Below, in pieces: positions 1 to 47,989 of a stretch of 47,989 nt of DNA (its first letter is position 1; each line of letters begins with the position of its first letter). A program made the translations under genes and the position numbers. Origin of the DNA: Bacteroidota bacterium (lineage in GTDB: Bacteria > Bacteroidota > Ignavibacteria > Ignavibacteriales > Ignavibacteriaceae); contig JAKBMG010000002.1 of NCBI GenBank assembly GCA_021831685.1, positions 1 through 47,989 on the forward strand, given 5' to 3'. Below the pieces are notes generated by a model. That model ran no database searches, was not told where the DNA came from, and saw only the letters and a program-made list of their open reading frames with translations.

Positions 1-61
1 AAACAGGCAAATGCATGGCAGAAGCATCGAAATAATAGGAACGCAAAAATTAATTGGCAAT

Positions 62-448
62 TTACGACGAAAGATGCTCGCATAAAATTATTGCGTCTTT
101 ATCCGACTTTGCAGAGTTGACATGACAGTAGTAAGGCGGTAAACTACCGCGCGGAATTTTAATAATTAAAATGTATTTGTCTTCTACTTTTTGGACAAGT
201 ATATCCGGCAAAATGGTGGGGTGGCAGTTCTCATAAATTATATTGCTAATCTGTTCTTCTAATTTTATTAAATCTTCTTCCGGGATGCCGGTAATTTCCC
301 TTGGTTCGTTTTTTATTCCGATATAAATCACACCGCCGGCGTCATTGCTAAATGCAACAGCAGTTCTCTCTATTTTATTTCCAGAAGGAAGAGTTTCTTT
401 GAACTCGAGTTTGCGGTTTTCGGCTAGCTCTTTAATATTCTTTTCCAT
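62..448 (-). pseudogene. Truncated AlbA_2 (Schlafen-type) ATP-binding domain protein
   Basis: The 128-residue product matches the N-terminal AlbA_2 domain found in putative transcriptional regulators and Schlafen-like proteins. The hallmark ExKE-like start (E15-F16-K17-E18) and the segment AFSNDAGGVIYIGI (residues 32-45) are present. The family normally continues after the PPYY segment (about residue 103) with a glycine-rich strand ending in a VGS/NR-type motif and then a long C-terminal region. Here the reading frame departs from that pattern and stops about 20 residues later. No other frame clearly restores the family pattern before the window edge, so I read it as a 3'-truncated or frameshifted remnant. 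Function in the family is poorly defined. Confidence 0.6.
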
Positions 449-937
449 AATAACTAACTACCTAATAAGAAAAAGAAGAATATTGCAAACTGATTTTCAC
501 ACTAATATCAAAAACATTCATAGAAAAATTCTTTCAATTTGAATGACCCATTATTGATAAAATTACACTTATTACAAAGTTAGTGAAATTTAGATTTAAT
601 TAGGAAATTATTTAGAAATAGACTTTTAAGGGTTAACGAGATATCTAATAACCAATTCAAAATTAATAGTCATAAATAATTATTTCATTTTTCAAATGGT
701 GAATCCTATGAATTCGTCCAGCATATTTTGCTATCGTGCCTTTCCAAGAAATCGGCATAGAAAATTTGGCGTATAAATTATTATATTAATTCTTCGTTAT
801 ACCAATTGTTAAAAGGTGAGGTTACAACCGAAAAACATTCCTTCAATTAGAACTGTAAAACCTTCTCATGATTAGAAATGCATTGTCTTAGGTATCTGAA
901 GTGATTATCCCGTGAGGATATTTTGGATGAGAACTTG
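449..937. other. Gene-free AT-rich interval
   Basis: Between the AlbA_2 start and the tRNA there are about 490 bases with no convincing coding sequence on either strand; short frames here have no ribosome-binding site or recognisable motif. It would hold the promoter of the minus-strand AlbA_2 gene, but I cannot place a specific site. Confidence 0.5.
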
Positions 938-1021
938 TGCGGAAGACGGGACTTGAACCCGTACGCCAGTTAAGGCACTACCCCCTCAAAGTAGCGTGTA
1001 TACCAATTTCACCACTTCCGC
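938..1021 (-). tRNA. tRNA-Leu, anticodon GAG
   Basis: The minus strand folds as a class II tRNA. The acceptor arms GCGGAAG and CTTCCGC pair perfectly, the T arm is ACGGG-TTCAAGT-CCCGT, and the anticodon stem CTACT/GGTAG encloses the loop TTGAGGG with anticodon GAG (plus-strand ctc at 985-987). A long variable arm and an A discriminator (position 938) fit leucine identity. CCA is not encoded. It lies next to decayed mobile DNA and a toxin-antitoxin pair, consistent with a tRNA-adjacent accessory site. Confidence 0.93.
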
Positions 1022-1242
1022 AAATTTCGTGGGGAAAAATAGCCTTGTTAGACTAAAAAATCAAATTGCAACTGAAATTAAAAATAATTCCCACAAAAAA
1101 ATCGATTCTTTGTGCAAGCTTAAGTAATGCAACTTATCAAGATTATTCCTTAATAAACCCTTTAATCATTCTTTTGACAAAAATTTGCACTTACCCCTAT
1201 ATATTGGATATAAATACCGGTATAATATATTGGGGAAATATA

Positions 1243-1544
1243 ATGAAAACACATCGCATCACTCCTGAGATCAAGGAGTAGATACTCAAATGCATCAGGG
1301 GAGAAGGCATCCCGGTCAATCAGGAAGCGAAGGAACGCGGCATCTCGGATGACACGATCTATAACTGGCTCGGGAAAGGGCTCAAGGAAGCGCCAACCAT
1401 GGGAGAGCGGGTACGCCTCAAACGGCAGAATGAGGAGAACGGCTACCAGGAGTCTTCTATTCTCAGTTCAAGGTGGACCTGAGAAACCCGGCAAGATTCA
1501 AGAATGTGGGAGAACTGGTCTATGAATGTAGAGGGATCCAGTAA
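1243..1544 (+). mobile_element. Decayed IS3-type orfA (HTH_Tnp_1) remnant
   Basis: Starting at ATG 1243 the frame reads MKTHRITPEIKE, then a TAG stop (1279-1281), then continues in the same frame as ILKCIRGEGIPVNQEAKERG and ISDDTIYNWLGKGLKE to a stop at 1480-1482. This is the helix-turn-helix of the transposase orfA family (PF01527 type), interrupted by one nonsense codon and cut short. Bases 1464-1544 stay open in a second frame for 26 codons. The block is visibly GC-richer than its surroundings. No orfB and no terminal inverted repeats were seen, so this is a dead fragment. Confidence 0.7.
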
Positions 1545-1874
1545 TTATGCCGTTAGAACAGGCATCGCTATTTCAACACAGTTTTTTTTAATTTCAGCTA
1601 TAAAAGGATTGGATGAATCAAAATCTTCTTTTGAAACCGGGTGAGGCTCAATTCTTGTGTCGAACTTTGAAGCCAATAACATTAACTGAACCTGCAAGTC
1701 AAATTTGTCGTCATCTTTTAGATTATCTATTACCAGGGCTATATCTATATCACTTGAAGGATTATCTGTTTTACGTGCATAAGAACCAAACAGATATGCT
1801 TTTAACAACCCGCGCCTTTCTTTTGCAACAGCCGCAACATAATATTTTATAATATTATTTGTTCTTTTATCCAT
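1545..1874 (-). CDS. mntA: MntA-like minimal nucleotidyltransferase (antitoxin of a HepT/MntA pair)
   Basis: The 109-residue protein is a minimal nucleotidyltransferase. It has the exact GSX10DXD pattern: G30-S31, then ten residues, then D42-I-D44. In characterised type VII toxin-antitoxin systems such a protein AMPylates and silences the HEPN-domain RNase HepT. Its ATG lies inside the upstream HEPN gene (28-bp overlap), indicating translational coupling. The intact catalytic motif suggests an active enzyme. The symbol is by family and arrangement only. The pair sits beside an IS remnant, as mobile toxin-antitoxin modules often do. Confidence 0.82.
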   Translation of the reverse strand: MDKRTNNIIKYYVAAVAKERRGLLKAYLFGSYARKTDNPSSDIDIALVIDNLKDDDKFDLQVQLMLLASKFDTRIEPHPVSKEDFDSSNPFIAEIKKNCVEIAMPVLTA

Positions 1875-2254
1875 AATCTTATCTCTTTTAATTTATCAAT
1901 CCATTGTTCGGTAAACTCTTGCGTACACTTGTTTTGGAAACTCATTTTGTAGTCGTCATAGCGTGCCTGAATATTAAATGCAGTTATAGTTGCAAGTTCA
2001 GCTTTCTTCCCTTCGTCGAGGCTAATATTTGCAATCTCAGCCAGCCTTAGCAAGTTATGTATAAGAGGCGGATATTCATTTTTTACCTTAACATAATATG
2101 CTTTAAGAAGTTTTTCAACCATTAAATGCCCGATAAATAACGACCAGTTGTAGCGTTTATTACTAAATAAAACCAGCATGGTTTCAAAATCATCATCAGA
2201 GCTTTGAAGCCAATATCTTATTGTTTTATTTTTTTCAAATTGTTCTTTATCCAT
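1847..2254 (-). CDS. hepT: HEPN-domain protein, HepT-like toxin
   Basis: The protein is all-helical, about 135 residues, with the HEPN pattern (PF05168 type): a helix containing the VEKLLKAYY segment, then PPLIHNLLRLAE with the conserved H-N pair near residues 66-67, and an ARYDDY stretch near residues 97-102. HEPN proteins paired with minimal nucleotidyltransferases are usually RNases. A TTG lies two codons upstream (2260), but I prefer ATG 2254. It is the first gene of a two-gene operon with mntA. The strict R-X4-6-H RNase motif of the HepT family is not obvious, so catalytic activity is uncertain. Confidence 0.75.
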   Translation of the reverse strand: MDKEQFEKNKTIRYWLQSSDDDFETMLVLFSNKRYNWSLFIGHLMVEKLLKAYYVKVKNEYPPLIHNLLRLAEIANISLDEGKKAELATITAFNIQARYDDYKMSFQNKCTQEFTEQWIDKLKEIRLWIKEQIIL

Positions 2255-2340
2255 AGACAAATATATGAAATTCTAAAATCAACTTTCAATAATGAAAGAA
2301 ACTCTTAACGATTAGATGCCTTCCTTGTCGATTTCATTCA

Positions 2341-2574
2341 GATAAAGAACAAGCTCAATTGTCATTTCAAAATGATGACATTGTATATAAATTACAAAAA
2401 GAGCAGCTTATTATTTCAGTTATTCAGTCATATTTTCAGTTATGGCAGGCACTGAATGACCTTAAGACCCAAACCATTTCTTTCTTGAGAATATTAGGAA
2501 CTAATTTAGATTCCACTTTGCAGCTTTATCAACATATCGAGGTTGATAGTATAAGTTTTACATTGAATAAACTA
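2341..2574 (+). pseudogene. Remnant of a TolC-family outer-membrane efflux protein
   Basis: The open stretch reads DKEQAQLSFQNDDIVYKLQ followed by QLIISVIQSYFQLWQALNDL. This is the pattern of the long periplasmic helices of TolC/OEP channel proteins (a D-x-E-A-x-L run, then V-x-Q-S/A-Y-x-x-L-x-x-A). There is no proper start, only an internal TTG at 2359, and the frame leaves the family pattern after about 75 codons and runs into palindromic repeats. I read it as a short fossil of an efflux gene. The assignment rests on this one helix. Confidence 0.45.
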
Positions 2575-2638
2575 CCCCGCCGCAAGCGGTCGGGGTATCC
2601 AATCCCAAACACATTAAAAAGATACGCCGCGAGCGGCG
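2575..2638. repeat. Two REP-like GC-rich palindromes
   Basis: Two small GC-rich hairpins in an AT-rich gap: CCCCGCCGC-AA-GCGGTCGGGG at 2575-2595 and CGCCGC-GA-GCGGCG at 2625-2638. They differ sharply in composition from the neighbours and share the core CCGC-NA-GCGG. This is the signature of dispersed palindromic elements rather than of a terminator, since neither is followed by a T run. Confidence 0.6.
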
Positions 2639-2682
2639 GGAAATTAGATTCATAGAGATTAAAAAGACTCTTTCCCTTAATT

Positions 2683-3168
2683 TTATTTTTTATTCATATC
2701 CATAGGCGCATGCATCCGCTGTCTGAATAGCGCATTCCTAATTTCTTCTCTAAATCTCTTCTCAAATACCAAAAGTTTGGCAATTCTATTTTGGTCCAGT
2801 ATATCGCTTAATGAATGGACGAAATTTTCTCTACCCTTCACTAGTTGTCCTTCAATAGAGAAATAATCATTTATAAGCTTATCAACTTGGGGGTCATTGT
2901 TGTTTTTGTCATTGTTAACAAGGTTTTCAAGTTTATCTAGTATATCATTTGATTTGTCGATTAGTTGATGCTGTCCATCCTTAAATTTATCAAATCTGGT
3001 AAAGAAGCGAAGTGTCGTCTCTTCATTCATGTTTAATGTTTCTATCAGCTTAATTTTCTCAAGCTCTTCAATTTTTTTCATAGGTCCCCTATCGCGTCGA
3101 ATGGGCTGTGCAAAGATTACGAATGATGCAGTGATAGTAAGAAATATTATAACAAAAATATTTTTCAT
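2683..3168 (-). CDS. Spy/CpxP/CnrX-like periplasmic protein
   Basis: The 161-residue product starts with a signal peptide (residues 1-20, ending in FAQ). It is then almost entirely charged and helical, with the layout of the Spy/CpxP/CnrX (periplasmic heavy-metal sensor or chaperone) family. The predicted helices include the EELEKIKLIETLNMNEE hairpin and a long basic C-terminal helix. It is the last gene of an operon after an ECF sigma factor and an anti-sigma gene. That order recalls cnrYXH, where the Spy-fold CnrX senses metal and controls the anti-sigma CnrY. A sensor role is inferred from context. Confidence 0.65.
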   Translation of the reverse strand: MKNIFVIIFLTITASFVIFAQPIRRDRGPMKKIEELEKIKLIETLNMNEETTLRFFTRFDKFKDGQHQLIDKSNDILDKLENLVNNDKNNNDPQVDKLINDYFSIEGQLVKGRENFVHSLSDILDQNRIAKLLVFEKRFREEIRNALFRQRMHAPMDMNKK

Positions 3169-3172
3169 TTAA

Positions 3173-3787
3173 TTACCTTCCAAGAATTTTCTGTTTGAGT
3201 ACTTCATTATAAATATTGTCGGCTTCTTTTTCATTTATGTTTTGAAGCAAGCTTGTCAAATCTGAATTGTTACTCGGAGCAACATAACTTAGTTCATCTG
3301 GTGAAAGATCAAGCGCTTTGGTTATCATTGAATTTAGTAGAGAATCATAATGAGATGCCTCATTACTCGAGATATAATTCAAATTAAAATTATCGGAGCT
3401 TGGATCAAGCAAGGTAGAAAAATTCACACCGCTTGAATCAACTACAACGACTTTATTTGGAATAGCTACTTTATTTGATCTTGAAAATACTAATACAAAG
3501 ACTAAAGCAACCGCTAAAAGCGTGGAAAGACTTAGGGTTAGTTTCGGTACAACTCCGTACCTTTTCAGAACGGATTGCCTTGTTCTAAACTTAGGGATAG
3601 TTTCGATAAAATAGGATTCGTCGACTTCAATATCCCGGAGTTGAGACAGATTTTCTTTAAATTTTTTATACTGTTGAAATTCACTCTGCAAACCTGGCGA
3701 AGCTTTGAGCTCATTTTCAAATGAGGCTTTTTCTGCTTGGCTCAATTGGTCATCAAGATATTCAATTATTTTATTGTTAGTTTTCAT
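3173..3787 (-). CDS. Single-pass anti-sigma factor
   Basis: The 204-residue protein has an N-terminal cytoplasmic region of about 80 residues (with the 'LDDQLSQAEKASFENELKAS' pattern typical of anti-sigma N-termini), one membrane span at about 82-101, and a periplasmic C-terminal half. No H-x3-C-x2-C zinc motif is seen, so it is not a ZAS-type anti-sigma. The gene overlaps the sigma gene by 11 bp and precedes a Spy-like gene by 4 bp, showing tight co-expression. It most likely holds the upstream ECF sigma at the membrane until an envelope signal arrives. Confidence 0.72.
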   Translation of the reverse strand: MKTNNKIIEYLDDQLSQAEKASFENELKASPGLQSEFQQYKKFKENLSQLRDIEVDESYFIETIPKFRTRQSVLKRYGVVPKLTLSLSTLLAVALVFVLVFSRSNKVAIPNKVVVVDSSGVNFSTLLDPSSDNFNLNYISSNEASHYDSLLNSMITKALDLSPDELSYVAPSNNSDLTSLLQNINEKEADNIYNEVLKQKILGR

Positions 3788-4331
3788 TGTTTTGCATTAT
3801 CTCCATAATTTTTTTCATAGCATGAAAATAATTTGCTTTCAAACCGCCGGTGGTTATACCGGTAATTTCAGAAATTTCTTCATAGCTCATTTCATCAAAA
3901 TTCCTCATTATAAAAACTTCACGCTGGCGCAGAGGAACTTTTTGAAGAGCCTTTTCAAGCCTATCTAATTTTTCTTTAGTTTCCAGATCTTTAATAACGT
4001 CCTCGCTGCTACTGACGGATTTTGCTTCAAGATCGTCAAAAGAAAATATTTGTCTAAGATTTCTTTTCTTTAAGTAGTTGATACTTCTGGTAGATGTTAT
4101 TTTATATATCCAAGTATAAAGAGAAGATTTGAATTGGAAATCTTTGAGTTTATTATAAAGAACTATTAATACTTCCTGAACGACTTCATCAGCGTCTAGA
4201 TGATTGCCGGTCATCCTTCTTGCATGCCAGTAAATCTTTTGCTGATACTTTAAAACAATTTTATTAAATGCGGCTTGGTTACCTGAAATAAAACTGTTTA
4301 CAAGTTCAAAATCATTGTCGGTATCAGTCAT
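3777..4331 (-). CDS. ECF-family RNA polymerase sigma factor
   Basis: The 184-residue protein has sigma region 2 (about 10-95, including the ADEVVQEVLIVLYNKL recognition segment and the TWIYKI stretch) and sigma region 4 (about 125-178, with PLRQREVFIMRNFDEMSYEE and a helix-turn-helix). Regions 1 and 3 are absent, as expected for group IV sigma factors. It leads the operon with the anti-sigma gene and a Spy-like gene and is divergent from a second Spy-like gene at 4454. That gene is probably one of its targets, although no -35/-10 pair can be assigned with certainty. Confidence 0.92.
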   Translation of the reverse strand: MTDTDNDFELVNSFISGNQAAFNKIVLKYQQKIYWHARRMTGNHLDADEVVQEVLIVLYNKLKDFQFKSSLYTWIYKITSTRSINYLKKRNLRQIFSFDDLEAKSVSSSEDVIKDLETKEKLDRLEKALQKVPLRQREVFIMRNFDEMSYEEISEITGITTGGLKANYFHAMKKIMEIMQNNEN

Positions 4332-4372
4332 TCAGCTCTTTTATTTTCTATGTTTTTGACAAGAATTGTGGT

Positions 4373-4407
4373 TTTTTGGTTTAAACTTTTTTACTTTAAA
4401 CCAAAAA
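4373..4407. promoter_or_regulatory. 13-bp perfect inverted repeat in a divergent promoter region
   Basis: TTTTTGGTTTAAA (4373-4385) and TTTAAACCAAAAA (4395-4407) are perfect inverse copies separated by nine bases. They lie between the divergent ECF sigma gene and the plus-strand Spy-like gene, 46 bp upstream of the latter's ATG. The position fits an operator or a 5'-leader hairpin; no T-run terminator context is needed here. The factor that would bind is unknown. Confidence 0.55.
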
Positions 4408-4453
4408 TACATCTTCAATGTCAAAATGACAAAACATAAAGAAAGGTTCAAAA

Positions 4454-4969
4454 ATGAAAAAGACATCAGTAATTGCAGTAGCAATTTTAGCTTTAGCATT
4501 TATTTTTTCTTCAGCCGCATTTTCGCAGCCAGCCGGAATGAACGGTAAAATGGGTAAGGGTATGGGTGCCGGAATGAGAATGGGAATGAAAAAAGAGATG
4601 AGGGGCGGTTTTCCGATGTTAATGGCAAAGTTGAAATTAACCGATCAGCAAAAGGAAAAAATTGCGGGTTTAAGGCTTGATTTCCAGAAAAATATGATCG
4701 ATTTGAAGGCAAATCTTGCAAAAAGTAAGCTTGCCTTAAAAGAATTAACAATGAAGTCTGATTTCGCAAGAAACGATGTTCTTGCCGCTGTCGGAAACAT
4801 TAACAATGCAAAAGATGCTATTGCGACGGCAATGGCAAATCACATGCTTGATGTTTATGCTTTGCTTACGCCTGAACAACAGAAAATTGTTCGCGCGGAG
4901 AGATTCCTAGGAGGAATGAGACATCCTATGATGGATAAGTTTCGACGTGAATGCAGAATGATGAAATAG
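4454..4969 (+). CDS. Met-rich Spy/CpxP-family periplasmic protein
   Basis: The 171-residue protein has a signal peptide (about 1-24), a Met/Gly-rich linker (residues 29-57) and two family LTxxQ signatures: LTDQQ at 62-66 and LTPEQQ at 138-143. In Spy and CpxP these mark the paired helical hairpins of the periplasmic chaperone. The Met-rich linker and the MRHPMMDKF tail would suit soft-metal (copper or silver) binding, which is inference. It is transcribed divergently from the ECF sigma operon, which carries its own Spy-like gene, and ends at a strong terminator. Confidence 0.78.
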   Translation: MKKTSVIAVAILALAFIFSSAAFSQPAGMNGKMGKGMGAGMRMGMKKEMRGGFPMLMAKLKLTDQQKEKIAGLRLDFQKNMIDLKANLAKSKLALKELTMKSDFARNDVLAAVGNINNAKDAIATAMANHMLDVYALLTPEQQKIVRAERFLGGMRHPMMDKFRRECRMMK

Positions 4970-4970
4970 C

Positions 4971-5000
4971 AAAAAAAGCCGGGTTTAACCCGGCTTTTTT
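4971..5000. terminator. Bidirectional intrinsic terminator
   Basis: A perfect GCCGGGTT-AA-CCCGGC-type stem is preceded by seven A and followed by six T, so it works in both directions. It separates the convergent plus-strand Spy gene (stop 4969) and the minus-strand SDR gene (stop 5005). Confidence 0.93.
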
Positions 5001-5004
5001 ATTT

Positions 5005-5721
5005 TTATAAATCACCTTCCATCGGTCTAAGCAGGATTTCTTCAGTAATTAAATTTTCTTTTTGCAAATAGGCCCAGGCAATTATCTTTGCGATTTCTTC
5101 ACTTTTCATCATACGCCCGTGGTTTTTTTCTTTAATTTCGGGAGACCACATTTCAGTGCTTGTAGCTCCTGGCATAATGTTAATTATTTTAATATTATAC
5201 TTTCTAACTTCTTCGCGTAATGAATTTGTATAGCCTAGAAGTCCCATCTTCGATGCAGTATATGCAGAGCTATTAGTAAAAACTTTGTGAGTTACAACAG
5301 AAAGGATGTTAATTATAGTCCCTCCTCGCCTTTCAATCATGCAAGGAAGGACGGCTTTGATGGAATAAATTGCACCTAATAAATTTGTATTAATTATGTT
5401 TTTAATTTCTTGAATTGAATTTTGTTCAGCAGTTTTGAACGAAGTAACACCTGCATTATTTACCAGGCAGTCAATTTGGTTGGTAACTAAAATTTTTTTG
5501 ACAGTTTGAACTACATTCGAATAAGAACTTACATTGCAAGGGTATACATCCACGTTTAATTTTGCTGCAGATATTTCGGAATTAATTTTTGAAAGCTCTG
5601 ATTCCCGCCTTGCTGAAACAAAAACTTTCGCTCCGGTTTTTGCAAATTCAATAGCAGCAGCTTTTCCAATGCCGGAACTTGCTCCAGTAATCCAGACCCC
5701 GGGTTGACTCTTATCACTCAT
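5005..5721 (-). CDS. Short-chain dehydrogenase/reductase, candidate sepiapterin reductase
   Basis: A classical 238-residue SDR. It has the nucleotide-binding TGASSGIG (12-19), NNAG (88-91) and catalytic S141, Y154 and K158. An arginine pair after the second strand (SARRE, 36-40) suggests NADPH preference. The ATG overlaps the stop of folE (ATGA) and folE follows a PTPS gene. GTP cyclohydrolase I, PTPS and an NADPH SDR are exactly the three steps of tetrahydrobiopterin synthesis, so sepiapterin reductase is the most economical role. SDR sequence alone does not give the substrate; a generic oxidoreductase is the alternative. Confidence 0.75.
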
Positions 5722-6284
5722 AAACTTTTGATAGCAATTAAGTTAAGGAATTCCGTCCTTGTCCTAGCATCTTCTTTGAACAATCCATGCACAGCGCTTG
5801 CAGTTGCCGAAGAATTTTGTTTTTCCACACCCCGCATCATCATGCACATGTGATTTGCTTCAGAGACCACGGCTACGCCTTTCGGCTCTATATATTTATT
5901 AATTGTATCGGCAATTTGCTGAGTCATTCTTTCCTGCACTTGAAGCCGGCGGGAAAATATTTCAACTATTCTTGGGATCTTGCTAAGTCCGATTATTTTT
6001 CCGTTCGGGATATAGGCTACATGAACTTTACCGAAGAACGGCAGTAAATGATGTTCGCACAAACTATAAAAGTCTATATCTTTTACTAAGACCATCTCAT
6101 CATATTTTTCATTAAAGATTGCGCCGTTTAAAGTTTTTTCTATTTGTTTACTGTATCCGGAAGTTAAAAATTCATAGGCTTTACCAACTCGTTTAGGAGT
6201 AGATAACAAACCTTCGCGATTAGGGTCTTCACCAACTTCGATTAATAATTCCCTTACGAGCTTTTGCATCTTTTCTTGATTCAA
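5718..6284 (-). CDS. folE: GTP cyclohydrolase I
   Basis: The 188-residue enzyme converts GTP to 7,8-dihydroneopterin triphosphate, the entry to folate and biopterin synthesis. Zinc ligands are visible at C76 and H79 (in LCEHHLLPF) and C147 (in [10 protein letters not shown]), together with the [20 protein letters not shown]-type core. I chose the TTG start at 6284 because a strong AAAGGAG lies seven bases upstream, while the next ATG (6269) would be 22 bases away. It is three bases downstream of the PTPS stop and overlaps the SDR gene, so all three are co-translated. Confidence 0.95.
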
Positions 6285-6286
6285 AA

Positions 6287-6694
6287 CTATTCTCCTTTAT
6301 ATTCAAAATAATTATTTTCTGTTTCGTAAAGCTTTACCGAGTAAAGTTTTCCGGTAGGAATTTTATTTACCAGTTCATTCCAAATTCCGATAGTAATATT
6401 TTCGGCTGTAGGGATTACGCCTTTCAAAAAATCTGTTTCTAGATTTAAGTTCTTATGATCGACTTTATCGAGGACATTTTGGTTAATTAGATCACGCAAT
6501 ATTTTCAAATCAATTAAGAAACCTGTATCCGGGTCTACTTCGCCCGCAACCACAACTTCCAGCACATAATTATGACCATGCCAGTTTGGATTACTGCACT
6601 TTCCAAAAATATCAATATTTTCTTCATCGCTTAAATTAGGATTAAATAAGCGATGCGCAGCATTAAACGTAGACCGTCTTGTTGCATATATCAT
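6287..6694 (-). CDS. 6-pyruvoyl-tetrahydropterin synthase (PTPS type)
   Basis: The 135-residue protein belongs to the PTPS/QueD family. The metal ligands H14, H39 and H41, catalytic C33, D79 and H80, and E124 correspond to H23, H48, H50, C42, D88, H89 and E133 of mammalian PTPS, all at a constant offset of nine with no gap. The motif spacing is C-x5-HGH, as in true PTPS, not C-x3-HGH as in QueD, and the end ([15 protein letters not shown]) resembles the eukaryotic enzyme. Its neighbours are folE and an SDR. It should convert dihydroneopterin triphosphate to 6-pyruvoyl-tetrahydropterin; a QueD role is less likely. Confidence 0.85.
6292..6298 (-). promoter_or_regulatory. Ribosome-binding site that fixes a TTG start for folE
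   Basis: The minus strand carries AAAGGAG inside the last codons of the PTPS gene, seven bases from TTG 6284. It supports the TTG over the downstream ATG as the initiation codon of folE. Confidence 0.7.
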
Positions 6695-6712
6695 TTTAAA
6701 CCCTTTTAATGT

Positions 6713-7174
6713 TTATTCAGATTTTAATACCTCGAGTACTTCATTATGATGATTTGAAACCTTAACCTTATTAAAAATCTTTTTGATTTTCCCATCGCCA
6801 TCTATAACGAAAGTGGTTCGTTCAATCCCCATATATTTTTTCCCGTACATATTTTTTTCTTTCCAGACGTCATATTTTTCCAGAACCTCTTTGCTTTCAT
6901 CGCTTAGAAGGCTAAACGGCAAACCAAATTTAGCAATAAATTTCTTATGTGAAGCTTCTGAATCCGGGCTGATACCGAGAATTACAGCATTAATATTCTG
7001 AAATTTAGGAAATTCATCCCTAAAGTTGCAAGCTTCAGTTGTACAGCCAGGCGTGTCGTCTTTAGGATAGAAATAAAGTATTACATCTTTTCCCTTAAAA
7101 TCATTCAATGAAACGGTTTTACCGTCTTGATCTTTTAATTTAAAAGCCGGGGCTTTTTTACCTTCTTCTAACAT
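6713..7174 (-). CDS. bcp: Thioredoxin-dependent thiol peroxidase (Bcp/PrxQ)
   Basis: The 153-residue peroxiredoxin has the PrxQ signature TPGCTTEAC, with peroxidatic C44 and resolving C49 five residues apart, and a conserved thioredoxin fold start (YFYPKDD). It reduces hydrogen peroxide and organic peroxides using thioredoxin. It lies between a rhodanese gene and the PTPS gene in a minus-strand run with short gaps, and a second peroxiredoxin sits two genes upstream. Confidence 0.92.
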   Translation of the reverse strand: MLEEGKKAPAFKLKDQDGKTVSLNDFKGKDVILYFYPKDDTPGCTTEACNFRDEFPKFQNINAVILGISPDSEASHKKFIAKFGLPFSLLSDESKEVLEKYDVWKEKNMYGKKYMGIERTTFVIDGDGKIKKIFNKVKVSNHHNEVLEVLKSE

Positions 7175-7191
7175 TTTAATCCTCCAATATT

Positions 7192-7512
7192 TTAATAAAC
7201 AGCAATTGAGTTATCAATATCTTCTGACCAGGAATTGATACCTCCTCTTAAATTAGTAACATTTTTAAAACCATTTTCGATAAGATAATTACAGACAGCA
7301 TAACTTCTTGTGCCGTGATGACAATAGACAATAATATTTTCATCTGGACTAAGCTTGGAAAGATGGTCTCCAAAGTTGCTAAGGGGCATTAATTCAGAAT
7401 TTTCTAATTTAGCAATTTGATATTCCCATTCTTCGCGTACATCAACTAAGCGTATATTTTTTTCTTTATCCAAAATTTCTTTGATTTCAACAGGAGAAAA
7501 ATTCTTAATCAT
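7192..7512 (-). CDS. Single-domain rhodanese-like protein
   Basis: A 106-residue single rhodanese domain with the active-site loop CHHGTRS and the catalytic cysteine at C64. Such proteins carry persulfide sulfur (thiosulfate or glutathione-persulfide sulfurtransferase type). There is no signal peptide, so it is cytoplasmic. It is flanked by two peroxiredoxin genes in the same operon (gaps of 6 and 17 bases), which suggests a thiol or sulfane-sulfur stress module; the exact donor and acceptor cannot be read from sequence. Confidence 0.9.
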   Translation of the reverse strand: MIKNFSPVEIKEILDKEKNIRLVDVREEWEYQIAKLENSELMPLSNFGDHLSKLSPDENIIVYCHHGTRSYAVCNYLIENGFKNVTNLRGGINSWSEDIDNSIAVY

Positions 7513-7518
7513 TTTAGT

Positions 7519-7992
7519 TTAATTCTCCAATGCTTTTTCAATTGCAAAGTAATTTGGTTGATCGCCGGGAGTAGGACAAACTTCGGCATATTTTATTTTG
7601 CCGTCCTTTCCTATTACAAAAGCAGACCGCTTTGAAACGCCCTTGTAATCAAATTTACCGGCGCCAAAGACATCATAAAGCGAATCATATTTTCCTGACA
7701 CTTCTTTATTAAAATCACTTAAAAGAGGAAAATCATAATTATTTTTTTCTGCCCACATTTTAAGTGCGAAGGGGCTATCGACACTTACTCCTAAAACATG
7801 TGCATTCAATTTTTCATAGACGTGCAGGTCATCCCGCATCCTACACATTTCCATCGTGCAAACCGAAGAACCCGCTAACGGGAAAAAAAGTAACACAACA
7901 TTTTTATCGTTGAAATCGCTTAAAGAGACATCATTCATGTCTTGATCTTTAAGTTTGAAGTTTGGGGCTATATCACCGTATTTTAATGGCAT
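7519..7992 (-). CDS. AhpC/TSA-family peroxiredoxin
   Basis: The 157-residue protein has the peroxiredoxin core with C45 as peroxidatic cysteine in the loop AGSSVCTMEMC and C50 as likely resolving residue. The usual TP before the cysteine is replaced by SS/V, so it is a divergent AhpE/PrxQ-like enzyme rather than classical AhpC. It is the first gene of the six-gene minus-strand cluster that ends with the pterin genes. Confidence 0.85.
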   Translation of the reverse strand: MPLKYGDIAPNFKLKDQDMNDVSLSDFNDKNVVLLFFPLAGSSVCTMEMCRMRDDLHVYEKLNAHVLGVSVDSPFALKMWAEKNNYDFPLLSDFNKEVSGKYDSLYDVFGAGKFDYKGVSKRSAFVIGKDGKIKYAEVCPTPGDQPNYFAIEKALEN

Positions 7993-8179
7993 AATTGACT
8001 CCTCAATATATTTTTGATTTTACCAGATAGATTCATTCTATTCTATGCAAATTTACGTTCGATATACAACTAAAATTGTTATTTAAAATACACGGAGCAA
8101 TAAGCGCAAGAGCAAGTTTAGGTTCAAGTCTAAGTTTAAGTTCAAGGAAGAAGTTTGGGAAGGATAGTATCTGTTATCA

Positions 8180-9196
8180 TCAAACCAAGTTCACTTCCTC
8201 CTCAAGCATAATACCAAATTTTTCAAAGACCGATTTTTTTATTCGGCGGGATAAATCCAAAATTTCAATCCCCGATGCATTGTTAAGGTTCACAAGCACT
8301 AAAGGTTGTTTAGCATGAACCCCAGCATTACCAAAACTTTTCCCTTTCCAACCGCATTTATCAATCAGCCAGGCGGCTGATATTTTATAATTTCCGCTTG
8401 TTAATTTATGACCGTTTAAATCATAAAACTCTTTTCCCAGTTTCAAATATACTTCTTCTGATATTTCGGGGTTTTTAAAAAAACTACCGGCATTGCCTAA
8501 GTCTTCAGGGTTCGGAAGTTTACTTCTTCTAATTTTACAAACTACTTCGCTTACATCTCGAATTGTAATCTCCTTCAAATCCAATTTTTGGAATTCTTCT
8601 TTTAAGGCGGAGTAATTAAGATTCACCTCCGGGTTCTTATTTAACTTGACGATAACCGAAGTGATGTAAAATCTACCTTTTAGTTCACGTTTGAAAACAC
8701 TGTCGCGATAACCAAATTCACATTCGTTTTTGGAATATACTTTTAGTGAAATATCTTCAAGTGAAATTCCTTTTAGCGAATAAAAAACGTCTTTTAATTC
8801 TTGACCGTATGCCCCTATATTTTGAATCGGAGCCGCACCTACGGTACCCGGAATAAGGGAAAGATTTTCTATCCCTCCGTAATTTTTCTTTACGCAAAAA
8901 CGGACTAAATCATTCCACAGCAATCCGGATCCAGCTTCTACATAGATTTCACGATCGTTTTCATTCGTAACTTTTATTCCCGGAATAGAATTTTTAATGA
9001 CAAGGCCGTCAAAGTCTTTCGTAAATAAAATATTGCTTCCTCCGCCAAGAATTAATTTAGGAAGAGCGCAAAAAGGTTCTTGAGATAAAATTTCTCTAAG
9101 TTCATCTTCACTAAAAACTTCTACAAAAAGTTTTGTCTTCACATCAAGATGAAAAGAATTTAATTCTTTAAGTGAAATATTTTCTTTGATATTCAT
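8180..9196 (-). CDS. murB: UDP-N-acetylmuramate dehydrogenase
   Basis: This FAD enzyme reduces UDP-GlcNAc-enolpyruvate in peptidoglycan synthesis. Visible motifs are the FAD-binding GGGSNILF near residue 50, the IPGTVGAAPIQNIGAYGQE block, FGYRDSVFKRE and the catalytic serine in NAGSFFKNP. It lacks deletions in the C-terminal domain and is about 338 residues, normal for type I MurB. I start at ATG 9196; a TTG lies three codons upstream. It stands alone between the peroxiredoxin cluster and a divergent Nudix gene. Confidence 0.94.
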   Translation of the reverse strand: MNIKENISLKELNSFHLDVKTKLFVEVFSEDELREILSQEPFCALPKLILGGGSNILFTKDFDGLVIKNSIPGIKVTNENDREIYVEAGSGLLWNDLVRFCVKKNYGGIENLSLIPGTVGAAPIQNIGAYGQELKDVFYSLKGISLEDISLKVYSKNECEFGYRDSVFKRELKGRFYITSVIVKLNKNPEVNLNYSALKEEFQKLDLKEITIRDVSEVVCKIRRSKLPNPEDLGNAGSFFKNPEISEEVYLKLGKEFYDLNGHKLTSGNYKISAAWLIDKCGWKGKSFGNAGVHAKQPLVLVNLNNASGIEILDLSRRIKKSVFEKFGIMLEEEVNLV

Positions 9197-9384
9197 CAAG
9201 TTCAACCTTAACTTAACACTAAATTATTTATCCGGTTATGATAATTAAAATGTAAAAAGACCAGTTATTAATTTTGAAAATTAACTAATACAAAATAATT
9301 TTAATAAAGCAGTTAAAAAAGTATCGCACACATTTTTCTTTAAGCCGGGAAATACTGCGATAATGAGTTATTAAAATTTTAGAG

Positions 9385-9807
9385 TTGGAACTTGAATTGA
9401 AACTTGAATTTAATTTTAATCAATCAGCAGTAATTCCATACCGTAAGGGGGCGAACGGACTTGAAATTCTTTTGATAACCTCAATGAAAAAGAAAAAATG
9501 GATTATTCCAAAAGGTTATATTGAATTCAATTTGTCCGCCTTTGAGTCTGCAAAAAAAGAAGCCTTTGAAGAAGCGGGGGTTTTGGGAACAAACGAAACA
9601 ATAGAGTTGGGTTCATTCGAGAATTACAAATCCATCGGGGTGTGTCACACAAAAGTTTTTACTATGGAGGTAATTGAAGTATTGGAAGACTATCCACACA
9701 AGACACTCAGAAAGCGAAAGTGGTTTGAGCTAAAAACTGCTTCCGAAAATATTAGCATTGAAGCAATTTCGTCAATGATTTTAAGCTTGAATAATAAAAT
9801 AAAATGA
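9385..9807 (+). CDS. Nudix hydrolase
   Basis: The 140-residue protein has a Nudix box around residues 50-72 (GYIEFNLSAFESAKKEAFEE ending in AG), i.e. G-x5-E-x7-REUXEEXGU with K in place of the central R. It should hydrolyse a nucleoside diphosphate linked to another moiety; the phosphohistidine-phosphatase-like Nudix group (DIPP/diadenosine type) is a possible match. The start is uncertain: no ATG precedes the conserved region, TTG 9385 is the first option, and no clear ribosome-binding site is seen. It converges on recX with an 8-base gap. Confidence 0.82.
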   Translation: MELELKLEFNFNQSAVIPYRKGANGLEILLITSMKKKKWIIPKGYIEFNLSAFESAKKEAFEEAGVLGTNETIELGSFENYKSIGVCHTKVFTMEVIEVLEDYPHKTLRKRKWFELKTASENISIEAISSMILSLNNKIK

Positions 9808-9815
9808 TTTGGGTT

Positions 9816-10442
9816 CTACTCATCCAATAGAGAATTAATCACTTTTTGAATGACTTCAAAATCGAAGCCTTTTGTACTGAGATAAGAATAAAGCTTCTGC
9901 TCTATTTTCTCTTTAGCAAGTGGCTTAACTGTAAGTAATTTAAGCTTTTTAGCCCCAAGAGCTAAAGCGTTTTCGGATTCATTTTCTGGATTAAAATTCT
10001 CAGCTAAAACTACTGAGATTATATCTCTATTAATATGTCTCTTAATTAGTTCAGACTTAACTTTATACATTCCCCATCGTTTCCTGCGAATATTTTCACT
10101 AGTAAATTCGCGGCTAAATTCTAAATCATCCAAATATTTATTTTCTTTTAATTCCTCAATAATTGGGATGATCAAATCCGAATCATATCCTTTTTGTTTA
10201 AGTTTATTAATCAATTCAAACTGAGAGTGAGATCTTCTTGAAAGAAAATTATAAGCTCTTTGTTTAATAAAATATTTTTGGTTTTCTCGGATTAAAAAAG
10301 AAAAACGGCTTTCAGAAATTTCGTCATCTTTCTTTAAGCCGTTCTTCAAAAAAACCTCATATGAGAGAAAGAGTTTTTCGTTATTGTCGAGAAAGACAAT
10401 AATTGTGTTGTCGTTCTTCTTTGCTACTTTAACAATCTTCAT
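9816..10442 (-). CDS. recX: RecA-modulating regulatory protein RecX
   Basis: The 208-residue protein has the RecX repeat structure: AYNFLSRRSHSQFELINKL with the R-x-S/H-x-E/L pattern, then YLDDLEFSREFTSENIRRKR, then further three-helix repeats. RecX caps RecA filaments and inhibits recombinase activity. The gene directly follows recA with a 17-base gap, the usual arrangement. An N-terminal beta extension of about 55 residues precedes the repeats, as in Bacteroidota RecX proteins. Confidence 0.92.
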   Translation of the reverse strand: MKIVKVAKKNDNTIIVFLDNNEKLFLSYEVFLKNGLKKDDEISESRFSFLIRENQKYFIKQRAYNFLSRRSHSQFELINKLKQKGYDSDLIIPIIEELKENKYLDDLEFSREFTSENIRRKRWGMYKVKSELIKRHINRDIISVVLAENFNPENESENALALGAKKLKLLTVKPLAKEKIEQKLYSYLSTKGFDFEVIQKVINSLLDE

Positions 10443-10459
10443 TTCTTAGATTTAAAAGA

Positions 10460-11509
10460 TTACTTAGCACCTTTCTTTTCTTTAGGAGCTGTTTTTTCCT
10501 CGACCTTTTCTTCTTTTAGGATACCTAATTTTGTTTTGACTTCCTTTTCAAGTTTCGAATAGAGTGCTGGCAATTCAATAAGCTTTTGTCTAAACTGCTC
10601 GCGTCCCTGGAATCTATCTTCTTCATAAGTAAACCATGCTCCGCCTTTTTTGACGACGCCAAGATTTGTTGCCAAATCAAGAAGGTCGCCGGTTTTGCTA
10701 ATACCTTCATTATACAGAATATCAAACTCTACTTCCTTAAAAGGGGGAGCGACTTTACTTTTCACGATCTTTACTTTAGTTCTATTCCCTACTACATCAT
10801 TGCCTTCTTTTATGGCGGCAATTCTCCTGATATCCAATCTAAGCGAAGCATAAAACTTAAGAGCATTTCCGCCGGTTGTAGTTTCCGGGCTGCCGAACAT
10901 TACACCGATTTTGCTTCTTAACTGGTTAATAAAAATTACAGAAGTTTTTGATTTTGAGATAGCTCCCGTTAATTTTCTAAGAGCTTGCGACATTAGGCGT
11001 GCTTGAACACCCATCGTAGCATCTCCCATTTCCCCTTCAATTTCAGAACGGGGAACGAGCGCTGCCACAGAGTCGATAACGATTATATCAAGTGCATTGC
11101 TTCTAACAAGCGTATCGGTAATTTCTAATGCCTGCTCGCCAAAGTCAGGTTGAGATAATAGAAGATTGGCAGTATCAACGCCAAGCCTTTTTGCATAATT
11201 AACATCCAAAGCGTGTTCAGCATCGATAAAAGCTGCTAAACCGCCTGCTTTTTGTGCTTCGGCAATTATATGAAGGCAGAGGGTTGTTTTTCCGCTTGAT
11301 TCAGGACCATATATTTCAGTTACTCTTCCGCGGGGTACACCGCCGATACCGAGAGCTACATCTAAGGATATTGAACCGGTAGGAATAGATTCCACCGGAT
11401 TGACAACTCCGTCCCCTAACTTCATTATAGATCCTTTGCCATAAGTTTTTTCGATGCTGGCAATAGCATCATCAATAATTTTTAACTTTTGTTCTTGATC
11501 AGTGCTCAT
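10460..11509 (-). CDS. recA: Recombinase RecA
   Basis: The 349-residue recombinase has the Walker A GPESSGKT, the MAW motif, the DNA-binding L1 and L2 loops (around [19 protein letters not shown] and the [20 protein letters not shown] region) and a Lys/Glu-rich C-terminal tail. It forms ATP-dependent filaments on single-stranded DNA for recombination and SOS induction. It lies in the order cinA-thpR-recA-recX, a conserved bacterial cluster. No SOS box could be recognised upstream. Confidence 0.99.
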
Positions 11510-11521
11510 TTATTTTTCCCT

Positions 11522-12070
11522 TCATCTTAAAAGATAATTTTTAATAATAGTATACTCTGAAGCTACCGCGAGCAGCTTGCTTTCTATCAAAGCTGCCTCA
11601 TAGATTTCAAAATTTATTTTAGGAAGATAATAACTTGTAAACTGATTAACAAAATATCCTCCTTCATTTCCTTTCATTCGTTTTAGGGTTATATGGGGAA
11701 TAAACCTTTTTTTGTCATGTACAATTAATAATTGTTCAAGCTTTAGATTAATTTTTTCAACAAGCTCATAAATTTTTCTATCAGTTTGGACGCCTAGGTT
11801 AAGAACTTTCGGCTGATCACCAACGTAGAAGAAAGAAAACTTTGTTAATCTGCATATCAGGCTATCAAATTCTTCAATAAAATTAAGTGCTTCAGAAACA
11901 GGCTGAATCATTTCGGATTTAACTTCACCTATAAATCTTAATGTGATATGAATTTTCTCAAACGGCTCCCATTTAAATCTATCATAATCCGGGAAGGCAT
12001 TATTCCGATGAAAGATAATTTCATCGACAACATTTTCGGGTATTTTTAGGGCAACAAATAATCTATTCAT
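11522..12070 (-). CDS. thpR: RNA 2',3'-cyclic phosphodiesterase (ThpR/LigT)
   Basis: The 182-residue 2H phosphoesterase has both catalytic H-x-T motifs: HITLRF near residue 43 and HITLKR near residue 127. Family members hydrolyse 2',3'-cyclic phosphate RNA ends. The gene overlaps the end of cinA by 8 bp and is 12 bases ahead of recA, the classical cinA-ligT-recA order. Confidence 0.93.
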   Translation of the reverse strand: MNRLFVALKIPENVVDEIIFHRNNAFPDYDRFKWEPFEKIHITLRFIGEVKSEMIQPVSEALNFIEEFDSLICRLTKFSFFYVGDQPKVLNLGVQTDRKIYELVEKINLKLEQLLIVHDKKRFIPHITLKRMKGNEGGYFVNQFTSYYLPKINFEIYEAALIESKLLAVASEYTIIKNYLLR

Positions 12071-13319
12071 CGAATGAGATTCCTAAAATATATCTTCTAA
12101 CCATATCCAAAGCAGCTTGAGCTGCTCTTTGTTTATTCCTGATACGGTCATCGCCAAAATTAAATTTTTTTGCAGTACAAACCTTATCGTCGCAAATACC
12201 TATATAGACCAGCCCAATCGGTTTATCAATTCCGGCTCCGGTGGGGCCCATAATACCAGTTACAGATAAACCAATATCGGTACCGCTAATTGATTTTATA
12301 CCTTCAGCCATTTGCCGGGCAACTTCCAGGCTAACGGCTCCGAATTGAGAAATTGTGTCCTCATTAACTTTTAATATTTCTACTTTTGAAGCATTGCTAT
12401 ATGAAATAATTCCTCTTTCATAATACTGGCTACTGCCGCTAATATTCGTAAGTAAATTTGAAATATATCCTCCAGTGCATGACTCTGCAATAGCTATAGT
12501 TTGCCCTCTTTCTCTTAGCAAGCGAGCAATAACCTCTTCAAGGGGTTCATCTTCATTTGAAAAGATGTATCTTCCTGCTTTACTTCTAATTCTTTGTACA
12601 ATTTCGCTCATTTTATTATTAGCAAGCTCCTCCGTTTCCTCCCTAACAGTAATCCTTAATTTAACTCCAAACTGACTTGGAAGGAACGCTAATTTACCGC
12701 CATTTAATAATTCATTCAAATCACCTAACTTTTCAAACAGAACAGATTCACCGATACCGGTGGTTTGCAGCGTAGTAATTTTAATCGAATAACCGAGATC
12801 GACTAATTTATCTTTTAATTTAGGGATGACATAAGACTCCATCATTTTGTGCATTTCAAAAGGAACGCCCGGCATGACTACAAATATTTTATTATCCTTT
12901 TCAATCAAAATTCCGGGAGCGGTGCCTAATTCATTTCTAATTACTTCAGCTATTTTAGGGACTAAAGCTTGATCTTCATTTACTTTTGAAATTTGTCTAC
13001 CATGTTTGCTTAAGAAGCTCATTACATCGTCTAGAACCTCTTTGTTTTTTATTAATTCCGTATGAAAAAATTTCACAATGCAAGTTCTTGTTATGTCATC
13101 GTGAGTTGGACCAAGCCCGCCGGTAACAATAACAAGATCGTTTTCATTGAGACATGATTTGAATTCCTTCAGAATTTCGTCTTCATTATCTCCAACAACA
13201 GAAGATTTTATCACATCGATCTGGATTTTGGTTAATTCTTCGCCGATGTAAGCTGCATTGGTGTTTAGTGTTTGACCTATTAATATTTCATCTCCGATAG
13301 TAATTATATGGGCATTCAT
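12063..13319 (-). CDS. cinA: CinA-family protein (nicotinamide nucleotide amidohydrolase type)
   Basis: The 418-residue protein has an N-terminal MoCF-like domain (about 1-170, starting with ITIGDEILIGQTLNTNAAYI and containing VTGGLGPTHDD) and a C-terminal CinA/PncC domain (about 260-415) with IAESCTGGYISNLLTNISGS. The family comprises ADP-ribose pyrophosphatase/NMN deamidase enzymes of pyridine nucleotide salvage. Placed directly before thpR-recA, as in many bacteria. Confidence 0.94.
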   Translation of the reverse strand: MNAHIITIGDEILIGQTLNTNAAYIGEELTKIQIDVIKSSVVGDNEDEILKEFKSCLNENDLVIVTGGLGPTHDDITRTCIVKFFHTELIKNKEVLDDVMSFLSKHGRQISKVNEDQALVPKIAEVIRNELGTAPGILIEKDNKIFVVMPGVPFEMHKMMESYVIPKLKDKLVDLGYSIKITTLQTTGIGESVLFEKLGDLNELLNGGKLAFLPSQFGVKLRITVREETEELANNKMSEIVQRIRSKAGRYIFSNEDEPLEEVIARLLRERGQTIAIAESCTGGYISNLLTNISGSSQYYERGIISYSNASKVEILKVNEDTISQFGAVSLEVARQMAEGIKSISGTDIGLSVTGIMGPTGAGIDKPIGLVYIGICDDKVCTAKKFNFGDDRIRNKQRAAQAALDMVRRYILGISFDE

Positions 13320-13341
13320 TTCCTTCTCTGTTTGTTGAAAA

Positions 13342-13800
13342 TTAGACTCGAGACAGAACTAACAAAATAGCATTAACGAAGATAGCGGAATAAATTCCTG
13401 CAATAACATCATCCATCATAATACCTAAACCGCCGTTAAGTTTTTCGGCTTGCCTGGCAGGTGAAGGTTTTATAATATCAAATGCTCGCCAAACAAGAAA
13501 TGCGAAAATTGAAATATATACATTTTTAGGAAGAAGAAGCAACGAAATCCACATCCCCACAACCTCATCAATTGTGCATTCGGCAGGATCTTTACCGTAT
13601 TCTTTTTCAAATTTACTTCCGACATAAATTCCGTAAAACATAAATATTATTATAGCGGGGATTAATATTACCGGTTTTTCAAATCCGGGAATATAATAGA
13701 TCATCAGTCCGGCTAAACTTCCGAAAGTACCGGATGCGAAAGGTATATAACCGGTATAAAAACCGGAACCTAGGAGCTTCTCAAAAAAATTAATTTTCAT
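13342..13800 (-). CDS. pgpA: Phosphatidylglycerophosphatase A
   Basis: The 152-residue membrane protein has the PgpA pattern: GSGFYTGYIPFASGTFGSLAGL at the N-terminus, KDPAECTIDEVVGMW in the middle, and LNGGLGIMMDDVIAGI near the C-terminus, with about four membrane spans. It dephosphorylates phosphatidylglycerophosphate to phosphatidylglycerol. Its start overlaps the end of pgsA by 11 bp, so the two consecutive steps are coupled. Confidence 0.93.
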   Translation of the reverse strand: MKINFFEKLLGSGFYTGYIPFASGTFGSLAGLMIYYIPGFEKPVILIPAIIIFMFYGIYVGSKFEKEYGKDPAECTIDEVVGMWISLLLLPKNVYISIFAFLVWRAFDIIKPSPARQAEKLNGGLGIMMDDVIAGIYSAIFVNAILLVLSRV

Positions 13801-14386
13801 TTTTAAATAGATTATTAATTAACCGCCGGTTGTCGTATAAATAAGTGACTCCTGAATGGAATGTGACAATCGTAATAGCTAACATACACGAATAGATAAT
13901 AGTATGGTTCATCAAAATTAAGAAAAGCTGTTCATGACCAGAATAAATTTGCGGGGTATTTTGTCCAACATAAATTAAGAGCAAATAATATAAGAAGACC
14001 ATTTGCAATAAGGTTTTCCATTTGGCATAATAGCTTGTCGGAAAACTTTGTCCTTTATAATCAGCATAAGCTCTTAAGCCGGTTACAATAAAGTCTCTTG
14101 CTAAGACTATTACGACCATCCACAACGGAATTATTTTTAGTATTACAAAACCGATAAAAGCCGCCGAGGTTAAAATTTTATCCGCAAGGGGGTCCCAGAA
14201 CTTTCCCCATGAAGTAATGTAGTTAAATTTTCGAGCAAGCCAGCCGTCATACCAATCAGTAAAAGCGGCTATTATAAAAATAGCAAGGGAGATTTGTTTA
14301 AGCAGCGGGTCTTCAGATAAAAATAAGAACAAAAAAACCGGAGTAAGAATAATTCTTAATATCGTTAGCTGATTAGGGAGTATCAT
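13790..14386 (-). CDS. pgsA: CDP-diacylglycerol--glycerol-3-phosphate 3-phosphatidyltransferase
   Basis: The 198-residue membrane enzyme has the complete CDP-alcohol phosphotransferase signature D-x2-DG-x2-AR-x8-G-x3-D-x3-D, seen as DWYDGWLARKF followed by GKFWDPLADK. It makes phosphatidylglycerophosphate from CDP-diacylglycerol. About five or six hydrophobic spans follow. It overlaps pgpA, the next step of the pathway. Confidence 0.95.
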   Translation of the reverse strand: MILPNQLTILRIILTPVFLFLFLSEDPLLKQISLAIFIIAAFTDWYDGWLARKFNYITSWGKFWDPLADKILTSAAFIGFVILKIIPLWMVVIVLARDFIVTGLRAYADYKGQSFPTSYYAKWKTLLQMVFLYYLLLIYVGQNTPQIYSGHEQLFLILMNHTIIYSCMLAITIVTFHSGVTYLYDNRRLINNLFKNEN

Positions 14387-14401
14387 TTTTATTTTTGAAG
14401 A

Positions 14402-14698
14402 TTACAAATTTTCAGAGAGATTTTTAAGAAAGGGAAACTCATATATACCGGTATTGTGCCCATCTTTCCATGATATTGATATTGCATAATTTCCTATTTC
14501 CTTAATGCTTGAAATTGTACTTTGTCTTTCGTTAAAAATCGAAATAAAAGATTTGCTTTGTGTATCCCGCTGTGAAGCGCAAGTAGCGCACGGGCAAAGC
14601 CGTCTAAGTTTTTTCAAATCGATCAACGATTCACTGCCGTCTTCCCAATTAATAAAAAGATTTTTCTTATCCAGAACTTTAATTATCGCTGGTTTCAT
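14402..14698 (-). CDS. DUF971 domain protein
   Basis: A 98-residue protein with the DUF971 (GBBH-like N-terminal) pattern: WEDGSESLIDLKKLRRLCPCATC followed by the GNYAISISWKDGHNTGIYEF block. The two close cysteines (CPCATC) are conserved in the family, which in Fe-S assembly-linked members and hydroxylases is thought to bind metal. The function here is not known. Its ATG overlaps the purC stop (TAATG) and it is followed by pgsA 15 bases later. Confidence 0.85.
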   Translation of the reverse strand: MKPAIIKVLDKKNLFINWEDGSESLIDLKKLRRLCPCATCASQRDTQSKSFISIFNERQSTISSIKEIGNYAISISWKDGHNTGIYEFPFLKNLSENL

Positions 14699-15594
14699 TA
14701 AAATAACTTTTCGCCAGTCAACTGATAAAGAGCATCTAAATATTTATCGCTAGTTTTTTCAATTATATCTTCAGGTAAAACAGGCGGAGGAGGCTGTTTA
14801 TTAAAGTTGATTGATATAAGATAATCCCTTACAAATTGTTTATCGTAGCTTTCCTGTGCTTTTCCTTTTTGATAGCTACTTAACGGCCAAAATCTTGATG
14901 AATCCGGAGTTAAAACTTCATCGGCTAAAATTACTTCATTATTATAAATGCCAAACTCCATTTTTGTATCGGCTATAATTATACCCTTAGTCAAAGCGAA
15001 CTCTGATGCAGTTTTATATATTGAAAGAGCCGCAGTTTTTAATTTTTCAAAGACTTCTTTACCTATAATTTTTTCAGCTTCAGCGGAAGAAATATTTTCA
15101 TCGTGGACTCCAATCTCAGCCTTGGTAGATGGGGTGAAGATTGGTTGGGGAAGGATCTCCGATTCCACTAACCCTTGCGGCAAATTAATGCCAGAGATCT
15201 TACCGGTTCTTTTATAATCGCTCCAACCCGAACCGGAGATATATCCCCGGACTATACATTCTACGGGAAAAATTTTTGCTTTTTTGACAAGCATAGATCT
15301 TCCTTCGAGGTCTCCAGCATATTCCCGGCATTCAATCGGAAATTCATCTACGTTTGTAGTAATTAAATGATTTTGTATAATGTTTTTCGTTAAGCCAAAC
15401 CAGAATTCAGAAATTTTTGTAAGCACCTTCCCTTTGTAAGGAATTCCCTGAGACATTATAACATCGAAGGCGGAAAGCCGGTCTGTAGATACAATTAGAT
15501 AATTCTTTCCGGCATCATAAATATCCCTCACTTTTCCTTTTTTAATGAGATTAAGCTTTGGAAAATCTGTTTGAAGAATAATTTTCTGTTTCAT
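14698..15594 (-). CDS. purC: Phosphoribosylaminoimidazole-succinocarboxamide synthase
   Basis: The enzyme joins aspartate to CAIR in purine synthesis. SAICAR synthetase motifs include [40 protein letters not shown], and [30 protein letters not shown] near the C-terminus. At about 298 residues it is the longer (Bacteroidota/eukaryote-like) form. I start at ATG 15594, since the upstream codon at 15606 is a TTG without a good ribosome-binding site. It heads the eight-gene minus-strand run to recX. Confidence 0.96.
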
Positions 15595-15879
15595 AAAATC
15601 TATCAAATATTTATTAGTAAATATAAACTTAGAGAATACTTAATACAACCTTGTTGAAGTTAAAAAATTGAAGAAGAGAAATGCGTTGAAAAGGAAGTTT
15701 ATGATCGTATTTCTTCAATTCTATTGATTTCCGAGGAAAATATGCTGCTAATTTTGGGAATAAATTTTTCGATAATAAAGAATAAACAAATGATAGGATA
15801 ACAATTATTGTCCTCATTTCTTTGAAGCTACCAATAAATAATTAGGCTTCGATTAACTTTTAGATACCAGAGGTATAAA

Positions 15880-16011
15880 ATGTTTTCATTATTGCTAATT
15901 TATGGAATCGTTTCCTTCATTTCAATTGCAGTTCTATTTTACTTCATGAAGTCAGCCCCGAGCGGTTGGGAAGATGAAGAAGGATTTCATATCGACACGC
16001 ACAAGTTATAG
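15880..16011 (+). CDS. Small 43-residue single-span membrane protein
   Basis: The frame MFSLLLIYGIVSFISIAVLF, then YFMKSAPSGWEDEEGFHIDT and HKL, has an AGAGG-type ribosome-binding site about seven bases upstream. It encodes one N-terminal membrane span (about 3-22) followed by a short acidic tail with a Trp. Composition and the ribosome-binding site look like a real gene, and no larger frame competes. Function unknown; small proteins of this form accompany membrane complexes, but none is adjacent. Confidence 0.55.
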   Translation: MFSLLLIYGIVSFISIAVLFYFMKSAPSGWEDEEGFHIDTHKL

Positions 16012-16112
16012 ATTCTTGTTTTAACTCTAGTTTATAGAATTTCCGCTAAATTAATTAAAATCAATTTGGTTGTAAATTAAAGATTAAGGCGATTGATTCT
16101 TAGTTGAAGCGA

Positions 16113-16517
16113 CTAAAAATTACTGACTAAATTTTCATTATTATAATTTGATTCGGTAAAAAGTGTAATTCTTAGTCCTTTTTTAAAGGATTTAATAGCA
16201 TCCTCCCGCGAATTATAGAGATCAAAGATTCTTATCGAATTATTTTTGAAAAAAACTAAACCAGTACCCAATACGGGTTTTACTATGCGAATTGTTCCAC
16301 CTTTGGTAACAACAGTTCTTAAAAAGATAATCAAGCTACTTAGAAATGCAGGATCAATATATTCACATTGAGATATATCAACAATATATTGGATAAAACC
16401 GCAATTATAATAATTATCAAGTAAGCTCTTAATTGCGTTTGACTCTAAAAATGTTGCATGCTTAAGATTAACAGTAAAAATCGCAAGAGCATCTATTTCT
16501 TCGACCAAGAAGTCCAT
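16113..16517 (-). CDS. STAS-domain protein (anti-sigma antagonist fold)
   Basis: The 134-residue protein has the STAS pattern: a beta-strand, IVDISQCEYIDPAFLSSLIIF (about 45-65), then GGTIRIVKPV and a C-terminal helix. In SpoIIAA-type antagonists the residue after the ID is a phosphorylated serine or threonine; here it is P56 (I54-D55-P56-A57), so regulation by a serine kinase at this site is unlikely. It stands alone. A structural or lipid/ligand-binding STAS role remains possible. Confidence 0.72.
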   Translation of the reverse strand: MDFLVEEIDALAIFTVNLKHATFLESNAIKSLLDNYYNCGFIQYIVDISQCEYIDPAFLSSLIIFLRTVVTKGGTIRIVKPVLGTGLVFFKNNSIRIFDLYNSREDAIKSFKKGLRITLFTESNYNNENLVSNF

Positions 16518-16806
16518 AATTTCAAATAATAAAATTAGTAATTTTATAAGTTATGACAGCTTTACTATCGAATTTAAACTCTTTTTTATTAAGATGCCAA
16601 TATTTGATTTCCGTTCTCAAAAGATTGTGACCATATTCTATTTTATTCAAAGATGATTCCATATAATTATTAATTGATGTTACACTACTCTTGGAAAAAT
16701 GGAATAAAGGAACTGAGCGGCTTTTTTCTGTTATTCCAATATTCCATCATTCCGAAAAGTTGTTTTTGCGAACGTGAATTATTAATAAGAAAAGTGGCAC
16801 ATACTT

Positions 16807-18003
16807 TTATTTCAGTATAAGATGTCCAAGTTTATCACGTTTTGTTTTTAGGTAACGCTCGTTATTTGGATTTGGCGTAATTTCAATAGGAAGTCTTTCA
16901 ACAATTTCTAAGCCATAACCTTTTAATCCTACAATTTTTTTGGGATTATTAGTCAGCAAGCGCATTTTTTTAACGCCAAGGTCAAGAAGAATCTGCGCTC
17001 CGATGCCGTAATCTCTTAAATCCGGTTTAAAGCCAAGCTCTTCATTTGCTTCAACAGTATCTCTACCAAGATCTTGAAGTTTATAAGCTTTAATTTTATT
17101 GAGGAGACCAATACCTCTTCCCTCTTGCCGCATATAAACTATAATGCCGGATTCTTCCTTTGATATTATTTCGAGAGCGGTGTTAAGCTGGTCGTGGCAA
17201 TCACATCTTAAAGAATGGAATACATCACCGGTAAGACATTCAGAATGCATTCTGACTAGAGTAGGATTGTCAGGATTAATCTTTCCTTTAACCAGAGCAA
17301 TATGTTCCTTCTTGTCGACGAGACTTTTATAAAGAGTCAATTTAAAATTTCCGTGAACAGTAGGAAGTTTCGCATCAGCAACGTGCTCAATTAGCCTTTC
17401 TTTTTTGAGGCGGTACTGAATTAAGTCTTTAACTGTAAGAATTTTTAGATTAAACTTATGAGCAATTTTCACAAGTTCCGGAACTCTTGCCATCTCGCCA
17501 TTATCATGAAGGATTTCGCAAAGGACACCGGTTGGTTTTAGATTCGCAAGTCGGCTAATATCGACTGCAGCTTCGGTATGTCCGGCTCGTCTCAGAACAC
17601 CTTCATCATAAGCGCGAAGCGGGAATATATGACCGGGTTTGGCGAAGTCGGAAGCTTTAGTAGAATCATCATTTATTTTTTTAATGGTTAGGGCTCGATC
17701 TGCGGCAGAAATTCCGGTAGTAGTTCCTTCAATCGCATCGATGGTCACTGTAAACTGAGTGCCGTGAAGAGCGGAATTAGAGTCAACCATTAAAGGAAGC
17801 CCAAGCTCATCCAATCGTTTTCCGTTAACGGCAACACACAGCATTCCCCTGCCATGTTTAGTCATAAAGTTAACGATTTCGGGAGTGACATATTCCGCCG
17901 CGCAAACAAAGTCACCTTCGTTTTCTCTATCCTCATCATCAACAATAATTATAATTTTGCCATTTTTAATTTCCTCAATGGCTTCATCAACAGAACAAAA
18001 CAT
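16807..18003 (-). CDS. ribBA: Bifunctional RibBA (DHBP synthase / GTP cyclohydrolase II)
   Basis: The 398-residue enzyme makes two riboflavin precursors. The N-terminal DHBP synthase half (about 1-200) has [16 protein letters not shown] and the GHIFPLRA region. The C-terminal GTP cyclohydrolase II half (about 205-395) has the zinc motif C-x10-C-x-C ([20 protein letters not shown]) and [12 protein letters not shown]. Both active sites look intact. No FMN riboswitch is visible upstream; the 50-base gap to yajC is too short. Confidence 0.97.
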
Positions 18004-18054
18004 TTTTAAACCTAATTTTTCTAATACTAAATTTAAGGAATAGTCAAAATTTGT

Positions 18055-18374
18055 TTAACTGCCTTCTTTAGCAGTAACAACAGTAGCGATAGCAGAGCGT
18101 TCATATTTTAGTTTTACGGTTTCGGTAACTTGAATCAATACTGTTTTTTCATCAATAAAAACGACCGTCCCGTGAAGTCCACCACTTGTAATAACTTTGT
18201 CGCCCTTCTGGATATTTGAGAGTAATTTTTCTCTTTCCTTAGCTCTTTTTTGCTGAGGTCTAATAATCATAAAATAAAAAATTAAGAATATAGCACCGAA
18301 CATCACCACAGTGCTGATTAAGTTAGAACTTCCGCCGCCACCTGCGGGGGGAGCCATTGCTAATAGAGTTTCCA

Positions 18375-18375
<1 letters not shown>
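18055..18375 (-). CDS. yajC: Preprotein translocase subunit YajC
   Basis: The 106-residue protein has one N-terminal membrane span (about 20-42, GAIFLIFYFMIIRPQQKRAKE) with the family's IRPQQKR border and a beta-rich KGDKVITSGGLHGTV domain. It joins SecDF in the Sec holotranslocon. Its ATG overlaps the tgt stop (TAATG), the conserved tgt-yajC pairing; secD/secF are not in the window. Confidence 0.95.
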
Positions 18376-19532
<1,157 letters not shown>

Positions 19533-19820
19533 CTACTGCTGAGTAATGATATTTTTCAAGCTTACAAATTTAAGGCTTATTTTACTCAAGTGCCAAAATG
19601 AAATTCTAAGGGTGGAAAATGAGGCACTGCTGACCAAAATAATTTTAGAATTTATAATAACCTGTGGAATTATGCGGAATTATTATTTTATATTGTGCAC
19701 TACAATACAATTCATCTTATTTCGTCCATATGCATTTGGTTCATCAAGAATCTAAGAGCCACACAGTTGCGATACAAAGACCAACGACATTTTTTAGATA
19801 ATTTTCTTCTATGAATTAAT

Positions 19821-19893
19821 TATATGTCGCTCCTCCGGAGCTTTATTCTTTTTTTTATCTTTTTCTACTAATATGTCACCGCTCTGCGGTTCT
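19821..19893 (-). repeat. Dispersed repeat, two tandem half-units, minus orientation
   Basis: Two related blocks of the form TATGTCNC-(4-6 bp palindrome) follow each other, linked by a T-rich stretch with TTTCTACTAA. Each contains a small palindrome (CTCCGGAG; CCGCTCTGCGG). The same element lies inverted at 20028-20110, where the complementary TTAGTAGAAA is seen. Confidence 0.6.
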
Positions 19894-20027
19894 GACCCTT
19901 TTGCGGGACCTGATACGTTTGAGGGGGATCAACAATTATGAGAACATATTTATGTTTTGCAATTTTGTGTTTCGCATAATGAATTGTGATTATCAAATTG
20001 CACAAAATTTTATTATTATATCAAAGA

Positions 20028-20110
20028 AGCCCCAGAGGGGCGATACATTAGTAGAAATAATTATCCCCAAAAATACCTAAGAGCCCCAGGGGGGCGAAAC
20101 GTTAGCAGAC
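20028..20110 (+). repeat. Dispersed repeat, two tandem half-units, plus orientation
   Basis: Two tandem blocks, AGCCCCAGAGGGGCGATACA with TTAGTAGAAA and, about 50 bases on, AGCCCCAGGGGGGCGAAACG with TTAGCAGACA. Each holds a GCCCC/GGGGC palindrome. This is the inverse of the pair at 19821-19893, so the two flank about 135 bases as a large inverted repeat. Confidence 0.65.
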
Positions 20111-20178
20111 AATATCATATTCAAATTAACATTTATATACGAACAAGAATTTATATCATTATAGAATCGGCATTTGAG

Positions 20179-20241
20179 AAACCGATGAATCGGTTTAAAG
20201 GTTTTCTTTTCATTTCTTTTCCCACGAATAAAATTCGTGGG
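20179..20241. repeat. Pair of perfect palindromes
   Basis: AAACCGAT-GA-ATCGGTTT (20179-20196) and CCCACGAAT-AAA-ATTCGTGGG (20221-20241) lie about 25 bases apart. Their perfect arms and short loops fit a REP-like dispersed element; the first is followed by AAAGG and the second by GCTGC, neither by a T-run. Confidence 0.65.
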
Positions 20242-20403
20242 CTGCTATTATACCTTTTAATAGATTTCTTACAAATGATTACTATTTACGTTTAAAATTA
20301 AGTAGGCACCTATAAATAGGGATGTTATATGAAATTTTGTTTTGGACAGATATGAAACGAGGAGGTAATAATATTGTAAATTTTTACAGTAAAAAATCAG
20401 AAT

Positions 20404-21645
20404 TCAGGATTTTGGTTCAACTTCGCTTATTAATAAAACTTTAATGAGATCAATTTTGATTTGAGAAGAGCGGATAATAGTAATATTAAAATTGTCAATT
20501 TTCACATTTTCACCCTGAAGCGGAATCCTTCCAATGCGAGCGGTAATGTAGCCGGCAATAGTTTCATAATCTCCAAAAGGAATATCCAGCTGAAATTTTT
20601 CGTTTATAAAATCAATCTCAACTTTACCGCTGATTAGATAGTTATTTTCCGAAATTTTCTTACAAATATCTTCTTCGACATCATATTCATCTTTAATCTC
20701 GCCGAATAGTTCTTCGATAATGTCTTCCATAGTAACAATGCCTGCAGTACCGCCAAATTCATCTACCACAGCAGCTATAGAAACATGTTTGCTGAGGAAT
20801 TCGTTCAACATATCAATACTTTTTTTTGTATCCGGGACAAATAATATTTCCCTTGTCATATTCTTAATATTTTGAGGAAGCTTAAAAATATCATAGGCAA
20901 AGATTACACCTTTAATATTATCAAGATTTTCTTCATAGACAGGTAGCTTAGAGTATCCAGACTCAATAAAAATAGAAAGCGCTTCATCAACACTTTGGTC
21001 AATTTCAACACCGACAATTTCGGTTCGGGGACGCATAGCTTCGTATACTTTTTGATCACCAAGCGATAACACTTTATTTATTATGTCGCTTTCTTTTTTA
21101 TTTACTACTCCTGCTTCATGGCTTTCTTTTACCAAAGATTCAATATCCTCTTTATCAAAAAGCAAGTTGATATTTTCTTCTTTAAATTTTTCTGATTGGG
21201 TAAGCCGGGAAGAGATAGAAGATGTAATTTTAGTAAGCGGGCTTAGCAAAAAAGAAAATACGCGCAGAGGCAAAGCAGACATTAAGATAATTCTGTCTGA
21301 TAATTCCCTCGCAAAATATTTTGGTATTAGTTCGCCAAAGACCAAAAGTATAAAGGAGGAGATAATTAAAACGGAGAGGTCTTCTAACTTAAATATTGTA
21401 GTTAAGAATAAGGCGCTTATTGAAGCAAAGGCAATATTGACAATGCTATTACCGATTAATATTGTAGAAAAAAAAGCTTGGGGATTTTTTATATAATACA
21501 GAGCGCCTTTTGCGGAAAGATTATTACCTCTTGCTCTAACTTCTAATTTTAGTTTGTTGGAAACTACAAAAGCAATCTCGGAGCCAGAAAAAAAAGCACT
21601 TAAAATCAGGAGGATTAAAAGGATTAATATATCGTTAAAATTCAT
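20404..21645 (-). CDS. CNNM/CorC-family transporter (CBS-domain protein)
   Basis: The protein of about 413 residues has an N-terminal CNNM (DUF21) membrane domain with four spans (about 1-160), two CBS domains (about 195-325, with RPRTEIVGVEID and VVDEFGGTAGIVTMEDIIEE) and a CorC_HlyC C-terminal domain (about 335-405, with ETIAGYI and GRIPLQGE). Family members act in magnesium or cobalt efflux; 'haemolysin' annotations are historical. I start at ATG 21645, which overlaps the TGA of the upstream lipoprotein gene. Confidence 0.93.
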   Translation of the reverse strand: MNFNDILILLILLILSAFFSGSEIAFVVSNKLKLEVRARGNNLSAKGALYYIKNPQAFFSTILIGNSIVNIAFASISALFLTTIFKLEDLSVLIISSFILLVFGELIPKYFARELSDRIILMSALPLRVFSFLLSPLTKITSSISSRLTQSEKFKEENINLLFDKEDIESLVKESHEAGVVNKKESDIINKVLSLGDQKVYEAMRPRTEIVGVEIDQSVDEALSIFIESGYSKLPVYEENLDNIKGVIFAYDIFKLPQNIKNMTREILFVPDTKKSIDMLNEFLSKHVSIAAVVDEFGGTAGIVTMEDIIEELFGEIKDEYDVEEDICKKISENNYLISGKVEIDFINEKFQLDIPFGDYETIAGYITARIGRIPLQGENVKIDNFNITIIRSSQIKIDLIKVLLISEVEPKS

Positions 21646-22133
21646 CAATAAACCTTTTTAATAATTTGGTGCTTTATGCTATCGGAAAAACTTATTCCGT
21701 CCGATGAAAAATTGAAAATGAGAGTCACTGTAGAATCATAATCAATAATATTGCCGGAAATTCTTTTAATGCCATTGAGTAAAAAAGTATTTTCTTCATA
21801 GGGTAAAATACTTCCGGAAAAATTAACACTAATAAGTTTGATGGGCTCGATGTTAATGAACAAATTATTTTGAGTAACACTTATGTTTCTAAGAATTAAA
21901 TTTTCTATTGCAACACCGCTAAGATTTTTGATTGAAATATTTCCGTTAAGATGAAGTACCGGATGATTAATTTCAATGCCTGGCATTAGATTGATCCATA
22001 AGTTTATTTTTGAAGAAACAATTTTTATATTTAATTTATCGCCAGTAGTTATTTGTCTGCTGCACCCGGAACACGGAATCAGAATAATTAAAAAATTCAG
22101 TAGTATAATATTTATTAAACCCGGTATTTTCAT
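21645..22133 (-). CDS. Small lipoprotein, LEA-like beta domain
   Basis: The 162-residue product has a lipoprotein signal peptide ending in LIPCSGC, so Cys at about 21-24 is lipidated. The rest is beta-strand rich with alternating hydrophobic and polar residues (LHLNGNISIKNLSGVAIENL), like LEA-type or DUF4179-like envelope proteins; I do not recognise the family. I place the start at ATG 22133, as the upstream frame begins with a TTG. It sits between ubiA (minus-strand end 22155) and corC, so it belongs to their operon. Confidence 0.7.
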   Translation of the reverse strand: MKIPGLINIILLNFLIILIPCSGCSRQITTGDKLNIKIVSSKINLWINLMPGIEINHPVLHLNGNISIKNLSGVAIENLILRNISVTQNNLFINIEPIKLISVNFSGSILPYEENTFLLNGIKRISGNIIDYDSTVTLIFNFSSDGISFSDSIKHQIIKKVY

Positions 22134-22154
22134 AAAGCAAAGATAACTAAGCAA

Positions 22155-23033
22155 TCAAATAATTTTATACACTATTAAAATTGTAGTTAAGATATAAAAC
22201 AAAAAGTTGAAAATCATCGGCAGGTCGGTAATCATAATTTCAGTAGTGCTCTCACCTTGTTGGTTTATATATACGATATACATATACCTGAAAATCCCGA
22301 AGACGACAAAGGGCGTTGTATAGATTAAATTCTCTGTTCTAAAGATTGAAACTGTTCGTGAAGATACAGTATAAAGAGCATAGCAGATTATAACACCTGA
22401 AGCAGCTACCGTTGCAATTTGATTTGTGAATTCAAAAGAATAGTGAGATAATACTTTTCTTGTCGAAGGAGAGTCAATATTATGCGAGAGTTTCAATTCC
22501 GATTGACGTTTCATAATTGCAAGGAACAATGAAATGAACATAGTAGTTAACAAAAGCCAACTGGAAATTTCAACGTTGATAATATATGCACCCGCTATAA
22601 CACGGATCATAAAGCCTGCAGCAATGCTAAAAATATCTAATAGGACAAAATGTTTCAGCTTAAAAGAATAAAAAACATTTAGAAGGAAATAGACTGCAAC
22701 AGCATAATAAAACCGGGAGTCAAAATGAATTATTGTAAAAAGAATAATTAGAAAAAGAAAAGCGGCTGTAATTATGGCATTACGTTTTGAGATTCTTCCT
22801 GAAGGGATAGGCCTATTTTTCTTTACGGGATGTGCTTTATCGGCTTCAACATCAATAATATCATTTATTATGTATATCGAACTAGATGTAAGGCAAAAAA
22901 GAAGGAAACCAAAAAAAGTCAGGATAAAATAATCATGTTCAAAAAGATGTTTGGAAAAAAGCAAAGGGACAAAAACAAACAAGTTTTTTATCCATTGTGG
23001 AATCCTGAGTAATTTGAAATAATTTTTTATCAT
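22155..23033 (-). CDS. UbiA-family prenyltransferase (decaprenyl-phosphate phosphoribosyltransferase type)
   Basis: The 292-residue polytopic protein has the first aspartate-rich motif NDIIDVEADKAHPVKKNRP (about 56-74) typical of UbiA enzymes that act on polyprenyl phosphates and phosphoribosyl pyrophosphate. About eight hydrophobic spans follow. The closest functional type is DPPR synthase, which in Mycobacteria supplies arabinan precursors; the exact donor cannot be settled here. Its ATG overlaps the mutase stop (TAATG). Confidence 0.8.
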   Translation of the reverse strand: MIKNYFKLLRIPQWIKNLFVFVPLLFSKHLFEHDYFILTFFGFLLFCLTSSSIYIINDIIDVEADKAHPVKKNRPIPSGRISKRNAIITAAFLFLIILFTIIHFDSRFYYAVAVYFLLNVFYSFKLKHFVLLDIFSIAAGFMIRVIAGAYIINVEISSWLLLTTMFISLFLAIMKRQSELKLSHNIDSPSTRKVLSHYSFEFTNQIATVAASGVIICYALYTVSSRTVSIFRTENLIYTTPFVVFGIFRYMYIVYINQQGESTTEIMITDLPMIFNFLFYILTTILIVYKII

Positions 23034-24691
23034 TAAAAAACAGCCGTCTCCTCATAAGTTCCGAAAACTTCTTTCAATTCTCCCGTCATTTCGCCGAGAG
23101 TAACATAATTGCGCGCTGCTTTAATAAACGCAGGCATTAAATTTTTATTATCAACAGCAGCCGTTCTAATCTCGTTAATACTTTCTTTCACAGCTTCGAT
23201 GTTTCTACTTTGCTTAAGATCGGCAAGTCTTTGTCTCTGAATTTTTTCCACTTCCGGAGAAATGTTAAGGATCGGGATATCAACTTTTTCATTTTTTTCA
23301 ACGAACTCATTAACGCCGACAATAAACTTTTCTTTTCTTTCAACTTCCTTTTGATATCGATATGCGGCATCGGCAATTTCCTTTTGGAAATAACCGGCTT
23401 CGATTGCCGGAATAACGCCTCCGAGAGAATCTATTTGATCAAAAATTGCAATTGCCTGTTTTTCCATTTTTGAAGTAAGTGACTCGATAAAATAACTGCC
23501 GGCGAGAGGATCTACCGTGTTTATAACGCCGGTTTCGTATGCAATAATCTGTTGAGTTCTAAGAGCTATTTTAACTGCTTTTTCGCTAGGGAGAGCGAGA
23601 GTTTCATCCATAGAGTTGGTATGAAGCGATTGAGTTCCACCCAGTACTCCGGCAAGTGCCTGAAAAGCGGTTCTAATAATATTATTTTCCGGTTGTTGAG
23701 CTGTTAATGTGCAACCAGCAGTTTGTGTATGAAAACGAAGCCACCATGACCTTGGATTTTTCGCTCCATATTTTTCTTTCATTCTTTTTGCATAGATTTT
23801 TCTTGCGGCGCGGTACTTTGCAATTTCTTCAAAAAAATCCAAATGTGAATTGAAGAAGAAAGAAATACGCGGGGCAAACTCGTCAACATCCATACCTCTG
23901 GCAATGCAAGCCTCTATATACGCAAAACCATCTGCAAGTGTGTAAGCTAATTCCTGCACAGCAGTTGAACCTGCTTCACGGATATGATAGCCGCTAACAG
24001 AAACGGGATTCCACTGAGGAATTTCCTGCGAACAATATTCGATCATATCCACAATAATACGCATAGAAGGATTCGGGGGATAAATATATTCTTTCTGAGC
24101 GATGTATTCCTTAAGAATATCATTTTGCAAAGTTCCTCTTAGATTTTTAAAGTCTACACCCTGCTCTTGAGCAAAGGCAAGATAAAAAGCGAAGATCATC
24201 GCTGCTGGAGAATTGATAGTCATTGAAGTAGAAACTTTTTCGAGAGGAATTTTATTGAACAAAATTTCCATATCTTTAAGAGAAGAAACAGAGACTCCGC
24301 AAATTCCGACTTCGCCTTCGCTAAGAGGAGAATCGGCATCCCACCCCATCAGAGTAGGCAGATCAAACGCTGTAGACAGCCCGGTTTGACCATGATCCAA
24401 CAAATAGTGAAAACGTTGGTTTGTATCTTCGGGAGAACCGAAGCCTGCAAACTGACGCATCGTCCAAATCTTTCCACGGTAACCGTCGGCATGAATACCG
24501 CGCGTAAAAGGATATTCACCGGGGAAACCTATTTCATTAAGATAGTTAATATTTTCAATATCATCCGGTCCATAAAAATTTTTAACTTCTTCACCGCTAA
24601 CGGTTGTATATTTTTTCATTCCGCTTGAATTTGAATTATTAGCTTTAGATTCAAACACACGTTTCCGGTTATTATAATCTTTGTTAATCAT
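23033..24691 (-). CDS. Acyl-CoA mutase large subunit (methylmalonyl-CoA mutase family)
   Basis: The 552-residue TIM-barrel subunit has [51 protein letters not shown] and [12 protein letters not shown], the key active-site stretches. The carboxylate-binding arginine (in PSMR) and His of YHIREAG are present, favouring a methylmalonyl-CoA-type substrate. It differs at HADGYRGK, where classical enzymes have ATMY. It stops before any B12-binding domain, so a small subunit must be encoded elsewhere. The operon continues into ubiA, a lipoprotein and corC. Confidence 0.88.
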
Positions 24692-24759
24692 CGTTTTTCC
24701 TTATTTAGTTTTTTTTGAAACTAATATTAAAATACCTTTTGGGTAATTCTGATCTAAAC

Positions 24760-26610
24760 TTAAGTTCTGCCAAACCTTCTGTCAAATTCATCAAGAGAAA
24801 TTTTTACGACTATAGGTCTGCCGTGTGGGCAAACGTAAGGCATAGAAGTAGCGAATAGTTGGTCGATTAGAAGGCGCATTTCTTTTTCCGAAAGATAATC
24901 ACCTGCTTTAATAGCTGCTTTACACGAGTATGATTTTGCTATATTCTCCTTTGATTCCAATTTATTTTCGCGCTGGTTAGTAGTGTATTCGTTAATTAAA
25001 TCGAGAAGCACTTTTTCTTCAGAGCCGCTTTTAACATCTTCGGGAACGCCTTCAATTACGATTGTGTTTTTGCTAAAAAATTTTAGAGTAAATCCAAGCT
25101 TGGTTAAGAAAGGATAAATTTCTTTCACCAAACCAAAACTACCGGGGTCAAGTTCTACCGTTCGTGGGAAAAGCAGTTGTTGAGAGAAAGGGAGATCAGC
25201 TTCAAAGCGTTTCCATACTTTTTCATATAAAACTCTTTCATGTGCAACATGCTGATCGATAATCATCAATCCCGTTTTAATCTGCGAGAGGATATATTTA
25301 TTATGAAGTTGAATAATAAAAGTAGCGCCGTCTTCATTTCCGTTTTTTTGTTCATAGTTTCCCGCTTCGTGATATACTTCGCGGGTATCATTCTTTTCAA
25401 ATGGATGATGGGTAATATTCTCTTGGTTGATATTTTCAGGTATGGTACTAAAGATCAGATCTATTTCGCGGTCAGAGAAATCTGTCCTGGCAACAGATTT
25501 TCTTTCGGAGAAAACTGGTCTATCAGAAAAATCATTTTTCTCTACCCTATTAAAATTATTAAATGAAAGCTTATCCCCTTCCGGCGCAGTATCGGTAAAT
25601 TGCATTAACGGAACGAGATCGTGAGTGGCTAAACTTTTTTTAACAACAGCAAGCACAAAACTATAAACGTCTTTATCGTCATCAAAGCGGACTTCAAGCT
25701 TTGAAGGGTGCACATTTACATCAATACGTTGTGGATCGATATCCAAAAAAAGTAAGAAGAAAGGATAATCACCTTTTTCCAGGATATTTTCATAAGCGGT
25801 AAACACTGCATGATTAATTTGTTTACTAACGACATACCTGCTGTTAAGAAACAAATATTGATCGCCTTTACTTTTTTTAAGCATGGTCGGTTTTCCGGCA
25901 TAACCATAAAGAGAAATGAAATCGGTCTTTTCTTCTACCTTAATAAGAGCATCAAGCATATTGTCCGCAAAGACTTGCTGAATTCTATCTTCAATAGTTC
26001 CGGCAGAATAGTTGAGGATAATTTCATCATCATTATGAAGCTTAAAATTAATTTTTGGATGGCTTAAAGCAATCCTATTGAAGGTATCGATGATATGCTT
26101 TAATTCAGTAAAATCGGACTTAAGAAAGTTTCTTCTTGCCGGTGTATTAAAAAATAAATTTTTAACAGCAACGGAAGTACCTTTTGAGTAAGAACCTTTT
26201 TCAACAATGACATTACTGGAGTCGTCTATTCTAACAAGAGTACCGAAATCTTCGTCACTTGTTTCCGTTTTAATCTCGAACTGGCTTACCGAAGCAATTG
26301 AACTAAGCGCCTCTCCTCTAAAGCCAAGTGTAAGGATATTTTCAAGATCTGAATATTCCGAGATTTTGCTTGTAGCATGTTTTTGAATACATAGGATCGC
26401 ATCTTCTTCATTCATACCAGTGCCGTTATCGAAGACCTGAATTAGTGATTTACCGGCTTTTTTAACTACCAATTCAATTGAAGTAGAACCGGCATCCACT
26501 GAATTTTCAATTAATTCTTTAACGACAGATTCCGGTCTTTGGACTACTTCGCCTGCGGCAATTTTATTCGCTAAATTTTCTGGCAGTATTTTTATTTTCT
26601 TTATAGACAT
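24760..26610 (-). CDS. mutL: DNA mismatch repair protein MutL
   Basis: The 616-residue protein has the GHKL ATPase motifs ENSVDAGST, FDNGTGMNEED and LGFRGEALSSI. Its C-terminal domain carries DQHVAHERVLYE (the DQHAxxExxxxE endonuclease motif), the CPHGRP motif and ACKAAIKAGD, so this is the nicking type of MutL. It follows folA directly (one-base gap), with thyA upstream. Confidence 0.96.
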   Translation of the reverse strand: MSIKKIKILPENLANKIAAGEVVQRPESVVKELIENSVDAGSTSIELVVKKAGKSLIQVFDNGTGMNEEDAILCIQKHATSKISEYSDLENILTLGFRGEALSSIASVSQFEIKTETSDEDFGTLVRIDDSSNVIVEKGSYSKGTSVAVKNLFFNTPARRNFLKSDFTELKHIIDTFNRIALSHPKINFKLHNDDEIILNYSAGTIEDRIQQVFADNMLDALIKVEEKTDFISLYGYAGKPTMLKKSKGDQYLFLNSRYVVSKQINHAVFTAYENILEKGDYPFFLLFLDIDPQRIDVNVHPSKLEVRFDDDKDVYSFVLAVVKKSLATHDLVPLMQFTDTAPEGDKLSFNNFNRVEKNDFSDRPVFSERKSVARTDFSDREIDLIFSTIPENINQENITHHPFEKNDTREVYHEAGNYEQKNGNEDGATFIIQLHNKYILSQIKTGLMIIDQHVAHERVLYEKVWKRFEADLPFSQQLLFPRTVELDPGSFGLVKEIYPFLTKLGFTLKFFSKNTIVIEGVPEDVKSGSEEKVLLDLINEYTTNQRENKLESKENIAKSYSCKAAIKAGDYLSEKEMRLLIDQLFATSMPYVCPHGRPIVVKISLDEFDRRFGRT

Positions 26611-27093
26611 TTAAATTTTTCTAACATAAGTATAAATATCAAATTCATTTCTTCCATCTATTCTTTTAACCTCCCAAATTTTAAGATCTATTTCCGGGAA
26701 ATAAACATCTCCTTCTGCATTAAACTTCATATAAGAGATTAATAATTCATCAGCAGTATTCATTGCTTGCTTATAAATGTCGGTTCCGCCAATGACAAAT
26801 ATCTTTTCATAATCTTTCGACTCACAATATTTATAAGCTGAATGCAAACTATCAAAAATAACTATCTCTGTAAATGCCAATATTAGCTTTTTGTTGCGGG
26901 TGAGCACAATATTCAGCCGGTTTTTCAAAGGCTTACCGAGTGTATCGAAAGTTTTTCTACCCATAATAACCGGAAATCCAGAAGTTGTGTTTTTGAAATG
27001 TTGGAATTCCTCTTTGGAATGCCAGGGTATTTCTCCGCTTGATTTTCCAATTACCCCATTTTGAGCAACCGCTGAAATAATAATTTTCTTCAT
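26611..27093 (-). CDS. folA: Dihydrofolate reductase
   Basis: The 160-residue enzyme reduces dihydrofolate. AVAQNGVIG, IPWHSKEEFQHFK and VIMGRKTF give the substrate and NADPH sites; GGTDIYKQAM completes them. It lies 20 bases downstream of thyA, whose product is its substrate, and one base before mutL. Confidence 0.96.
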   Translation of the reverse strand: MKKIIISAVAQNGVIGKSSGEIPWHSKEEFQHFKNTTSGFPVIMGRKTFDTLGKPLKNRLNIVLTRNKKLILAFTEIVIFDSLHSAYKYCESKDYEKIFVIGGTDIYKQAMNTADELLISYMKFNAEGDVYFPEIDLKIWEVKRIDGRNEFDIYTYVRKI

Positions 27094-27112
27094 AACAATT
27101 CTCTAACGAAAA

Positions 27113-27952
27113 TCAAACTGCTACTTCAAATTTAATTTTATCATGGCTAGTATAATTGCTCAATTCGAAGTCTTCAAATTTTAATTCATCAATTGGTTTC
27201 TTCGCTATTGTCAAAGTAGATAAAGACAGGGGCTCGCGTTTTAGCTGTTCCAGCAATCCTTCACGATGGTCAAATTTTTCCATTGGAGAACCTTTATCCG
27301 CGATATAGATATGAGCGTCAATAATAGTATGCGCAAAAAAGCCTAATTCAAGATTAACCTCTTGTGCAATAATTTGAGTTAGGATAGAATAGGCGGCAAG
27401 ATTAAATGGAATTCCGAGGGCAATATCACCGGAGCGTTGGGTTAAATGGCAATTTAGCTTTCCATTGCTGACGTTAAAAGCAAAACTATAGTGACATGGG
27501 GGAAGCTTGCTTTTAGTAGCATTACCTGGTTCCCATGCAGTTACAACTAACCTTCTGCTGTAGGGCTTATTTTTTAATTCATCGATAACATATTTGATTT
27601 GGTCAACCTCTCTAATCTGCCAATTTCCTTCTTTATCCTTTTCTGCACTGGGGAAATGCCGCCAATAATAACCATAAGCTGTTTCAAGATTCCCGTCTTC
27701 ATCAGCCCAGGCATCCCAAATTTTAGTATGCTTACGCAAATTTCTTATATGGTTTTCACCCGAAAGATACCAAAGTACCTCATGCAAAATAGATTTCCAT
27801 TCCATTTTTTTAGTCGTGAGCAAAGGAAAACCTTTGGAAAGGTCCACACGATAAAAAGCCCCGAAATAAGAAAGTGTATCGACTCCGGTTCTTGAGGGCT
27901 TTCTTACACCTTCATCTAAGACTAATTTAATGAGATCCAAATACTGCTGCAT
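27113..27952 (-). CDS. thyA: Thymidylate synthase
   Basis: The 279-residue enzyme methylates dUMP. It has the catalytic cysteine in PPCHYSF, the dUMP-binding arginine block (SRRLVVTAW), QRSGDIALGIPFNLAAYS and HIYIADKG near the end. It heads the thyA-folA-mutL operon. The length is normal for ThyA, and no ThyX is needed. Confidence 0.97.
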   Translation of the reverse strand: MQQYLDLIKLVLDEGVRKPSRTGVDTLSYFGAFYRVDLSKGFPLLTTKKMEWKSILHEVLWYLSGENHIRNLRKHTKIWDAWADEDGNLETAYGYYWRHFPSAEKDKEGNWQIREVDQIKYVIDELKNKPYSRRLVVTAWEPGNATKSKLPPCHYSFAFNVSNGKLNCHLTQRSGDIALGIPFNLAAYSILTQIIAQEVNLELGFFAHTIIDAHIYIADKGSPMEKFDHREGLLEQLKREPLSLSTLTIAKKPIDELKFEDFELSNYTSHDKIKFEVAV

Positions 27953-28283
27953 TTAAATATCCTTTTAGGTTGAAAAATATAATCCTAATACCTGTAGAAA
28001 GTTACGAAAAAAAAAATAGTGACGAAATATTTGGGATATTTACTAAAAGCACTACATTCCAGTCCAAAATAATTTAATAGCTTATATAAAAGTTAAAAAC
28101 AATTCGTTTGGAACAGATTCGGAATTTCTTTCCCTTTCTTGATTCACACATTACAATTTAATATGTTTGATATTGTCAAACATTAGTTCTTTTTCTCAAA
28201 ATCTTATAACTTTAACAGCTAATCCTTTTATTCTTCCAAAACCATTCAAAAAGGGAAATCAAATTAATATTACCTGTCAATAC

Positions 28284-28459
28284 ATTCTGAATGCACTCTG
28301 AATGCACTCTGAATACACTCTGAATACACTCTGAATACACTCTGAATACACTCTGAATACACTCTGAATCCACTCTGAATCCACTCTGAATCCACTCTGA
28401 ATCCACTCTGAATCCACTCTGAATGCACTCTGAATCCACTCTGAATGCACTCTGAATCC
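28284..28459. repeat. Sixteen-unit 11-bp tandem array, ACTCTGAATNC
   Basis: Sixteen contiguous units of ACTCTGAATNC (the first reads ATTCTGAATGC), followed by a decayed seventeenth (ACTTCTAATGG). Only position 10 varies; from left to right it reads G,G, then five A, then five C, then G,C,G,C. Blocks of identical variants point to expansion by slippage. The minus strand has no stop codon in any frame because the unit contains none, so three apparent 71-75 residue minus-strand frames here are artefacts. Confidence 0.95.
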
Positions 28460-28610
28460 ACTTCTAATGGCCTTATCTTGTGCATAGCTCACACTTAACC
28501 TCTTTCTTTCCCATAATCAAGCAATAGAAATTTTACCCTTTTGATTTGAAGTTAAGACTTTTTTATTTAACTAACTCATCTTACGCAAAGGGTTATTATT
28601 ACATAATGAG

Positions 28611-28644
28611 AAACCTCCGAGGTTTTCCTAAACCTCGGAGGTTT
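28611..28644. repeat. Double palindrome, AAACCTCCGAGGTTT
   Basis: AAACCTCCGAGGTTT (28611-28625) and AAACCTCGGAGGTTT (28630-28644) are inverse copies separated by TCCT, and each arm is itself nearly palindromic. Lying between divergent genes it is not a terminator and fits a dispersed palindromic element. Confidence 0.75.
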
Positions 28645-28757
28645 GCACTTCACTTCCTTTATATTTGAAATTGTCTGCGTAACATGAGTAACTAAATAGA
28701 TTTTGTTCAAAACATTCAACCATTTATTTTGAAACAACAATTTATTATTAATTTTTC

Positions 28758-29900
28758 ATGAAGATCAAAATTGCAATTGTTACATCGGGGCACCCGCCTC
28801 TTGATGAAAGAATTTTTTACAAGTTCGGCAAGAGTTTAAGAGATGCCGGCTATGCCGTTGAAATAATTTGCTCTACACAAGAGATAAATGAAATGAAAGA
28901 TGGAATTTCCATCACCGGTTTTAACGGCTCTCATCTTGGGAAAAAAGAAAAAATTCTTAGGCTTTATGATAAGATCTTATCTTTTGACCCCTCGGTTATA
29001 ATTTGCTGCGAACCGTTACCTGTTTTTTCCGCTTACAAGTTTAAGACAGACAATCCAAAATGTAAAATTATTTTGGATATTACTGAGTGGTACCCTGAAA
29101 ATCTTGTAAACAAAATTAAAGGGATTAAAAAGTATTTTTATTATTTGTTCTACTATCTTTTTAATTTTGCCGCTGTTAGCTTAAGCGATAGTTTAATCAT
29201 TGGTGAGATAATAAAAAAAATGAGATACAATTTCATGGCACCGATTAAAGGCAAGACCATAATCGGTTACTACCCTATATTGAGCTATTTTAATTATTCT
29301 TCACCACCATTCAATGGAACGGATTTAACGTTTTGCTATGCCGGACTTATTAATTTTCAAAGAGGGATAATAAGTATCTACGAAGTTTCGAAGAAGATTA
29401 AAGAAAAATATCCCCAGTTAAATATTACCTTAAAACTTGTAGGAAGATTTGAGCGTGTTGAGGAAGAAATATATTTTGATGAATTAGCAAAAAACAATAA
29501 ATCAATAATAATCGATAAAGTAGGTTGGACAAGCTATAATGGAATTTCAGAGTACCTTCAAAATGTAGATATTTGTTTTGATCTAAGAGTAAGAAATTTC
29601 ATTTATAATAATTCACTTCCAATTAAAATTTTTGAATATATGGCATGCGGGAAACCATTTATCTTCTCTGATATTAAACCCATTCGGAAAGAATTCGGCG
29701 ATAATATCTGCGGCTTCCTTGTCGATCCTTCAAACCAGAATGAGGTTATTAGTAGTATTGAAAAATATATTATAGATAAGAATTTGCTTCTTACTCATTC
29801 CATAAATGCACGAAAGCTTATTGAAAACGGGAGAAATTGGGAAGAAGAATCTAAAAAGCTAATCAATCTGGTTAATTCATTAGCGAAAAATAAAAATTGA
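28758..29900 (+). CDS. Glycosyltransferase, family 4 type
   Basis: The 380-residue GT-B-fold enzyme has the donor-side motif PIKIFEYMACGKPFIFSD (about 289-306) with the EX7E-like pattern, and an N-terminal acceptor domain starting IAIVTSGHPPLDERIFYKFG. It would add a sugar to a growing surface glycan or lipid; the donor is unknown. It converges on the flippase gene with a 21-base overlap of 3' ends. No clear ribosome-binding site is seen at ATG 28758. Confidence 0.85.
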   Translation: MKIKIAIVTSGHPPLDERIFYKFGKSLRDAGYAVEIICSTQEINEMKDGISITGFNGSHLGKKEKILRLYDKILSFDPSVIICCEPLPVFSAYKFKTDNPKCKIILDITEWYPENLVNKIKGIKKYFYYLFYYLFNFAAVSLSDSLIIGEIIKKMRYNFMAPIKGKTIIGYYPILSYFNYSSPPFNGTDLTFCYAGLINFQRGIISIYEVSKKIKEKYPQLNITLKLVGRFERVEEEIYFDELAKNNKSIIIDKVGWTSYNGISEYLQNVDICFDLRVRNFIYNNSLPIKIFEYMACGKPFIFSDIKPIRKEFGDNICGFLVDPSNQNEVISSIEKYIIDKNLLLTHSINARKLIENGRNWEEESKKLINLVNSLAKNKN

Positions 29901-31301
29901 ACTAGGCTTAAACCCCGTTAGTTTAACTGCAAGAAGGACAAAAAGTGTACTCAAGATAATATTAAGATAAATATTCTGTAAGATAATTCCCGCAATTAAA
30001 AAAGCAAAAACCATGGCGACAATTACAAATAATTCTTTAACGTTATAATCAATCTTGAGCTTACCTGCCGATATAAGGAATAAATAAAAAGCAGACGCAG
30101 CAAATGCAATCGTAGTAGCTAATGCTGCGCCCACTAAACCGTAGCGAGGGATCAAGATCAAATTCAATATCAAATTCAAAACAAATCCTATCCCGTCAGC
30201 CACCGGAAAGTGATAAGTCTTATTTGACACTAAAGGATAAACTGAAAAGAATGAAGCTAAACCGTTAAAAAAATAACCGAGAAGAACGAATGGGAGTATT
30301 GTTAAACCGGGTTGATACTGAGAGTTCAAAAAAGTTATTCCAAAAATTCTAAAGTCAAAAAGATATCCGGTAAAAAACGTCACAATAAGCAAGACAAACC
30401 CACCGGCAGAAATAAGTTTCAGAAAAGTCTTACCGAATACTTCTTTATGTTTATCCATATTATACATATTTAATGCATAAGGTACCCAAGCTGTCCTAAA
30501 TGAAATGACGAAAACGTTCATAATCATAGCAATCCGATAAGAAAAGCTATAAATGCCGACTAAATTCTTCCCTAAAAAACTATTAATCAAAAATCTATCG
30601 CTAACATCCATCGCCGACGAGAACAAACCTGAAATAATTAGAGGGGCCGAAAAGATAAGCATCATTTTAAGTATTTTAACTTCAATGTACAGCGAATATT
30701 CTTGAGTTAGCGAAGGTACCATTAAAAGAAAAAGAATAGCGGAGGAAATGATTTGCGCATAAAAAATTCCTTCGACTCCTTCCTTCATGAGATAGACAAA
30801 AATTACGTTAAAGATGAAATTTGAGATTGCAGAAACGGAAGAAAGCAACACAACTTTTTTTGAATATTCCCTGGTTTTAAATAAATGCAGTCCAAAATAG
30901 GCAACAGTATCTACAAAAAGAGTTATAAAAGTTAAACTAACTAAACCAGAGGAGTTATGAGTCCCTAAAATTATTGAAGATATTTCTCCCGAAAATATTA
31001 TAATAATTGCGGTAAAAAAAGTTCCCGCAATCAGAGCCGAATTTATCACAGTCGAAAATATTTTTAATCTTTTATTGTCAGAATCTGCTTCTATATAATA
31101 TTTGCTAAAAGCAGCCTGTAGCCCGAATTGGTATAAAACCGAAACTATAGCATAAACAGACATTAGAAGAGAATAATTACCGAACTCTTTCGTTGAAATT
31201 AAATTGGAGTAAAGAGGCAGGAGCAAAAAACTAATTGATCTAACAAAAAGGTTTCCCAGGCTATACCATATTGTAGATTTCGACAGACTTCTTTTCTGCA
31301 T
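29880..31301 (-). CDS. Oligosaccharide flippase (Wzx/polysaccharide transport family)
   Basis: The 473-residue protein has 12-14 hydrophobic spans and the start pattern SKSTIWYSLGNLFVRSISFL of the polysaccharide biosynthesis/flippase family (MATE-like). It would move lipid-linked glycan units across the inner membrane. Its ATG overlaps the stop of the glycosyltransferase gene at 31301 (TAATG), and that gene in turn follows a FemAB-like gene. Confidence 0.9.
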   Translation of the reverse strand: MQKRSLSKSTIWYSLGNLFVRSISFLLLPLYSNLISTKEFGNYSLLMSVYAIVSVLYQFGLQAAFSKYYIEADSDNKRLKIFSTVINSALIAGTFFTAIIIIFSGEISSIILGTHNSSGLVSLTFITLFVDTVAYFGLHLFKTREYSKKVVLLSSVSAISNFIFNVIFVYLMKEGVEGIFYAQIISSAILFLLMVPSLTQEYSLYIEVKILKMMLIFSAPLIISGLFSSAMDVSDRFLINSFLGKNLVGIYSFSYRIAMIMNVFVISFRTAWVPYALNMYNMDKHKEVFGKTFLKLISAGGFVLLIVTFFTGYLFDFRIFGITFLNSQYQPGLTILPFVLLGYFFNGLASFFSVYPLVSNKTYHFPVADGIGFVLNLILNLILIPRYGLVGAALATTIAFAASAFYLFLISAGKLKIDYNVKELFVIVAMVFAFLIAGIILQNIYLNIILSTLFVLLAVKLTGFKPSSIFIFR

Positions 31302-32377
31302 TAAATTATATTTTTAAGTTTGTATAGTTCTTTAAGCTTTTCATTTACGCTTTCGTAGCCATGATATTTTTTCACCCAATTTATTCCGGTTATTCCTAAG
31401 CTATCGCGATAATTTTTATCATCGATAAGTGCATTTAATTTTGTGTATAGTTCATCTGCATTATTAGCAACCACAAAAGGATTTTCCGGTAGCCATTCTG
31501 CATAATCTTGTCTCATATTTGTTATTGTGGGAATTCCCATCGCTAAAGTTTCCAATCCTGCTTTTCCATATCCGGTGCCGCCCATCGTGCCGCCGACTTG
31601 GTCGATTGAAATATCGCAACTGCTTTTGATCTCGAGCAATTTACCTCTTGCCATATTTTCTAAGAGAATAAAATTAATTTTCCGTTCCTTTTTGACTCTG
31701 TCAATGACCGAAATAATTAAATCAGTTCCTTTAAATTTTCTATTCGTCGGTGAATGAACAATGGTGATTTCCCGGTCATCATTATTTTTTTTCTTAGGTA
31801 ATTCAGAAGGATTGTAAGGATAAAATAAATATTGCAAATCCTTTTTCAAACCAAGATGGTCATATTCAGAGGTGATATTTAGATCGGAGATATTGTCAAG
31901 CTCTTTAATTACACCTCTAATCCTAAGATCGCTTCCATAATAACAACAAACGATTTTTTTTCCTTCACGTTTCCATTTTTTAGCCAGTGAGGCATCCCTA
32001 AAAAAATCTAACCCGGCGTCGTAATGGATAATTTGATATTCGTCAAGGTTATATTTCCTGACGGCATCAAATACTTTTTTCTTTTTGAACTGATCATTCA
32101 AATCAAAATAATATTTTTCCAATAGATTTTTAGGCTTGAATTCAGGGGCTTGCATAATTATTTCATTTTCTCTAATGGCGACTTTGTTTCTTCGCCATAA
32201 TTTAGCCAAGGAGAAATTGAGTAAAGGAAAGTTAAGGCAAACGTCCTCAGGAAAATCAAGTTGGTTTTTGTGAAAGGTAATTAAACGGGATTGATCGCCG
32301 CTTGACAAATGCATCTTAAAAAAATCATACGGAACTCCGGCATAATTTTGCGGAGCCAGATGTAAAATTTTGAGCAT
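31301..32377 (-). CDS. Glycosyltransferase-like protein (GT-B fold)
   Basis: The 358-residue protein begins LKILHLAPQNYAGVPYDFFK and has the C-terminal donor-side block GTGYGKAGLETLAMGIPTIT and the EX7E-type region, as in family 4 glycosyltransferases. CCYYGSDLRIRGV in the middle is typical of related enzymes. It is co-translated with the flippase and with the FemAB-like gene. The sugar and acceptor cannot be read from the sequence. Confidence 0.78.
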   Translation of the reverse strand: MLKILHLAPQNYAGVPYDFFKMHLSSGDQSRLITFHKNQLDFPEDVCLNFPLLNFSLAKLWRRNKVAIRENEIIMQAPEFKPKNLLEKYYFDLNDQFKKKKVFDAVRKYNLDEYQIIHYDAGLDFFRDASLAKKWKREGKKIVCCYYGSDLRIRGVIKELDNISDLNITSEYDHLGLKKDLQYLFYPYNPSELPKKKNNDDREITIVHSPTNRKFKGTDLIISVIDRVKKERKINFILLENMARGKLLEIKSSCDISIDQVGGTMGGTGYGKAGLETLAMGIPTITNMRQDYAEWLPENPFVVANNADELYTKLNALIDDKNYRDSLGITGINWVKKYHGYESVNEKLKELYKLKNII

Positions 32378-33348
32378 TAAATATCTTTATAGAATGTATC
32401 TCTAAAAATTCCCCGAGCCCCAAAATTTTCTTTAAACCTTGCAAGTCCCCAATTCGGGTCCATGTTAACAGTAAAAATTCCAAAATCTAAGAACTTGAAT
32501 CCTTCGTCTTTATATCGTTTCATTATTTCATAAAAAAGCAAATTCACCGCCCGGTACTCCTGATATTCTTCATCATGACTAATATAAAACGCCAGGACAA
32601 CTTTTGGATTAGCAGAGAAATTGCAAACACCGGCAATTAGTTTTTCTCCCTTAAATGCACCCCATAATCTTATCTTTGTCGGAAAGAGTTTTTTAAGTTT
32701 AAGGAGTTCTTCGAGCGAATGCGTAGGATTAACATTGTGCCGCATCTTCAAATTCAATTTTAAGATTTCATAATATTCTTCAAACCGGTCGCACTCAACA
32801 ATTTCAATTCCCTGCTTAATTGATTTCTTTACGGCTGTGCGGGCTTCGGCGCGATAGGTTGAGAGAAGCTCATCGTGTTCCACATCAAGCTGAACTACGC
32901 TTGAAACATCGCGCTTCAAATAACTAAACTCATTTTTCACAAGGGCGAAATCGATATAATTAGAGTATTTTGACTGATAAATCATTGGAGGAGGAGTTAA
33001 CTGAATTCTCTCGCACTTCAATTCCTTTGCATAATCAACGACAGATTCAACTAAATCAAACGCTTCACGAAAATTAAGATTGCTTTTATAAACAAATCCG
33101 CCATAGGAGGCTCCGGAATGAGATATGAGAATTCTCTTTCCTTCGCGCTCAACTACGGCTGCGGAGATAATTGCAAACATTTGACCATTCTTCTTAAAAA
33201 CCAAGGAAGCGTCCTTAAACCTCCCTTTTGGATGATAAGAAAGGAAAAGTCTCTTATGAAACATGGTTCCATTATCGGATGAATCGACGAAATTATCCCA
33301 TTCGCTATCCGATAAATCAATTTTATTTAATGGAAAATATTCAAGCAT
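32377..33348 (-). CDS. FemAB/GNAT-like acyltransferase
   Basis: The 323-residue protein has the two-lobed Acetyltransf_6/FemAB pattern: an N-terminal half with SGASYGGFVYKSNL and a C-terminal half with LIAGVCNFSANPKVVLAFYISHDEEY and NLLFYEIMKRYKDEGFKFLDFGIFT. Such enzymes attach amino acids or acyl groups to peptidoglycan or surface glycans. It heads a minus-strand operon with a glycosyltransferase and a flippase. The group transferred is not known. Confidence 0.78.
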   Translation of the reverse strand: MLEYFPLNKIDLSDSEWDNFVDSSDNGTMFHKRLFLSYHPKGRFKDASLVFKKNGQMFAIISAAVVEREGKRILISHSGASYGGFVYKSNLNFREAFDLVESVVDYAKELKCERIQLTPPPMIYQSKYSNYIDFALVKNEFSYLKRDVSSVVQLDVEHDELLSTYRAEARTAVKKSIKQGIEIVECDRFEEYYEILKLNLKMRHNVNPTHSLEELLKLKKLFPTKIRLWGAFKGEKLIAGVCNFSANPKVVLAFYISHDEEYQEYRAVNLLFYEIMKRYKDEGFKFLDFGIFTVNMDPNWGLARFKENFGARGIFRDTFYKDI

Positions 33349-33553
33349 AAATTTCTCAGAAGTTTTTAATAATAAAAAATATATAGCCTTAGTATAAATT
33401 CAAAATATACTAACAATAAGATATCCGGAGTCTAACTGTAAAAATAAACGATTTTTCTCTTAATGATTTGTTCATTTTCAATTTACGATTTAGTAATACT
33501 AAAATAATATCTTTTCGGCAAATAAAAATTTAATTATGAACTTTGGCTAACAA

Positions 33554-34513
33554 ATGAGAATTGCGCACATTTCAGATCTTCACTTTACGACATTCTTTAA
33601 GAAATCGAATCTTGGTAGTATTAATTATATGTTAGAATATGCTCTTAAACTTAAAGCCGACCATATAGTTATCACGGGCGATTTAACGGACAACGCCGAT
33701 AAGAATGATTTTTTAATTTTAAGAGATTTATTTGAAAACCTGGGGATACTTAGCTCTGAAAAGTTATCCTTAGTCATCGGTAATCACGATATATTCGGAG
33801 GCGTCCAAACTGCCGAAGATATTTTTTCTTTCCCGGAAAAATGCAGGTCAGTTAATTTTAATGAAAAAGTACAAGATTTTTATTCCTACTTTAGCGAAAC
33901 TTTTGACAACTGCGTTTATTTTTCGGAAGATACAATATTCCCTTTTGCTAAAATTCTTGACGGTGTATTAATAGCAGGGATGAACTCTATAGCTGAATAT
34001 TCGAAAGCCAAAAATATTTTTGCATCAAACGGAGCAGTAAGTATTGAACAATTTGACGCAACTTTAAAGATTCTTGAGAACTTTAACAAAGATGTTCATT
34101 CAAAAATAGTTTTGATTCATCATCACTTCAGCAAGATTAAGTCAAAGAACAGCGGTTCATTCGGGGGATTCTGGCAAAATATTGAGAGGCAAACAATGAA
34201 ATTGAGAAAGAAAAAAAGACTTCTAAACTTGTTCAATCAATATGACATCAATTTAGTGCTGCACGGACATTATCATGAGACAAAAGAATACCATCGCAAT
34301 AGAATAAGATTCTTAAATGCAGGAGGAAGTTTTAAAAATCAATATCAAAATGAATTTTTTATAAATTTTATTGATGTAGAACCTTCTGGAATAAAAATTG
34401 AGACTCACAATTTGCATTCTCCAAAAGATGGTTTTGAAATGGGCAGCATATTATCCGGTGGCAATAATTCGCTTGAAAGGAAATTCGCATTACCCGAAAT
34501 TATTGCCAATTAA
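33554..34513 (+). CDS. Calcineurin-like metallophosphoesterase
   Basis: The 319-residue protein has all five metal motifs of the family: HISDLHF (D8, H10), GDLTDN (about 41), GNHD (about 74-77), LIHHHF (about 194) and GHYHE (about 235). It should be a di-metal phosphoesterase; candidate substrates include UDP-diacylglucosamine (LpxH-like) and cyclic nucleotides, and nothing in the sequence decides. It is followed by a glycosyltransferase gene in the same direction. Confidence 0.88.
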   Translation: MRIAHISDLHFTTFFKKSNLGSINYMLEYALKLKADHIVITGDLTDNADKNDFLILRDLFENLGILSSEKLSLVIGNHDIFGGVQTAEDIFSFPEKCRSVNFNEKVQDFYSYFSETFDNCVYFSEDTIFPFAKILDGVLIAGMNSIAEYSKAKNIFASNGAVSIEQFDATLKILENFNKDVHSKIVLIHHHFSKIKSKNSGSFGGFWQNIERQTMKLRKKKRLLNLFNQYDINLVLHGHYHETKEYHRNRIRFLNAGGSFKNQYQNEFFINFIDVEPSGIKIETHNLHSPKDGFEMGSILSGGNNSLERKFALPEIIAN

Positions 34514-34589
34514 ACATAATACCGGTTCAAAACATTTAAGAGCAAAAGAATCAAATCTTCAATTGAAAATGGAATAGTTAGGAGCAGTT

Positions 34590-35780
34590 ATGTCACAATC
34601 GCTTAAGGAAAATATTAGTTCTAAATTTAAGGTAGCTTATTTTGCCGGCTCTATGCGCCCCGGGATTGACGGTGTTACAAGAGTACTATACAAGTTAATT
34701 GAAGAATTGAATGTCCGGAATATCGAAAATATTTTTGTCTCCCCTATTATTCCGTCAATAGAAGAGCGGCCTACTTTGATGTTTAAAGTCCCTTCAGTTA
34801 CAGTTCCTTTCTATAAAGAATACCGTCTTCCCTATTTCGGACAAAGGATATTTGAAAATAAATTACTTGAGTTTAAACCGGATATTATTCATATAAATAG
34901 CCCTTGTCCTTTAGGTTATGCAGCATTAAGATTTGGACTGAAGCATAGAATTCCGGTTGTGGCAACTTACCATACACACTTCGCAAGTTATGCAAAATAC
35001 TATAATGTTAGACCACTTGAATCTTTCAGCTGGAATTATTTTCGTAGCATCTACAATCGATGCGAAACAGTATACGTCCCTTCGATACCAATATTAGATG
35101 AACTTCGCAATCACAGTTTGACAACAACCGAGTTTCTTCCACATGGTGTGGACACGCAAATTTTCAATCCACGATATAAGTCATCCAAATGGAAAAATAA
35201 TCTAAATATTGAAGGAAAAACCGCTTTACTTTTTGCGGGTCGACTTGTTTGGGAAAAAGATTTAAAGACCTTTGTGGAAGTTTATAATATCCTTTCGGCA
35301 AAAAGAAAAGACATAGCTTTTGTATTAGCCGGTGACGGACCAATACGCGAAGACTTAGAGAAATCAATGCCCAAAGCAATATTTCTCGGCTATCAAACCG
35401 GAAGTGAACTTGCCGCTACGTATTCTTCCTCCGATATTTTTGTTTTCCCATCGACTACTGAAACTTTTGGAAACGTTGTAGTCGAGGCAATGGCTTCAGG
35501 CTTACCTCCAATCTGCGTTAGAGAAGGAGGCGCATACGGAATCGTTAAAGACAATATAACGGGTTTAATTGCAGAACCAAGAAATGCTGCAGATATTTCA
35601 AATAAAATTGAAATGCTTCTTAATCAGCCCGGATTAAGAGATCAGATATCAAGTCAGGCATTTCAGTATGCTCAGACACAATCATGGGAAAATGTTTTTG
35701 AAAGTCTTTTCAAAAGCTACGAAGAAGTAATTCGCAATTATACAATTAAGAAATTATACAGAGAGAAAAAGGTTGCTTAA
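34590..35780 (+). CDS. Glycosyltransferase family 4 (mannosyltransferase-like)
   Basis: The 396-residue GT-B enzyme starts YFAGSMRPGIDGVTRVLYKL and has the donor-binding block PSTTETFGNVVVEAMASGLP (about 286-305) with the EX7E motif, and LLFAGRLVWEKDLKTF in front. It resembles MgtA/PimB-type glycolipid mannosyl- or glucosyltransferases. An AGGAG ribosome-binding site precedes ATG 34590. It may work with the phosphoesterase upstream in glycolipid assembly. Confidence 0.88.
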   Translation: MSQSLKENISSKFKVAYFAGSMRPGIDGVTRVLYKLIEELNVRNIENIFVSPIIPSIEERPTLMFKVPSVTVPFYKEYRLPYFGQRIFENKLLEFKPDIIHINSPCPLGYAALRFGLKHRIPVVATYHTHFASYAKYYNVRPLESFSWNYFRSIYNRCETVYVPSIPILDELRNHSLTTTEFLPHGVDTQIFNPRYKSSKWKNNLNIEGKTALLFAGRLVWEKDLKTFVEVYNILSAKRKDIAFVLAGDGPIREDLEKSMPKAIFLGYQTGSELAATYSSSDIFVFPSTTETFGNVVVEAMASGLPPICVREGGAYGIVKDNITGLIAEPRNAADISNKIEMLLNQPGLRDQISSQAFQYAQTQSWENVFESLFKSYEEVIRNYTIKKLYREKKVA

Positions 35781-35789
35781 TCAAAAAAA

Positions 35790-35817
35790 ATGCTATGCAC
35801 ATTTCTGCACATAGCAT
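35790..35817. repeat. Imperfect inverted repeat after a glycosyltransferase gene
   Basis: ATGCTATG and CATAGCAT flank a 12-base loop, just after the stop of the glycosyltransferase gene and preceded by an A-run. A T-run follows only on the minus strand, so it is at best a terminator in the reverse sense; it may simply be a palindrome. Confidence 0.4.
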
Positions 35818-36047
35818 AAGAAGAGGTTCATGAAAGGAGCTTAACTCTTTATTTGAATTGGCCTATGACTTTCATGCCCGAAGCATTTGATATTCCAAGA
35901 AGCCATCAGGGGAGTGTGTTTCCGCCAAGGAAATAATTATTTATATCTTTAGAAGCCTTTTTTGAAATCCAATAATGACAGTGGCTACCAGGTAAATTAG
36001 TATAATTGAAATATCCAGTACACTTAATTTCATAAACTTAATATCCA

Positions 36048-37118
36048 ATGAAAAAGGCAGGCGACACAGCAAGAATAAGATTGCTTAACGTTCTTGATCT
36101 TCACTGGTATCCGAAGGCAAAGGGTAATATTGATTCGATTCGAATTACAGATTCAAAGGCTACTACTTATAACGATAGAGTTGCAAGGGTTCAAGCGCCG
36201 CGAACTTTGTGGGATAAAGATTATATTGAAAATAGCTGGATTGGTCAAACCGGACAGGCGCATCTTCCGCTGATTCCAAAGTTGGAAGCTTCGATAAACA
36301 GCTTTTATCCGGGGACAAAACTCGCTTTTACAGAATTTACATACGGAGGAGAAAATGATATTTCCGGCGGAATAGCAATATCAGACGTACTTGGGATATT
36401 CGCAAAGTACAGTGTTTATTTTGCTTCATTCTGGCAGGTTCAAGGACCATCGAGCTATGTATCTGCGGCATATAAAATTTATCGAAATTATGACGGAAAC
36501 AATTCCACATTCGGAAATTTATTTGTTCCATCTCAAAGTAATGACAGCGTTGACTGCTCAATTTATTCGTCCATTGTGAAAGGAGATAATAAGATTCATC
36601 TAATAGTTATTAATAAAAATTTCACTAAAAGCATTACAGGAAATTTTTCAATCAACTCTCCTAAGCAAATTTTAAGCGGAGAAGTTTGGGAGCTTGATTC
36701 AACATCATCACAAATACATTTACCGGTCGCGGTCAATAATATCATTAATAATCCTTTTTCATATACATTGCCGCCGGCTTCTGTTTGCCATTTCGTTCTT
36801 GAGACCTCAGGTGTATTGTCGGTAAAAAATAGCAACGACAATTTACCTGAGAAATATGAATTGGCAGCATATCCAAATCCTTTTAATCCTTCATGCAGGA
36901 TAGAATATACAATCCCGGATAACTCAACTTCGCGAATAGAAATATATTCAGTTGAAGGAGTGTTGATAAAAACATTCGGTCAATTATCTCATTCAGGAGT
37001 TGCAACTTGGTTTGGGACTAACAACAATAATCAAAAAGTTGCTTCAGGAGTTTATTATGCAATATTAAGAAGCGACGCCGGAATATTAGCGCAGCAAAAA
37101 TTGCTTTTGCTAAAGTGA
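36048..37118 (+). pseudogene. 5'-truncated GH44 glycoside hydrolase with T9SS sorting domain
   Basis: The 356-residue frame matches the C-terminal part of the GH44 catalytic barrel: NVLDLHWYPKAKG, WDKDYIENSWIGQTG, and LAFTEFTYGGENDISGGIA with the nucleophile glutamate, then the family's terminal beta domain and the T9SS signal AAYPNPFNPSCRIEYT. The first half of the GH44 domain, including the NEP acid/base glutamate, is missing and there is no signal peptide. Its apparent start (MKKAGDTARIRLL) aligns with an internal Met of the family. In-frame stops precede it. I read it as a dead fragment of a secreted cellulase/xyloglucanase. Confidence 0.82.
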
Positions 37119-37828
37119 GGGAAAATTAGCGGCTTTACATTTCTCGTTTTACAATACATGCCAAGTCCTTTAATAAATCAGACACAGGAAGAGTTTATGC
37201 CAATTTTGGCAGACTTTTTTCTGAAATAATTGGATAAGAATTAAAGGCTTGTTTTAGGCTTGTCATAGGCTTGGTAGAGGCCAGGAGGAAATAGGCAAAA
37301 ACAGAAAGAAAAGGATCTTAGGTATGACAAAATTGGCAGACAAAGAATTTTCAAGGGTAAGTCGGCTGAGAAATATTTTATTAGCGCCTAACGCGGCAGG
37401 CCGCAATGTATTATGTTTGATGGAATATGGAATATGTAAAACAAATTTGAAATATCTTGACACAAAAAACAAAAACTTAATTGGCAACATTATAGATAAC
37501 CTCATTTTTATTCGATTACCTGTATTATGGCACAACGACCCTAAGTGAAATAGCTTAGGGTTATATTAATTTTGGCGCAATGCAGCTATTCGGCCAAAGA
37601 TTTAAAATATTGACAATAAGAGAAAATTAATTTATCTTAATAATACTGAAGGAAAAAAGGATGGGTATGCGTTACTCTCTGAACTAATTATAGAGCGGAG
37701 TAGAATTGCAATACATACAAAGACTACTTGGGCCTGCAAGGGGCAAAACCACGGAGACTTACCTCATGAGATATTATTTTGTTTAATTCTGGAAAAGAGA
37801 AAAAATGAGACATCATGAACAAATAATT

Positions 37829-37871
37829 TTATGGCGTAAACACAACTAATTTGGAAGTAATTACGCCATAA
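37829..37871. repeat. 11-bp perfect inverted repeat
   Basis: TTATGGCGTAA (37829-37839) and TTACGCCATAA (37861-37871) are exact inverse copies with a 21-base loop. The right arm can alternatively pair with ATGGCGT at 37891-37897, forming part of the attC-like dyad below. Confidence 0.8.
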
Positions 37872-37915
37872 CTTGTCCCGATTTTTCGAGATGGCGTGAA
37901 TACAGTAGTTAGTTG
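37843..37915 (+). repeat. attC-like dyad 1 (upstream of the Ycf48-like gene)
   Basis: CAACTAA (37843-37849) pairs with TTAGTTG (37909-37915), and ACGCCAT (37863-37869) pairs with ATGGCGT (37891-37897), with spacers of 13 and 11 bases. This two-box symmetry around a small loop is what integron attC sites show. The core bases GTT/AAC are present, but the full GTTRRRY consensus is not met, so the call is tentative. Confidence 0.4.
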
Positions 37916-37923
37916 CAATTGCC
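37908..37923. repeat. Left copy of a 16-bp inverted repeat bracketing the Ycf48-like gene
   Basis: GTTAGTTGCAATTGCC matches the inverse of GGCAACTGCAACTAAC at 39239-39254 in 15 of 16 positions. The left copy is 31 bases before ATG 37955 and the right copy begins at the base after the stop codon. This is the geometry expected when a cassette's first bases are complementary to the start of its own attC. Confidence 0.75.
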
Positions 37924-37954
37924 GCTTGATAGCTTCAAGAAAGGAGGAACTGGT

Positions 37955-39238
37955 ATGAAGACTTTGTTCCGAATTTTGTTAATGACGATTTTCACATTGG
38001 CGAATGTGAACACGTTGAACGCTCAATGGATTTTGCAGAACAGCGGTGTCAATGCAACGCTCTCGGATGTTGTCATGCTTGATACGGTAACCGCAATCGC
38101 CGTGGGAAGAAATGGTTCGATTCTTGAAACGACAAATGCCGGAGAATCGTGGCTCGACGTTTCTCTGCCCCTCTCGTATGGCGGACAGTGGAACGCCATC
38201 TCATTTTTCGATTCAGTCAATGGAGTTATCGTTGGAGATAACGGCACCGTTTTCACAACACCCAACAGAGGCAAGAGCTGGCTATGGCATTATATTCCGG
38301 GAGGACAAAAATGTTTGTCTGCTCTTCATGTCGGGCCCAATAGTGTTTACGTCGGCGCCGACTCCGGGTGGGTGTACAACACGTCCGATACCGGCAGAAC
38401 GTGGACTGCTGAAAAAATCAGTACGTGGCCAATCCGCTCGCTTTTTGTGTATCACGGTCCCACTTTTATTGGCGTCTCAAAATACGCACTTACGCCTTAC
38501 TCACTTTGCACACAGTATGTGATTCCACCCCCTTCATGGAATGAAAAAATCTTACCGAACTTTCAGGGCTTGGGATCGGCAGCATTTGATGCAGAGTTTT
38601 GTAACGGCGGGGGTGCGGGATTTATCGTGGGAGTTCAGGGAGACTTGCGCTCTGCACCGACAATCTTGCGAAAGTCGATGTTCGACACTGTGTGGCATGA
38701 AGTTTCCACGGGCATCTTGAGAGACGGTACATTATTCAACGTCTCGACTCCATCCGCCAATGTGATCTATGTATGTGGGGGTAACGGCATGATTTACAAA
38801 TCCTCAAATGGCGGAGATACATGGCTTGACCAAACTGTGCCGACAGCCCGTAATGTGAACGCGATTTTCTTCTACGATGAGAAACACGGCTTTGCTGTCG
38901 GTGATTCCGGATTGATACTCTATACGTCAAACGGTGGTCTTACAGGCGTTGGAGATTGGGAAGGTTTTCCTCCGACGAATTTTATGCTTGAGCAGAACTA
39001 TCCCAACCCGTTTAATCCATCGACCAACATCTCTTTTAACCTGCCATCAAGATCATTCGTGTCACTCAAAGTATTTGATGTTCTTGGCAAAGAGGTTGCA
39101 AGTATTGTGTCAGAAATATTATCCGCAGGGAATTACTCTCGACAATGGAACGCGGCAGGAATGCCAAGCGGCGTTTATTTTTATCGCTTACAAGCTGGGA
39201 GTTACATTGAAACAAAGAAACTCGTTTTGCTCAGATAG
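37955..39238 (+). CDS. T9SS-exported Ycf48-like beta-propeller protein
   Basis: The 427-residue protein has a signal peptide (about 1-23, ending in LNAQ), propeller blades of the Ycf48/photosystem II assembly-factor type (repeats ending in TTNAGESW, TPNRGKSW, TSDTGRTW, SSNGGDTW) and a C-terminal T9SS type A sorting domain (NYPNPFNPSTNISF to the end). It should be delivered to the cell surface; the ligand is unknown. I choose ATG 37955, which has AAGGAGG nine bases upstream, over the TTG at 37913. It is moderately GC-richer than the housekeeping genes and lies between two attC-like dyads. Confidence 0.88.
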   Translation: MKTLFRILLMTIFTLANVNTLNAQWILQNSGVNATLSDVVMLDTVTAIAVGRNGSILETTNAGESWLDVSLPLSYGGQWNAISFFDSVNGVIVGDNGTVFTTPNRGKSWLWHYIPGGQKCLSALHVGPNSVYVGADSGWVYNTSDTGRTWTAEKISTWPIRSLFVYHGPTFIGVSKYALTPYSLCTQYVIPPPSWNEKILPNFQGLGSAAFDAEFCNGGGAGFIVGVQGDLRSAPTILRKSMFDTVWHEVSTGILRDGTLFNVSTPSANVIYVCGGNGMIYKSSNGGDTWLDQTVPTARNVNAIFFYDEKHGFAVGDSGLILYTSNGGLTGVGDWEGFPPTNFMLEQNYPNPFNPSTNISFNLPSRSFVSLKVFDVLGKEVASIVSEILSAGNYSRQWNAAGMPSGVYFYRLQAGSYIETKKLVLLR

Positions 39239-39254
39239 GGCAACTGCAACTAAC
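39239..39254. repeat. Right copy of the 16-bp inverted repeat
   Basis: GGCAACTGCAACTAAC starts at the base after the stop of the Ycf48-like gene and is the inverse (15/16) of 37908-37923. Its TAAC end is also the left core of attC-like dyad 2. Confidence 0.75.
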
Positions 39255-39388
39255 ACGACGCTTCCGTTATTGATACGGATTATAGTGCTTTCTCAATGGA
39301 TTTTGGTGCGATGTGGTAAGCGCAGTTAAGTTAAAGGGTATTTTCCTTAGCACCGAAAATCACTGTGTGGTGCGGCGAGACGTTATGC
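39248..39388 (+). repeat. attC-like dyad 2 (after the Ycf48-like gene)
   Basis: Symmetry runs inward from both ends: TAAC (39251-39254) against GTTA (39382-39385), CGACGC (39256-39261) against GCGGCGA (39372-39378), and GATTATAGTGCT (39278-39289) against AGCACCGAAAATC (39349-39361). The arms are spaced 23 and 20 bases from the core boxes. Total length is about 140 bases, within the range of long attC sites such as VCRs. The right core GTTATGC is repeated in inverse form (GCATAAC) at 42228-42234, after the fifth gene downstream. Confidence 0.45.
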
Positions 39389-39419
39389 TCTATCCGTAGG
39401 ACAATATGGAGACAAGATT

Positions 39420-39959
39420 ATGAAGATAACACATTTCATCACAGTTGCAGCCTTTTATCTATTTACTGTTTGGCTGCCATTTATTCAAACTGAGGTTTGG
39501 GCTCAAACAACACAAAATACAAAACCCCTATTGGAAATCACTAATCGAACCGGCATTAAAGTGGTCGCTCAAGTTAATTATTCAAGCACCATGCCGAACG
39601 GTATAAGCAAACAGGTGATGGCAGTTAAGAACCTATACGATCAATATTCTAACCTTGGTATGAAGCCTGGAAAAGACTATGAGATCATTATGGTTTTTAG
39701 GGCTGATGGGGCGCAGTTCCTGTTGACAGACGAAGCATATGATTTAAAAGTGAAGCAGCCGCATCCCAAAGGCAATCCAAACAAGGCAATGATTGAAGCT
39801 TTGTACAAAGGCGGGATAAAAATGTACGAGTGTCATATCGCCATGAAATTGAAAGGCTATAAACCTGAAGATATCTTTCCTTTCAGCCGGGTTGTGGTTT
39901 CCGGTATTGGTGCTGTGGTTGATTTCGAAAAGTCCGGCTACCTATCAATGACTCCGTGA
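39420..39959 (+). CDS. Exported DsrE-family protein
   Basis: The 179-residue product has a signal peptide (about 1-29, ending in VWAQ) and one DsrE/DsrF-like domain with its only cysteine at C138 (in KMYECHIAMK), at the position of the family's sulfur-carrying cysteine. DsrE proteins relay persulfide sulfur; a periplasmic form is unusual and here precedes a TSUP transporter and lies near a thiosulfate dehydrogenase. A weakly similar protein is encoded at 42379. A GGAGAC ribosome-binding site precedes the ATG. Confidence 0.8.
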   Translation: MKITHFITVAAFYLFTVWLPFIQTEVWAQTTQNTKPLLEITNRTGIKVVAQVNYSSTMPNGISKQVMAVKNLYDQYSNLGMKPGKDYEIIMVFRADGAQFLLTDEAYDLKVKQPHPKGNPNKAMIEALYKGGIKMYECHIAMKLKGYKPEDIFPFSRVVVSGIGAVVDFEKSGYLSMTP

Positions 39960-39982
39960 TAAATATAACAAAGGAGGTAAGA

Positions 39983-40813
39983 ATGTCGTTTGAATTACTA
40001 TTCCTCATCTCAGTCGTTGCCGGTTTTGTTGGCGCAATGAGCGGGATGGGTGGCGGGGTCGTCCTGATTCCCGTGCTCACTTTATTTGGCATGGACATCA
40101 AGCACGCAATCGCCATCAGTATCGTCTCGGTGATTGCCACCTCAAGTGGTGCCGCCTCGGCTTACGTGCGCGATCACATTACCAATCTCAAGGTCGGAAT
40201 GTTTCTGGAGATGTTTACAATTATAGGTGCTCTCGTCGGTGCAGCGATTACTGTGGTCTCGGCAGGGCGCCCGCTCTTTTTTGTTTTTGGGCTCGTGCTG
40301 CTGGGGTCCTGGGCGACGCTCTTCTTGCAGCGGCACGAGGGTTGGACACCCGTCGCTCATCAAGACAAGTTTTCCAAATGGCTGCAATTGGAAGGGAGTT
40401 ACTACGATCAAGCCGCGGGGCAAACCATCGAGTACCGTGGAGCGCGCGCGTATTTTGGTGGACCGTTGATGTTCGGCGCAGGATTGATCGCAGGATTGTT
40501 AGGCATCGGGGCAGGTGCGCTTAAGGTGTTGATCCATGACCTGGTGATGGGGCTGCCGCCGAAGGTGTCTACCACGACAAGCAACCTGATTATCGGCGTC
40601 ACCGCGCTTGCAGGCACGAGTGTTTATCTCGCTGCAGGCTTGATTGATCCGGGACTCGCTGCACCCGTGATACTTGGCATCCTAGTAGGCGCTTTTATTG
40701 GTACGCGGCTTCTCGTCCGGCTCACCAATCAGAAGGTGCGCCATTTCTTCTTGGTGGTGTTAGCGATATTAGGCATCGAGATGATTCTGCGCGGGATCGG
40801 GGTCATACAATGA
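39983..40813 (+). CDS. TSUP (TauE/SafE-type) sulfur-anion transporter
   Basis: The 276-residue membrane protein has the duplicated TSUP pattern: GAMSGMGGGVVLIPVLTLFG near the start, then LLGIGAGALKVLIHDLVMGL and STTTSNLIIGVTA in the second half, with about eight spans. The family exports sulfite, sulfoacetate or other sulfur anions. I use ATG 39983 with AAAGGAGG upstream, not the earlier in-frame codon. The GC content is clearly higher than in the flanking Ignavibacteria-type genes, suggesting recent transfer together with the next two genes. Confidence 0.88.
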   Translation: MSFELLFLISVVAGFVGAMSGMGGGVVLIPVLTLFGMDIKHAIAISIVSVIATSSGAASAYVRDHITNLKVGMFLEMFTIIGALVGAAITVVSAGRPLFFVFGLVLLGSWATLFLQRHEGWTPVAHQDKFSKWLQLEGSYYDQAAGQTIEYRGARAYFGGPLMFGAGLIAGLLGIGAGALKVLIHDLVMGLPPKVSTTTSNLIIGVTALAGTSVYLAAGLIDPGLAAPVILGILVGAFIGTRLLVRLTNQKVRHFFLVVLAILGIEMILRGIGVIQ

Positions 40814-41226
40814 TAGCACTTGAAGGAACAACAGCAAGACATGAACCCGCAGGCGCGAAGACGACCGGCTTTGATATGGAAGCTTTGGTCGGATTTATTT
40901 TATTAATCGGCGTGCTTCTGAGCATGGCGCTGATTGCCATCGGCGTCGTTTGGCATTGGTTGGCGACGGGTCAGATAGGACTTCAATATTCAATGTCAGG
41001 CATGAATTTGTTTGGCTTCGTGCTCGCGGATATGCGGCAAATATTCTCGGGTGCTTTTCGACCACGCCTATTTGTCAACCTCGGGATTGCCGTGCTGATG
41101 CTGACGCCATACGTGCGTGTGTTTGCCTCGATGCTCTTCTTTGCCTTCGTGGAGCGCAATCCCAAGTACACAATTTTCACTGCGTTTGTTTTCAGTGTTC
41201 TGACTTATAGCCTCTTCTTGCGTTAG
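40810..41226 (+). CDS. DUF1634-family membrane protein
   Basis: The 138-residue protein has three hydrophobic spans (about 26-50, 84-106 and 114-136) and the DUF1634 pattern, a family regularly found next to TSUP transporters. Its ATG overlaps the TSUP stop (ATGA), so the two are co-translated and probably form a complex. The function is undefined. It shares the high GC content of its neighbours. Confidence 0.75.
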   Translation: MIALEGTTARHEPAGAKTTGFDMEALVGFILLIGVLLSMALIAIGVVWHWLATGQIGLQYSMSGMNLFGFVLADMRQIFSGAFRPRLFVNLGIAVLMLTPYVRVFASMLFFAFVERNPKYTIFTAFVFSVLTYSLFLR

Positions 41227-41351
41227 ACCGGTGAATCACAAAACTTGGTGAGACCTATGGATATGGCAACCGCACGCAAGACGGCGTGCCGGCACAAGAG
41301 ATACGATAGTAGAAATTTAGTATTAACTTTAAATTTGAAAGGAGACTGACT

Positions 41352-41780
41352 ATGAACCGTATTACACTATTTTTTAGTGGAGCGATCATGGTGCTTTTTG
41401 CTTCGATGCTCTATTCCGCTGCCACCGAGCCACAACTGGAAAAGACAATCCAGAAAGGTAAGTATCTCTTCATACACGGCACCTTCGGCGGTAATGGTAT
41501 GACCTGCGAAACCTGTCATACCGCGGCAGGCGCTGGTCCCGGTAAGACGCCAGGCGGCATGAAGTTCACGAGCCTCGCCAATGCCGCAACGATCTTTCCC
41601 CGCTTCAACCCTAAGAACAATAAGGTTATTACTTTGGAAGACCAGATCAGGAATTGCACCGTTGGTGCGCTTCAGGGCAAGCCGCCCGCTTACGGCAGCA
41701 CCGAGATGAACGCCTTGGTCAGTTACATTACCTCGCTTTCCCAGGGTAAGCCAATGAACATGGGCGGAAAGCCAAAGTGA
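41352..41780 (+). CDS. Monohaem c-type cytochrome
   Basis: The 142-residue protein has a signal peptide (about 1-24) and one haem c site, C52-E-T-C55-H56, followed by a GAGPGKTPGGMKF stretch. Met residues in the second half could give the distal ligand. The block TLEDQIRNCTVGALQGKPP with Cys at about 98 resembles the N-terminal domain of TsdA, so it may be a partner electron carrier for a sulfur enzyme. AGGAG precedes ATG 41352. Its GC content matches the TSUP/DUF1634 genes upstream. Confidence 0.8.
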   Translation: MNRITLFFSGAIMVLFASMLYSAATEPQLEKTIQKGKYLFIHGTFGGNGMTCETCHTAAGAGPGKTPGGMKFTSLANAATIFPRFNPKNNKVITLEDQIRNCTVGALQGKPPAYGSTEMNALVSYITSLSQGKPMNMGGKPK

Positions 41781-41789
41781 CATAGTTCC

Positions 41790-41870
41790 CAGCTTCCTCC
41801 TTCGGATTTTTCCGTCTAAAGTCTATCGTCTGAAGGAGGATTTGATGTCATAACAAATGGTTATGCATAA
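41790..41870 (+). pseudogene. Fragment of the diheme-subunit gene
   Basis: Twenty-five codons here align without a gap to bases 46614-46688 of the diheme membrane-cytochrome gene. The fragment reads QLPPSDFSV, a TAA stop, then SLSSEGGFDVITNGYA; the intact gene reads QPPPPDFTVYNLSPERAFDVITNGYP. The last 18 bases are identical (GTCATAACAAATGGTTAT). It is a broken second copy of the haem domain end, directly after the cytochrome gene. Confidence 0.85.
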
Positions 41871-41897
41871 TAAAATAATAATCAAAGGAGAAAAGAA

Positions 41898-42215
41898 ATG
41901 TCAAAGCTATTAATATCTCTTGGGATTGGAATAATTGCTGGAATAATCGATGTAATACCGATGATAATTCAAAAAATTGACAAATATGCGATTATTTCTG
42001 CATTTGTTCATTGGATTGTCTTGGGTTTTATTATTTTTTATATTCAAATTCCAGTATCATCTTGGCTTAAAGGTATCATTATTGCAGAAGTGACAGCATT
42101 ACCCATTGTAATACTTGTATTAAAATCTGAACCAAAAAGTGTAATCCCAATACTGGTAATGTCTGCCATCCTTGGTGCTATTGTTGGTGTAACAAGAGCC
42201 AAATTTGCTGCCTAA
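41898..42215 (+). CDS. Small polytopic membrane protein
   Basis: The 105-residue protein has about four hydrophobic segments (roughly 4-22, 31-52, 58-75 and 81-100) and few charged residues. I recognise no family. AAAGGAG lies upstream of ATG 41898. It has the low GC content of the host genes, unlike the three genes before it, and ends 12 bases before attC-like dyad 3. Confidence 0.65.
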   Translation: MSKLLISLGIGIIAGIIDVIPMIIQKIDKYAIISAFVHWIVLGFIIFYIQIPVSSWLKGIIIAEVTALPIVILVLKSEPKSVIPILVMSAILGAIVGVTRAKFAA

Positions 42216-42227
42216 TATTGTTGCAGT

Positions 42228-42296
42228 GCATAACGACTCAATGCACCTGACCGTGCTTCGCACGGCAAAGATTACCAATGAGAAAAGAAGTTGATT
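42228..42296 (+). repeat. attC-like dyad 3
   Basis: GCATAAC (42228-42234), then CTCAATG (42237-42243), then the perfect hairpin CCGTGC-TTC-GCACGG, then CAATGAG (42277-42283), then GTTGATT (42290-42296). The start GCATAACGACTC...TGCACCTGACCG is strongly reminiscent of attC left halves of environmental cassettes, and GCATAAC is the exact inverse of GTTATGC at the right end of dyad 2. The right half is weak. Confidence 0.45.
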
Positions 42297-42378
42297 TGAA
42301 TTTGAATAGAACCATCACCAACTAAATAAAATGAAAATTGCAACTAAAAATAATTTCACGTTTGGAAGGAGAACTGCC

Positions 42379-42924
42379 ATGAAAAGCTTAATCAAAATGT
42401 TATTTGTCATTTTGTTACTAATTGTTTGTTCAAATAATTCTTATGCACAAAAGTGGGAATATCCGGTTATTAAAGGATATGGTCCTGTTCATCCATTACC
42501 AGATGCAGCAGTACAGCCGGATAAATCTATTGAGTATAAAATTTTATTCGACATTACAATAGCAGCAAATAGTAAAGATAAGGTAAACCCGGGATTAGAC
42601 CATATAGCCCGCCTAATCAATGTATTTGCTTCCGCAGGTATGATGCCAAACAAGATGAAACTTGTGGCAGTTATTCATGGAAACTCTGCCCCAATTGTTT
42701 TGAAAAATGATATTTTCAAATCGAAATATGGAGTAGATAATCCTAATATCAAATTATTAACCGATTTAAAGAAAAACGGAGTGGTATTATATGTATGCGG
42801 TCAGGCCCTGGCTGATAACAACTTCAAACACGAGTGGGTAAATCCTAATATTTCTATTGCGCTTTCTGCTCTTACCGTTGTTCCCACTTATCAATTAATG
42901 GGATACGCATTGATGGCATGGTAA
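42379..42924 (+). CDS. Exported DsrE-family protein, second copy
   Basis: The 181-residue product has a signal peptide (about 1-24) and a DsrE-like domain with a single mature cysteine, C140 (in LYVCGQAL). It resembles the protein at 39420 in size, export and cysteine position but is not a close copy. I choose ATG 42379 with GGAAGGAG upstream; the frame extends 16 codons further without a better signal. It lies just before the TsdA-like gene, so a role in accepting or delivering sulfane sulfur in the periplasm is plausible. Confidence 0.8.
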   Translation: MKSLIKMLFVILLLIVCSNNSYAQKWEYPVIKGYGPVHPLPDAAVQPDKSIEYKILFDITIAANSKDKVNPGLDHIARLINVFASAGMMPNKMKLVAVIHGNSAPIVLKNDIFKSKYGVDNPNIKLLTDLKKNGVVLYVCGQALADNNFKHEWVNPNISIALSALTVVPTYQLMGYALMAW

Positions 42925-42999
42925 AATCATAAAACTGTTAAAAAAAATATTCTTAAGAAGGGATTATATGGTTTTTTATCCAATGAGAAAGGAGATGCA

Positions 43000-43845
43000 A
43001 TGAAAAAGTCAGAGATAAAGTTTGGTGTAGTAGTAGTAATTACATTCGCTGTCATTGGAGCTGCTGTCTCTCTTATCTTCGGCAGATTTATCGATTTCGG
43101 CAGCAGCAAGACAATCGAGACATCTGCCCAAAAGACAAAACCAATAGGCGGTACTGTTTCTTTTAGTCCCCCTTTGCTTCAGGATGCGCCGGCAGAGATA
43201 AAAGACGCAGTTATGCTCGGTTACAACATCATGATGAACACACAGAAATATGCAGCCGGATATGTAGGTAACAAGCTCAACTGTACAAACTGCCACTTCA
43301 ACGGTGGAATTACAGAAGGCGGCAGGAATGGGGGACTTTCACTCGTTGGAGTAGCTGCAACATATCCAAGATACAGAAAGGGACAAAACTATTCCGAGGA
43401 TATCGTGACACGGACTAACGATTGTTTTGAAAGGAGCATGAATGGAAAACCTTTGCCTTCTTACAGCAAGGAAATGACAGCCATTGTTACCTACTATCAA
43501 TGGATATCCAATGGGCTGCCTATATATGCGAATATTCCATGGCTGGGCATAGAGTATATTAAAAGTACTCATACACCTAACCCAGCAAACGGAAAACAGA
43601 TTTTTGCTCAAAATTGCGCTGTGTGTCATGGCAATAACGGACAGGGAACTCAGGTTGTACCACCTCTCTGGGGCAACGATTCATTTAATGACGGCGCCGG
43701 TATGGATAAACTGAAGGATATTGCAGCCTTTACCCTGAATAATATGCCGATGACCAATCCCAAACTTACTGATGAAGACGCTCTTGACGTGGCAGCATTC
43801 ATTATAAATCAACCACGCCCTCACTTTGCAGCAAAGAAGAAATAG
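43000..43845 (+). CDS. tsdA: TsdA-like thiosulfate dehydrogenase (diheme cytochrome c)
   Basis: The 281-residue protein has an uncleaved or signal N-terminal span (about 8-28) and two haem c sites, C95-T-N-C98-H99 and C206-A-V-C209-H210. Between them TRTNDCFERSMNGKPL carries C142, matching the Cys that ligates the active-site haem in TsdA. The second domain ends with NNMPMTNPKLTDED, giving the Met ligand. TsdA oxidises two thiosulfate to tetrathionate, or runs in reverse. AGGAG precedes ATG 43000, and the bd-like subunit gene follows after 9 bases. Confidence 0.85.
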   Translation: MKKSEIKFGVVVVITFAVIGAAVSLIFGRFIDFGSSKTIETSAQKTKPIGGTVSFSPPLLQDAPAEIKDAVMLGYNIMMNTQKYAAGYVGNKLNCTNCHFNGGITEGGRNGGLSLVGVAATYPRYRKGQNYSEDIVTRTNDCFERSMNGKPLPSYSKEMTAIVTYYQWISNGLPIYANIPWLGIEYIKSTHTPNPANGKQIFAQNCAVCHGNNGQGTQVVPPLWGNDSFNDGAGMDKLKDIAAFTLNNMPMTNPKLTDEDALDVAAFIINQPRPHFAAKKK

Positions 43846-43854
43846 GAGGAGTTT

Positions 43855-45219
43855 ATGCAATTTCCCATTTTTCAGGTGCCATATTTAGGCAACGGCATGA
43901 CAATCGCATTGGATGCAGTGCTGCATGTGATTATAAGCCACGGGCTGGCTATCGGCGCAATAACACTCATCGTAATAAGTGAATACTTTGGCTTCAGGAA
44001 GTCTTCCAAAGACTGGGAAAATTTTGCAAAGAATTTTCTGAAGTTTACCATTATAGTCATTACAGGAGTCGGGGCAGTAACCGGAGTTGGAATATGGCTT
44101 ATTACCAGCGCTCTGGCACCAAATGGCATAGGATCTATGTTGCGAATATTTTTCTGGCCGTGGTTTATTGAATGGATAGTCTTCACGTTAGAGGTAATCG
44201 TCCTTCTTATTTATTACTTTACCTGGGATAAGTGGACAGGCGAAAGAAAAAAACAGCATATATATCTTGGCGTAAGCTATATTATTTTTTCTCTTTCCTC
44301 CGCCTTTTTGATTACCGGTATACTTGGCTTCATGCTTACGCCCGATGGCTGGCCATGGAACAAAAGTTTCCTGTCAGCATTTTTCAATCCGAGTTTTCTT
44401 CCTCAATTGTTATTAAGGGCAAGCATGGCTTTTGCGCTCGGCGCCGTGTTCTCTATGGCATTTCTCATTATTACACGCAGGGAAAATGTTTTTCGCAAAG
44501 ATGCCCTTCGCTTTTTCGGGAAGGTTTCCTTTATTTCATTTTCTGCCGCGGTTATATTCACATGGTGGTATTTTTCCGTAGTTCCATCGGCATTCAAAAC
44601 ACACATGGCCTTCTCCGTCCTCACTCCCAGGTTTTCTCAGCAACCAGAAATCTTCTATGCAATGAATGCCATAGGTACATTTATCTTGTTCCTGTTTGCC
44701 ATGTTTGCACTAAAGGGTTCCGTTTCTTTTTCAAGGATTTTTATCGTCCCGGTACTCTTACTCTGCATGGGTTTTGTGACGGAATTTGAAAGGGTACGGG
44801 AGTTTATTAGGGGACCATATCTGATGCCTGGTTACATGTACGCCAATCAAGTATTACTAGGTGAAAGTCTTTTTTTAGAAAAAGACAGTATGTTTAAAAA
44901 TGCTTATTGGTACAACATGATTACCGATAAACCTGATGTCATCAATCAAGGCGCATATCTTTTTGCCCAAAATTGTTCCGCATGCCATACAATAGGCGGG
45001 ATTAATGATATTCAAGATGGGGTTAAAGGAAGAAGTGAAGATGGCATTTTTGTCATTCTCCGGCATACGCATGAAATGGTACCCTTTATGCCTCCTTTTT
45101 CAGGAACGGAACAGGAACGGCGGATTATGGCACGCTTTCTATATCAACTGGCAAACGGGAAAATTACCATTGAGGCTCCTTCTCGTTTTGCCCCTGTAAA
45201 GGAGGGTGAAAGAAAATGA
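43855..45219 (+). CDS. Cytochrome bd-type (CydA-superfamily) subunit with C-terminal haem c
   Basis: The 454-residue protein has about nine membrane spans of the CydA superfamily: an N-terminal region with H24 and H29, E106 and E113 (in FFWPWFIEWIVFTLE), and the block FVTEFERVREFIRGPY with E310, R313 and R316. A c-type domain follows with C374-S-A-C377-H378. It has no quinol Q-loop of the canonical CydA type. Bd-family members with a C-terminal haem c (the OR-C groups) are known from sequence surveys but are poorly characterised. Its last base pairs overlap the next gene (ATGA). Confidence 0.82.
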   Translation: MQFPIFQVPYLGNGMTIALDAVLHVIISHGLAIGAITLIVISEYFGFRKSSKDWENFAKNFLKFTIIVITGVGAVTGVGIWLITSALAPNGIGSMLRIFFWPWFIEWIVFTLEVIVLLIYYFTWDKWTGERKKQHIYLGVSYIIFSLSSAFLITGILGFMLTPDGWPWNKSFLSAFFNPSFLPQLLLRASMAFALGAVFSMAFLIITRRENVFRKDALRFFGKVSFISFSAAVIFTWWYFSVVPSAFKTHMAFSVLTPRFSQQPEIFYAMNAIGTFILFLFAMFALKGSVSFSRIFIVPVLLLCMGFVTEFERVREFIRGPYLMPGYMYANQVLLGESLFLEKDSMFKNAYWYNMITDKPDVINQGAYLFAQNCSACHTIGGINDIQDGVKGRSEDGIFVILRHTHEMVPFMPPFSGTEQERRIMARFLYQLANGKITIEAPSRFAPVKEGERK

Positions 45220-46778
45220 ATAGCCTCTTTGACATCCTGCTTAAGAAACCCCTTCCCGATGAGTGGCTCCACGGACTTCTTTTTACCTCTTTTACTCTAC
45301 ATATGGTATTCGTCCTTTTAGCTATAGGGACTGTTGTCCTTTCCGTTTACTATTTTATCGATTCTCAGTGGGGAGGAAAAACAGAGGAGTTGCGATTAGA
45401 TAAGAGGATTTTAAAAACTTTTATGGCGCATAAAAGCCTCGCCATAGTTTTGGGAATCGCACCGTTACTGTTAATCCAGGTTGCTTTTACCGTGCCTTTT
45501 TTTACGGCAGTTAATTTGCTTGCACCTTTTTGGATACTCATTGTTATACTTTTGGTAATTGCATTTCTCTCTTTTGATACTTTAGGACACAAAATAAATG
45601 TTCATCCTTATCTCCATACAATTCTTGGCATTATTGCACTTGTCTCTCTTCTTGCAGTTCCAGCAATATTCGTTGCTGTATTGGTGACGGCAGAGAATCC
45701 TGATAAGTGGATAACAATAATCACTCACGGGTATAAATTAAATGGCTCGCTGGCACACCTTTGGCTGTTCAGATATTTACATGTTCTTGGAGCTGCTCTT
45801 GTGTTCGGCGCAGCATTTCATTATTTCTTCTCAACAAAGGATGAAACAGAAAAGAGATCACTGCTTAAATGGATTGTGGGTGGGATTCTGCTTCAGATTA
45901 TCCTCGGCATAATCCTCTACACCTCTTTATTAGGAAAGCCTGATTTCATCACCAATGTTTTCTTATTTATCGGCGTCATTGGAACCGCTTTATTGTTATG
46001 GGTAATTTATCTCGGTATGGATAAAAAGAGCACTTTAAATATGGGGACAGTACTACCTCTTTTAATGCTCATACTTGTGCCGATGCTTTTAACAAGGCAG
46101 TTTATTCAAGATAAGAATTTTGTGCCCTTTGAAAAACAGTTGCAGGCAAACACTCAAGCTTATCAAAAGGTGATGCAGCCCTATAACCGGGAAGCCCTTA
46201 ACAAATATCAATCCGATATAAATATCGTCTATGATAATGGAGGAACGATCTATTTAAAAAGTTGCGCCTTCTGTCACGGAGAAAAGGCGGATGGTAACGG
46301 CTCAGAAGCAAAAAACCTTGCAATCCTTCCTGAAGACATATCGGCTATCAGAACGACCCGTCGTTATCTTCACAAAATTCTTGCCGGAGGGGTTACCGGC
46401 TCTGCCATGCCTTACTTTACTGTGTTTGACAGGTATAAATTAGATAGCCTAATTAATTATCTTGATAAAAAGTATCATGTGTTAAGCTTACCCGAACCTC
46501 TTCCTGTTAAAATCTCTGATGCAGCATTACAGCAGTCCCGGAAAATTTATGATGAAACATGCTCTCAATGTCATGGAATTGACGGCAGGGGTTCAACGCT
46601 TTCAAAAGGTTTTCAGCCGCCACCTCCGGACTTTACCGTTTACAACCTATCGCCTGAAAGGGCTTTCGACGTCATAACAAATGGTTATCCTGGAACTGTG
46701 ATGTTTCCATTTAGTAACCTGCCGGAAGATGTCCGCTGGGGACTGGTAAAGATTATTAATAATAAAAGAACGCAATAG
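45216..46778 (+). CDS. Polytopic membrane subunit with two C-terminal haem c sites
   Basis: The 520-residue protein has about eight membrane spans (roughly 20-295, with H29, H72 and H188 among candidate haem ligands) and two cytochrome c domains, C350-A-F-C353-H354 and C449-S-Q-C452-H453. It has no clear CydB signature but takes CydB's place after the CydA-like gene and overlaps it by 4 bp, so it is probably the partner subunit. The haem domains would receive electrons on the periplasmic side. Partial copies of its 3' end occur at 41790 and 47425. Confidence 0.8.
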   Translation: MNSLFDILLKKPLPDEWLHGLLFTSFTLHMVFVLLAIGTVVLSVYYFIDSQWGGKTEELRLDKRILKTFMAHKSLAIVLGIAPLLLIQVAFTVPFFTAVNLLAPFWILIVILLVIAFLSFDTLGHKINVHPYLHTILGIIALVSLLAVPAIFVAVLVTAENPDKWITIITHGYKLNGSLAHLWLFRYLHVLGAALVFGAAFHYFFSTKDETEKRSLLKWIVGGILLQIILGIILYTSLLGKPDFITNVFLFIGVIGTALLLWVIYLGMDKKSTLNMGTVLPLLMLILVPMLLTRQFIQDKNFVPFEKQLQANTQAYQKVMQPYNREALNKYQSDINIVYDNGGTIYLKSCAFCHGEKADGNGSEAKNLAILPEDISAIRTTRRYLHKILAGGVTGSAMPYFTVFDRYKLDSLINYLDKKYHVLSLPEPLPVKISDAALQQSRKIYDETCSQCHGIDGRGSTLSKGFQPPPPDFTVYNLSPERAFDVITNGYPGTVMFPFSNLPEDVRWGLVKIINNKRTQ

Positions 46779-46794
46779 CAAACAAAAATTCACT
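46740..46794 (+). repeat. Direct repeat, copy 1 (3' end of the diheme gene and spacer)
   Basis: These 55 bases (codons GLVKIINNKRTQ, stop, and spacer) match 47425-47479 without gaps in 46 of 55 positions. The two copies flank the DedA gene. Confidence 0.9.
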
Positions 46795-46809
46795 TAAAAA
46801 GAGAAGACA

Positions 46810-47424
46810 ATGAATAGCCTGCTTGTCACGGCTCACCCCTACATCGTCCAGTACGGTTACTGCGCGCTTTTCGCCGTGCTGTTCGCCGAGTCGTTTGGAT
46901 TGCCGTTGCCGGGCGAGACGTTCCTGGTCGCCGCGTCGTTCCTCGCCGTACAGGGCCAGCTCAACATCTGGCTCGTGGGTCTGACGGCATGGGCAGCGGC
47001 GGTGCTGGGCGACAACGTTGGCTATGCCATCGGCCGCTTCGGTGGACGCAGGCTGGTGGCCCGCTACGGCGCACGCATAGGTATCAGCGCCGAGCGGCTG
47101 AAAAAGACGAAGCGTTTTTCCGCGCATTACGGTCCGGAAGTTGTCATCATCGCGCGTTTCTTCCCGGTGCTGCGGCAACTCAACGGCATAGTTGCGGGCA
47201 GTACCGGAATGGACTGGAAACGTTTCGTATCCTACAACGCACTAGGCGGGCTCCTTTGGGTTGGCGCATGGAGTTCGGGCGTCTACTATTTCGGTCATCA
47301 AATTGAAGTGTGGCTGCTACGGGTTCATAAGGCAGGATTGTGGCTGGCCAGTGCGCTGGCGCTGACCCTGCTCGTCGTAGCAGCCTACCGGGCAATTTCC
47401 AAACGATTGCACAGCCGACGCTGA
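46810..47424 (+). CDS. DedA-family membrane protein
   Basis: The 204-residue protein has the DedA (VTT) pattern: an N-terminal re-entrant hairpin with LFAESFGLPLPGETFLV, the GDNVGYAIGRFGG block, a conserved ARFFPVLRQLNGIVAG stretch and C-terminal spans. The family acts in polyprenyl-phosphate or phospholipid flipping and membrane homeostasis. The gene is far richer in GC than its neighbours. Its stop is directly followed by the tail of a diheme-type gene, and its start shares ATGAATAGCCT with the start of the diheme gene, so it seems to replace the body of a second diheme copy. Confidence 0.88.
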   Translation: MNSLLVTAHPYIVQYGYCALFAVLFAESFGLPLPGETFLVAASFLAVQGQLNIWLVGLTAWAAAVLGDNVGYAIGRFGGRRLVARYGARIGISAERLKKTKRFSAHYGPEVVIIARFFPVLRQLNGIVAGSTGMDWKRFVSYNALGGLLWVGAWSSGVYYFGHQIEVWLLRVHKAGLWLASALALTLLVVAAYRAISKRLHSRR

Positions 47425-47479
47425 GGCCTGGTAAAAATTATTAATGACAAAAGAATAAAATAACAAACAAAATTTCACT
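47425..47479 (+). repeat. Direct repeat, copy 2 (orphan diheme-gene tail)
   Basis: Directly after the DedA TGA the sequence reads GLVKIINDKRIK and a stop (47425-47463), then the same AT-rich spacer as after the diheme gene. This is the 3' end of a second, otherwise missing, diheme gene; 46 of 55 positions match 46740-46794. Confidence 0.9.
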
Positions 47480-47495
47480 AAATAAGGAGTAAGCT

Positions 47496-47921
47496 ATGAA
47501 AATCAATGAGAACTTTCTATTAACCTCGCTGTTAGTCATACTCATGTGTACAAATATTATGGCACAATCACATACATATAATAAGGTACCGATGAAAGAA
47601 GGCGGACCTTATGACCTTGTATATTATCCTGAAAATCAGCCCGATCCGGCTGACGCGGCATTTTTCCCTCATCAGTTCATCCAGGCTTATGCAAATGCTG
47701 CTCATAATGCGGCATTTGACGTTGTGGACGGGGCGCCTGAATGGATAAAAAAAGGGATAACATGGCAATTTCCTGAAGCTCGCGCCTGGCCATTGAGCGA
47801 GGAGAATGCTTTTAATGTGGAAGTTTTTGGTAACAAAAGCAGTTTGCCCGTTATTACACAATTCTATGGCAATGCCCTGGGAGTATCTCCCGTAGAGGGT
47901 AATGGTACAAGGTTAAGATAA
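47496..47921 (+). CDS. Exported protein of unknown function
   Basis: The 141-residue product has a signal peptide (about 1-23, ending in MAQS) and a mature part of about 117 residues rich in aromatic residues and proline (YDLVYYPENQPDPADAAFFP; WIKKGITWQFPEARAWPL). It has no cysteine in the mature part and no motif I recognise. AAGGAG precedes ATG 47496. It follows the rearranged diheme/DedA segment and may be a periplasmic accessory of the respiratory module. Confidence 0.7.
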   Translation: MKINENFLLTSLLVILMCTNIMAQSHTYNKVPMKEGGPYDLVYYPENQPDPADAAFFPHQFIQAYANAAHNAAFDVVDGAPEWIKKGITWQFPEARAWPLSEENAFNVEVFGNKSSLPVITQFYGNALGVSPVEGNGTRLR

Positions 47922-47989
47922 TAAACACGGATATCTGTTTCCCTTTAAAAATGGATATTTAGTATTTTTTGTTCTCAATGCTCTTGGTT

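Follow-up and report, generated by a model that had tools for sequence, protein, structure and literature searches.

Three adjacent genes in the window, the stretch of 47,989 nucleotides analyzed here, probably encode a dedicated periplasm-facing thiosulfate:oxygen oxidoreductase. All lie on the plus strand: a dihaem cytochrome c of the TsdA type whose N-terminus has a hydrophobic segment resembling a membrane anchor (43000..43845, 281 aa), a putative O2-reductase subunit that is CydA-like (OR-C-like) and carries a haem c at its C-terminus (43855..45219, 454 aa), and an apparent second CydA paralogue (CydA'-like) with a bd-fold membrane domain and two C-terminal haem c domains (45216..46778, 520 aa). 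According to the ORF list of the window, the gaps between them are 9 and -4 bases, and the CxxCH sites number two, one and two, five in all; coordinates, gaps and haem count agree with a preliminary description of this DNA. Gene order, haem motifs, residue conservation, predicted folds and clade-specific linkage can be read from the sequences themselves, and adjacency of genes is no proof of a complex. The preliminary reading as a whole is partly supported: it withstood two of the refutation tests named with it, on ligand residues and on linkage, and tree placement also speaks for it, while the identity of the third protein, the family name of the second (OR-C) and the exclusivity of the TsdA had to be corrected.

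The linkage is conserved. Among 80 named loci with CydA-like relatives, all of which were scored, TsdA lies directly upstream in 21/22 at 43% identity or more, versus 0/58 at 39% or less (Fisher p 2e-18, a value that ignores the relatedness of the loci), so that the arrangement is not due to chance. In three of the distant loci (L111, L114, L119) the upstream sequence is shorter than 600 bases; of the close ones, L065 and L118 show TsdA only in part, L064 has its genes spread across two reading frames, and the sequence of L076 breaks off within the CydA-like gene. In 297 separately drawn genomes of the Desulfogranum phylum, all nine genomes with the clade (seven of them new) have an adjacent TsdA. 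The loci checked in this sample numbered 30, and TsdA was adjacent in none of the 21 distant ones (L191 has almost no upstream sequence); 21 further distant genomes were covered by a TsdA search alone, and none of the 42 genomes carrying only a distant CydA-like relative gave a TsdA match at E<=1e-15. A weak TsdA-domain match in L177 (27%, E 5e-6), which starts where the CydA-like match ends in a 618 aa frame, was not counted. A plasmid search found four plasmids with relatives at 25-34%, and no adjacent TsdA in the three that were inspected. In the CydA-like tree, the TsdA-linked proteins and the protein of L070 form one group of 21 members with support 100, 20 of them TsdA-linked; L070 has the oxidase pair and no TsdA. 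The distances of the three proteins correlate with r 0.86-0.94 (computed on the 15 sets that have the three genes nearly complete), which can come from shared descent alone.

The TsdA identity, proposed on the basis of two CxxCH sites and the Cys of an NDCFERS motif, stands. The best match among solved structures is A. vinosum TsdA (4wqc, E 7.8e-37), the CxxCH sites lie at residues 95-99 and 206-210, and the Cys in question is the haem-1 ligand Cys142, with Met249 at haem 2. Both CxxCH sites, Cys142 and Met249 are present in 19/19 aligned operon TsdAs; the Met at haem 2 is strictly conserved among TsdA according to PMC5146829. Judging by its ligands and the match to the A. vinosum enzyme, the protein is predicted to be a thiosulfate/tetrathionate enzyme. 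Asn248, which aligns with Lys208 of A. vinosum TsdA, is Asn in 9/19 and Phe in 10/19 of the aligned operon TsdAs. The Asn-Met surroundings of haem 2 are similar to those of C. jejuni TsdA, which counts against the oxidase direction, the C. jejuni enzyme being mainly a tetrathionate reductase, also in vivo (PMC5146829). A tree of 19 operon sequences longer than 250 aa and 29 of 34 free-standing matches places the operon TsdAs in a clade of their own. Of 22 genomes searched, 20 gave a match at E<=1e-10, and the operon copy is the sole stand-alone TsdA found in all 20. The exclusive bond to the oxidase at which the tree hints became less likely after sampling across the class, since three genomes of the same class (L212-L214) carry a sister TsdA with DsrE and without the clade oxidase; the TsdA lineage is thus not tied to the oxidase. 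Other TsdA domains are fused to a cytochrome c peroxidase, which suggests that TsdA supplies enzymes that reduce oxidants in other settings as well.

Membership of the middle protein in the CydA superfamily, and its C-terminal haem c, were rightly called in the preliminary description. In a profile search of the genome PF01654 scores 57.6 bits, over the curated cut-off (hmmscan of the protein itself does not list PF01654 and places only a cytochrome c domain above cut-off), and the protein matches the solved structure 5doq_A (E 1.8e-16, residues 18-231). Its AlphaFold model (pLDDT 88.5) compares to canonical CydA structures with Z 26.8-28.8 (7ose_A: VIA Z 28.8, rmsd 3.1 over 311 residues). In an alignment (A3) of the window sequence with 57 usable sequences out of 78 named ones, H24, E106, E113, E316 and R319 are kept in 58/58 and align with H18, E98, E106, E377 and R380 of the host's own CydA. 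H19, E107 and R448 of CydA, which we take to be di-haem active-site residues, have counterparts in the CydA-like protein. In CydA, E99 and E445 also belong to the active site, and H186 and M393 are b558 ligands (PMC6853902). By alignment, then, the residues of the di-haem (b595/d) site of bd enzymes, on which the preliminary reading depended, have counterparts throughout. The position of the b558 His (H186) is taken by Leu187/Arg188, with Arg188 in 58/58; the alignment holds no conserved Met at, or a few columns around, the M393 position, and the Q-loop segment is missing when the protein is aligned with the host's CydA. Because the b558 His and the Q-loop are lost, electrons are likely to enter via c haems instead of from quinol, as had been proposed. 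The haem c motif C374-xx-C377-H378 (44974..44988, plus strand) and Met412, the probable distal ligand, are each found in 58/58 A3 sequences, and the C-terminal haem c also occurs on CydA-like relatives without TsdA. A canonical CydAB quinol oxidase was rejected, as the catalytic subunit has neither the b558 His nor the Met and the second subunit is, by profile comparison, not CydB.

The third protein had been described as a polytopic partner with two haem c domains. The two domains are there, as two stretches of PF13442, but the protein itself is by profile comparison a second CydA paralogue and not CydB. A partner profile was built from 80 sequences that match the window partner, have a length >300 and are encoded close behind a CydA-like gene; hhalign gave it 94.8% (E 5e-8) against CydA (8 sequences) versus 0.3% against CydB, represented by the host's single sequence, and on these values CydB was rejected. 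Foldseek, which ranks CydA and CydB chains together for the partner, is indecisive alone. Two CydA paralogues are encoded together at the locus, as in CydAA', and the two may associate in one enzyme. His29, His189 and Met290 are conserved in the partner, which retains a b558-type His along with Met290. Its first haem c (C350-xx-C353-H354, Met398; 46263..46277, plus strand) is present in 19/19 clade partners and in 30-32/60 other partners, the second (C449-xx-C452-H453, Met496; 46560..46574, plus strand) in 17/17 clade partners long enough to reach it (two end at contig ends) and in 0/60 others. Both domains are found in L070 as well, so the second is seen only in the clade of TsdA-linked proteins, L070 included.

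The clade-only second haem c of the partner, together with the anchor-like N-terminus of TsdA, suggests direct wiring and speaks against a looser arrangement, in which electrons from TsdA enter a general pool of periplasmic cytochrome c, the bd-like pair oxidizes that pool without forming a dedicated complex, and thiosulfate, as the chief source of electrons, is the reason why the genes stay together. We consider such loose coupling unlikely, even though the 58 distant relatives without adjacent TsdA presumably use other cytochrome c donors, L070, which has no TsdA, keeps the pair and the two partner haem c domains, and the sister TsdA is found without the oxidase. The b558-type His and Met290 of the partner would also suit a reversed flow of electrons, with the membrane pair oxidizing quinol or another donor and passing electrons through the c haems to a TsdA that reduces tetrathionate. 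The Asn-Met at haem 2 in nine operon TsdAs and the anaerobic lineages of many hosts point the same way. However, a quinol-oxidizing anchor would have no need for the O2-site residues that the CydA-like subunit keeps in every aligned sequence, that subunit lacks the Q-loop, and its haem c is shared with relatives that have no TsdA, all of which makes a tetrathionate reductase quite improbable.

The three-gene order recurs in bacteria of several phyla. In the present host, the contig stretch with the operon is GC-atypical and is not found in the host genus. A transferred stretch is likelier than contamination or a chimeric contig, since on the left side of the contig 28758-35786 shows synteny with a same-genus genome (G009) at 77%, while at the right end 39969-41236 matches a same-class genome (G789) at 87%, and the DsrE and TsdA stretches match three others of the class (G773, G814, G817) at 66-70%. 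Horizontal spread of the unit belongs to our best reading. Shine-Dalgarno-like motifs were noted for 8/26 host-side genes and 7/10 genes beyond 39.4 kb, numbers too small to weigh. Directly upstream of TsdA lies the gene for a DsrE-like protein whose N-terminus includes a hydrophobic segment (42331..42924, plus strand; PF02635, E 2.4e-9); its homologues adjoin the operon in L066 and L069 (51-52% identity) and the sister TsdA in L212-L214 (69-73%), and it is probably accessory. The role of a monohaem SoxA/TsdA-like cytochrome c (41352..41780, plus strand; PF21342, E 1.6e-14) is uncertain. Downstream of the operon and behind DsrE, L066 has a peroxidase-TsdA fusion gene and L069 a four-haem TsdA-like gene of the same size. 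Both would be in keeping with nitric oxide or peroxide as the acceptor in vivo and thiosulfate as donor, that is, with a detoxifying enzyme instead of an oxidase. As the residues of the CydA-like subunit match those of O2-reducing CydA, we give this idea very little credence. The operon hosts are mostly MAGs from lineages known as anaerobes, which counts against the oxidase reading.

Together, these observations suggest a model for a thiosulfate:oxygen oxidoreductase. The Cys-ligated haem of a membrane-anchored TsdA would be the site at which two thiosulfates are joined to tetrathionate. From there the electrons would pass over the His/Met haem of TsdA to the partner with its two haem c domains. 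A b-type haem at His189/Met290 of the partner is possibly next in the route; the CydA-like subunit would then receive the electrons on its haem c domain and lead them to its di-haem site (H24, E106, E113, E316, R319), where O2 would be reduced to water with cytoplasmic protons. Quinone would be bypassed, because the quinol site of a normal CydA and the haem b558 His are missing. We infer the electron route and its direction, O2 as acceptor, the haem types and the physical complex. Tentatively, the model can be taken further: TsdA and two complementary CydA paralogues, one with the O2 site and the other with a displaced b558-type haem, may form a hard-wired, quinone-independent complex that leads from thiosulfate to O2 over five haem c and is horizontally shared by sulfate reducers, Nitrospirota and Bacteroidota-like bacteria. 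Where thiosulfate is present, sulfate reducers and other anaerobes would likely use the unit for respiration at low O2 or to remove O2.

To our knowledge, no electron donor has been established experimentally for the branches of the bd superfamily without a quinol site, and an operon in which the donor is named by a conserved gene opens one such branch to direct testing. If the model is true, sulfate reducers and other anaerobes could use or remove O2 with thiosulfate while bypassing the quinone pool. The operon also shows how an electron-transfer arm may have been acquired by the second subunit of a bd-family enzyme along with a new donor enzyme. No description of TsdA linked to a bd-like oxidase was recognized among open-licence PMC papers.

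Canonical CydAB (E. coli, G. thermodenitrificans) shares the fold and the di-haem site residues; here, in contrast, the catalytic subunit lacks the b558 His and the Q-loop, and there is no CydB. The OR-C family, reportedly described by Murali, Gennis and Hemp in 2021 with a predicted cytochrome c donor and a C-terminal haem c, resembles the present system in these features and in a CydA core without quinol site, but here TsdA is part of the operon and the partner is a CydA paralogue with two haem c domains. The CydA-like protein appears OR-C-like in its features: it keeps the active-site residues and has lost the b558 His and the Q-loop, as expected of a reductase fed by cytochrome c. The preliminary description had called TsdA and haem-c bd-like families each known; the latter belong to a named family, OR-C, of the cytochrome bd superfamily, with a CydA core lacking the quinol site (PMC10839748, PMC13189123). 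TsdA of A. vinosum and C. jejuni likewise has two haem c, the haem-1 Cys and the haem-2 Met, whereas the protein described here has an anchor-like N-terminus, belongs to a clade of its own and is encoded by a gene fixed to the oxidase operon in that clade. CydAA', said by Murali 2021 to be a bd reductase of two superfamily paralogues, is also a co-encoded pair of CydA paralogues, but here both subunits carry haem c and the catalytic one is without a quinol site. CydAA' is also mentioned in PMC10839748. Finally, CccC (Cj0037), a C. jejuni relative of TsdA that gives electrons to the cb oxidase, is another TsdA-like cytochrome feeding a terminal oxidase, with Met for the catalytic Cys (PMC5146829); since the operon TsdAs keep both the Cys and the Met ligand, with Cys and not Met at the catalytic position in 19/19, a pure electron carrier of the CccC type is ruled out for them.

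Three forward-strand genes follow one another at 43000-43845, 43855-45219 and 45216-46778, with intergenic distances of 9 and -4 bases and with two, one and two CxxCH motifs, as the preliminary description had them. The first encodes TsdA, whose top match among solved structures is the A. vinosum enzyme (4wqc, E 7.8e-37). The haem-1 cysteine is Cys142, and the haem-2 Met249 is preceded by Asn248, as against Lys208 in A. vinosum; this position holds Asn in 9 and Phe in 10 of 19 operon TsdAs. The second protein aligns with CydA (5doq_A, E 1.8e-16; PF01654, 57.6 bits) and carries a haem c at its C-terminus, and the third, its partner subunit, joins a polytopic region to two haem c domains.

The linkage of these genes, proposed from this one stretch, withstood comparison with other genomes. 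Genome contigs were scanned, and the best 80 of at least 551 CydA-like relatives were kept as loci. Among these, TsdA lies directly upstream in 21 of the 22 loci at 43% identity or more (partial at the contig end in L065 and L118; L064 has its genes broken over two frames), compared with 0 of 58 available flanks at 39% or less. TsdA is absent from the flanks of 20 host-phylum loci and from three plasmid loci examined. The exception among the close loci, L070 (Bdellovibrionales), stems from a genome with no TsdA match at E<=1e-10. Record titles of the 21 name Nitrospirae (2), Delta-/Proteobacteria, Desulfobacteraceae, Desulfocapsa, Desulfobaccales, Desulfarculaceae, Desulfogranum, Desulfovibrio/Desulfovibrionaceae/Bilophila, Phycisphaerales and one 'Methanoperedens' MAG (possibly mis-binned). 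Of 297 genomes sampled separately from the Desulfogranum phylum, 51 hold a CydA-like relative at E<=1e-30, nine of them at 44-64% identity; all nine have an adjacent TsdA (two were already in the first set), against 0 of 21 distant loci checked, with a weak TsdA-domain match at L177 (E 5e-6) left uncounted. At E<=1e-15, 13 of the 297 genomes carry a TsdA-like gene: these nine plus four (two peroxidase fusions, one 284-aa protein, one partial match) that lack any CydA-like relative at E<=1e-30. Fisher p values for the linkage, relatedness ignored, are 2e-18 and 2e-14. The linkage thus occurs in 29 genomes: 21 from the first set (best 80 of at least 551), seven from the Desulfogranum-phylum sample, and the host. 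On the conjugative Agrobacterium plasmid pLN1-183666 (L054), a CydA-like haem c gene and partner are followed by a sensor/response-regulator-like pair.

Tree placement of the CydA-like protein sides with the proposed unit as well. By a quick method with SH-aLRT only, 20 linked proteins and L070 form one group of 21 among 102 rows (support 100). The 19 operon TsdAs separate from 29 free-standing host-phylum TsdAs with 100/100; when three same-class TsdAs (L212-L214) are added, these are sisters to the operon group, whose support is then 85/82. The clade oxidase is absent from these three genomes, two of which hold a distant CydA-like relative at 27-29%. There, a 313-aa protein, an operon-type TsdA and DsrE form a trio without the oxidase (L212 7966-10461, L213 3852-6229, L214 7616-9993); the 313-aa protein scanned, that of L214, belongs to a solute-binding family, of which L066 and L069 have a member behind a peroxidase-type gene. 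Over 15 sets, pairwise distances of the three operon proteins correlate (r 0.86-0.94), a correlation that common ancestry by itself may produce.

Compared with the canonical CydA that the host also encodes (contig C110), the CydA-like protein has the residue pattern expected in a bd-family reductase fed by cytochrome c. The di-haem site, which in CydA includes H19, E107 and R448, has counterparts in H24, E106, E113, E316 and R319, identical in all 58 aligned sequences (the window and 57 of 78 usable relatives). The b558 histidine position reads Leu187/Arg188, with Arg188 in 58/58; in these sequences the position of M393 has no conserved Met, and the alignment with host CydA shows the Q-loop segment to be missing. 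Roles of CydA residues E99, E445, H186 and M393 are described in an excerpt of PMC6853902. Excerpts of two further papers list the subfamilies qOR, OR-C and OR-N and assign the quinol site to qOR (PMC13189123), and call OR-N likely cytochrome c-oxidising (PMC10839748). The predicted model (pLDDT 88.5) matches bd-oxidase chains with Z 26.8-28.8 and rmsd 2.7-3.9 over 306-321 residues, and alternative complex III and polysulfide reductase chains with Z 16.6-17.6. The more distant host-phylum relatives L051 and L053 are without the TM1 histidine and haem c; in L051-L053, CydA-like genes without CxxCH share a cluster with small cytochromes and an 11-TM protein of ~540 aa. CydA-like proteins of ~890 aa with eight CxxCH stand beside a haem c-free partner in L034 (7466-10126), L038 (8940-11630) and L039 (7543-10221). 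At L037 (7607-10881), a tandem pair of CydA-like haem c genes precedes a partner-like match (27%) for which the predicted genes show no clear ORF.

Judged by its sequence profile, the partner is a second CydA. Built from 80 partner subunits, the profile matches canonical CydA with hhalign probability 94.8% (E 5e-8), aligning His29 with the TM1 histidine and R-Y-L-His189 with the R-F-L-H of the b558 histidine, against 0.3% for host CydB, there a single sequence. The partner model (pLDDT 86.0, pTM 0.61) matches CydA 7ose_A with Z 25.9 and rmsd 3.2 over 294 residues; since CydB chains are also among the Foldseek matches, and some of them score higher by target-normalised TM-score, the fold alone leaves CydA and CydB undecided. 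All 19 clade partners keep His29, His189 and Met290, as do 60, 55 and 55, respectively, of the 60 other partners. Given this histidine conservation, the pair looks complementary, the CydA-like subunit keeping the O2 site and the partner a b558-type histidine, with which the partner would bind haem b. The second partner haem c is present in 17/17 clade partners reaching that far and in 0/60 others; because L070, without TsdA, also carries it, this haem tracks the clade rather than TsdA. At L215 (10807-11430), stretches in two frames after a SoxA/TsdA-like cytochrome match the final haem c domain of the partner encoded in the window (65-71%).

The window holds type IX sorting domains, by which the host phylum is probably Bacteroidota. 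The contig is syntenic with the same-genus genome G009 at 28758-35786. From ~38 kb, G+C climbs from ~35% to 39-50% per 2 kb; among the matches listed, none from the genus lies beyond 39.24 kb, and the four same-genus genomes listed have no match at E<=1e-20 to 37600-47989. None of 12 other genomes of the genus has the CydA-like gene, 1/24 of the family has it as a 30%-identity form, and the closest operon relatives are Nitrospirae and 'Methanoperedens' MAGs (74-76%, CydA-like, among the best 80 of at least 551). The G+C rise, absence from the genus and distant nearest relatives together point to horizontal gain, for which a chimeric contig may be the alternative. The host additionally has its own CydAB and a haem-copper oxidase subunit. 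Upstream, 39420-42924 encodes DsrE, TauE, DUF1634, a monohaem SoxA/TsdA-like cytochrome, a 105-aa hydrophobic protein and a second DsrE; the same-class locus L215 has near copies of TauE, DUF1634 and the cytochrome at 94/85/77%. Short stretches at 28055-28703 have many copies across the host genome (78-98% identity).

We propose a model in which electrons from thiosulfate would enter TsdA at the Cys haem, pass to the Met haem and then to the partner's two haems c, move on, perhaps by way of a haem b in the partner, to the CydA-like subunit's haem c, and end at the di-haem O2 site of that subunit. Because the thiosulfate/tetrathionate E_m of +198 mV (in an excerpt of PMC9562282) would be high for feeding menaquinone, entry by cytochrome c seems sensible. 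The main doubt is the direction of the TsdA reaction, since the Asn-Met pair at haem 2 resembles that of C. jejuni TsdA, mainly a tetrathionate reductase; the retained O2-site residues favour thiosulfate oxidation. MauG-type di-haem cytochrome c peroxidase-TsdA domain fusions with four CxxCH, found at L066 (11579-13510, downstream of the operon and DsrE), L207, L208 and L211, the only four in the Pfam run, give a separate, independent instance in which TsdA is joined to an enzyme that reduces an oxidant, and may be thiosulfate-fed peroxide reductases. L069 has a four-haem gene of the same size as the L066 fusion at 11618-13528.

The open-access literature searched, with the paper defining OR-C outside its scope, yielded no description of a linkage between TsdA and a bd-like reductase. 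TsdA and haem-c bd-like reductases are each known kinds; what is new, to our knowledge, is the fixed linkage of TsdA with a bd-like reductase and a CydA paralogue bearing two haems c.
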